In this document: positions 1 to 25,029 of the stretch, piece after piece
How the letters are laid out: every line of letters begins with the position of its first letter
Position numbering within the stretch: the stretch's first letter is position 1
Origin: a virus
Virus record (IMG/VR): IMGVR_UViG_3300006924_000154
Location: 1-25,029 of that record
Strand: one strand, 5' to 3'
DNA length: 25,029 nucleotides
Notes under the pieces: generated by a model
Database searches by the model: none
The model's input: only the letters and a program-made list of their open reading frames with translations
What the model was told of the DNA's origin: nothing
Made by a program: the position numbers and the translations under genes

Positions 1-62
1 GCTGAAATCGCTGGGAGTTTATGGTATTCTTCAATCGTTAGATCTGTTCTAATGTTTTTCAC
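1..62 (-). CDS. N-terminus of a putative RecE/DUF3799-type PD-(D/E)XK exonuclease (partial, runs off left edge)
   Basis: Reading leftward from a GTG at 60-62, 20 codons stay open to the window edge and give MKNIRTDLTIEEYHKLPAIS. The pattern 'EEYH..PAIS' is the usual N-terminal signature of phage exonuclease VIII / DUF3799 nucleases, which resect DNA ends for single-strand annealing. The start is supported by the leader AAAACAACGAAAG directly before the GTG, the same motif found before other early genes here. It lies 11 nt after the stop of the 69-residue gene, so it is probably in that operon. A Rad52/Sak-like annealing protein at 4390-4935 is its natural partner. No catalytic residue lies inside the window, so the family call rests on a short N-terminal match. 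Confidence 0.45.
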   Translation of the reverse strand, partial: MKNIRTDLTIEEYHKLPAIS

Positions 63-73
63 CTTTCGTTGTT

Positions 74-283
74 TTAGTATGTACTATTCTTTACACCTTT
101 GACACACCTAGTGAGGTAGTTCAAGTTGTAGAAATTATTTGCATATAAAATAAGAACATTATTTAAGGTTCTATAAGATCCTGTGCTAAATTTTGATTTG
201 ACCCTTTCAACTTGACTAAGGGTAAGATATGTTCTTTCTGACTTTACTTCATCTCCGTCATGATCTATAAAAATTGCTAACAT
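74..283 (-). CDS. Hypothetical early protein, 69 aa
   Basis: I do not recognise this small protein. It has no membrane segment and no obvious motif; the N-terminus (MLAIFIDHDGDEV) looks like a beta strand followed by an acidic turn. ATG start at 281-283, preceded by the leader CTAAAAACAACGAG and an early-type promoter/operator (312-335). It is the first gene after that promoter, and the putative exonuclease gene follows 11 nt later, so the two are probably co-transcribed in the early phase. Confidence 0.65.
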   Translation of the reverse strand: MLAIFIDHDGDEVKSERTYLTLSQVERVKSKFSTGSYRTLNNVLILYANNFYNLNYLTRCVKGVKNSTY

Positions 284-311
284 CTCGTTGTTTTTAGATT
301 ATTTAATAGAC

Positions 312-335
312 CAAATGTAGTATAAAATTTTATAC
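312..335 (-). promoter_or_regulatory. Early-type promoter with palindromic operator (copy 1)
   Basis: On the minus strand a perfect 16-bp palindrome GTATAAAATTTTATAC (320-335) directly abuts TACATTTG (312-319), which fits the Bacteroidota -7 consensus TAnnTTTG. The ATG of the 69-residue gene follows 28 nt downstream. A TTG lies 15 nt upstream of the -7 box, short for a standard -33 element. The same palindrome-plus-box layout recurs at 4141, 5673 and 18280. Confidence 0.65.
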
Positions 336-348
336 AACATTCGTTCTT

Positions 349-555
349 TCAATATTTTTTTCTTAGACCAGAACCAGATCTAATGACAAAACCGTTGTAA
401 TATGGGTTTTTTGTTAGAACAACATAAGTTGAGATCATTTCTACTTTCTTTTTCAACTTAGTATCAAAGCCATAATTCTTACCCTTTATTGTTCCAACTT
501 CCCATTTTTTTGATTTGTGGTTCATGAACTCTATTTCTTCTCCAGCTTTATACAT
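349..555 (-). CDS. Hypothetical protein, 68 aa, SH3-like composition
   Basis: Small basic protein (ATG at 553-555) that overlaps the end of the dCMP deaminase gene by 25 bp and closes the nucleotide-modification operon. The alternation of short beta-like segments (AGEEIEFMNHKSKKWEVGTI) resembles a small SH3-like barrel, but I cannot name a family. No function is claimed. Confidence 0.6.
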   Translation of the reverse strand: MYKAGEEIEFMNHKSKKWEVGTIKGKNYGFDTKLKKKVEMISTYVVLTKNPYYNGFVIRSGSGLRKKY

Positions 556-965
556 GATATGCCTGCTTTGTTTAGTAGGTTTTTTCCGTTTTGTTTTCTA
601 TATTCTAAATGGTAGACTACCCTTTTGATCTTTGCTTGAATAATTAACTTAGCACAATCAAAACATGGTAGCATAGTGCAATATAGGGTTGATCCTTCTG
701 ATGAGATTGTTGAAGTTGCACATTTTACTATGGCATTAGATTCAGCATGAATAACTTCTGATTTTGTAACATTATCAACCTCGCAAGTGTTATTAAAACC
801 AGTTGGAGTCCCGTTATATCCCATTGCTATAATAGTTCCATCTTTTACTAATATGGCCCCTACTTTAGCTCTTTTTGCTTTAGAACATAAGCTAATCTCT
901 TTGGCTATCTCAATATAAGTGTAATCACTGACTGACAAGATGTTGCATTTTTTGTGTAAACTCAT
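531..965 (-). CDS. dCMP deaminase (zinc-dependent)
   Basis: Cytidine/deoxycytidylate deaminase fold, 144 aa from the ATG at 963-965. Zinc ligands and catalytic glutamate are visible: HAE at residues 73-75 and PCFDC at 100-104. 'RAKVGAILVKDG' and 'GYNGTPTGF' are typical of phage dCMP deaminases. The enzyme turns dCMP into dUMP for dTMP synthesis. It overlaps the upstream thymidylate-synthase-like gene by 41 bp and the downstream 68-aa gene by 25 bp. An ATG at 987-989 (MICQDQKAMS...) would add 8 residues; a longer reading uses TTG at 1004. I prefer 965 because it gives the usual spacing to the first conserved helix. Next to a dCMP hydroxymethylase it would divide the dCMP pool between dUMP and modified dCMP. 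Confidence 0.85.
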   Translation of the reverse strand: MSLHKKCNILSVSDYTYIEIAKEISLCSKAKRAKVGAILVKDGTIIAMGYNGTPTGFNNTCEVDNVTKSEVIHAESNAIVKCATSTISSEGSTLYCTMLPCFDCAKLIIQAKIKRVVYHLEYRKQNGKNLLNKAGISCIKLEKK

Positions 966-1725
966 AGCTTTCTGATCTTGGCAAATCATTAAGCTTAAAA
1001 TCAATCAAATCTTTTACTTCATAACTACTATGGATCTTAGGTAAATTAATGGGATGCACTTCTTCGTTATTTTCCACAATGGAGGTAACCATTTTTAAAT
1101 GTCGTTCATAAAAGTGTAATGAATCTGCTTTGTGAAAATAAGTTCCCACCTCAAGTTTAGGGTAGAACTGTTTTAACATAATTAAAACCATTTCTCTTAT
1201 AAAAAAGAATTGAGGTACATCAATGCATGTTCCATATATTAAGTCGTTTGATCTCATTGAGACACTCATATTAAGCTTATTGTCTCTTATCCTAAATGAT
1301 ATAGCATTTGTGCAAATTTTGTCACTTGATTCACTCATCATCACTTCTGGTCTATTTAGAACAATAGTAGCTTGCCTTGAATCCTTATCTTCAATAAGCT
1401 TATCAACAATGTATTGGAACTGGTTTTCAGTAAAAAAATAGTAACCATAGTTTGAATTGTAGTATGGTTTTTTCTTGTTTTTTATAGTAGCCCAGAAAGA
1501 TGATGTCTCTTCTATGTAGGTGTTGTTCCTATCTCCAGATAGATACCAGTTAAATTCTTTAGCGATATATGATAATGATAGTTTTCTACTTGGGAAGTTT
1601 GCAAATGGTTGATCAATATAAAAGCAAAAATCTTCTATCTCATAACATTTAATCCCTCTAGCGTTTATCTCATTAGATCCAAAGTATAGTGTTTTAAAAA
1701 TATCTTTCCAGTTCTGACAAATCAT
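925..1725 (-). CDS. Thymidylate-synthase-family enzyme, predicted dCMP hydroxymethylase
   Basis: 266 aa from the ATG at 1723-1725; a TTG at 1734 would add 3 residues. The numbers here count from that TTG. Recognisable thymidylate synthase blocks are 'DSRQATIVLNRPEVM', the catalytic Cys141 in 'KICTNA', 'MRSNDLIYG' (Arg161, Asp164) and 'DSLHFYERHL' (His207, Tyr209). Aligned with E. coli ThyA from the conserved Arg (R166), position 177 is Asp172 ('YGTCID' against 'LGLPFN'). Asn at that site reads dUMP, and Asp is the known signature of T4-type dCMP hydroxymethylase and its relatives. The His after the catalytic Cys in ThyA is Thr here. The predicted reaction is dCMP plus methylene-tetrahydrofolate to 5-hydroxymethyl-dCMP. 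It overlaps the kinase gene upstream by 32 bp. A dCMP methylase is an alternative product. Confidence 0.78.
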   Translation of the reverse strand: MICQNWKDIFKTLYFGSNEINARGIKCYEIEDFCFYIDQPFANFPSRKLSLSYIAKEFNWYLSGDRNNTYIEETSSFWATIKNKKKPYYNSNYGYYFFTENQFQYIVDKLIEDKDSRQATIVLNRPEVMMSESSDKICTNAISFRIRDNKLNMSVSMRSNDLIYGTCIDVPQFFFIREMVLIMLKQFYPKLEVGTYFHKADSLHFYERHLKMVTSIVENNEEVHPINLPKIHSSYEVKDLIDFKLNDLPRSESYEFTQKMQHLVSQ

Positions 1726-2242
1726 TGCTTTCAATTGTGTTTCCGTTAAAATTTAACTCAATTAATTTTTTTATAGTTTGATATTCTTTATGTTGAATAT
1801 CTCTTAGATTTTTCGGTCTATATTTATCATCTTCTACAATTGGTATTGGACTCATTAAACATATGTGATCGTAGCAAAACTCCTGAACAAACTCAAAGTG
1901 ATTGTGCAAAGATTCACTCAATCTGTAAAAGTTTTTTTGATTCTTCTTTGTTAATTCCTCTATGTTGATGTAGGTGTTTAGATAGTAGAATGAATCAAAA
2001 ATCGATCTATCTATTAAAACATCTGTGTTTTTTACACAATCTATTTCTTGTAAGATTTTGGCCATTATGATTTTCTCTTGAAAAGAGAAGTATTCATTTG
2101 GCTTAGATCTTATTTCATCAATGTCAATATCATACTTTCTTACCTCTTCACCTAAAATTTTAAAATATGGGTATTTATTTTTTAAGAGATTGATCATAGT
2201 GGTCTTCCCACTGTGGCATGCACCACTAAAAGCTATTCTCAT
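1694..2242 (-). CDS. P-loop (AAA-type) kinase, putative deoxynucleotide kinase
   Basis: 182 aa, ATG at 2240-2242. Walker A is GACHSGKT (residues 7-14), and 'VLIDRSIFD' (75-83) corresponds to the DRS-like segment of nucleoside and nucleotide kinases. 'DDKYRPKNLRDIQ' near the C-terminus looks like an arginine-containing lid. This fits the AAA_28/NadR-like group of small P-loop kinases common in phages. The gene is wedged between the carbamoyltransferase (17-bp overlap) and the predicted dCMP hydroxymethylase (32-bp overlap). My inference is that it phosphorylates the modified deoxycytidine monophosphate towards the triphosphate. A kinase with another substrate cannot be excluded. Confidence 0.7.
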   Translation of the reverse strand: MRIAFSGACHSGKTTMINLLKNKYPYFKILGEEVRKYDIDIDEIRSKPNEYFSFQEKIIMAKILQEIDCVKNTDVLIDRSIFDSFYYLNTYINIEELTKKNQKNFYRLSESLHNHFEFVQEFCYDHICLMSPIPIVEDDKYRPKNLRDIQHKEYQTIKKLIELNFNGNTIESNDLSELERYF

Positions 2243-3824
2243 ACAAAAGGATGTTTTCTATTTCTGAATCTTCTCTTACTTGGTAGTTGTAGTTTAACTT
2301 TACATCTCCATGTGTAAAAACTATTGGCTGGCCATGAACATTAAATGAGGTGTTGACTAAACATTTCACTCCTATTTCATTGCACTTTTCTAAGATCTTG
2401 TAGATAAGTGAACTCTCATCATCAATTACTTGAGGACGCCCAGAATATCTATCTTCAAGTGGATATTGGTGCATTACACCATCATATTCATCATGACTAA
2501 CAGATTGATTGTAGTCATGAGTTATGATCATGAATTTATTACTACCAACAACCTTTTTTACGTCTTCTTTTTTAAAGAAAAAATCAACATTCTTACGTAG
2601 CATAACAGGCGCACATGGCATGTATGTGTCTCTGCCGTTTATCTTGTTTACATGATCAACTATTTTTTTCCTTGGTAGAAAGATAGAAGACGTGTTGCAT
2701 AAAGCTCTTGGGCCAAATTCCATATCACCTTGAACAATGTTGACTATTCCACCATTAGTTATTGATTCAATGATCTGTGACATACTATATTGAGATCTTT
2801 TTTTCTCTTCCACTTTCCTCTTACCAAACCTTAAAGATCCAATTTCAAGTCCTTTAACAGCACCTAAAGCCGCGCCCTGATCACCACAAACTGGCATTAC
2901 ACATATTGTTTTTAAGGCATTGGCTAAGACATTGTTTAACTTCACGTTGTAGAAAACTCCACCTGCACAACAAACATTCTTATTTTCAAGTCCTATGAAC
3001 TTGACCATTTTCATGACAGTTTGTTCAAGTAATGATTGGACAAAATAGGCAACAATGATTTTTGTGTCACTATCTTCTTTAAAAACGCTAGTCACGTCAT
3101 TTAGCATTTGATAAACATCTTTCCTAGCCTCATCAAGTAGTTCAAAAGGAATCAGGGATTCTGAAACAATTGGGATGGTTGAATTACACAAACCATCTAC
3201 GTAAATTTTTACGTATTTAGATATTAAAGGATCTAGTACTTGCTTATCCTCTATTGATATGTGTGATTCATATCCAAGTAGTTTGTACTCATCTTGATTT
3301 TCTTTCATTCCAAGGAAACCAATAGAATATTGATACAACAAGCCAAGAGAAAACTTGTATGTGTAAGAACTCCAAATTTCACTCTCAATATTTAAACCAT
3401 CATAACTGAAAACAGAAAATGACTTACCAAAGTTTCCAAATCCATCAATAACAAGAGAAAAACCGTTTGCCTCTCCATTGTGTTCATAGTTGAAATTAAC
3501 GGCTGACTGAGCATGTAATTTATGATGATCAATATGATCTTCAACAGTGCAATTATAGTTCTGAATCAGATCATTCAGAGACTTTTGATCAACGTACTTG
3601 TTGTCAATATCCCTATTAGTAAACCAATCACTTATCGATATCTTACATCCTGATATGTCGATGTGTTTCTTGATTTCATTTATGGCATCAATGGGCCAGT
3701 TTGAACTGCTTTTAATTTTATCAAAACGCTCTTGCTCATAGCCAATTATTTCCTTTGTTGTCTCGTTGTAGTAAACTGCAGACGCATTGTGTCCTACAGT
3801 TATAAGTAAATTCTTATTGCTCAT
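2226..3824 (-). CDS. NodU/TobZ/CmcH-family carbamoyltransferase, predicted 5-hydroxymethylcytosine carbamoyltransferase
   Basis: 532 aa with the complete two-domain layout of the family. The N-terminal Kae1/YrdC-fold ASKHA domain has the metal-binding HHKLHA (residues 100-105), 'LVIDGFGNFGKS' (124-134), 'QDEYKLLGYE' (177-186), 'GGVFYNVKLNN' (288-298) and 'CGDQGAALGA' (313-322). The C-terminal domain has 'GDMEFGPRAL' (366-375), 'YMPCAPVMLR' (401-410) and 'LVNTSFNVHGQP' (489-500). Family members use carbamoyl phosphate and ATP to carbamoylate a hydroxyl group. A phage-type member is known from metagenomic work as 5-hydroxymethylcytosine carbamoyltransferase, making 5-carbamoyloxymethylcytosine. 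The neighbouring predicted dCMP hydroxymethylase supplies the matching hydroxyl. ATG at 3822-3824, overlapping the MazG-like gene by 11 bp. The substrate is inferred from context. Confidence 0.85.
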   Translation of the reverse strand: MSNKNLLITVGHNASAVYYNETTKEIIGYEQERFDKIKSSSNWPIDAINEIKKHIDISGCKISISDWFTNRDIDNKYVDQKSLNDLIQNYNCTVEDHIDHHKLHAQSAVNFNYEHNGEANGFSLVIDGFGNFGKSFSVFSYDGLNIESEIWSSYTYKFSLGLLYQYSIGFLGMKENQDEYKLLGYESHISIEDKQVLDPLISKYVKIYVDGLCNSTIPIVSESLIPFELLDEARKDVYQMLNDVTSVFKEDSDTKIIVAYFVQSLLEQTVMKMVKFIGLENKNVCCAGGVFYNVKLNNVLANALKTICVMPVCGDQGAALGAVKGLEIGSLRFGKRKVEEKKRSQYSMSQIIESITNGGIVNIVQGDMEFGPRALCNTSSIFLPRKKIVDHVNKINGRDTYMPCAPVMLRKNVDFFFKKEDVKKVVGSNKFMIITHDYNQSVSHDEYDGVMHQYPLEDRYSGRPQVIDDESSLIYKILEKCNEIGVKCLVNTSFNVHGQPIVFTHGDVKLNYNYQVREDSEIENILLYENSF

Positions 3825-4116
3825 ATTTTACAAAAGTTCCGTTGTTCATTTTTCCTTTTCTGTCCTTGATCATTTCGTAGGCTGAATCAATGCAATCTTC
3901 TATTTTTAAACCACATAGATAAGAAAGATTTGTAAGCACAACAACACAATCTCCTATTGCATCAATAATATCATCTTCATCTTCTTCTAAAATTGCTGAA
4001 GATAGTTCTCCTACTTCTTCGACTAGTTTCAACACTTGAGTTTTAGGATCTCCTTCTATGAGGATACCTCTATCAGATGCCCATTCTCTAATTAATATAA
4101 ATCTTGGATGTTCCAT
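3814..4116 (-). CDS. MazG-like nucleotide pyrophosphohydrolase
   Basis: 100 aa from the ATG at 4114-4116; a TTG at 4143 lies inside the -7 box and is unlikely. The first metal motif is EEVGE (33-37) and the second is 'DAIGD' (52-56), with Asp in place of the usual leading Glu. The C-terminal 'DRKGKMNNGTFVKY' is typical of phage MazG-like proteins. Such enzymes cleave (d)NTPs to (d)NMPs and pyrophosphate. First gene of the modification operon, 25 nt after a TAnnTTTG box. A tempting inference is dCTP hydrolysis, feeding dCMP to the hydroxymethylase and clearing unmodified dCTP as T4 gp56 does, although gp56 is a different family and the specificity is not visible. Confidence 0.8.
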   Translation of the reverse strand: MEHPRFILIREWASDRGILIEGDPKTQVLKLVEEVGELSSAILEEDEDDIIDAIGDCVVVLTNLSYLCGLKIEDCIDSAYEMIKDRKGKMNNGTFVKYEQ

Positions 4117-4140
4117 TTTTCGTTGTTTTGGTTTATAAGG

Positions 4141-4166
4141 CAAAAATAAGTATAAAGTTTTATACT
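4141..4166 (-). promoter_or_regulatory. Early-type promoter with palindromic operator (copy 2), drives the modification operon
   Basis: Minus-strand TATTTTTG (4141-4148, TAnnTTTG) lies one base from GTATAAAACTTTATAC (4150-4165), a near-perfect copy of the palindrome at 320 and 18288 with one changed centre pair. The leader ends in CCAAAACAACGAAAA before the MazG-like ATG, 24 nt from the -7 box. No TTG -33 box is evident. Confidence 0.65.
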
Positions 4167-4192
4167 AAAAATAAAAAAGTAAATTTATTTTT
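4167..4192. repeat. A/T-only inverted repeat between two operons
   Basis: AAAAATAAA (4167-4175) and TTTATTTTT (4184-4192) form a 9-bp stem made only of A-T pairs with an 8-nt loop. It touches the stop codon of the 64-aa gene. It could be a weak transcription end for the upstream operon or extra operator sequence, but A/T-only stems arise easily in DNA of this composition. Confidence 0.3.
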
Positions 4193-4385
4193 AAGATCCG
4201 CAACCTTCGCAGTCGATATGACTATCCATCGGCTTCGTTCCGTTGATCTTCATCTCGAGATTATGGATCTCATCACGAATTTTCATGTCTTTTATCATGT
4301 CTCCTGAGAGCTTAAGCTTTAGCTTCTTGACTTTAGTTTGAAGCTGAGCTTTTGTTTCTTTGTTTTCAACAGGGTTTTTTTCCAT
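4191..4385 (-). CDS. Small charged protein with C-terminal CxxC, 64 aa
   Basis: I choose the ATG at 4383-4385 (MEKNPVENKET...), 4 nt after the stop of the annealing protein; longer in-frame readings run inside that gene. Lys/Glu-rich helices, probably a short coiled coil at residues 10-50, end in 'DCEGCGS', a CxxC that could bind zinc. Last gene of the DnaA-like/annealing-protein operon. Function unknown; a small recombination accessory protein is possible. Confidence 0.6.
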   Translation of the reverse strand: MEKNPVENKETKAQLQTKVKKLKLKLSGDMIKDMKIRDEIHNLEMKINGTKPMDSHIDCEGCGS

Positions 4386-4389
4386 GATT

Positions 4390-4935
4390 TTAGTTTTTAG
4401 CTTCATCCATAGCAGTAGAATGATCAACCCAAGGTGAATTGATTTCAGGAACATCTCTACGATTTAAGTTCGCACCAAAGATAGTTCCTAGATTTTCGAC
4501 AGCGTCCTTGATTGCATATGATTTTGCTGCTGGAACTGCCAATTGGATAGCGTTCGCTTTGATAGCTCCTAAGTCGGCAGCAGAAGCTCCTTTATCTGTC
4601 TGTACGTTTACTGCTCCAACTCCGTCAACATATCTCCATGTGTTTGTAATTGGGTGCAAGTAATTGACTCGAACAGTTACTTGAACTGAATTAAAAAGCG
4701 GCTGTACTTGCTTAACTTCAATATCAAACTGCTGAAATATCTTCCTGAGCATCTCTTCGATAATCTCAATCGGGATGTATTTCAACTTCTTCTGAAAAGG
4801 GTGAGTTCTTACCCAAGATGGTCGAGGCTCTTTTGAAAGCAATTGATTGAAAGTTTCAATTTTACCTTTCAACTCAAGTTCGGATGCAATTACTTTGATT
4901 GCTGATTCTTTCTTCGCTGGTAGTTTTTCAGACAT
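4390..4935 (-). CDS. Rad52/Sak-like single-strand DNA annealing protein
   Basis: 181 aa, ATG at 4933-4935. 'KYIPIEIIEEMLRKIF' (52-67), 'GVGAVNVQ' (105-112) and 'PAAKSYAIKDAVENLG' (135-150) followed by 'IFGANLNR' match the Rad52/Sak pattern: a Y(I/L)P helix, a G.GA strand and an A-x-x-DA-x-x-LG-x-x-FG helix. Such proteins anneal complementary single strands during phage recombination and replication. The gene overlaps the 71-aa gene by 8 bp and shares the operon of the DnaA-like protein. The putative exonuclease at the left edge would provide the single strands. The core matches the family and the ends are short, so the subfamily is uncertain. Confidence 0.7.
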   Translation of the reverse strand: MSEKLPAKKESAIKVIASELELKGKIETFNQLLSKEPRPSWVRTHPFQKKLKYIPIEIIEEMLRKIFQQFDIEVKQVQPLFNSVQVTVRVNYLHPITNTWRYVDGVGAVNVQTDKGASAADLGAIKANAIQLAVPAAKSYAIKDAVENLGTIFGANLNRRDVPEINSPWVDHSTAMDEAKN

Positions 4936-5143
4936 CTTTTAAAAGTATTGTACCCCCGTTCTTACGAACTAAAGCCTGACCGACTACAAACACAGATTCT
5001 TGCATTCCGTTTATTTCTACCATGATAGGTTCTTTAGTCTTGATTGCTTCTCCTATTACCCTTCGAAAGTAAACAAGATTCCCAGTGTTTTTTTTCTCGT
5101 GGTAATCCTGGATAGTAGTCCACTCTTCAACTTTCACTGACAT
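4928..5143 (-). CDS. Hypothetical early protein, 71 aa
   Basis: ATG at 5141-5143, coupled to the preceding gene by a TAATG stop/start overlap, and it overlaps the annealing-protein gene by 8 bp. Mixed alpha/beta composition with a beta-rich second half (EPIMVEINGMQESVFVVGQA). No family recognised. The tight packing between a DNA-binding protein and a recombination protein suggests a role in DNA metabolism, but nothing in the sequence shows it. Confidence 0.65.
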   Translation of the reverse strand: MSVKVEEWTTIQDYHEKKNTGNLVYFRRVIGEAIKTKEPIMVEINGMQESVFVVGQALVRKNGGTILLKDV

Positions 5144-5649
5144 TATCTATATCTATTTGTGTACAATTTTGATTTTATTTTAAATTTCTCTCTCAACTCT
5201 TCAAGATCTTCTGAAATTAAATCAAAGGTTGAAAGAACTTCTCGACATAGCTTTTCAACTTGTTCAACTTCGCTATTTTCTTGCTCTAAGTTTACAGGTT
5301 CAGGATTTGAAAACTTATCAAGTTCCTTGACGATGTCAAAAATATCTTGATTTGGAATCTTATTGTTTGGACCAACTGGCTGAATCAATTCAAGTATTCT
5401 CTTTTTTGAGTTCAAAACAGTTGCGTGATCTCTACCTCCTGAAACCTTTCCAATTTGATTGAGTGTGAAAAGAGTGTTTTTCGATGCGATGTAGTGATAC
5501 AAATGTCGAGCAAGAACAAAGTCTCCATCTCTTCTTTTACTGATCACGTTTTCTTTTGATTCACCCATGATCATACAGACATCATTTAAAATAGATTCAA
5601 GCCTTGAAAAAGCGTATTTATCACGGAATTTTTTTCTTGTTTCGTTCAT
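5143..5649 (-). CDS. DnaA domain IV-like DNA-binding protein, no AAA+ domain
   Basis: 168 aa, ATG at 5647-5649. Residues 12-90 match the C-terminal DNA-binding domain of DnaA: 'CMIMGESKENVISKRRDGDFVLARHL' type helices (25-50), then the signature 'IGKVSGGRDHATVLNSKKRI' (66-85), close to the bacterial 'GRDHTTVL' motif that contacts the DnaA box. The ATPase domain (III) and domains I-II are absent. The rest (120-165) is an acidic, Glu/Leu-rich probable coiled coil. First gene after an early-type promoter. It could recruit or compete for host DnaA boxes or mark the phage origin. Domain identity is firm, role inferred. Confidence 0.8.
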   Translation of the reverse strand: MNETRKKFRDKYAFSRLESILNDVCMIMGESKENVISKRRDGDFVLARHLYHYIASKNTLFTLNQIGKVSGGRDHATVLNSKKRILELIQPVGPNNKIPNQDIFDIVKELDKFSNPEPVNLEQENSEVEQVEKLCREVLSTFDLISEDLEELREKFKIKSKLYTNRYR

Positions 5650-5672
5650 CTTTCACTGTTTGTTTGGTTACG

Positions 5673-5696
5673 CAAATATAGTATAAAATTTTAAAC
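5673..5696 (-). promoter_or_regulatory. Early-type promoter with palindromic operator (copy 3), DnaA-like operon
   Basis: Minus-strand TATATTTG (5673-5680) abuts GTTTAAAATTTTATAC (5681-5696), which differs from the perfect palindrome at one base. TTG lies 18 nt upstream of the -7 box, the best-spaced -33 candidate of the four copies. The leader CCAAACAAACAGTGAAAG precedes the ATG 23 nt downstream. Confidence 0.65.
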
Positions 5697-5710
5697 TGCA
5701 ACAATTGAAG

Positions 5711-5744
5711 CAAAAAAAAAGGCCGAGAGATGAAGCTCGGCCTT
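5711..5744 (-). terminator. Rho-independent terminator of the tail/lysis operon
   Basis: Minus-strand RNA forms a perfect 9-bp stem AAGGCCGAG/CTCGGCCTT (5736-5744 with 5719-5727), 8-nt loop, followed by nine T (5712-5720). It lies just after the last lysis gene and before the early promoter at 5673. Confidence 0.9.
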
Positions 5745-5753
5745 ACAAACAAC

Positions 5754-5769
5754 GAAGATGTTTCTTCGG
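5754..5769. repeat. Short perfect hairpin before the terminator
   Basis: CGAAGA and TCTTCG flank a 4-nt loop (TGTT), a perfect 6-bp inverted repeat between the stop of the last lysis gene and the main terminator. It may protect the 3' end of the transcript from exonuclease or be incidental. Confidence 0.4.
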
Positions 5770-5779
5770 GATTGAAGAA

Positions 5780-6193
5780 TCAGCGTGACAAATATAAGAA
5801 AAGAATACCTACAGCGATCACAGAGCTGCTACCTATTGAAGAAAATTTGTAGAGCTTTTTCTTTCTTGTTTCCTTTTTAGCGTGGTTTTCAACGATTTGA
5901 ATTTGATTTCTAAGAGCAATCTTGATTTCCTCGTTCTGTTTTAGTCCAGTTTTGCACTCATTAAGCTGAAGCTTTTGCGTAAAAATAATTCCATCTTTTG
6001 CTGAAAGTTTTTCATCTCTCAATTTTACAAGAGAGTCAAGTTCTGAATTGCGCTCAAACAAGTACCAGATTTTCTTCGCGTCTGAGCTTGTGAGAGAATC
6101 AGTCTGGGATTTCAAATGAGTCGAGCAAACTCCGAGCAACATCAAGAGCAGAGTCAGCTTCAGCTTCGCGGATTGCATTGTATTTCTTTTCAT
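5780..6193 (-). CDS. Putative outer-membrane spanin-like lysis protein, overlapping the i-spanin-like gene
   Basis: 137 aa from the ATG at 6191-6193 (alternative ATG at 6178). A basic start and hydrophobic run 'LKLTLLLMLLGVC' give a signal peptide with a Cys at the lipobox position, although 'LGVC' is not a canonical lipobox. A charged, probably coiled-coil periplasmic region follows, and the last 20 residues (SSIGSSSVIAVGILFLYLSR) form a possible membrane helix. The N-terminal third lies inside the end of the upstream spanin-like gene in another frame (95-bp overlap), like lambda Rz/Rz1. Signal plus C-terminal TM also resembles a u-spanin. Family not recognised; the role is inferred from layout. 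Confidence 0.55.
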   Translation of the reverse strand: MKRNTMQSAKLKLTLLLMLLGVCSTHLKSQTDSLTSSDAKKIWYLFERNSELDSLVKLRDEKLSAKDGIIFTQKLQLNECKTGLKQNEEIKIALRNQIQIVENHAKKETRKKKLYKFSSIGSSSVIAVGILFLYLSR

Positions 6194-6437
6194 AGTAGAC
6201 TTTAGTTTCAACGATAACTGTATCAATTTTAACCTCAACAGAGAGGAGTGAATCTTTTGTGTTTTCAAGGTCTTGAATCCTTTCAAAAGTGTCTTGTAGT
6301 TTTTTCTCACCTACTTTTGATTCAATTCTTGCGTCTTCTAGCTTATCTCGCAGCCCGTAATCGGGTGAAAAGATTATTCCGAGTAATACTATAACTACAA
6401 TAAAAAGAAACGCTGAGAGGAGCTTAAAATAGCTCAC
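6099..6437 (-). CDS. Putative inner-membrane spanin (Rz-like)
   Basis: 112 aa with a GTG start (6435-6437) that overlaps the stop of the holin-like gene (GTGA). N-terminal membrane anchor at residues about 4-24 (LLSAFLFIVVIVLLGIIF) followed by a long charged coiled coil (30-95), the layout of Rz-type i-spanins, which link the inner membrane to an outer-membrane partner in the last step of lysis. The next gene begins inside this one in a different frame. No sequence-level match to a named spanin is claimed. Confidence 0.6.
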   Translation of the reverse strand: MSYFKLLSAFLFIVVIVLLGIIFSPDYGLRDKLEDARIESKVGEKKLQDTFERIQDLENTKDSLLSVEVKIDTVIVETKVYYEKKYNAIREAEADSALDVARSLLDSFEIPD

Positions 6438-6790
6438 TTTTTTGATACTTTACTTGAGACGAAGTTTTTAATTGAATCAAAACCGCTTTCAATTATCCAA
6501 CCAATAAGAGCTGAAGACATTAATCCAAGAAACAAAGCCCAGATTGGATGCCATGAATCGCCAATAATGAACAACCATTCCCATTCTTTTGAGATTCCTA
6601 TTTTAGCAAAGAACTTAAAGATGTCACCACCCCAAAAACCAAAGACAAAAGCAGATCCTAATCCGAAAAGAATATCGTCAAAACGATCTTTGATGTATGG
6701 TGTTTCAATATATCTATCTTGATTTTTATTGTAGAAATAAAGCTCTCTAAGGATTGCCCCTAGCAAAGCGGCTGCAATAAACTCGTTCAT
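6434..6790 (-). CDS. Holin-like membrane protein
   Basis: 118 aa, ATG at 6788-6790, overlapping the endolysin stop (ATGA). Hydrophobic segments at about residues 3-18, 41-60 and 82-103 are separated by charged loops, and the C-terminus is short and basic (SSKVSKK). Size, three membrane segments and position directly after the endolysin fit a class I holin, which opens the inner membrane for the endolysin. No family is recognised from sequence, and an antiholin or another membrane protein remains possible. Confidence 0.6.
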   Translation of the reverse strand: MNEFIAAALLGAILRELYFYNKNQDRYIETPYIKDRFDDILFGLGSAFVFGFWGGDIFKFFAKIGISKEWEWLFIIGDSWHPIWALFLGLMSSALIGWIIESGFDSIKNFVSSKVSKK

Positions 6791-7278
6791 GGTCTCACAA
6801 TTTTTATGTCATCAAGACCAGTGTTGCGAACGTCTGAGTGTAGCCAAGTTTTTGCAATAGCAGGATCTTCCAATGTAGTCAATCCTTTCTGCATAAATAG
6901 ATCTTTGTTTTCATTTATAACCTTTTGCACTTCGATGTAATCAGCTTCGTATCTCGTTCCGTTATTGATAATGATGTCACAATCGAAAGCTCTTCCATAT
7001 CTGTGTTGACTCTCTGAGTTTGGGCTTCTACTGAATTGACCATCATTGTATTGCTGTGGCTCTCTGTAACCTCTACCTATGTAGCTTCCCCCTGTGTGCC
7101 AGTTGTTGATCACAATAAAAACATCATCTGCTTGATAGTGCATCGTAAAAAACTCCTTGTAGAATTGAGCTAATGAGAATAATTTTGGATCTACAAACCA
7201 CATCGATTTATTACCCCACTTAGACCAAGTGTTTTTTGAGACAAACTCTTGAAGACAAAAATTTTCAGCAACTTTCAT
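6787..7278 (-). CDS. Endolysin, M15-type (VanY-like) zinc peptidase
   Basis: 163 aa, ATG at 7276-7278. The M15 zinc motifs are present: 'QHRYGRAFD' (His92, Asp99), the general-base Glu137 in 'TTLEDPA', and 'TWLHSDVR' (His147). These peptidases cut L-Ala-D-Glu or D-Ala-type bonds in peptidoglycan cross-links. There is no signal peptide, so release depends on the adjacent holin. ATGA overlaps with both neighbours show translational coupling in the lysis cassette. Confidence 0.85.
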   Translation of the reverse strand: MKVAENFCLQEFVSKNTWSKWGNKSMWFVDPKLFSLAQFYKEFFTMHYQADDVFIVINNWHTGGSYIGRGYREPQQYNDGQFSRSPNSESQHRYGRAFDCDIIINNGTRYEADYIEVQKVINENKDLFMQKGLTTLEDPAIAKTWLHSDVRNTGLDDIKIVRP

Positions 7279-7628
7279 TTTTTTGGTTTTAGGTCGTACA
7301 TCTGATAAAACTTCTGCAGATCCTTTTGCTCTTGAATTTTGTAGATTACATCTTCCTTTCTGTCTTTCTCATATCTGACAAGAAACTTATTGAAGTCGTT
7401 TGATAATCTTGTCAATGCTTGCTGTTGCATCCCAAGAATCTTCATAGCTTCAATTCTTGTCGGCTCACTTCCTTCACGATACTCCTCCACGCTTTGCAAT
7501 CTAACTTCAACAGCTCCAACCCATGATCCAAGCATAACAAAGCCAGCGATTAAGCCAACTATAATTTGAACAATGTTGATTCTATAGTGCCACTTTTTTT
7601 CTATAGCAGATTCCTCTGTTTTTGTCAT
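7275..7628 (-). CDS. Membrane-anchored coiled-coil protein, probable lysis accessory
   Basis: 117 aa, overlapping both neighbours by 4 bp. One clear membrane segment at residues about 18-40 (INIVQIIVGLIAGFVMLGSW) followed by a charged coiled coil of about 70 residues. The layout resembles a type II holin-like or hemolysin XhlA-like protein of phage lysis cassettes. No catalytic motif. Its place just before the endolysin supports a role in lysis. Confidence 0.6.
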   Translation of the reverse strand: MTKTEESAIEKKWHYRINIVQIIVGLIAGFVMLGSWVGAVEVRLQSVEEYREGSEPTRIEAMKILGMQQQALTRLSNDFNKFLVRYEKDRKEDVIYKIQEQKDLQKFYQMYDLKPKK

Positions 7629-8533
7629 GAGTATAGTTTTCTACGGTTTGAGAACCTGTCTTTGAACGTAAGTTGAATTGATGGCTTCGTATTTATTCCT
7701 TGATAATTAGGCTCGTAAGCTCCAGAGATTTCAACAGACTTATCGACATAGCTTCCAGAGTTGTTCCAAGAATTGTAGTCAGTAATCAATATTTCGTCGG
7801 CTTGTAGAATGTCGTAGATGATAATGTTATGCACCTCAATTGGCAATCCTCTCAAAATCATTGTGTAATCTTCGGAGTATGTTTTTGAAACTGAATCTTC
7901 AAAGCCGTTTTCGTATCTTCTTGACTCTGTTTCAAAGCCTCCTTTTTTGTAGCCAAAAATTCCGTTGCAGATTCTAATCTGATTCCACCACTCTAAGCCT
8001 GCAAAATCGCGAGTATCTTGAGAATGCCTATCTCCGATGACAGAATCCCAAAGCCATTCAATTCGAACACTATTGTCAACAGCATATTGAGAAAAAGATT
8101 CTAAGCAGTAAGAATCCGAATAAATCGCTGTTGACGTCAAGTCAAATTTGACTCTATATTTTCCAGTGTTAAAAGCCGTAAGAACTTCAACCCAGTTTAT
8201 TCGATACCCAATAAGATTGTTATTTCCTTTAGTTTCAAAGCCTAAAGGATAGAAAGTTCCGTAAGTATCATTAACAAGTGCAGTTTGAATAGTCCAAACT
8301 CCGTTGATATATTTCTCTAGCTCCATATTTACAGAGCTATAAGACTGAGGAATTATTTTTAAGAAGCTAGTCCAATCGTTTCGATAGTTGTCTGAATTTG
8401 AAAGATCAGCAAATACACATAGATTGTAGCAACATCTTTCGAAAGGATTATCATTGAGCGGGAGGGTAATGATTTCCCTGATTCCGTCTATAACTAAGAC
8501 ATTTTTCTTTTGAATCTCTCCCCACTTGCTCAT
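7625..8533 (-). CDS. Putative tail-tip/receptor-binding virion protein, 302 aa
   Basis: Beta-rich, aromatic-rich protein with no signal peptide or membrane segment, ATG at 8531-8533. It is the last structural gene before the lysis cassette, a common place for baseplate or fibre components. A perfect TAATTTTG box sits 4 nt before the ATG, so it may also have its own transcript. I recognise no domain; the cysteine pair 'RCCYNLC' near residue 35 is notable. Confidence 0.6.
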   Translation of the reverse strand: MSKWGEIQKKNVLVIDGIREIITLPLNDNPFERCCYNLCVFADLSNSDNYRNDWTSFLKIIPQSYSSVNMELEKYINGVWTIQTALVNDTYGTFYPLGFETKGNNNLIGYRINWVEVLTAFNTGKYRVKFDLTSTAIYSDSYCLESFSQYAVDNSVRIEWLWDSVIGDRHSQDTRDFAGLEWWNQIRICNGIFGYKKGGFETESRRYENGFEDSVSKTYSEDYTMILRGLPIEVHNIIIYDILQADEILITDYNSWNNSGSYVDKSVEISGAYEPNYQGINTKPSIQLTFKDRFSNRRKLYS

Positions 8534-8537
8534 ATCA

Positions 8538-8545
8538 CAAAATTA
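8538..8545 (-). promoter_or_regulatory. TAnnTTTG -7-like box 4 nt before ATG
   Basis: Minus-strand TAATTTTG followed by TGAT and the ATG of the 302-aa protein. Same box-to-ATG distance as at 16418 and 22991. No TTG at the expected -33 distance. Confidence 0.45.
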
Positions 8546-8553
8546 ATTAAAAA

Positions 8554-10908
8554 CTATAGAGTAGAAGAATCTTCACCAATCCTTGCTGAGATTGTAAAGT
8601 CAGTTACTCCGTCAGGTAATTCTGAAGCTTGAACAGTGCATTCAAGTCTGATGACATTACCGCTCGGATTTGAAATTGTGACCCTTCCACCAGTACCTGA
8701 TAAGAAAGAAAGCGAGCTTCGATTGTATTTGCTCGATGCTGAATCGTTTGCAATGTATGTTCCAACCTCTTTTGGAAATACTCTAATTAAGCCCCAAAGA
8801 TCTCCGACTGCTGGCGCTAATGTTAGATGTTCAAACTCTGCTCTAATAGTTGTATCTACCCCACTTGATTTTGATTTTATGTAAGGAGTTCCACCAACAT
8901 CAAGCAAAGTTGCTCCGTCATAACATTCAATTGTTTCGTTTATCCAATCAGTATTTGAAAGATAATCGTTTAAAGTAATGTCTACAGCTTTGTTTATTGT
9001 TTTTGTTGTGTTCTGGACTGTCACATCAGTAGAGAGCCTATATTTCAAAGACCAACCAGATATCTGAGAGAGCCTATACCAGTTTTGATTGTATCCGTTA
9101 AACTGTTCTGTGATGTCAAGAAAGTCTCCTGGCAGTGTAGTGAGAAACAACTGCTCCCAATATTCCCAACGAATCAAGAAAGGATGCTGTAAATAGTAGC
9201 CATAAGAAGAGCCTGAATCCGTTGAAGTATCTCGAACAGCTTTGTATTTTGATCTTATCTCGGTAGACAAGACAGCGAAAGGTGTGTCAGGCGTTTCATT
9301 TATAAAGCGCACATCGCCAATGATAGGAGCACCAGTCAAATCAAATTCAATTTGATCAAGAATCACATCATCTTGACCTGTTTTCTCAAGATATACTTCG
9401 CCTCTTACAGCATCGATTTGAGCGTCTAAGCTTGAGCGATCTAAAAGAATAGCGGAATACCCTACTATTTCATCTTCAGGCGTGAACTCTGGAGATGTTA
9501 CTGGACTTGAAAAGTCATTCTGATCATGGAAGAAAAGCTCTGGAGTGCAGGTTATTATCGTGTCAGGAATATCAATCTTGATTTCATCAATATCGACAAA
9601 CATTAATGTGTAATTGGCTAATTCTGCAGTTAAAGCGTTGCCTACTGCATAAGCAGAAATCATGAAACGCTTATCATTCAGAGCGTCTATAACAGCTTGA
9701 GTAGATGCTCCAAAGTCCATATCAAATTCGACCGTGACTAGGCTCGTGCCTGAAGTTACTGTCAAGTTTGTAATAGCTTGAAAGCCAGTTCCGTTTTGTA
9801 TTCCGTTAATTGCTGCCGCTCCTTCTTGCTGGTTTGCTCTGTCGAAGCAGAAATTGCTTGACATAAACTCATCTTTGTTCTGATACTGTGAAGCGTCTTC
9901 TGGTAACATAATGAAATTGACACAAACAAATTCAGCGTCTCCATTAGTGTTGTCAGCAGTGTTGACTACATCGAAAGAGACTGTGACAACTGAATCCTTG
10001 ACAATTCCTAGACTATTGGAATAAACTAAATTGTCTATTTCGTATTCGGCATCACCTCCGTTGTACTCTTCACCTGCCCAGCCAGTGTTTCCAATCTTTT
10101 GATCGAAGACACCTTCTTGATAAACATTCGGATCTTGAAGAGTTCTTAGTGCTCGAATCCTAAAGACGTACTTCAAAGCGTTTATCAGTCTAAAATACTT
10201 TGGCGCAAGACGTGGCGAATTAAGCAAATCAGTAATCTGAGGAGCTAAGAACATTGGGTGAATAATGAAAGTCTGACTAAGCGTGAACTTGTAGCGATAA
10301 TTTATGCGATCATCACCAGCAGTTGTGTTCGAAACTAGAACGTCATCCAAACCTGTGATTCCAAGCTGCCAATCTTTTTTTCCTAGAGGATTCATTAAGA
10401 TAGGAGTCGCACCAATAGGATTTGCACCATATTCATAACGCATTAAAGAGCCGTCAACTTTTGAATTGAAGTTGGTCGCTTCTGCGTTTTCAATTAGGCC
10501 GTAGTCTAAAATGATTCCTTCAGACTCTTGAATCAAGTGGATCTTTCCAGTATTCTCAAGATTAGAGACCATTGAGGCGAAGCCGCTGATTCGAATCTCA
10601 TAATCGCTTGGCTTCTCTATAATTACATAAAGATTTGAATCGTTTGTTCCTGAATTAGAGCCTACAACCGAAAGAGAATCTCCAACATTAAAGTCAGTAG
10701 CAAAAGGCCAAGTTGCAGTGATCCAGTCATTCGTGGTCATGCCAGGGTCACCGAAATACACTTCATCAGTGGCGTTCATTTCAACCCAAGTTTCAACACG
10801 AATTTCAATGTTGACTTCGATTTTCTGGAACATATTTCCTTTGAGATAGTCAATAGTTCCAGTGACATTCTCTTCGTTTATCTCAAGACTCTCTAACCAG
10901 ACTGGCAT
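8554..10908 (-). CDS. Large tail-tip/baseplate structural protein, 784 aa
   Basis: Long beta-rich acidic protein, ATG at 10906-10908, overlapping the small coiled-coil gene by 26 bp. No signal peptide, membrane segment or enzyme motif. Its position after the tape measure and tail-hub-like genes, and its size, fit a baseplate or central tail-tip protein. The C-terminal 120 residues (ending TISARIGEDSSTL) look like a separate Ig/jelly-roll-like beta domain. Similar proteins of unknown detail occur in flavobacterial siphoviruses; no specific domain is named. Confidence 0.65.
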   Translation of the reverse strand: MPVWLESLEINEENVTGTIDYLKGNMFQKIEVNIEIRVETWVEMNATDEVYFGDPGMTTNDWITATWPFATDFNVGDSLSVVGSNSGTNDSNLYVIIEKPSDYEIRISGFASMVSNLENTGKIHLIQESEGIILDYGLIENAEATNFNSKVDGSLMRYEYGANPIGATPILMNPLGKKDWQLGITGLDDVLVSNTTAGDDRINYRYKFTLSQTFIIHPMFLAPQITDLLNSPRLAPKYFRLINALKYVFRIRALRTLQDPNVYQEGVFDQKIGNTGWAGEEYNGGDAEYEIDNLVYSNSLGIVKDSVVTVSFDVVNTADNTNGDAEFVCVNFIMLPEDASQYQNKDEFMSSNFCFDRANQQEGAAAINGIQNGTGFQAITNLTVTSGTSLVTVEFDMDFGASTQAVIDALNDKRFMISAYAVGNALTAELANYTLMFVDIDEIKIDIPDTIITCTPELFFHDQNDFSSPVTSPEFTPEDEIVGYSAILLDRSSLDAQIDAVRGEVYLEKTGQDDVILDQIEFDLTGAPIIGDVRFINETPDTPFAVLSTEIRSKYKAVRDTSTDSGSSYGYYLQHPFLIRWEYWEQLFLTTLPGDFLDITEQFNGYNQNWYRLSQISGWSLKYRLSTDVTVQNTTKTINKAVDITLNDYLSNTDWINETIECYDGATLLDVGGTPYIKSKSSGVDTTIRAEFEHLTLAPAVGDLWGLIRVFPKEVGTYIANDSASSKYNRSSLSFLSGTGGRVTISNPSGNVIRLECTVQASELPDGVTDFTISARIGEDSSTL

Positions 10909-11110
10909 ATTTATCTCTTAATTTTTTAACTTTGTCATGGATTTCGATTTCTCCTTCCATGATTTTTGCATACTGCTGAAGCTCTTCATCCGTTTTAGGC
11001 TTCAAGTCTTTTGTCAAGCTCTCAAGAACTTTTGGAGCAGATTTTAAAAACTCCAGTGAGCCTTGCAAACCTTCTCTTATTTTTTTTATATCATCTTCCA
11101 ATTGGCTCAA
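10883..11110 (-). CDS. Small coiled-coil protein between tail genes, up to 75 aa
   Basis: No ATG is available at the front of this frame: it must start at TTG 11110 or TTG 11101 (70-75 aa). It nests between two tail genes, overlapping the 618-aa gene by 20 bp and the 784-aa gene by 26 bp, which supports it being real. Almost entirely helical and charged (DDIKKIREGLQGSLEFLKSA...). Function unknown; possibly a tail assembly or tip chaperone. Confidence 0.55.
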   Translation of the reverse strand: MSQLEDDIKKIREGLQGSLEFLKSAPKVLESLTKDLKPKTDEELQQYAKIMEGEIEIHDKVKKLRDKYASLVRES

Positions 11111-12947
11111 GGATAACCTGTTTTAAGTTGTTAGTAAAAAGCTTTCTTTGACGTACTACAAAAGTAGCTAATCTCGTGAAAGGATTCCAGTTACAAGATA
11201 CGACTTCAACAATTTCACCTGAAGGTAGCTTGACAGCTCTATCTTCAATCACGTTTTGAACGTCTGTAAGATTCATCTCCACTTGATCATATTCAAATTC
11301 ATATCTCTGTGCTGAGTTTGCAGTAGGTGCAAAAGTATTCGAAATGTGAAACTCGTTGAAGAGATTAAGAGCAGTTAATTTAGTATCGTTTAAAGCAGAT
11401 ATTTTGTTGAGTCTATAGTTTGAGTTTACATCAAGAAGCGCCAACTTTGGAACAGTAATCATGTCGGTATCAAGAAGCATCATGCCGATTCTGTTGTCGA
11501 TAAGGTTTTCAAGCCCAGGATCAGTAAGACGTGGAACGGGATCGAAATCAGCTTTGATTTTTATCCCAATAACGGATAAGGCTGACTTTAGTTTGTTGAT
11601 TGTCTTAATAGCTTTGTTAACTACGCTTATAACTCCATTTGCCAAATTCACAAAAACACCAACAACTACACCAATGTCATCAAGAAGAGCATCAGCAATT
11701 TTCTCAGGAATAGTGAAAGTTGTTTTTCTTGTAGCTCTAGCAAAAGGACTTTGAACTTGGTTGAGATTTTTAAGAAGCTTTAAAGTAGGATCTGTCGATA
11801 CTTTCAAATCAAGAATCGCTTGCATGTTATTCCCAGTCCAGTTGTTTATCGTTTGCTTTTCAACTGAATCGTATGAGAATGAAATCAAATAGCTTGAAAC
11901 AACTTCTTCAGCGTTTGTCTTCCAATTCTCAACATCGTATTGAGGAAGCTTAAATCGAGCTGTTGTCAACTTCTTATTTCTTTTCTCAATAGAAAGCTGC
12001 TTTCCATTGATTACAACCTTAGCATTAAAGGTGTCTTTGATTGCTCGAAGTAAGTCACCAAACGTGCCTTGAAAATATCCGTTTTGTTCTTTATTGTTTG
12101 GCGCAAAGAAGCCCAAGATTCTATCATCTTCAACATCGGCAGGATTTGAAAAGCTCTCTGGAATAATATGCAGCTTTGACCAAGTAGACTCAAAAAGAAA
12201 GTCGCTTGTGTATGTAAGCCCTTTAAAGTCGCAAGCGATTTCGATTAATCGGTTTACTGACATCGCTGGTTTATACTTTATTTTCTGAATAATAAGAGCA
12301 ATTAAATCAAGAATCAGATTTAATATTGTAACAATCAACAAAAGAGCGTATAAGATTCTAAAAATTAACTCAATTACACCGCCAACAGCTTCCCATCCTG
12401 TTCCGATCTTTCCTAGGGCAGCACTAACTTGATTAAACGCATCCTCAATTTCGACTGTGCAAAATACTATCGTAACAGTAGTGATCATTGCATCTGAGTA
12501 ATTTGGAACACTGCTCACGACATAAGGAACAAACACGAAGTCTGAGTCTTTAATCTTATCGATTTCGCGCAAGTATTCAAATGTGAAACTGTCAGCTATA
12601 TCATTAAGCCAATCAATTTTTGCGACTGGTGTGCTATCAGCAACGACTTGATTTCTACCCCAATTTGCAGTTGATAGGTCAATATAACCATCAAACAAAT
12701 CAAGCGAGCTTCCATTTTCTTGAAGTGTAATCTTGTGCGGAACTCCTTCAAAGACTCCAGCTCCTCCACTCATGCCAAGATTAAAGTAGTCAAGCAAATC
12801 TTGAGCTTCTTTATCTACCCACTCAAAGCCTACAATGTTGACCTGCCTATCTGTGCTGTCGTTGTCGAAGTTTATTTCAATGGAAAGCTCTTGATGATTC
12901 TTAGGAACTTGAACAGACTTGCCGTTTATCTTATGCAGTTGCTTCAT
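11091..12947 (-). CDS. Tail-hub-like structural protein, 618 aa
   Basis: ATG at 12945-12947 overlaps the tape-measure stop (ATGA). The N-terminal 130 residues are beta-rich and 'VNRLIEIACDFKGLTY' (about 230-245) with the following region resembles distal-tail or hub proteins. Unusually, residues about 190-228 are strongly hydrophobic (RILYALLLIVTILNLILDLI), and a second hydrophobic stretch lies near 425-445. These could be membrane-inserting segments used in DNA delivery. Directly after the tape measure, the usual place for distal-tail/hub genes. Confidence 0.65.
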   Translation of the reverse strand: MKQLHKINGKSVQVPKNHQELSIEINFDNDSTDRQVNIVGFEWVDKEAQDLLDYFNLGMSGGAGVFEGVPHKITLQENGSSLDLFDGYIDLSTANWGRNQVVADSTPVAKIDWLNDIADSFTFEYLREIDKIKDSDFVFVPYVVSSVPNYSDAMITTVTIVFCTVEIEDAFNQVSAALGKIGTGWEAVGGVIELIFRILYALLLIVTILNLILDLIALIIQKIKYKPAMSVNRLIEIACDFKGLTYTSDFLFESTWSKLHIIPESFSNPADVEDDRILGFFAPNNKEQNGYFQGTFGDLLRAIKDTFNAKVVINGKQLSIEKRNKKLTTARFKLPQYDVENWKTNAEEVVSSYLISFSYDSVEKQTINNWTGNNMQAILDLKVSTDPTLKLLKNLNQVQSPFARATRKTTFTIPEKIADALLDDIGVVVGVFVNLANGVISVVNKAIKTINKLKSALSVIGIKIKADFDPVPRLTDPGLENLIDNRIGMMLLDTDMITVPKLALLDVNSNYRLNKISALNDTKLTALNLFNEFHISNTFAPTANSAQRYEFEYDQVEMNLTDVQNVIEDRAVKLPSGEIVEVVSCNWNPFTRLATFVVRQRKLFTNNLKQVILEPIGR

Positions 12948-15475
12948 ATTCTCCTTGGCTTCCTTTTATGCACTATTGTTTTCTTAATACCATCTTCGAC
13001 TCGCTTGTCAATCATTTGACCAAGCTTGTCAACGTCGATGATTTGCCCCGAAGAGCTTACTGCTTTTCGAACAGAACGCAGCTCGTTCACAATATTCTTA
13101 TCACTCAAGGCGTTGATTTGATATTCACCTTTTCTGTGAGCTTCTGCCATAGCAACTAGATCTTCGTTGCTCATGTTTCCGATTTTCTTATTGTCCTGAG
13201 TTTTAATAATTCGCTCACCTTTATGCACACCAATCAAATAGTCATCTCTACCTGTGTTCCTCCACTTAGTTGCGTTATCATCACCAACTGACTCTGTTCC
13301 TTCGTAGAACAAGCCTGAAACAGTCTCAGCAATAGCAACCTGAGCGAGTGCTTTTCCTGCTGCTGTGCTTGGATTCTCTTTAAGGTACTCTGTAAAAGCT
13401 GTTAAATATGCGAGAGTTTTCTGACGCTTCTCCTGTTTCTTTGCTTCTCTATCTCTTTGAGCCTCAAGTTCTGCGGCTTTTTTCTGCTCAAAAGCAAGGG
13501 TGTTTGCTAATCCACGATCAGCCAAGTCTTCTTGTCGAGCTAAATCTTCTTTAGCGTCACCAATTTCACGAATAATTTGTTCTTGTCGCAGTTCGCTTCG
13601 CCTATTCATTGCATCCTCAAAAATTGAAGTCAATTGCTTTGCTTGCTCAATTGCTGCGTTTATCTCCTCTTGACGCTTCTGTTTTTTAAATGCTTCTTCT
13701 TCACGATTAATGTTGTTTAAATCATTAATGTATTGACGTTGAATAATTAACCTTTCTGCAGTCGTCAGCTTTTCATTTTCAAGTTCAAATTCTCTTTGCT
13801 GTTGAAGCTTTTCACGACGCAACTCAAAGACTTGTTCTGCATTTTCTTCAAATTCAGCAGTTGCAATCTGTGAATCATACACAAGTTGATCAAGCTTCTG
13901 GTAGTCATCTATCTCTTTTAGTCTCGCTTTCTCTGCAAGCTCATCTTCTTTTCTCTTTTTTGCAGCAGCCTTCTCTGCTTCTTCTTCTCGCTTTTTCTTT
14001 AATGCATTTGCCTCTCTGTCTCGTTTAGCTTTGTCCGCATCAATTTCACGCTGAACACGTCCGACTGCTCTGACTGCCTCTGTGCGAAGTCGTTCGTTCT
14101 CTCTTTCTATTCGTGCGATTTCTAACAACTGCTGTGCGACAAGCTTCTGACGTGGCAGGTTGTTCGGGTCATTCTTCAATAAGCCTTGAAACATCTTTAA
14201 TCGTTTTCGCGCAACACTTAATTCTGCATCTTCTCTTTCCGTGAGTATGTCAACAGCATCGCTCGCGGCTTTTACCCTTTTAGAAAATGGGAGATATGTA
14301 TCGTCACGCACCTGCTTTAATTCTTCAAGTGTGTCAATTTGCTTTGCCGCAAGCGCTTCAGCTCTGATGGCTTCAACCTCCAAATCGGCAAGTCTATTGG
14401 TTGCTAGAACCTCAATTTCACCTCGAATAAATGAGGACATGCCAAATAGTTGCTTTGTAAGAAAGGATGCTATTTTATCCAAAGGGCCGCCACCTTTACC
14501 ATCAGCACCAAGTGATTCTGCAAAATCGTTTGCAAAACCCATTTGCACAGCTTTAAGCCTTGTTGTTGCCGATGCAAAATCAAGTGCGCCTGCTGTGCTA
14601 CCTAAATATAAAGCTGTTAATCCAGACACAGCACCTGCAACAGCTCCAATAGGTGACAATAAAGCACCGAATTTTTTCTTTAAGCCGCCAAGCGACTGAC
14701 CCATGAAATCTTGTTTCTCAATTGTTTTGCCAAGCCCTTTTCGATAATTACCTACAGACCGCTGAAAGTTTCCGATGGATTCATCGTTTGCCTTTACCTG
14801 CTTGTCAAGCTCTGTGATTGATTTTTTTAATGAAACTCCAAAAGGTGATTTTCGTTCTTCCGAAGTGAGCTTTCTGTATGTGTCGCGAAGCTTACCAAGA
14901 TGAATACTAAGTTCATCGAAAGAAGTACCTGCAGCATTTGCTTGCTTTACCTGCTGACGCATTGTAATTCCAAGCTGTTGGTTTGCAACTGTCAATTCTT
15001 TCTGTCGCTTTGAAAGAACAGTTGACTTTTCCACAAAATTGCTTGTACTTATAAGCCCTCGATCAAGTTGCTTTGTAAGATCTTTTTGCTGCTGTGCAAG
15101 CTTTTTTAACTCAAGGCGATAGCGAACAGACAGCTTGACGTTTTGTGTAAAGCTTCCGTTCACGTCGTCAACTTGCTTATTCAGCTCTTTGTTTACAACG
15201 ATTTCTTCAGCAATTGATTCGTCAAGTTGCTTTGTTGATTCTTTGACGATATTCTGCGTCTTTGCAAGTGTCTTTGATGTTTCATTCAAGTCACGCACCT
15301 GTTCTGTGTATGCCCTCAAATCACCACCAGACTTGATTGATCCACCCTTCATGATCTGTTGGATCACCTCAAGAACTTTGATAAGTTGCTGTTCCAGATC
15401 ACGACCCTCTTTAATGACACCAATAAGCGCATCTGGTGCAATTATGTCTGACCGTTCAATTCGGTTTTGTGCCAT
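12944..15475 (-). CDS. Tail tape measure protein
   Basis: 843 aa, ATG at 15473-15475. Long Lys/Glu/Gln-rich coiled coils (about 20-240 and 360-690) flank a hydrophobic, Gly/Ala-rich segment at about 275-305 (LLSPIGAVAGAVSGLTALYL). This is the classical tape-measure layout, setting tail length and probably aiding DNA entry. At roughly 1.5 angstrom per residue it suggests a tail near 125 nm (inference). It overlaps the chaperone-like gene by 20 bp. A tail-tube gene and completion gene lie upstream and hub proteins downstream, as expected. Confidence 0.85.
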   Translation of the reverse strand: MAQNRIERSDIIAPDALIGVIKEGRDLEQQLIKVLEVIQQIMKGGSIKSGGDLRAYTEQVRDLNETSKTLAKTQNIVKESTKQLDESIAEEIVVNKELNKQVDDVNGSFTQNVKLSVRYRLELKKLAQQQKDLTKQLDRGLISTSNFVEKSTVLSKRQKELTVANQQLGITMRQQVKQANAAGTSFDELSIHLGKLRDTYRKLTSEERKSPFGVSLKKSITELDKQVKANDESIGNFQRSVGNYRKGLGKTIEKQDFMGQSLGGLKKKFGALLSPIGAVAGAVSGLTALYLGSTAGALDFASATTRLKAVQMGFANDFAESLGADGKGGGPLDKIASFLTKQLFGMSSFIRGEIEVLATNRLADLEVEAIRAEALAAKQIDTLEELKQVRDDTYLPFSKRVKAASDAVDILTEREDAELSVARKRLKMFQGLLKNDPNNLPRQKLVAQQLLEIARIERENERLRTEAVRAVGRVQREIDADKAKRDREANALKKKREEEAEKAAAKKRKEDELAEKARLKEIDDYQKLDQLVYDSQIATAEFEENAEQVFELRREKLQQQREFELENEKLTTAERLIIQRQYINDLNNINREEEAFKKQKRQEEINAAIEQAKQLTSIFEDAMNRRSELRQEQIIREIGDAKEDLARQEDLADRGLANTLAFEQKKAAELEAQRDREAKKQEKRQKTLAYLTAFTEYLKENPSTAAGKALAQVAIAETVSGLFYEGTESVGDDNATKWRNTGRDDYLIGVHKGERIIKTQDNKKIGNMSNEDLVAMAEAHRKGEYQINALSDKNIVNELRSVRKAVSSSGQIIDVDKLGQMIDKRVEDGIKKTIVHKRKPRRI

Positions 15476-15908
15476 TTTCTTTCATCAATTGTGCGTGAAT
15501 GTAATATTTGCGAACCGACATTTTTGAATCATCTATTGGAAATCCAAGATGAGCCTCAAGAACTGCAATGCTTTTGTGATATTTAAAAGGTTCTAGATCG
15601 CCTAACTCTTCTTGTGTGTACAAGCTTGTCTGTTTATATTGTAAGATCGATAATGTGTCACCAACAATCAACGCTTTAAGCTTTCGCAAATATTCACGAC
15701 GCTCATCGTTTACTTGCTCGATGTAGTCCTTATCCTCGGCAAGTAGATCAAACATTTCTTCTTCAATTAACTCCCATGCAGTTTGGAGATGCTCTGCTTT
15801 AATTGTGCCGTCATTCTTACCGTCAAGAAGAAGATGAACGTCTCCTGTTTCTATAATTTTCCAGTAACTGCCAATTGGTAATGTATCAATAGAGGTATGC
15901 ACGTTCAT
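15456..15908 (-). CDS. Putative tail assembly chaperone-like protein
   Basis: 150 aa using the ATG at 15906-15908 (MNVHTSIDTLPIG...); a TTG five codons earlier lies in the promoter-like box. Helical, acidic protein directly before the tape measure and overlapping it by 20 bp, the usual slot of lambda gpG/gpGT-like chaperones that bind the tape measure. No second frame-shifted product is obvious, so a G/GT-type -1 frameshift is not claimed. Family not recognised by sequence. Confidence 0.55.
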   Translation of the reverse strand: MNVHTSIDTLPIGSYWKIIETGDVHLLLDGKNDGTIKAEHLQTAWELIEEEMFDLLAEDKDYIEQVNDERREYLRKLKALIVGDTLSILQYKQTSLYTQEELGDLEPFKYHKSIAVLEAHLGFPIDDSKMSVRKYYIHAQLMKENGTKPN

Positions 15909-15912
15909 TGCG

Positions 15913-15920
15913 TAAAAATA
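15913..15920 (-). promoter_or_regulatory. Imperfect -7-like box 4 nt before ATG
   Basis: Minus-strand TATTTTTA, one base off TAnnTTTG, followed by CGCA and the ATG of the chaperone-like gene. The distance matches the other late-type boxes. GAATTTTG lies a few bases further upstream. Weak on its own. Confidence 0.25.
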
Positions 15921-15978
15921 CAAAATTCGAAGTTAAGCAATTTATTCAACACAAGAACCTTTACGAGTTGCGATATTT

Positions 15979-16413
15979 TTATTTCAATGTCTCTTTAATT
16001 ACAATGTCTCGAATGATTGGGATAATGAAATTAACAAGTTCTGTCAAGCTGACATCTGTTAAGCCGATAATTTTCCCATACTCAAGCAAATCTTTGTCTG
16101 GCTTCTGAGTTTGGGCCTCTATTGTCACAGAATCTCCATCGATGGAACTGATCTTGAAGGATTCATAAAAGGCTCCAGTGTCATAAAGTGTGTAAGGAGT
16201 TCCAGCTTGCTTAACACCTTCAGACATTATCTCAGTGAGCTTTGAATAAACCGGAAGAGAAGAACCATCAGAAGCGATTCCAAGTCTAAGCTGTCCTTCT
16301 GTGTTAAATTCAATTATTTGATTTTGTGCATCGCCTCTGGTAAAAGTTAAGAAGAAGACTCTTCTGTCTGTTATCTTCTGTAGATTCTTTGCAACTTCAA
16401 TTAATCTGTTCAT
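15979..16413 (-). CDS. Putative tail completion / morphogenesis protein
   Basis: 144 aa, ATG at 16411-16413, first gene of the tail block. 'LYDTGAFYESFKI' (about 78-90), then 'LLEYGKIIGLT', match the pattern 'DTGxLxxS...YG...GL' of phage virion-morphogenesis/HK97 gp10-like tail completion proteins that sit at the head-tail or tube end. A TAnnTTTG box is 4 nt before the ATG. The similarity is in short motifs, so the family call is moderate. Confidence 0.5.
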   Translation of the reverse strand: MNRLIEVAKNLQKITDRRVFFLTFTRGDAQNQIIEFNTEGQLRLGIASDGSSLPVYSKLTEIMSEGVKQAGTPYTLYDTGAFYESFKISSIDGDSVTIEAQTQKPDKDLLEYGKIIGLTDVSLTELVNFIIPIIRDIVIKETLK

Positions 16414-16417
16414 ACTG

Positions 16418-16425
16418 CAAAAATA
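16418..16425 (-). promoter_or_regulatory. TAnnTTTG -7-like box at the head of the tail operon
   Basis: Minus-strand TATTTTTG, then CAGT, then the ATG of the tail completion gene. First gene of a block that runs uninterrupted to the terminator at 5711. No clear -33 TTG. Confidence 0.45.
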
Positions 16426-16432
16426 AATACTT

Positions 16433-16440
16433 TAGATTTC
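16433..16440 (+). promoter_or_regulatory. Possible -7 box for the plus-strand phosphoesterase
   Basis: TAGATTTC differs from TAnnTTTG in the last base and lies 26 nt before the ATG at 16467, so a divergent promoter pair in this 53-nt gap is likely, but the element is weak. Confidence 0.25.
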
Positions 16441-16466
16441 GCGATGAGAAAATAAAATTTAATAGA

Positions 16467-17177
16467 ATGAGTAGACCAAGATTAAACAAAGGACTTAATT
16501 GGCTTGTGGGAAGTCTAAAAGATGAGTCTAACAGGGTCTTAGTTATAGGTGACCTTCACGAGCCTTTCTGTCTTGATGGATATCTAGATTTCTGCATAGA
16601 GCAAAAGGAGAAGTTTAACTGCAACAGAATTGTATTTATAGGCGATGTGATCGACAACCACTTTAGCAGCTACCACGAAACAGATGCGGACGGGCTTGGG
16701 GGTGCAGATGAACTAGACTTCGCAATTAAAAAAATAGCAAGGTGGCGAGATGCTTTCCCGGTTGCTACCGTTATTATTGGAAACCATGACAGGTTAATTA
16801 TGCGCAAAGCTCAAACCTCATCAGTTCCTACAAAATGGATCAGAGAATACAAAGATGTATTAGAAGTTCCTCAATTTGATTTTGTAGACAGACTTGTTAT
16901 TGACGATGTGCAATACATTCATGGCGAGGCGGGAACAGCTAGAACCAAATGCAAGGCAGACATGATGTCCACAGTTCAAGGACACCTACACACTCAGGCT
17001 TATACTGAATGGGTTGTCGGCCAGAAGTTTAAGGTCTTCGGAACTCAAGTAGGGTGTGGAATAGATCACAACTCATATGCTATGGCGTACGCTAAAAGAG
17101 GGAAGAAGCCCGCTATTGGCTGCGTTGTTGTTCTTAATCAGGGCCGAACACCCATTAACTTACTTATGAACTTATGA
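16467..17177 (+). CDS. Calcineurin-like metallophosphoesterase
   Basis: 236 aa from the ATG at 16467 (MSRPRLNKG...). All five metal motifs of the superfamily are present: GDLH (Asp29, His31), 'GDVIDNH' (Asp60), 'GNHD' (105-108), 'IHGEAG' (His152) and 'GHLH' (172-175). Two-metal phosphodiesterase or phosphatase; the substrate is not evident. One of two plus-strand genes, coupled to the next by an ATGA overlap, inserted among minus-strand tail genes. Phage members are often of unknown role. DNA-end, RNA or signal-nucleotide cleavage (anti-defence) are possibilities and none is shown here. Confidence 0.85.
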   Translation: MSRPRLNKGLNWLVGSLKDESNRVLVIGDLHEPFCLDGYLDFCIEQKEKFNCNRIVFIGDVIDNHFSSYHETDADGLGGADELDFAIKKIARWRDAFPVATVIIGNHDRLIMRKAQTSSVPTKWIREYKDVLEVPQFDFVDRLVIDDVQYIHGEAGTARTKCKADMMSTVQGHLHTQAYTEWVVGQKFKVFGTQVGCGIDHNSYAMAYAKRGKKPAIGCVVVLNQGRTPINLLMNL

Positions 17178-17377
17178 TTGAAGGAGTTGCATTATACTAC
17201 AAGGACGAGAAAGTAAGAAAGCTTATAGATAAGAAACTACATGAGATGTCTGTAATTTCAGCAAATCTAGGAATAGACTCTACGCAAAAGGAGAATAAGG
17301 AAGCGAATAAAAAAATCGGAAGGCTAGAGTCTGAGATTAACAACCTATCGCCTAACTTTCTAAGGTCACTAGATTAG
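17174..17377 (+). CDS. Small coiled-coil protein, 67 aa
   Basis: ATG at 17174 overlaps the phosphoesterase stop by 4 bp (ATGA), so the two are translationally coupled. Charged helical protein (KKIGRLESEINNLSP), probably a short coiled coil. Function unknown; a partner of the phosphoesterase is plausible. It ends 16 bp from the end of the convergent minus-strand gene, with no hairpin visible between them. Confidence 0.6.
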   Translation: MIEGVALYYKDEKVRKLIDKKLHEMSVISANLGIDSTQKENKEANKKIGRLESEINNLSPNFLRSLD

Positions 17378-17393
17378 CCTTATCCTGTTAAAA

Positions 17394-17678
17394 TTATTGT
17401 CTATTGGTTTTTGGTTTTACCCAGATTCCAGCTTCTTTCCAGCTTCTGATCACATGGCGATATTCAATGCGTTCATGTAGCCAACCTCGCTTGCCTTTTA
17501 TGTGAGCCTCAGCAATCACTGCTTGTTTGCTATTTCCGGCTAACTGTGTAAGCTTATTATCCTCTAATACCCAAACATATTCACGCAAAGGAAAGGAGCT
17601 GTCAAAAGCGTTCTGTGCGCCTCCAGCGTCGCGCTTGTATTTTGACCTCGTGAGCCAAATGAATAATTTCGTTAACAT
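17394..17678 (-). CDS. Hypothetical protein, 94 aa
   Basis: ATG at 17676-17678, coupled to the upstream gene by TAATG. Basic and Trp-rich C-terminal half (GKRGWLHERIEYRHVIRSWKEAG). The N-terminus (MLTKLFIWLTRSK) is amphipathic but too short for a clear membrane segment. No family recognised. Last of three small minus-strand genes expressed from the early-type promoter at 18280. Confidence 0.6.
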   Translation of the reverse strand: MLTKLFIWLTRSKYKRDAGGAQNAFDSSFPLREYVWVLEDNKLTQLAGNSKQAVIAEAHIKGKRGWLHERIEYRHVIRSWKEAGIWVKPKTNRQ

Positions 17679-17932
17679 TATAAGTTTTTGATTTTAATTA
17701 TTTCTGGCTTGCATTCCTTTAAGTCCAAAGCTGCAAGCTCTGACCTTTCATTAAAGTAGTCACTGAAGCAGCCAAATATCTGATGTGTAGGCTTTGCAAA
17801 AATACATGAAGTTAGTTCTTTGTCTTTGACAGTGATTAAATCTCCTGCAAATATCCTACTTGTCAACTTCTTATTGCCGTGCTGCCCTATCAAAACTGGC
17901 CTCTCAAGTAATATTGATTCTCTTGATTTCAT
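17678..17932 (-). CDS. Hypothetical protein, 84 aa
   Basis: I use the ATG at 17930-17932 (MKSRESILLERPVLIG...). A TTG at 17965 would extend it through a strongly structured sequence. Beta-rich middle (LTSRIFAGDLITVKDKELTS). 'FCGCF...'-type cysteines are not paired in an obvious motif. A structured leader (17942-17988) immediately precedes it. Function unknown. Confidence 0.6.
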   Translation of the reverse strand: MKSRESILLERPVLIGQHGNKKLTSRIFAGDLITVKDKELTSCIFAKPTHQIFGCFSDYFNERSELAALDLKECKPEIIKIKNL

Positions 17933-17941
17933 CTTAGCTTT

Positions 17942-17988
17942 ACACCTCGAAAGCCTCGCAACCAATGAAGGAAGCGAGGCATTGGTGT
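17942..17988 (-). promoter_or_regulatory. Structured leader with nested hairpin and possible pseudoknot
   Basis: Minus-strand RNA would form GCCTCGC/GCGAGGC (17974-17980 with 17953-17959), 7 perfect GC-rich pairs in an A/T-rich region, inside an outer ACACC/GGTGT pairing (17984-17988 with 17942-17946). Separately, ACCAAT (17981-17986) is complementary to ATTGGT (17961-17966) in the hairpin loop, which permits a pseudoknot or an alternative hairpin. It lies 9 nt before the ATG of the 84-aa gene. Translation or stability control is possible; no known riboswitch class is recognised. Confidence 0.5.
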
Positions 17989-17999
17989 CTCAACTGTGG

Positions 18000-18251
18000 T
18001 TATACTATACCAACCTGTTTTGACTCCCAATAAAATACTGTCTTTGAATCACACAAAACCTCAACTGTTTTGTATTTGAATCTGCTTACAAGCATATTAA
18101 TGTAATTCTTATATGTAAACAGACCGCCTTCTGGCTTCAGATATTGATTTGTGTGTCGAATGCCTTCTGAGTCAATAGCTGTCTTTACATCGTTGATGGA
18201 TGGGCTTTCAATATTTGAAGTTGACCGCAGATAGATTTTAACTGATTTCAT
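18000..18251 (-). CDS. Hypothetical early-type protein, 83 aa
   Basis: ATG at 18249-18251. First gene after an early-type promoter inside the structural region, with the leader TTAAAACAACAAAAT. Mixed alpha/beta; the N-terminal 'KIYLRSTSN' and C-terminal 'TVEVLCDSKTVFYWESK' look like beta strands. No family recognised. Confidence 0.6.
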   Translation of the reverse strand: MKSVKIYLRSTSNIESPSINDVKTAIDSEGIRHTNQYLKPEGGLFTYKNYINMLVSRFKYKTVEVLCDSKTVFYWESKQVGIV

Positions 18252-18279
18252 ATTTTGTTGTTTTAATTGTTTGATAAAT

Positions 18280-18303
18280 CAAATGTAGTATAAAATTTTA
18301 TAC
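18280..18303 (-). promoter_or_regulatory. Early-type promoter with palindromic operator (copy 4)
   Basis: Minus-strand TACATTTG (18280-18287) abuts the perfect palindrome GTATAAAATTTTATAC (18288-18303), identical to copy 1 over 24 bases, with a 28-nt leader to the ATG. It sits directly downstream of the structural terminator, so the cassette is uncoupled from late transcription. Confidence 0.65.
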
Positions 18304-18318
18304 TGGAGTAGTAAAAGC

Positions 18319-18360
18319 AAAAAAAAACTCGAAATTTATTCCGAGTCTTTCTTTTTTTTT
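18319..18360 (-). terminator. Intrinsic terminator closing the head/tail-tube block
   Basis: Minus-strand ACTCG/CGAGT stem (18342-18346 with 18327-18331), extendable with A-T and G-U pairs on both sides, followed by nine T. The opposite side carries a T run as well (18352-18361), so it could work in both directions. Seven bases after the stop of the 51-aa gene. Confidence 0.75.
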
Positions 18361-18366
18361 TAGAAC

Positions 18367-18522
18367 TTATTTAAGCTTCTTGTACGACTCCCAGTGATCA
18401 TCGAAGCCTTTCCTAACTCCATTAAGAGCCAAGAATTTGACAAATTTCTTTTTCTGCTTTGAAGAATAAGCTTTCAAAGAAATGTGTATTCGATCAACTT
18501 GGTAGTGTGAAGCTTTGGCCAT
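18367..18522 (-). CDS. Small basic protein, 51 aa
   Basis: ATG at 18520-18522, two bases after the stop of the major tail protein gene, stop TAA at 18367-18369. The peptide starts MAKASHYQVDRIH and is Lys-rich (SKQKKKFVKFLALN), ending ESYKKLK. The frame is clean, it fills the space between the tail gene and the terminator, and the tight spacing implies translational coupling. Too short for most gene callers. Function unknown. Confidence 0.65.
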   Translation of the reverse strand: MAKASHYQVDRIHISLKAYSSKQKKKFVKFLALNGVRKGFDDHWESYKKLK

Positions 18523-18524
18523 GA

Positions 18525-19454
18525 TTAAGGAATTACGATTGTCTCGCTAACAAGGTAGGTATCGTCATATCCTAAAGTGGCTGCATCAATTCCTAAAGCA
18601 AATGTTTCTGTTGAAGAAGCTGGAGTTGTGATTGTGAAGTCGTAAACTCCATCAGAAGACTCTACAACTGTGAAAGGCTCTGCACCTGGAGTAGGCGTAA
18701 CTTCATTCAAATCGAAATCAGCAGCATTTAATCCACTCACCTTTGCACGAGTCTTCGCAGATCCGTAGTCGGTTGTAATTGTCATTGTAAATCCTGTAGT
18801 CGCTTCGTTTGAAACAGCTCCGTACAAGTCAACCAAACCAGCAATGTCAAGCAAATCAACACCTGAGAACTCAGAAGCAAGAACCATACCGAGTTGATCA
18901 TCGGTAAAATCTTGTCTCCATTCAAAGCTTAGCATAACTTTTGGAACAGTGGTGTCAGTTGTCTTGATGTACTTAGGACTCCAAGTAGCTGAGTTAATTG
19001 GAAGAGGAGACATAAAGAGAGGATCTGTGACAGTGTCTCCAATCAAGTTTCCTTGCTTGTCAACAACGTACACTCCAAAAGTCGTGCAACCCCAAGAAAC
19101 GATTTTGCGAAGAAAATCAGGAGTCTGGTTGATAATCATACCAGTAAAAGTTCCAGTTGCATCTTGAACCTTCGCTGAAGATCCGTCTTCAAATGTCTCA
19201 ACGACATCATCTCCACGAACGTCCTCGACATTCAAAAGATTTCCTATTGGATACCAACGCTGATAAGGATCTGCGTTGTTGATAGCTGCGTCGACATAAG
19301 CTTTATTAAACGTATCAGCTAAAGTTATTCTATTCAATGTGCCATCTGCTTGAGCTAATGGAACAAGGATTAATTTTCGTGCCGCATCTTGCATCGGCAT
19401 ACAAGATGGCCGTCCTGTGTTCAAGAAGGTCAAATCGCAAAGACAAGTTTTCAT
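18525..19454 (-). CDS. Major tail (tube) protein, putative
   Basis: 309 aa, ATG at 19452-19454. Soluble beta-rich protein without a signal peptide. Residues 1-210 look like a tube domain, and the last about 95 residues (ATTGFTMTITTDYGSAKTRAK... to the end) look like an Ig-like extension typical of tail tube proteins. Position between head-connector genes and the tape measure supports the call. It has its own TAnnTTTG box and the leader TCTAAAAACAATCTCA, consistent with high expression. Assigned by position and architecture rather than a specific motif. Confidence 0.6.
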   Translation of the reverse strand: MKTCLCDLTFLNTGRPSCMPMQDAARKLILVPLAQADGTLNRITLADTFNKAYVDAAINNADPYQRWYPIGNLLNVEDVRGDDVVETFEDGSSAKVQDATGTFTGMIINQTPDFLRKIVSWGCTTFGVYVVDKQGNLIGDTVTDPLFMSPLPINSATWSPKYIKTTDTTVPKVMLSFEWRQDFTDDQLGMVLASEFSGVDLLDIAGLVDLYGAVSNEATTGFTMTITTDYGSAKTRAKVSGLNAADFDLNEVTPTPGAEPFTVVESSDGVYDFTITTPASSTETFALGIDAATLGYDDTYLVSETIVIP

Positions 19455-19476
19455 TGAGATTGTTTTTAGATTTTTA

Positions 19477-19484
19477 CAAATTTA
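19477..19484 (-). promoter_or_regulatory. TAnnTTTG -7-like box of the major tail protein gene
   Basis: Minus-strand TAAATTTG, 22 nt before the ATG. The leader 'ATCTAAAAACAA' matches that of the 69-aa early gene over 12 bases. No palindrome and no clear TTG -33. Confidence 0.45.
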
Positions 19485-19551
19485 AGCATTTTCTTCTATA
19501 CGCTACTCTTAAATGCGTACAGCTTTAAAAGTTAACTCTTTTGTTGAACAA

Positions 19552-19755
19552 CTACTCATCGTTTGTTGGTATTTCAATTTGTGTTGTTTCTCTACCATTG
19601 AGCCACTCGTTGAGTATCGGTTTAAACTTTATGTATTTCTTTCCTTCAAACTCTATCGGCTCACCCTGCCAAGTGTCTTGGTCAATAGTTCCGAAAAGGT
19701 GTAAGTCAATAGCGTCTATATCTTCTTGGAAGGATGATGTTTCAAATACTTGCAT
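19552..19755 (-). CDS. Small acidic virion-region protein, 67 aa
   Basis: ATG at 19753-19755 overlaps the stop of the 905-aa gene (TAATG). Acidic, beta/alpha mixed (DLHLFGTIDQDTWQGEPIEF). No family recognised. Position between a connector-region protein and the tail tube allows a tail terminator or stopper accessory role, which the sequence does not prove. Confidence 0.6.
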   Translation of the reverse strand: MQVFETSSFQEDIDAIDLHLFGTIDQDTWQGEPIEFEGKKYIKFKPILNEWLNGRETTQIEIPTNDE

Positions 19756-22472
19756 TAGACAATAGTTGTTTGTGTGAAATTGTACTTAGTACCATACGCT
19801 GCACCTTGAGTATTTAGGTCAGCTACTGAACTATCCTCATTTACAACCTTAAATGCTGCGATAGTACCTTGAGAACGGACAATACCTATAAATGTACCAA
19901 GACATCTAAACGCAACACCCCCTTGTGCTGAGTAACTAGATTTGTTTTCCGTATCTAACGCAACGCCATTTCGGTATAATGTAATAGTACCGCTTGAGCC
20001 GTTTGTTACTCTAAAGCAATACACCGCAGGTGTGTCTAGTGCGCTATCGTTTAAAAGTGGATCAGAGCCGCTTGAGTAAACGTCATTTTGATAGCGAACA
20101 TAACCTAAGTCGTCAAACCAACCAATCGACCTACTATCGCCACTCTTAGCTGACCCACCTAAAAGGTCAACTTTTTGGCCTGATGCTGCATTCCCTACAA
20201 ACCAAAAGTTGAAGCCTGTTTCGTAAAATACTCTCATTGGGTAGGTAAAGAATAGATAATCTGAGTTAAGGCTGAAGGTAGGTTGGTTATTGTAGGCAGC
20301 ATCTGAAGCCGTGTAGCTTGGCTGCAAAGACCCCGATGTTTGATAGAGGTCGTTTCCTATTGGCCCTTGATCTTGAATAGCACTAACAGAGCCGCCTGAC
20401 TCTGTAAGGTTATCGCCTGAGATGTCTACTTCTGTAGCAGATGTCGCGCTTGCGCTTATGTTCACAGCAGCAGGATAAGACCCTACTACCGAACCATTCA
20501 CAGTCAATTGAATATCTGGCAACACTAACGTGCCACCACTTGCAACAGTGTTTGTGTAACTGTTGTCTGAGTTTTCGACATTTGCATCAGGCGCTAGAAC
20601 CGTGTCAGTGACTGTGGCTTTTACTGAGTTACTTGATAAAACTGAGCCAAGAGTATTAACCACATTGACAGTTGAATCAGCGACATTGTAAACTCCTGAA
20701 CCCTCTGCTGTTACGGTTGCGCTTGCAATCAAAGTACCGTCACTCTGGTTAATGTTAATGGTTGCATCTGCAATGATAATATCCTCGCTCACATTGCTAG
20801 GAATTAACTCAGACTTCAGAACTGCGTTTAAAGTGTTTTTAATCACAGCAGTAGCATCAGGAGCAGTAATAGTTGATGCATCAGTAGCTAAGACGTTTGT
20901 AGTAGATAATGTAGACCCGTCCGTATTGTCTAAAGTAATAACGCTGTCGGGGATTCTAAAATGCGCACCTTGTTTTGAACCTATTAATGTGCTTCCACTT
21001 GATTGCCTTACCTGAATGTTTAAGGTTGCGCCCGAAGCTACATTGTCGAAAAATACACTATTTACATTGACAGTGCCATCTGCCGATAAACTACAAACGA
21101 CATTTACAACAGAAGCCTGAGTAAACGTACTCCCATCGCTGTCTGTGACTGTAATGTCAGGAAGCGTAAGCGTTCCTCCACTTGCCACAGTATTGGTGTA
21201 GCTACTGTCGCTATTTTCTACCGTAGCATCTGCTGAAGGCGTGCAAAGTACGTTTTGGACACTAGGTACAGAAGACGTTGAACCATCCGAATCTGTAACT
21301 GTAATATCAGGCAAGACTAAAGTACCTCCACTTGCAACAGTATTTGTATAACTACTGTCGGAATTTTCTACCGTAGCATCTGCTGCAGGTGAACAAACTA
21401 CATCTTTAACACTAGGAACGCTTGAAATAGAGCCATCGCTATCTGTCACATTAATGTCTGGCAGTACTAAAGTACCTCCACTTGCTACTGTGTTTGAATA
21501 ACTAGTGTCGCTATTTTCTACTGTTGCGTCTGATGCTGGTGAACAAACTACGTCTTGAACACTAGGTACAGAAGAAGTCGAACCATCTGAATCTGTAACT
21601 GTAATATCAGGCAGAACCAAAGTAGCTCCACTTGCTACTGTATTAGTATAGCTTGAATCTGAGTTCTCAACAAAGCCACTACCGCCACCACCGCTAACAG
21701 TGTAAGAAGAGCCTGCGTCAACCATTGTAATCAGATTGCCGTTACTGTCTAGGATAAACACTTGAGGACATACACGAGTTGATGCAGTATCAGAGCAATC
21801 AAAATCAACCATGATAGGAAGATTAATAGTCACCTCAATTCCTGAAAGCGTTCTCTGAAAGATTCCTTGAGCTTCATTGCCTCCTAAATCGCCACCTCCG
21901 ATAGTAAGCTTTGCATGGTTTGTCGTTTCAATAACACCAAAATCACCAGTCCTTTTATTCGCTTCTAGTTCTACAAGAAATAAATTAACAAGAGTCAGGA
22001 CAGGATTTACAATCTCTTCATACATCTGTTCTGTGTCTCTCGACCAGTCATCTGTATTCGCAAAGAAAAGCCTGACTTGACCTTCGCTTTCAATTTTACT
22101 GTCCAAATCTGAAGGCCGTGTCCGTTGCTGGTTTTCAAGCATCCAGATCAAAGGCATGATGTCCAAGTCTTGAGGATCTGAAAGTTCTGTTAAAACAGCT
22201 TGATATTTGCCATGTTTGAAAGTAGGATTCCTTAGAGCAAAAATACCTGTAGTCGGTTGGACTGCTCCTTCAAGAATTAAGTATTCGTCTTGAACAAAGC
22301 TTTCAACAACATATTGAACGCTACCAATTTCAAGCTCAGAGAGCGTGTTTAAATATTGAGTATTAGAACAATATACTTTCCAGTTTGAGCCAGAAGCTTC
22401 AACTGAATCAATTTTCAAGGTCACTGACATTGAAGCAATAACCTCTCGAAGCAGTGTTGATACTTGTAGCAT
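19755..22472 (-). CDS. Large virion protein with tandem repeats and LamG-like C-terminus, 905 aa
   Basis: ATG at 22470-22472, 1 nt after the stop of the connector-like gene; an ATG at residue 15 (MSVTLKID) is an alternative. Domains: residues 15-230 are a beta-rich structural domain near the head-tail junction; 268-467 hold four tandem 50-residue repeats built on 'VENSDSSYTNTVASG', 'LPDITVTDSDGS' and a conserved 'VVCSP' Cys; 470-640 have degenerate beta repeats; a fifth diverged copy begins at about 632; 690-905 look like a concanavalin/LamG-type jelly roll ('FSLNSDYLFFTYPM', 'TITLYRNGVALD'). It is probably a neck or tail appendage that binds cell-surface glycans. The N-terminal part may join the virion. 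Confidence 0.7.
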   Translation of the reverse strand: MLQVSTLLREVIASMSVTLKIDSVEASGSNWKVYCSNTQYLNTLSELEIGSVQYVVESFVQDEYLILEGAVQPTTGIFALRNPTFKHGKYQAVLTELSDPQDLDIMPLIWMLENQQRTRPSDLDSKIESEGQVRLFFANTDDWSRDTEQMYEEIVNPVLTLVNLFLVELEANKRTGDFGVIETTNHAKLTIGGGDLGGNEAQGIFQRTLSGIEVTINLPIMVDFDCSDTASTRVCPQVFILDSNGNLITMVDAGSSYTVSGGGGSGFVENSDSSYTNTVASGATLVLPDITVTDSDGSTSSVPSVQDVVCSPASDATVENSDTSYSNTVASGGTLVLPDINVTDSDGSISSVPSVKDVVCSPAADATVENSDSSYTNTVASGGTLVLPDITVTDSDGSTSSVPSVQNVLCTPSADATVENSDSSYTNTVASGGTLTLPDITVTDSDGSTFTQASVVNVVCSLSADGTVNVNSVFFDNVASGATLNIQVRQSSGSTLIGSKQGAHFRIPDSVITLDNTDGSTLSTTNVLATDASTITAPDATAVIKNTLNAVLKSELIPSNVSEDIIIADATININQSDGTLIASATVTAEGSGVYNVADSTVNVVNTLGSVLSSNSVKATVTDTVLAPDANVENSDNSYTNTVASGGTLVLPDIQLTVNGSVVGSYPAAVNISASATSATEVDISGDNLTESGGSVSAIQDQGPIGNDLYQTSGSLQPSYTASDAAYNNQPTFSLNSDYLFFTYPMRVFYETGFNFWFVGNAASGQKVDLLGGSAKSGDSRSIGWFDDLGYVRYQNDVYSSGSDPLLNDSALDTPAVYCFRVTNGSSGTITLYRNGVALDTENKSSYSAQGGVAFRCLGTFIGIVRSQGTIAAFKVVNEDSSVADLNTQGAAYGTKYNFTQTTIV
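21072..21671 (-). repeat. Four tandem 150-bp repeats inside the 905-aa virion gene
   Basis: Copies at 21522-21671, 21372-21521, 21222-21371 and 21072-21221, each exactly 150 bp (50 codons). The protein is highly conserved while synonymous sites differ, so the copies are old enough to drift but kept under selection. A fifth, partial copy starts at 20579 and runs leftward. Confidence 0.9.
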
Positions 22473-22473
22473 A

Positions 22474-22986
22474 CTAAATTGGACTTTGATATTCGAACTC
22501 TATTCCTTTAAAATCAGGATAAGTTACAGAGTCAGACAAAACAAAAGCTTGCAGCAAGCATATCGCTTCAACTCCTCTATTGTATAAAACGATTTCAAGT
22601 TTGTTAATTCCTTGAGCCGAAACTGCTGATTGATTTACTCCGTGACTACCTGAAGAGAAATTTCTTACTGGCTGGCCCGTTGTTACCTCTAAGTAGAAAA
22701 GATACATCAAAGCTCTTTTAATCCCCTCACAATACCAATTACGGTTATTGTTGTCAAAGTCAAAAGGAGTGAAAATATCAAGCCACTTAGCTGAAGCAGG
22801 TACAAGCGGATCACCAGCAAGATCATCAATTAAGTTCTGACCAAGGGTAGACCCAAAAATTTGTTTCAAATAGTGAAGCTCTTTCTCTGGAGATAGTATT
22901 GAAGCGATGGCAGCTTTTGTGTTTTGATCTTGTGCGAGTTTTAGATCTCCATTTAAGAAATCTGTTGTTGATAGTATCTGAGCCAT
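22474..22986 (-). CDS. Putative head-tail connector protein
   Basis: 170 aa, ATG at 22984-22986. Mostly helical with Trp/Tyr-rich patches ('WLDIFTPFDFDNNNRNWYCEGI'). Size, composition and position (capsid, small protein, this gene, virion protein, tail tube) fit the head-completion/adaptor proteins that sit under the portal, as in related Bacteroidota phages. First gene after an internal terminator, with a TAATTTTG box 4 nt before its ATG. No named motif. Confidence 0.5.
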   Translation of the reverse strand: MAQILSTTDFLNGDLKLAQDQNTKAAIASILSPEKELHYLKQIFGSTLGQNLIDDLAGDPLVPASAKWLDIFTPFDFDNNNRNWYCEGIKRALMYLFYLEVTTGQPVRNFSSGSHGVNQSAVSAQGINKLEIVLYNRGVEAICLLQAFVLSDSVTYPDFKGIEFEYQSPI

Positions 22987-22990
22987 GCAA

Positions 22991-22998
22991 CAAAATTA
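22991..22998 (-). promoter_or_regulatory. TAnnTTTG -7-like box after the capsid terminator
   Basis: Minus-strand TAATTTTG, then TTGC, then the ATG of the connector-like gene. It starts just 3 bases after the T run of the preceding terminator, so it would restart transcription exactly where it stops. Confidence 0.5.
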
Positions 22999-23001
22999 CA
23001 T

Positions 23002-23032
23002 AAAAAAAGCTCAACTGATTTCTCAGTCAAGC
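23002..23032 (-). terminator. Intrinsic terminator downstream of the capsid genes
   Basis: Minus-strand GCTTGACTGA/TCAGTTGAGC pairs fully over 10 bp (two G-U) around a GAAA tetraloop (stem 23023-23032 with 23009-23018), followed by seven T (23002-23008). Ends the prohead protease/capsid transcript. Confidence 0.88.
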
Positions 23033-23053
23033 CTTCCTTTTGAATCTTAGATT

Positions 23054-23242
23054 TTAGCTTTCTGGCTTTACCTTTGGCTTTGCCTTTGCTTTTGGTTTTT
23101 TTACTTCAACGAAATACTTAGCAACCTTCAAGCGCTTTACTAAAGAAGAAGCAAGCTGAAGTTCATATTCAGCTCGCTCTCCTTTTTTCTTGGTTGCGAA
23201 ATCTTCGGTGAACTCAATTTCAACCTTGTTTCGCGGCTTCAT
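23054..23242 (-). CDS. Small basic capsid-region protein, 62 aa
   Basis: ATG at 23240-23242, 1 nt after the capsid stop. Lys-rich; the last about 15 residues are Lys-Pro/Ala repeats (KKPKAKAKPKVKPES), a disordered tail that could bind DNA or pass along the capsid inner face. No family recognised. Confidence 0.65.
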   Translation of the reverse strand: MKPRNKVEIEFTEDFATKKKGERAEYELQLASSLVKRLKVAKYFVEVKKPKAKAKPKVKPES

Positions 23243-23243
23243 A

Positions 23244-24518
23244 TTATGTTGCTAGAGTAACCTTAGCGGCTGCAATATCAGTACACTTAAGGAAACCAGT
23301 CTGGTCAACATTGCGAAGAAGTAAAGCCTCGCGCTTGCGGCCTTTCAACGTCACTAAGTCCTTACCAAAATCAGTTCCAACATAACCTGTCATGATAGTT
23401 GTTCCCTCTACTTCGTAGATAGCTCCGTAGCGGCTGTCACCAATTACACAAGTATTGTTGGTAATGTTTGAATTTTCAATCACAACCATGTTCATGATTA
23501 CATTTCCTTGGTCATCTGCAAAAGGAGGCATGACATAGTTGTCATTAGCGTCCTTTGTTAATTGCATTGAAGTGATTTCTGAAATGTTCATCATTGCAAA
23601 GTTTGGAGAATACTTAGAGCCATAAGCTCCCATGATAGCCTCACGCATTTTCACAATTAGATCGTAAGTTGATGGACTTGCAATTCCAGAAGCTGCTGCT
23701 GTATAAGTTGGAGCTGTTGGATATAAGCCATCCATATCAGCACCACCGCCACCCATAGCAAGTTGGTTATCTTCTACAATAGCAATGTTTACGCTCAAGA
23801 ATTGGTTTATTTCTCTAGCGAAACGCTGACGATCGTAAATAGTTTCCTCACTTACAGGTATAGTGTCACCGATTTTCTTAAGCTCAAGAGTAAACTCTTC
23901 CCATGCAGCTGTTGATTCTGGAAAAGCAGTGCCTTCAGCTACCATAGTTGCAGCTCTAGCAGTAGTAGCAGCATCCCAGTCAGAGTAACGAATCACTCCA
24001 TTTGAATCTGCTCCTACTGGAATCACGGTAAACAAGTCACGAAGGGTAAGCTTCGAGTGAGCAAGTTGACCAATTGAATCCAAGCGCAATGCTCCTGTGC
24101 TGTTGGTAATTGAAGAAGCAGTCACATCGGTTTTGATTTCAAACTCAACTGAGCCTTTTTTCTCGCCAATCTCTTTCTTGAAGCTTTCAGCTTTCTCTTC
24201 GATAGCCACTTCAATTTCTGATTTTGGATTTGCACTAGAAGAAACAAGCTTCACGCTCATTGACTTCATTGCTTCACCTTGCTCCTTCATAGCTGCTTTG
24301 ATGGCTTTCATCTCTTCAGCACGAGCTTCATCTTTTTCACGGATGAGTTCTGCGATCTCCTCTTTTGAGGCTTTCTTTTCTACAAGCTCGCTTTGAGCTT
24401 TGATTTGCACTTCGATGAAGTCAGCCCAAAGTTCAGACTGTTCGTCAGCCGACTTTTTACCGAACTCCTCAGAAGTGATTCCTTTTTCCGTTAGGAAAGT
24501 TTCGAATTTCTTTTTCAC
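23244..24518 (-). CDS. Major capsid protein, HK97 fold
   Basis: 424 aa with a GTG start at 24516-24518, because no ATG lies near the front of the frame. Residues 1-120 are a charged helical delta/scaffold-like region, expected to be removed by the neighbouring protease. The HK97 core runs from about 135: 'LRDLFTVIPVGADSNGVIRY', 'EFTLELKKIGDTIPVSEE' and 'FLSVNIAIVEDNQLAMGGG' are the N-arm, E-loop and spine-helix patterns. It lies 7 nt after the protease stop and is followed by a terminator, so it can be produced in excess. Confidence 0.88.
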   Translation of the reverse strand: MKKKFETFLTEKGITSEEFGKKSADEQSELWADFIEVQIKAQSELVEKKASKEEIAELIREKDEARAEEMKAIKAAMKEQGEAMKSMSVKLVSSSANPKSEIEVAIEEKAESFKKEIGEKKGSVEFEIKTDVTASSITNSTGALRLDSIGQLAHSKLTLRDLFTVIPVGADSNGVIRYSDWDAATTARAATMVAEGTAFPESTAAWEEFTLELKKIGDTIPVSEETIYDRQRFAREINQFLSVNIAIVEDNQLAMGGGGADMDGLYPTAPTYTAAASGIASPSTYDLIVKMREAIMGAYGSKYSPNFAMMNISEITSMQLTKDANDNYVMPPFADDQGNVIMNMVVIENSNITNNTCVIGDSRYGAIYEVEGTTIMTGYVGTDFGKDLVTLKGRKREALLLRNVDQTGFLKCTDIAAAKVTLAT

Positions 24519-24525
24519 TTTGAAA

Positions 24526-25029
24526 TTATTTGATAAATGATAAAAATGTTGATTTCGGTTCGTCGGCTTGCTCTTTTTGAGTGTCTTTTAAAGACGGCTT
24601 TCGAAGTGCGAGTGACTTATAACTATGCAAAAGTTGCAAAAATTCTTGTTCTTTCACGGGATCTGCACTAGTTATTTTTTTCAAATCTGATAAAAAGAGG
24701 CTTGACTTTTCTTCTAATTCGTCAAGTATTTGCTTAACTTCTTCTTCAGATTTTGTTTCGTTTGGAGTTTCTGGATTCGCTCCGAAGGTTACAAAAGAGC
24801 CTTCATACAACTTTACCTCATTGAGCTTGTAGTAGCCTCCATGAGTTTTGATTGCTTCAACATCACTACCTGGATAGGCGGCAAGCAAAGCCTCAATCTT
24901 ACTTTCTTCGACAGATACAAATTCTGCTTTGTCCCATAAGTAGCGAAACCCGATAGAGTGTTCACGAATCACGCCTTCCTTATACATCTTCCAAGCGTCT
25001 TCGCCTTCTGAGTGAGTTCCAATAGTTGA
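24526..25029 (-). CDS. HK97-type prohead protease (partial, continues beyond right edge)
   Basis: The frame is open to the last base, so the apparent ATG at 24987 is internal. Visible residues begin STIGTHSEGEDAWKMYKEG, then 'VIREHSIGFR' with the catalytic Ser, and 'LNEVKLYEGSFVTFGANPET', the conserved C-terminal core of the U35 protease family. It cleaves the capsid scaffold region during maturation. The N-terminal part with the catalytic His lies outside the window. A charged C-terminal tail of about 80 residues follows the core. Confidence 0.85.
   Translation of the reverse strand, partial: STIGTHSEGEDAWKMYKEGVIREHSIGFRYLWDKAEFVSVEESKIEALLAAYPGSDVEAIKTHGGYYKLNEVKLYEGSFVTFGANPETPNETKSEEEVKQILDELEEKSSLFLSDLKKITSADPVKEQEFLQLLHSYKSLALRKPSLKDTQKEQADEPKSTFLSFIK

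Follow-up and report, generated by a model that had tools for sequence, protein, structure and literature searches.

We propose that a cassette of five genes in the analysed window, which is an entire IMG/VR virus record of 25,029 bases, quite probably replaces the cytosine of the phage with 5-carbamoyloxymethylcytosine by a route like that of phage T4. The cassette lies on the minus strand, where five overlapping genes running from 4143 down to 531 encode a MazG-like enzyme, a carbamoyltransferase (CT), a kinase, a thymidylate-synthase homologue and a dCMP deaminase. The original prediction of a 5-carbamoyloxymethylcytosine pathway is retained as the best reading of the sequences, with the CT grouping with the proven enzyme in one clade and sharing its diagnostic residues, and with the synthase homologue having the Asp that selects cytosine. 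As discussed below, the MetaGPA study had already described the modification, this type of enzyme and, as a set, four of the five genes. The present analysis adds that the kinase forms a recurrent family that is nearly specific to the cassette, and that isolated Bacteroides phages have the trio of CT, kinase and hydroxymethylase.

The consequences are threefold. A DNA modification that is known by assay would be extended, as predicted from the genes, to a Bacteroidota phage. The trio is present in culturable Bacteroides fragilis phages (BF503P2 and its relatives), so that the predicted base can be sought in existing virions. Moreover, the kinase family, being almost confined to the cassette, would close the only missing step, that from 5-hydroxymethyl-dCMP to a polymerase substrate.

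Layout and transcription of the cassette

All five genes gave family matches far above chance in the Pfam and PHROG scans, and the claim of five enzymes in overlapping frames thus stands. The first gene (3814-4143, minus strand) encodes a MazG-like nucleotide pyrophosphohydrolase (PF03819, 4.6e-8; PHROG MazG-like phrog_1992, 1e-35), for which ATG at 4116 is more likely to be the start than TTG at 4143. It is followed on the same strand by the gene of a NodU/TobZ-type O-carbamoyltransferase of 532 aa (2226-3824), where both the N and the C domains of the NodU-type carbamoyltransferases are matched (PF16861, 2.2e-29, and PF02543, 1.9e-16; PHROG Nol-like carbamoyltransferase, 7e-65). Then come, also on the minus strand, the gene of a P-loop kinase of 182 aa with a predicted deoxynucleoside/thymidylate-kinase fold (1694-2242; AAA_28, 1.7e-10; dNK, 1.5e-8), that of the thymidylate-synthase homologue, a putative dCMP 5-hydroxymethylase (925-1734; PF00303, 2e-18), the start of which is more likely ATG 1725, and that of the dCMP deaminase (531-1004; PF00383, 2.3e-23; phrog_174, 2.9e-52), which has intact HAE and PCxxC zinc motifs and likely starts at ATG 989 or 965. 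Depending on the start codons, the adjacent frames overlap by about 11, 17, 32-41 and 41-65 nt. The last of the run is a 68-aa ORF (349-555, minus strand) that overlaps the deaminase gene; the Pfam and PHROG scans gave no significant family match for it and its membership in the cassette is uncertain. The range of 349-4143 that was given at first is therefore right for the five genes from 531 to 4143, while its start at 349 takes in this sixth ORF.

Ahead of the cassette, at 4150-4165, there is a palindrome, GTATAAARTTTTATAC / GTATAAAGTTTTATAC, with a TAnnTTTG-like −7 box directly downstream on the minus strand, which is a candidate promoter/operator. Note that TAnnTTTG is the −7 box of Bacteroidota promoters. 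In the window the palindrome GTATAAARTTTTATAC has three exact copies and one further copy with a single mismatch, all four being located 31-36 nt upstream of a minus-strand start codon (ATG), and 300 order-3 Markov simulations did not produce a single exact copy. Three copies run straight into TAnnTTTG and the copy of the cassette has the same box shifted by one base. Since one copy lies ahead of the MazG gene and the next downstream copy is only at 320-335, with none between, the cassette is plausibly a single transcription unit, which supports the one promoter that had been proposed for it. Another motif, AAAACAACGA, which is present ahead of several starts, is not clearly above the chance expectation.

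The promoter type, together with a capsid protein that is 43-44% identical to the capsids of Flavobacterium phages, makes a member of the Bacteroidota the likely host, and the description of the virus as looking like a flavobacterial phage is supported to the extent of a Bacteroidota-phage origin. Note also that no DNA polymerase is recognised in the record, which is a fragment of 25 kb, and thus further modification enzymes may lie outside it.

The carbamoyltransferase and the proposed supply of its acceptor

In the MetaGPA study an expressed CT, the sequence of which is printed, converts 5-hydroxymethylcytosine to 5-carbamoyloxymethylcytosine (Yang et al. 2021, eLife 10:e70021, PMC8670742). 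That enzyme acts on single-stranded DNA, on RNA and on the triphosphate, with the conversion being near-complete for single-stranded DNA and about 60% for 5-hydroxymethyl-dCTP (eLife 10:e70021), so that the carbamoylation of 5-hydroxymethylcytosine by a NodU-like enzyme, which the original prediction took as established chemistry, is indeed so. The CT of the window aligns with the assayed enzyme from end to end in BLASTP (224 bits, 32% identity). It was also found in that study that the positions W408, G421 and R423 of TobZ separate modified from unmodified contigs (eLife 10:e70021). We placed these positions on the window CT via our own TobZ alignment, where they fall within the stretch IVNIVQGDMEFGPRALCNTSS. 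The window CT has I, C and T at the three positions, the same as the assayed enzyme, with the C and T of its motif MEFGPRALCNTS replacing G421 and R423 of TobZ. At positions 421 and 423, G and R are found in the six outgroup Nol-type proteins, which come from three cyanophages, a Pelagibacter phage, phage C48C1 and phage XacN1, while position 408 discriminates less well because W is also missing in most of these six. Residues H100, H101, H104, D127 and D315 of the window CT, which we take to be the metal and carbamoyl-site residues, are invariant across the CT alignment.

In the tree, the window CT, the assayed enzyme and all of the synthase-linked relatives form one clade against the six Nol outgroups, with a support of 100/100; inside the clade the window CT branches off deeply, the outgroups being long-branched and its exact placement unsure. 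By full-length homology, clade and diagnostic residues, the window CT thus groups with the 5-hydroxymethylcytosine carbamoyltransferases of MetaGPA, and we propose that it is one of them. Its acceptor could nevertheless differ from that of the proven enzyme, because it branches deeply, shares 32% identity with the proven enzyme and reaches at most about 43% with any relative found. Among 26 CTs on bacterial and archaeal genome contigs, a synthase is present within 6 kb for all three members of the subfamily and for none of the 23 distant ones. In IMG/VR, a search with the window protein as the sole query gave no CT match, and a search by an alignment including phage and assayed sequences gave 53 related loci.

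The acceptor would be supplied by the synthase homologue, the best solved relative of which is the T4 dCMP hydroxymethylase (7.7e-21), with the thymidylate synthases at 6.7e-15 or weaker. Its catalytic Cys141 is in a CTN context, the same as in T4, and its Asp172 is at E. coli position 177, the selector of cytosine over uracil. Of the CT-linked synthase homologues that are long enough to align (near-copies included), all carry Asp at position 177 together with Cys at position 146. The control, a synthase from Pseudomonas phage M6 that forms a derivative of uracil, has Asn at position 177, and thus the column discriminates. The homologue is therefore of the Asp type, as had been predicted, and with its catalytic Cys and Asp it groups with the dCMP hydroxymethylases (T4 gp42-like, PF00303 superfamily). 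Because the T4 enzyme is the best solved relative and because the CT requires a hydroxyl acceptor, the product would be a hydroxymethyl rather than a methyl group. For the deaminase, a role as an anti-phage dCTP deaminase was considered and rejected, with only matches to the shared deaminase domain being found, far below the cut-off.

The proposed pathway and the place of the kinase

Based on our model, the MazG-like enzyme would convert dCTP to dCMP, draining the normal pool, and the Asp-type synthase would convert dCMP to 5-hydroxymethyl-dCMP, a step strongly supported by its residues and its closest solved relative. 5-Hydroxymethyl-dCMP is unlikely to be a substrate of the host CMP kinase, and the cassette kinase would bring it to the diphosphate, as its fold and its near-exclusive association suggest. 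The host nucleoside-diphosphate kinase would then, by analogy with T4, give the triphosphate, which the polymerase would insert into DNA. The CT, with carbamoyl phosphate and ATP, would transfer a carbamoyl group to the hydroxymethyl group, either in single-stranded DNA in the course of replication, or in the triphosphate, or in both; the insertion and the carbamoylation may occur in either order, since DNA and 5-hydroxymethyl-dCTP are both substrates of the assayed relative. The dCMP deaminase would convert surplus dCMP to dUMP for thymidylate. The modified DNA would presumably be hidden from restriction enzymes that read cytosine.

The kinase is closely tied to the other two genes of the trio. 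Its homologues are present in 15 of the 53 IMG/VR CT loci, with the synthase gene being next in every case and with the gene orders being CT-kinase-synthase or kinase-synthase-CT. In a search of 50,697 phage records, homologues were found only in six Bacteroides phages, all having a CT. When IMG/VR was scanned starting from the kinase, 23 loci were obtained, 20 of them with an adjacent CT; among the other three, one ends right after the kinase, one has a synthase while a CT is lacking within 5 kb, and one is barely beyond a P-loop match. The P-loop GxxxxGK[TS], E32 and DR[SA]xxDS are conserved in the family. An AlphaFold model that was built from the window protein and its IMG/VR homologues has a pLDDT of 89.9, and in the fold search its top solved matches are Drosophila dNK and human dCK, followed by thymidylate kinases scoring nearly alike, with TM-scores of about 0.45-0.7 to dCK, dNK and TMPK. 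Against the solved structures, phmmer with the single kinase sequence gave no match and the profile of the family gave mostly P-loop matches. With the P-loop, the DRS/DRA motif and a fold match over the whole chain, the protein falls among the deoxynucleoside and dNMP kinases (dNK-TMPK fold); judged from the model it is a small-molecule kinase, and the predicted fold fits nucleoside and monophosphate kinases about equally. From the position of the gene beside the hydroxymethylase and from the need of T4 for such a kinase, we infer that the substrate is 5-hydroxymethyl-dCMP. Of the earlier proposal that the kinase raises hydroxymethyl-dCMP to the triphosphate, the nucleotide kinase is plausible, while its action would most plausibly extend only from the mono- to the diphosphate, with the host nucleoside-diphosphate kinase finishing. 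A kinase of the window family is absent from the phages of the MazG/PRA class, and thus the step is not universally encoded by the cassette.

It is also conceivable, though rather unlikely, that the same base is made in another order, with 5-hydroxymethyl-dCMP or the triphosphate being carbamoylated first, the kinase taking the carbamoylated monophosphate and the carbamoylated dCTP entering DNA. This would fit with the CT, kinase and synthase genes being neighbours in both gene orders and with the conversion of about 60% of 5-hydroxymethyl-dCTP by the proven CT (eLife 10:e70021). However, the same CT converts single-stranded DNA almost fully (eLife 10:e70021), and the phages of the MazG/PRA class manage without a kinase of the window family. 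More doubtful still is that the kinase family is specific to hypermodification and takes the carbamoylated monophosphate as its substrate, in which case fully carbamoylated dCTP would be made before replication and be inserted directly; if true, this would be unlike T4, which decorates finished DNA.

We give only a minor chance to the kinase being a deoxynucleoside salvage kinase, which would convert dC or hydroxymethyl-dC to the monophosphate and thus feed the synthase rather than act after it. Drosophila dNK and human dCK are the top solved folds and the Pfam match to dNK (1.5e-8) points the same way, but the thymidylate kinases score nearly equally, the near-exclusive linkage to the synthase and the CT would be unexplained, and hydroxymethyl-dCMP would still lack a route to the diphosphate. 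It is very unlikely that the protein is a DNA kinase phosphorylating hydroxymethyl groups within DNA, as happens when thymine is hypermodified in phages M6 and ViI, which would add to the modification or replace it. The protein does have a P-loop and is encoded within a hypermodification cassette, and hhalign to the P-loop protein gp54 of M6 does align the P-loop, but that match is of 27 residues and covers the P-loop only. Among the ORFs in 34 kb of the 59 kb M6 genome, where the M6 DNA kinase gene was not singled out, the kinase profile has no significant match (best E 0.3-0.43) and no homology beyond the P-loop was found; moreover, the predicted fold is that of a deoxynucleoside/thymidylate kinase over the whole chain, and the carbamoyl transfer does not need a phosphorylated acceptor. 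Finally, it is barely credible that the CT decorates a small molecule or a surface sugar in the manner of NodU/TobZ, with the synthase neighbourhood being accidental, because, although the Pfam family and its solved members are mostly small-molecule O-carbamoyltransferases, the subfamily motif, the clade and the consistent synthase linkage speak against it.

Comparison with known systems

The closest comparison is with MetaGPA, where the CT, the synthase, a MazG-clan pyrophosphohydrolase and dCMP deaminase are found together on cytosine-modified phage contigs (eLife 10:e70021, PMC8670742). The window shares with that cassette the CT clade and motif, the Asp-type synthase, the MazG-clan pyrophosphohydrolase, the dCMP deaminase and the phage setting. 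It differs in adding the kinase, the word 'kinase' being absent from the main text of that paper, in its deep-branching CT at 32% identity and in its host, which is probably a member of the Bacteroidota. The supposition that this gene set with a dedicated kinase had not been described in detail thus holds for the kinase, which MetaGPA does not report, but not for the rest of the set, and the CT and the kinase are present, though unrecognised, in six Bacteroides phages of GenBank. In the open-licence literature, no paper except MetaGPA joins a carbamoyltransferase with a dCMP hydroxymethylase, and there is no account of the Bacteroides phages or Xp15 regarding a carbamoyltransferase cassette.

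These Bacteroides fragilis phages, BF503P2, BF486P2 and four relatives (OP172667-OP172672), have the CT, the kinase and the dCMP hydroxymethylase in the order of the window and in overlapping frames (2 of the 6 genomes in full), with CTs that are 34-40% identical to the window CT. In GenBank, their CT and kinase are labelled hypothetical proteins. In the two genomes in full, there are a dUTPase and a second Asp-type synthase, and DUF3310 precedes the CT, whereas in the window MazG and the deaminase are next door. Xanthomonas phage Xp15 and the Acinetobacter phages Effie, HHU4 and MD-2021a resemble the window in having the CT, a MazG-clan hydrolase, an Asp-type synthase and dCMP deaminase. They differ from it in having no kinase of the window family and in having a protein of ~275 aa ahead of the CT, which was considered as the missing kinase and rejected, with neither a P-loop nor a Pfam match.

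The hydroxymethylcytosine pathway of T4 consists of the gp42 hydroxymethylase, the gp1 dNMP kinase, the gp56 dCTPase, dCMP deaminase and glucosyltransferases. The proposed pathway follows the same stepwise logic, and gp42 is the closest solved structure to the synthase homologue of the window. The two differ in that the group added would be carbamoyl in the window and is glucose in T4, and in that the roles of the kinase and the pyrophosphohydrolase are matched by function rather than by sequence.

Promoter element and other genes of the window

It is noted that the palindrome GTATAAARTTTTATAC, together with a TAnnTTTG box, precedes four minus-strand genes of the window (palindrome copies at 320-335, 4150-4165, 5681-5696 and 18288-18303), with one copy having one mismatch. 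This common element probably defines a phage regulon. The palindromic promoter also heads the gene at 5143-5649. The phage protein encoded there lacks an ATPase domain and contains a helix-turn-helix resembling that of DnaA domain IV (PF08299, 1e-14). At 4390-4935, the match to phrog_15333 (2.6e-16), with a Pfam match under the cut-off (0.012), makes a Rad52-like annealing protein a possible product. The 905-aa protein encoded at 19755-22472 is internally repetitive, with units of about 40 residues (VENSDSSYTNTVASGGTLVLPDITVTDSDGS...), and is probably a protein of the tail fibre or tip.

Kinase fusions and additional synthase copies

A uracil-DNA-glycosylase-superfamily domain (PF03167, 8e-11 to 4e-7) is fused to the C-terminus of the cassette kinase in three contigs of related phages (L007:8137-9411, L010:6670-7944 and L037:7888-9201). 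Here the base-modification cassette holds a base-excision-type domain.

Immediately 3' of the carbamoyltransferase or the kinase, several related loci (L007, L010-L013, L016, L018, L020, L023, L037 and L054) have a very divergent second paralogue of the synthase, of about 200-230 aa, with CL following the Cys, a FRASD motif and Asp retained at position 177. The two copies tested were not recognized by PHROGs. This paralogue could serve as a partner subunit, or it could be a distinct enzyme. Moreover, Bacteroides phages and relatives (L002, L005, L014, L022 and L058) encode two synthases of the Asp type; one follows the kinase and the other a dUTPase.

Protein upstream of the carbamoyltransferase in Xp15-type cassettes

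In most cassettes of the Xp15 type (as in Xanthomonas phage Xp15 and Acinetobacter phages Effie, HHU4 and MD-2021a, with the carbamoyltransferase and without this kinase family), an unassigned protein of about 275 aa, in which cysteines are conserved, is encoded immediately 5' of the carbamoyltransferase (L004:7159-7989 and its homologues); this is perhaps a DNA-binding protein.

Follow-up and report, generated by a model that had tools for sequence, protein, structure and literature searches.

The minus-strand open reading frame (ORF) at 925-1734 of the window, by which we mean the whole 25,029-base IMG/VR virus record that was analysed and that is probably a fragment of a larger genome, very probably encodes a dCMP 5-hydroxymethylase that would feed a pathway to 5-carbamoyloxymethylcytosine. 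From the sequence, alignments, predicted fold, gene order and recurrence of the cassette we infer both the catalysis and a protective role for the modification. The ORF belongs to a cassette of five overlapping minus-strand ORFs at the left end of the window, for a MazG-like pyrophosphatase, a carbamoyltransferase, a kinase, the thymidylate synthase homologue and a dCMP deaminase. The features are as follows:

531-1004, minus strand: dCMP deaminase-like protein (Pfam dCMP_cyt_deam_1, 2.3e-23; phrog_174, 2.9e-52)
925-1734, minus strand: predicted dCMP 5-hydroxymethylase of thymidylate synthase fold, 269 aa (Pfam Thymidylat_synt, 2e-18)
1219-1221, minus strand: codon GAT of D172, the cytosine-specifying Asp, equal to T4 D179 and E. 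coli ThyA N177 (alignments)
1309-1323, minus strand: D138-K-I-C141-T142, holding the water-positioning Asp (T4 D145), the catalytic Cys (T4 C148) and the Thr (T4 T149) (alignments; D145 role from the part of PMC6400193 drawn on here)
1555-1557, minus strand: codon of E60, equal to T4 E60 and E. coli ThyA E58, for methylene-tetrahydrofolate activation (alignments; same part of PMC6400193)
1694-2242, minus strand: dNK-like P-loop kinase, proposed hydroxymethyl-dCMP kinase (Pfam AAA_28, 1.7e-10; dNK, 1.5e-08)
2226-3824, minus strand: TobZ/NodU-type O-carbamoyltransferase, proposed 5-hydroxymethylcytosine carbamoyltransferase (Carbam_trans_C, 2.2e-29; Carbam_trans_N, 1.9e-16)
3814-4143, minus strand: MazG-like nucleotide pyrophosphohydrolase that may supply dCMP by a dCTPase-type activity (Pfam MazG, 4.6e-08; phrog_1992, 1e-35)

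The overlap geometry of the five ORFs suggests one translationally coupled unit, the overlaps depending on the starts as given by the ORF list. ORF 925-1734 starts with TTG at 1734 or with ATG at residue 4. The deaminase, which carries HAE and PCxxC motifs (read by eye), starts with TTG at 1004 or later and its gene overlaps the end of the putative hydroxymethylase gene.

An earlier note had placed an Asp at the ThyA N177 position, twelfth from the Arg of the MRSND motif, and the alignments bear this out. The minus strand of 1204-1230 translates as TCIDVPQFF, the Arg of MRSND is R161 (1252-1254), and D172 is the twelfth position counted inclusively from it; both the PDB sequence search and MAFFT set D172 opposite T4 gp42 D179 and E. 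coli ThyA N177, and the stretch from MRSND to the D172 column is gap-free against T4. As the structural tools report aligned ranges and not residue pairs, residues were assigned from the sequence alignments. C141-T142 correspond to C148-T149 in T4 gp42 and to C146-H147 in ThyA, so that the change of the His after the catalytic Cys to Thr that was noted earlier is real; as an added oddity it does not hold, for T4 gp42 and MilA share the Thr. The Asn177 and His147 that are hallmarks of ThyA are thus Asp and Thr in ORF 925-1734.

In the T4 structure, as described in the part of PMC6400193 drawn on here, Asp179 serves N3 protonation, Glu60 activates methylene-tetrahydrofolate, and the attacking water is placed by Ser94, Tyr96 and Asp145, with mutants at 94, 96 and 145 impaired. 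The T4-type Asp179, catalytic Cys148 and Glu60 are all found in ORF 925-1734 (D172, C141 and E60), as are the three water-positioning residues (S94, Y96 and D138). Altogether E60, W81, S94, Y96, R120, D138, C141, T142, R161, S162, D164, D172, H207, Y209 and R211 match T4 at an overall identity to gp42 of 28%. Counting against a hydroxymethylase, the T4 folate-site residues K28, N53, R59, I81 and R177 have A, S, K, F and C as their counterparts, and Gln takes the place of R124, the second phosphate Arg of T4.

Both Pfam and the predicted model (mean pLDDT 90.3, pTM 0.90, 21 sequences) give ORF 925-1734 the thymidylate synthase fold. In the PDB sequence search its best match was T4 dCMP hydroxymethylase (7.7e-21); a thymidylate synthase from a bacterium came next (6.7e-15), then MilA (1.8e-14), and E. 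coli ThyA scored lower (about 6e-08). VIA-align of the model ranked MilA at the top (Z 24.1-24.8), then T4 dCMP hydroxymethylase (Z 21.8-22.4) and ThyA (Z about 20-21), and Foldseek gave the same order, with MilA and the T4 enzyme ahead of ThyA. The check that the earlier note had proposed, alignment and structure model against T4 gp42 and ThyA, came out on its side, as the sequence alignments give Asp and the model lies nearer to the T4 enzyme than to ThyA. Recognition of dCMP in the manner of T4 gp42, which the note had suggested, is favoured by the Asp, the other catalytic residues, the best PDB match and the gene neighbourhood, and its warning of mis-annotation was justified, since Pfam and PHROGs name the protein thymidylate synthase and several phage records use that name for such genes. 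What accounts for the gene is its cassette, on which the note is silent.

Asp at 177 signals cytosine only and does not separate hydroxymethylation from methylation or FAD-dependent hydroxylation, so these are told apart by the other residues and the adjacent carbamoyltransferase, not by the Asp alone. At T4 positions 145/149/179, ThyA reads L/H/N, DLP4 N/P/D, the SPO1 dUMP hydroxymethylase D/N/N, RB69_048 E/T/D, and T4, MilA (printed alignment) and ORF 925-1734 D/T/D. D138 (T4 D145) is common to the T4, MilA and SPO1 hydroxymethylases and absent from ThyA, DLP4 and the RB69-type dCMP hydroxylase. SPO1 gp29, which shares this Asp with ORF 925-1734, differs from it in having Asn at 177 and 147 and in being uracil-specific. 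ORF 925-1734 shares with T4 gp42 the Asp that specifies the base, the Cys-Thr pair, the Asp that positions water, E60, the MRSND motif and the fold; several folate-site residues differ, and the decoration is glucose in T4 where the window has an adjacent carbamoyltransferase. On sequence grounds the residues of ORF 925-1734 point to dCMP hydroxymethylation.

We then compared the neighbouring genes with known systems. The carbamoyltransferase has PDB matches to novobiocin carbamoyltransferase, TobZ and GdmN; its TobZ-type N and C domains occur together with the nearby D177 thymidylate synthase homologue and the dCMP deaminase. Working on sewage and coastal samples, Yang et al. (eLife 2021; MetaGPA, PMC8670742; the part of the paper drawn on here) selected phage DNA with modified cytosine and saw carbamoyltransferase domains occur together with those of thymidylate synthase, phosphoribosyl-ATP pyrophosphohydrolase and dCMP deaminase; positions 177 and 147 of the thymidylate synthase homologues ranked as the top two discriminators. 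In the same part of PMC8670742, one purified carbamoyltransferase makes the carbamoyloxymethyl form from 5-hydroxymethyl-dC in single-stranded DNA and from 5-hydroxymethyl-dCTP, and is inactive on 5-methyl-dCTP and 5-hydroxymethyl-dUTP. As far as that part of the paper goes, its cassette and that of the window share the carbamoyltransferase, thymidylate synthase homologue, pyrophosphohydrolase and dCMP deaminase, the changes at 177 and 147, and non-TobZ residues at W408, G421 and R423; the hydrolase is MazG-type in the window, in contrast to the phosphoribosyl-ATP pyrophosphohydrolase domain described there. The window also has an adjacent dNK-like kinase, whereas the word 'kinase' does not occur in the main text of PMC8670742. 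The cassette of the window fits the published description closely, and the broader significance of the Asp finding has been published already. PMC8670742 was the only paper on the carbamoylated base found among the matches listed, in a search that left subscription papers and preprints mostly out of scope and may have missed later work.

The positions W408, G421 and R423 are those named in PMC8670742 as most different in carbamoyltransferases from modified contigs, the passages drawn on naming positions and not the replacing residues. In the PDB alignment I363, C376 and T378 of the window carbamoyltransferase stand opposite them (TobZ numbering on the assumption of a six-residue tag in the chain numbering), so that it departs from TobZ at all three. 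Among the 51 readable proteins of the 53 carbamoyltransferase loci described below (L150 and L151 being without the C-terminal motif), TobZ 423 is Thr in 49 (Arg in L131 and L132) and TobZ 421 is Cys in 47 (Gly in L122, L138 and L145, Met in L104); HHU4 has Gly at 421. The four Kyanoviridae controls have Gly at 421 and Arg at 423. Trp is found at 408 in none of the 51, and as Ile stands there in three of the four controls and in the window, position 408 does not discriminate in this set and only 421 and 423 do. In the set compared here no other carbamoyltransferase exceeds about 41% identity to that of the window, and the enzyme assayed in PMC8670742 falls outside this sequence comparison.

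A PDB sequence search gave nothing for the kinase at 1694-2242 at E values up to 1, and it was therefore modelled (mean pLDDT 90.1). The nearest structures are deoxynucleoside kinases including deoxycytidine kinase, with thymidylate kinases lower, at TM about 0.4-0.7, a likeness at the level of fold only. Thirteen aligned kinases share a conserved P-loop (G-x4-GKT) as well as a DR[SAT]-x2-DS motif. From its gene position and the need for such a step, the kinase would act on 5-hydroxymethyl-dCMP.

The association of the two enzymes recurs across viral contigs. A single-sequence search with the window carbamoyltransferase returned 10 stretches, none of them holding a relative, while the Xp15 carbamoyltransferase gave 4 loci and an alignment of five carbamoyltransferases gave 53. 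A thymidylate synthase homologue lies near the carbamoyltransferase at 48 of these 53 loci, on the same strand in all 48 and at a median gap of 737 bases (maximum 3,431), though 48/53 is not an unbiased rate for carbamoyltransferases in general because the search motifs were drawn from the window's clade. At the other five (L131, L141, L142, L150 and L151) the carbamoyltransferase gene lies at the contig end or no more than about 3.4 kb from it. All 55 homologue rows at carbamoyltransferase loci read D/T/D. Near-copies stay in these counts; at 90% identity the 53 loci fall into 40 clusters, each with at least one locus that has a homologue. L133, L140, L144 and L149 are on contigs identical with L087-L090, and L109/L110 on contigs identical with L035/L036. 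Kinases of the window's dNK-like type were found at 17 of the 48 loci and a second kinase type at 24 (several with weak scores), the dCMP deaminase was detected at 26 and a MazG/pyrophosphohydrolase at 17. The carbamoyltransferases of P-SSM2, S-CAM8, HTVC008M and C48C1, all Kyanoviridae, had a homologue at none of the four loci within up to 6 kb each side. Like the window, Xanthomonas phage Xp15, Acinetobacter phage HHU4 and Bacteroides phage BF503P2 hold carbamoyltransferase, kinase and D/T/D homologue together; unlike it, Xp15 and HHU4 have the second kinase type, with no Pfam match, and BF503P2, whose two homologues include one without E60, showed neither dCMP deaminase nor MazG in the stretch read.

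A scan of viral contigs with the ORF 925-1734 protein found a relative at 100 loci; the 80 best, with 83 homologue rows, were taken further. The best-scoring homologue reads Asp/Thr/Asp at T4 145/149/179 in 79 of these best 80 of 100 loci, L083 being the one exception, so chance is no concern for the Asp. Across the 83 rows Asp177 is found in 81, Thr147 in 81, the Asp at T4 145 in 82, the catalytic Cys in 83 and Glu60 in 81. The T4 Ser94 column has Ser in 36 rows and Gly in 45, and Ser94 therefore does not mark the family throughout. Asp177 is missing from two rows, a canonical ThyA (L009_1, L/H/N) and L083 (D/N/N, SPO1-like). The former shares a phage contig with a D/T/D homologue (L009, 350-1318 and 4114-4989, the ThyA having N177 and H147), and the latter (L083:5920-7191; Asn177, Asn147 and Asp at T4 145) is probably a dUMP hydroxymethylase. 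Around the closest homologues found (L005-L014, 39-45% identity), the fetched stretch of up to 6 kb on either side held no carbamoyltransferase, which indicates that the enzyme family also serves other modifications. Two loci, L095:3644-7678 (AXL_3) and L096:3987-7229 (Manatee Spring podovirus), combine a pyrophosphohydrolase, a D/T/D homologue and a deaminase with a SAM-type methyltransferase. The decorating enzyme thus seems exchangeable, a methyltransferase replacing the carbamoyltransferase in L095 and L096.

A tree was built from 94 homologues, with warnings of long branches and uneven composition on some of the rows. It gives the ORF 925-1734 protein, at a support of 98/88, a sister clade of nine homologues; these have M, I or L in place of Glu60, and all nine lie directly after carbamoyltransferase and kinase. 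A second homologue with Glu60 then follows in seven of the nine (L099, L104, L109, L111, L112, L120 and BF503P2), and in L100 and L102 the contig ends before a possible second homologue. The Glu60-less homologues keep D/T/D, and Trp82 is also lost in the rows read. In L001 such a pair beside a carbamoyltransferase, one homologue without Glu60 and the other intact, lies at 10471-11277 and 13351-14031. A separate Gln60 clade lies just before the carbamoyltransferase (L124, L125, L126 and L130, with L129, cut before residue 60, grouping there); it has Glu at T4 D171, and no intact homologue was detected in the stretch fetched around these four loci and the L129 fragment. ORF 925-1734 itself keeps Glu60, so the plain reading is a hydroxymethylase. 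As the fragment ends 924 bases after the gene, a second homologue may lie beyond the left end in this phage. It is unlikely that ORF 925-1734 does, or nears, a second job, as a heterodimer partner or in a folate-independent reaction at the cytosine C5 methylene; in the case of such a reaction, the carbamate could serve as a leaving group for another substituent.

Four other identities for ORF 925-1734, namely dCMP methylase, FAD-dependent dCMP hydroxylase, CMP hydroxymethylase and ordinary thymidylate synthase, were each set aside on residues. A dCMP 5-methylase, the enzyme to be expected in Xp12 with its 5-methylcytosine DNA, would reduce the intermediate with hydride from tetrahydrofolate, and Asp at 177 alone turns ThyA from dUMP to dCMP methylation (the part of PMC8670742 drawn on here); it is nevertheless very unlikely here, since DLP4 has N and P at T4 145/149 where ORF 925-1734 has D and T, DLP4 carries a dihydrofolate reductase gene two genes off its homologue, and a methyl group offers no hydroxyl to the adjacent carbamoyltransferase. 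DLP4 stands in for Xp12 in this comparison, its modification being taken from its relatedness to Xp12: by the part of PMC9206674 drawn on here, Xp12 DNA carries 5-methylcytosine, and for its relatives, DLP4 in the same group among them, this is only inferred. Xp12 was not among the 20 records listed of the 26 that matched in a search with the DLP4 gene.

The second of these is an FAD-dependent dCMP 5-hydroxylase on the thymidylate synthase fold, of the RB69 type (PDB 9iqc and 9iqu). The RB69_048 sequence is near letter-for-letter with both entries, end to end for 9iqc, and the function is taken from the entry titles, which name a riboflavin-dependent monooxygenase with dCMP and FAD and a phage dCMP hydroxylase. 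The shared fold (VIA-align Z about 20), Asp179 and Thr149 are consistent with this enzyme, yet RB69_048 has V, T, E and N at T4 82, 94, 145 and 171 where ORF 925-1734 has W, S, D and D as in T4, columns whose discriminating value is drawn from one family, and we consider it extremely improbable. A MilA-like CMP hydroxymethylase acting on a ribonucleotide is scarcely credible even with MilA as the top structural match (Z 24.8), because ORF 925-1734 has R120 and S162 in place of the MilA Lys133/Ala176, which serve ribose where deoxy-specific enzymes have Arg/Ser (the part of PMC5175136 drawn on here). An ordinary thymidylate synthase that tolerates the Asp, the name given by the Pfam and PHROGs family models, has next to no likelihood, with N177 and H147 both replaced, S94 and D138 T4-like and hydroxymethylases as the best solved matches.

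As to the source of the window, the major head protein is closest to Flavobacterium phages (43-44% identity over 72-77%, ten matches listed), and a large protein at 11091-12947 (minus strand) matches only Flavobacterium phages, in 32 of 32 records. Judged by these similarities, the source is a probable Flavobacterium-type phage, for which a Bacteroidetes host would be expected. No tRNA genes were found in the window, and the 20 window proteins scanned gave no Pfam match to dihydrofolate reductase, ThyX or glycosyltransferase. Elsewhere the window encodes a protein of 168 aa that has the C-terminal DNA-binding domain of DnaA (5143-5649, minus strand; Pfam Bac_DnaA_C, 1e-14), a metallophosphoesterase (16389-17177) on the plus strand within a minus-strand region, and a 905-aa protein (19755-22472, minus strand) with several near-copies, by eye, of the stretch around 'ENSDSSYTNTVASGGTLVLPDITVTDSDGS'.

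With ORF 925-1734 as a dCMP 5-hydroxymethylase, the cassette would work as follows. The MazG-like pyrophosphatase would convert dCTP to dCMP. Cys141 would then form an adduct at C6 of dCMP, with N3 protonated by D172, and the one-carbon unit would be taken from methylene-tetrahydrofolate activated by E60; water placed by S94, Y96 and D138 would attack the exocyclic methylene and yield 5-hydroxymethyl-dCMP. The dNK-like kinase together with host enzymes would raise this product to the triphosphate, and the carbamoyltransferase would cap the hydroxyl, drawing on carbamoyl phosphate and ATP, either at the triphosphate stage or within single-stranded DNA, while the dCMP deaminase would divert dCMP to dUMP for dTTP. 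DNA carbamoylated in this manner would withstand host nucleases.

To what is known the window adds one more carrier, a tight five-gene order and a frequent kinase. It supports the view that the base-contact residue and two neighbours sort phage thymidylate synthase homologues by base and reaction, a sorting that family-level annotation misses. A probable Flavobacterium-type phage would thereby join the carriers of the carbamoyl-cytosine cassette, of which the kinase appears as a frequent part.

Follow-up and report, generated by a model that had tools for sequence, protein, structure and literature searches.

A predicted tail terminator extended by a repeat-built shaft and a lectin-like tip in a probable Flavobacteriia phage

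What is a long protein with tandem repeats and a fibre-like layout doing in a slot between the head genes and the putative tail tube gene of a phage, rather than at the tail tip? The question is raised by a 905-aa gene in the window, by which we mean the whole 25,029-nucleotide stretch that was analysed (positions 1 to 25,029 of IMG/VR record IMGVR_UViG_3300006924_000154). Our preferred reading, to which we give a probability of roughly 70%, is that the gene encodes a tail terminator with a receptor-binding appendage on its C-terminus, a lectin-tipped shaft projecting from the neck. The parts of the gene and its two most informative neighbours are as follows.

19755..22472, minus strand: whole gene, 905 aa; terminator-like anchor, shaft and lectin-like tip (ORF; full-length relatives in the same slot)
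21789..22472, minus strand: anchor, residues 1-228; predicted tail-terminator fold (AlphaFold2 model and VIA-align)
22227..22433, minus strand: beta-barrel insertion in the anchor, ~residues 14-82 (predicted strands)
21672..21788, minus strand: first linker module and Gly-rich hinge (SGGGGSG), residues 229-267 (sequence)
21522..21671, minus strand: repeat unit 1, residues 268-317 (TRF, unit alignment)
21372..21521, minus strand: repeat unit 2, residues 318-367 (TRF, unit alignment)
21222..21371, minus strand: repeat unit 3, residues 368-417 (TRF, unit alignment)
21072..21221, minus strand: repeat unit 4, residues 418-467 (unit alignment; relatives keep unit 4 adjoining the middle module)
20580..21071, minus strand: middle shaft module, residues 468-631 (DNA identity of 80-93% with relatives whose anchors and tips differ)
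20430..20579, minus strand: fifth unit, diverged and without Cys, residues 632-681 (unit alignment)
19758..20423, minus strand: tip, residues 684-905; predicted ConA-like (LamG-type) fold (structural matches, low-confidence model)
22474..22986, minus strand: upstream 170-aa gene, probable head-side connector (function assigned from position)
18525..19454, minus strand: downstream 309-aa gene, putative tail tube (conserved position; the 308-aa gene of phage snork6-1 likewise)

The repeat array and its copy number

The four in-frame 50-residue repeats and the diverged fifth described by the first-pass annotation are confirmed in the ORF at 22472-19755, the four units (first residues 268, 318, 368 and 418) filling 21671-21072 on the minus strand and the fifth starting at residue 632, after a 164-aa module that reads by eye as degenerate beta-rich modules of ~30 residues each. 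TRF detects the array at 21142-21650 with a period of 150 and a score of 596, 78% of positions matching and indels being absent. Self-identity is 72.7% at a lag of 150 and does not exceed 38% at any lag other than a multiple of 150, so that the periodicity is not a product of chance. The repeats had also been called exact, which is true of their period but not of their sequence, as the units are pairwise only 61-79% identical in DNA and 72-88% in protein. The conserved cysteine ascribed to every unit, which may form disulfides or metal sites, is present at unit position 43 in all four units of the array, and is kept in 83% of the aligned units that extend to that position (n = 78), but is missing from the fifth unit.

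To count units among relatives drawn from IMG/VR we considered those ahead of the middle module. There are four in the window and in L002-L004, three in L005, L006 and L008, two in L007, L009, L011, L014, L033 and L034, and one in L037 and L039. The repeat number is thus variable (1-4 among relatives), and a fixed copy number, which had been set beforehand as the refutation, was not seen. Exactly one 150-nt unit, present in L005 and absent from L007, separates these two alleles, which otherwise mismatch at 19 positions over 2391 nt. The breakpoint can be placed with equal fit at any point of one 74-nt run, the pattern that unequal recombination should leave. As the gene is 99% identical between these two phages while the 2 kb upstream and the 1.2 kb downstream are 81% and 93% identical, respectively, the comparison suggests a recent exchange of the gene itself. 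Assembly collapse is an unlikely source of the copy-number differences, since the units within both L005 and L007 differ by 13-39% in DNA.

The anchor and its place between head and tail genes

The AlphaFold2 model of the anchor, built from ten sequences, is of usable confidence only at about residues 1-110, 130-175 and 210-220. Its top match by structural alignment (VIA-align) is lambda gpU (Z 9.4, 117 of 132 residues, 3.0 Å), followed by the Chi neck protein (Z 8.2), the Bxb1 connector (7.9), the R4C stopper-terminator (7.9) and the Mu terminator (7.7), and then by the phiCD508 neck and the pyocin R2 collar, the terminators after lambda gpU spanning Z 7.4-8.2; these matches rest on fold, and a Z below ~8 can reflect a common arrangement. 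Phage tail-terminator, neck or collar entries account for nine of the ten best structural matches and cover residues 1-222, for which we predict the alpha/beta fold of tail terminators such as lambda gpU. The beta-barrel at ~residues 14-82 is inserted after the first helix and resembles small beta-barrels from many unrelated proteins about equally well (tied Z values of 6-7). The anchor model is also matched, over nearly their full length (E 1e-11), by two uncharacterised proteins of viruses, 228 and 246 aa long, which are likely shaft-less relatives. By sequence, no terminator family was recovered for the window protein in Pfam or PHROG and no real sequence match in the PDB, and profiles of both anchor families found among the relatives likewise have no real match in the PDB. 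Tail terminators are poorly conserved in sequence (PMC11784142).

Upstream of the 905-aa gene the order is a protease-like gene, the major capsid protein gene (PHROG major head protein match, E 5e-32), a 62-aa gene and the 170-aa gene, whose position is conserved in relatives, with 38-41% identity in distant ones. Downstream lie a 67-aa gene, the 309-aa putative tail tube gene, the product of which has no family match, and further on the tape measure gene. The 905-aa gene occupies the slot between head-side genes and a tail tube gene assigned by position, and this slot together with the predicted terminator fold supports the neck or upper-tail location suggested earlier. Capsid proteins of Flavobacterium phages are 43-44% identical to that of the window, and its tape measure protein has similar counterparts in Flavobacterium and Cellulophaga phages, suggesting that the host is probably a member of the Flavobacteriia.

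In the cultured Flavobacterium siphophage snork6-1 the equivalent slot holds a bare 168-aa protein, gp059, flanked by a 210-aa gene on one side and by a 60-aa and then a 308-aa gene on the other. Profiles of the two anchor families match gp059 only weakly (E 0.00015 and 0.013, five-protein set); by eye, it can be followed along the window anchor through PLVW and YKEILYP to the closing IELTIEV...C, near which it stops. A tblastn search of cultured phages with the whole protein, the anchor and three relatives gave no relevant match, and a scan of bacterial genomes for the repeats, in hosts or prophages, confirmed none.

Several other features of the window were recorded alongside. A phosphoesterase-like gene (16389-17177, plus strand) lies among the tail genes but reads the other way, and has the same orientation in L002, L005, L007 and L034. 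Two overlapping ORFs in different frames (5780-6437, minus strand), possibly a nested lysis (spanin-like) pair, stand beside a peptidase-like gene (6787-7278), and an ORF at 5143-5649 (minus strand) looks by eye like the DNA-binding end of DnaA, the replication initiator. A gene that by eye looks carbamoyltransferase-like (2226-3824, minus strand) adjoins nucleotide-metabolism genes.

Different tips on a shared shaft

Confidence in the model of the C-terminal part is low (mean pLDDT 40), rising to 57-88 in parts of the tip. In this model the tip is structurally closest to PilC (Z 9.7) and calreticulin (Z 9.5), both ConA-like, from which a ConA-like jelly-roll fold is predicted. The earlier description of this domain as LamG-like is supported to that extent, though the window tip itself has no match in Pfam at E up to 1, Laminin_G_3 included. 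Among distant relatives with the same repeat unit, a Laminin_G_3 tip is found in L056 (7e-11) and Lcl_C tips in L073 (3e-9) and, under the curated cut-off, in L045 and L044. Clostridial toxin binding domains were rejected as relatives of the tip because their matches reflect only the common ConA-like fold.

In its middle module the shaft is 80-97% identical in DNA across phages with little or no DNA similarity in anchor or tip. The anchors of the window, L006, L008 or L011, and L033 have 33-54% protein identity and little or no DNA match, and the cores of the L014 and L034 anchors are unrelated to that of the window. In L014, whose anchor is otherwise different, the next module is similar to the window's first linker. 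DNA similarity of the window to L006, L012 or L014 is mainly limited to the shaft (gene positions ~769-1970). Three types of tip are carried on the shaft among near relatives: the ConA-like type (window, L005, L011), a second (L006, L014, L034) and a third (L008, L033). In L034, an unrelated head side is combined with the shaft, the tip of L006 (97% DNA identity) and the tail module of the window (87-92%). Similar shaft DNA thus joins different anchors and different tips; as read from these genomes, the shaft acts like an adapter, shared horizontally, that links interchangeable anchors to interchangeable tips, and probably helps phages swap the parts that hold onto bacteria.

About 13 of the 60 non-redundant repeat-bearing ORFs belong by their core to the window anchor family and 29 to a second family, the rest being mixed. 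A profile link between the two families is not supported, as the apparent match sits in the shared linker, outside the core, and the terminator-like label of the second family comes solely from L034, which carries it in the same gene slot. The same shaft is also found on other virion-type proteins (L017, L037, L039, L048, L050, L078), and hence it is the anchor, not the shaft alone, that fixes the location of the protein. In L037 and L039 (5947-7476) the shaft and a third-type tip follow an N-terminus of ~20 residues, in small-gene surroundings with no recognisable head genes near, which is a non-terminator use of the shaft. L017 (7605-8705 and 12215-12664) has a bare 150-aa terminator-like gene and carries units on another virion-type protein with a different N-terminus, and two adjoining genes of L050 (5968-7041 and 7508-8665) both contain the repeat unit but have different tips.

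A probable terminator-borne fibre and its alternatives

Computation supports the predicted anchor fold, the gene position, the copy-number change and the mosaicism. On the preferred reading, the N-terminal domain would form a ring capping the tail tube beneath the head, presumably of six copies as in other siphophages; the T5 and 812 terminators are hexameric rings (PMC11784142, PMC12886913). The Gly-rich hinge, the four units, the 164-residue module and the fifth unit would then make up a beta-rich shaft projecting outward from the neck, with the ConA-like domain at its end most likely binding a flavobacterial surface glycan as a secondary adhesin. Such binding would add avidity to that of the main tail-tip receptor, an effect on adsorption that we infer. 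Homologous recombination within the conserved shaft cassette can change the number of units, as the allele pair L005 and L007 shows, and, as the mosaic relatives suggest, could combine various terminators with various tips and leave the terminator intact.

The closest known parallel is the NPS fibre of the lactococcal 936 group, a neck protein of ~500-900 residues with one module shown to bind host cells, to which our candidate is similar in length and predicted location; its constant N-terminus is combined with several exchangeable classes of sugar-binding C-terminus (PMC6669499). In the window family three types of C-terminal tip are exchanged, but the anchors vary too and sugar binding is read from the fold only. 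Moreover, NPS is a separate protein with a BppU-like collar domain at its N-terminus and a predicted coiled-coil shaft; the N-terminal domain of the window protein matches terminators, which alone does not count against a BppU-like domain, and is followed by a presumably beta-rich repeat shaft. In predicted fold and gene position the window protein is like lambda gpU, T5 p142 (PMC11784142) and 812 gp99 (PMC12886913), the last of which also has an extra beta-sandwich domain (PMC12886913), but these terminators are of ~130-280 residues without a long shaft and tip, while the window protein adds 640 residues. The bead-chain neck fibres of cyanophage A-1(L) resemble the predicted fibre in being built of repeated modules with a terminal module of sugar-binding type, yet gp82, gp81 and gp80, each a separate protein, make them up on a pentadecameric ring, and their sugar-binding module failed to bind the host (PMC10966104). 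The tip's best fold match, the PilC minor pilin of Streptococcus sanguinis (7oa8), likewise combines a ConA-like module with a filament protein, although PilC is a bacterial pilus protein with 12% identity to the tip, a likeness of fold only. By analogy, the fibre may work like lactococcal neck-passage fibres but be built on a terminator; we found no description of a terminator-fused lectin fibre in the open literature, coverage of which is incomplete.

The protein might instead be a tail-tip or side tail fibre that happens to be encoded beside the head genes, its N-terminal domain being merely terminator-like and docking elsewhere on the tail. Similar shafts do occur on a protein encoded beside the tape measure gene (L078) and on short N-termini in L037, L039, L048 and L050, and terminator-like alpha/beta folds are simple and the anchor model is confident only in part. 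This reading is nevertheless quite unlikely, given that terminator, neck or collar entries dominate the matches along the whole of residues 1-222, that the 67-aa ORF is the only other terminator candidate between the 170-aa and putative tail tube genes, and that snork6-1 has a bare protein of matching pattern in the slot. Slightly better placed, if still unlikely, is an extension that passively spaces or stabilises the neck (as a collar or whisker) and is no adhesin, with repeats and cysteines stiffening the virion. Disulfide links stabilise the collars of phage Milano (PMC10491603), the proteins decorating the neck of phage 812 seem to strengthen it (PMC12886913), the cysteine is conserved in most units and the non-binding module of A-1(L) provides a precedent; however, the exchange of unrelated tips on a retained shaft is what is expected for binding heads and not for structural parts, and the tips have lectin-type folds.

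The similarity of the shafts could also reflect strong constraint on one protein inherited with its gene, in the absence of any horizontal exchange, and the very low dN of the middle module (0.01-0.08) would fit this. Protein-level constraint does not keep synonymous sites, however, and the middle-module dS is unsaturated at 0.33-0.40 for the distant relatives L006, L011, L014 and L034, no larger than the 0.26-0.47 of the close relatives L005, L007 and L009, while synonymous sites in the anchors and tips of the same distant pairs are saturated or nearly so. In these distant pairs the shaft is moreover the main DNA match, and the more diverged middle modules of L008 (dS 1.05) and L033 (dS 0.71) are older. 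We consider constraint without exchange the least probable of the three alternatives to the terminator-borne adhesin. A stronger form of the exchange model, in which the shaft is a dedicated recombination adapter, is possible but falls somewhat short of even odds: phages with unrelated heads and tails would share a near-identical cassette in the terminator gene, such that a co-infecting pair can trade neck-borne tips and alter fibre length with the terminator unbroken.

Neck appendages with sugar-binding modules are known from dairy phages; what differs here is that the appendage seems to be joined in one protein with the tail terminator, which every long-tailed phage needs, and that the shaft cassette is near-identical in otherwise unrelated phages. 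The model predicts that shaft DNA is a crossover hot spot and that the number of units sets the length of the fibre. If true, it would provide flavobacterial phages with a route, readable from sequence, to exchange their host-binding parts.
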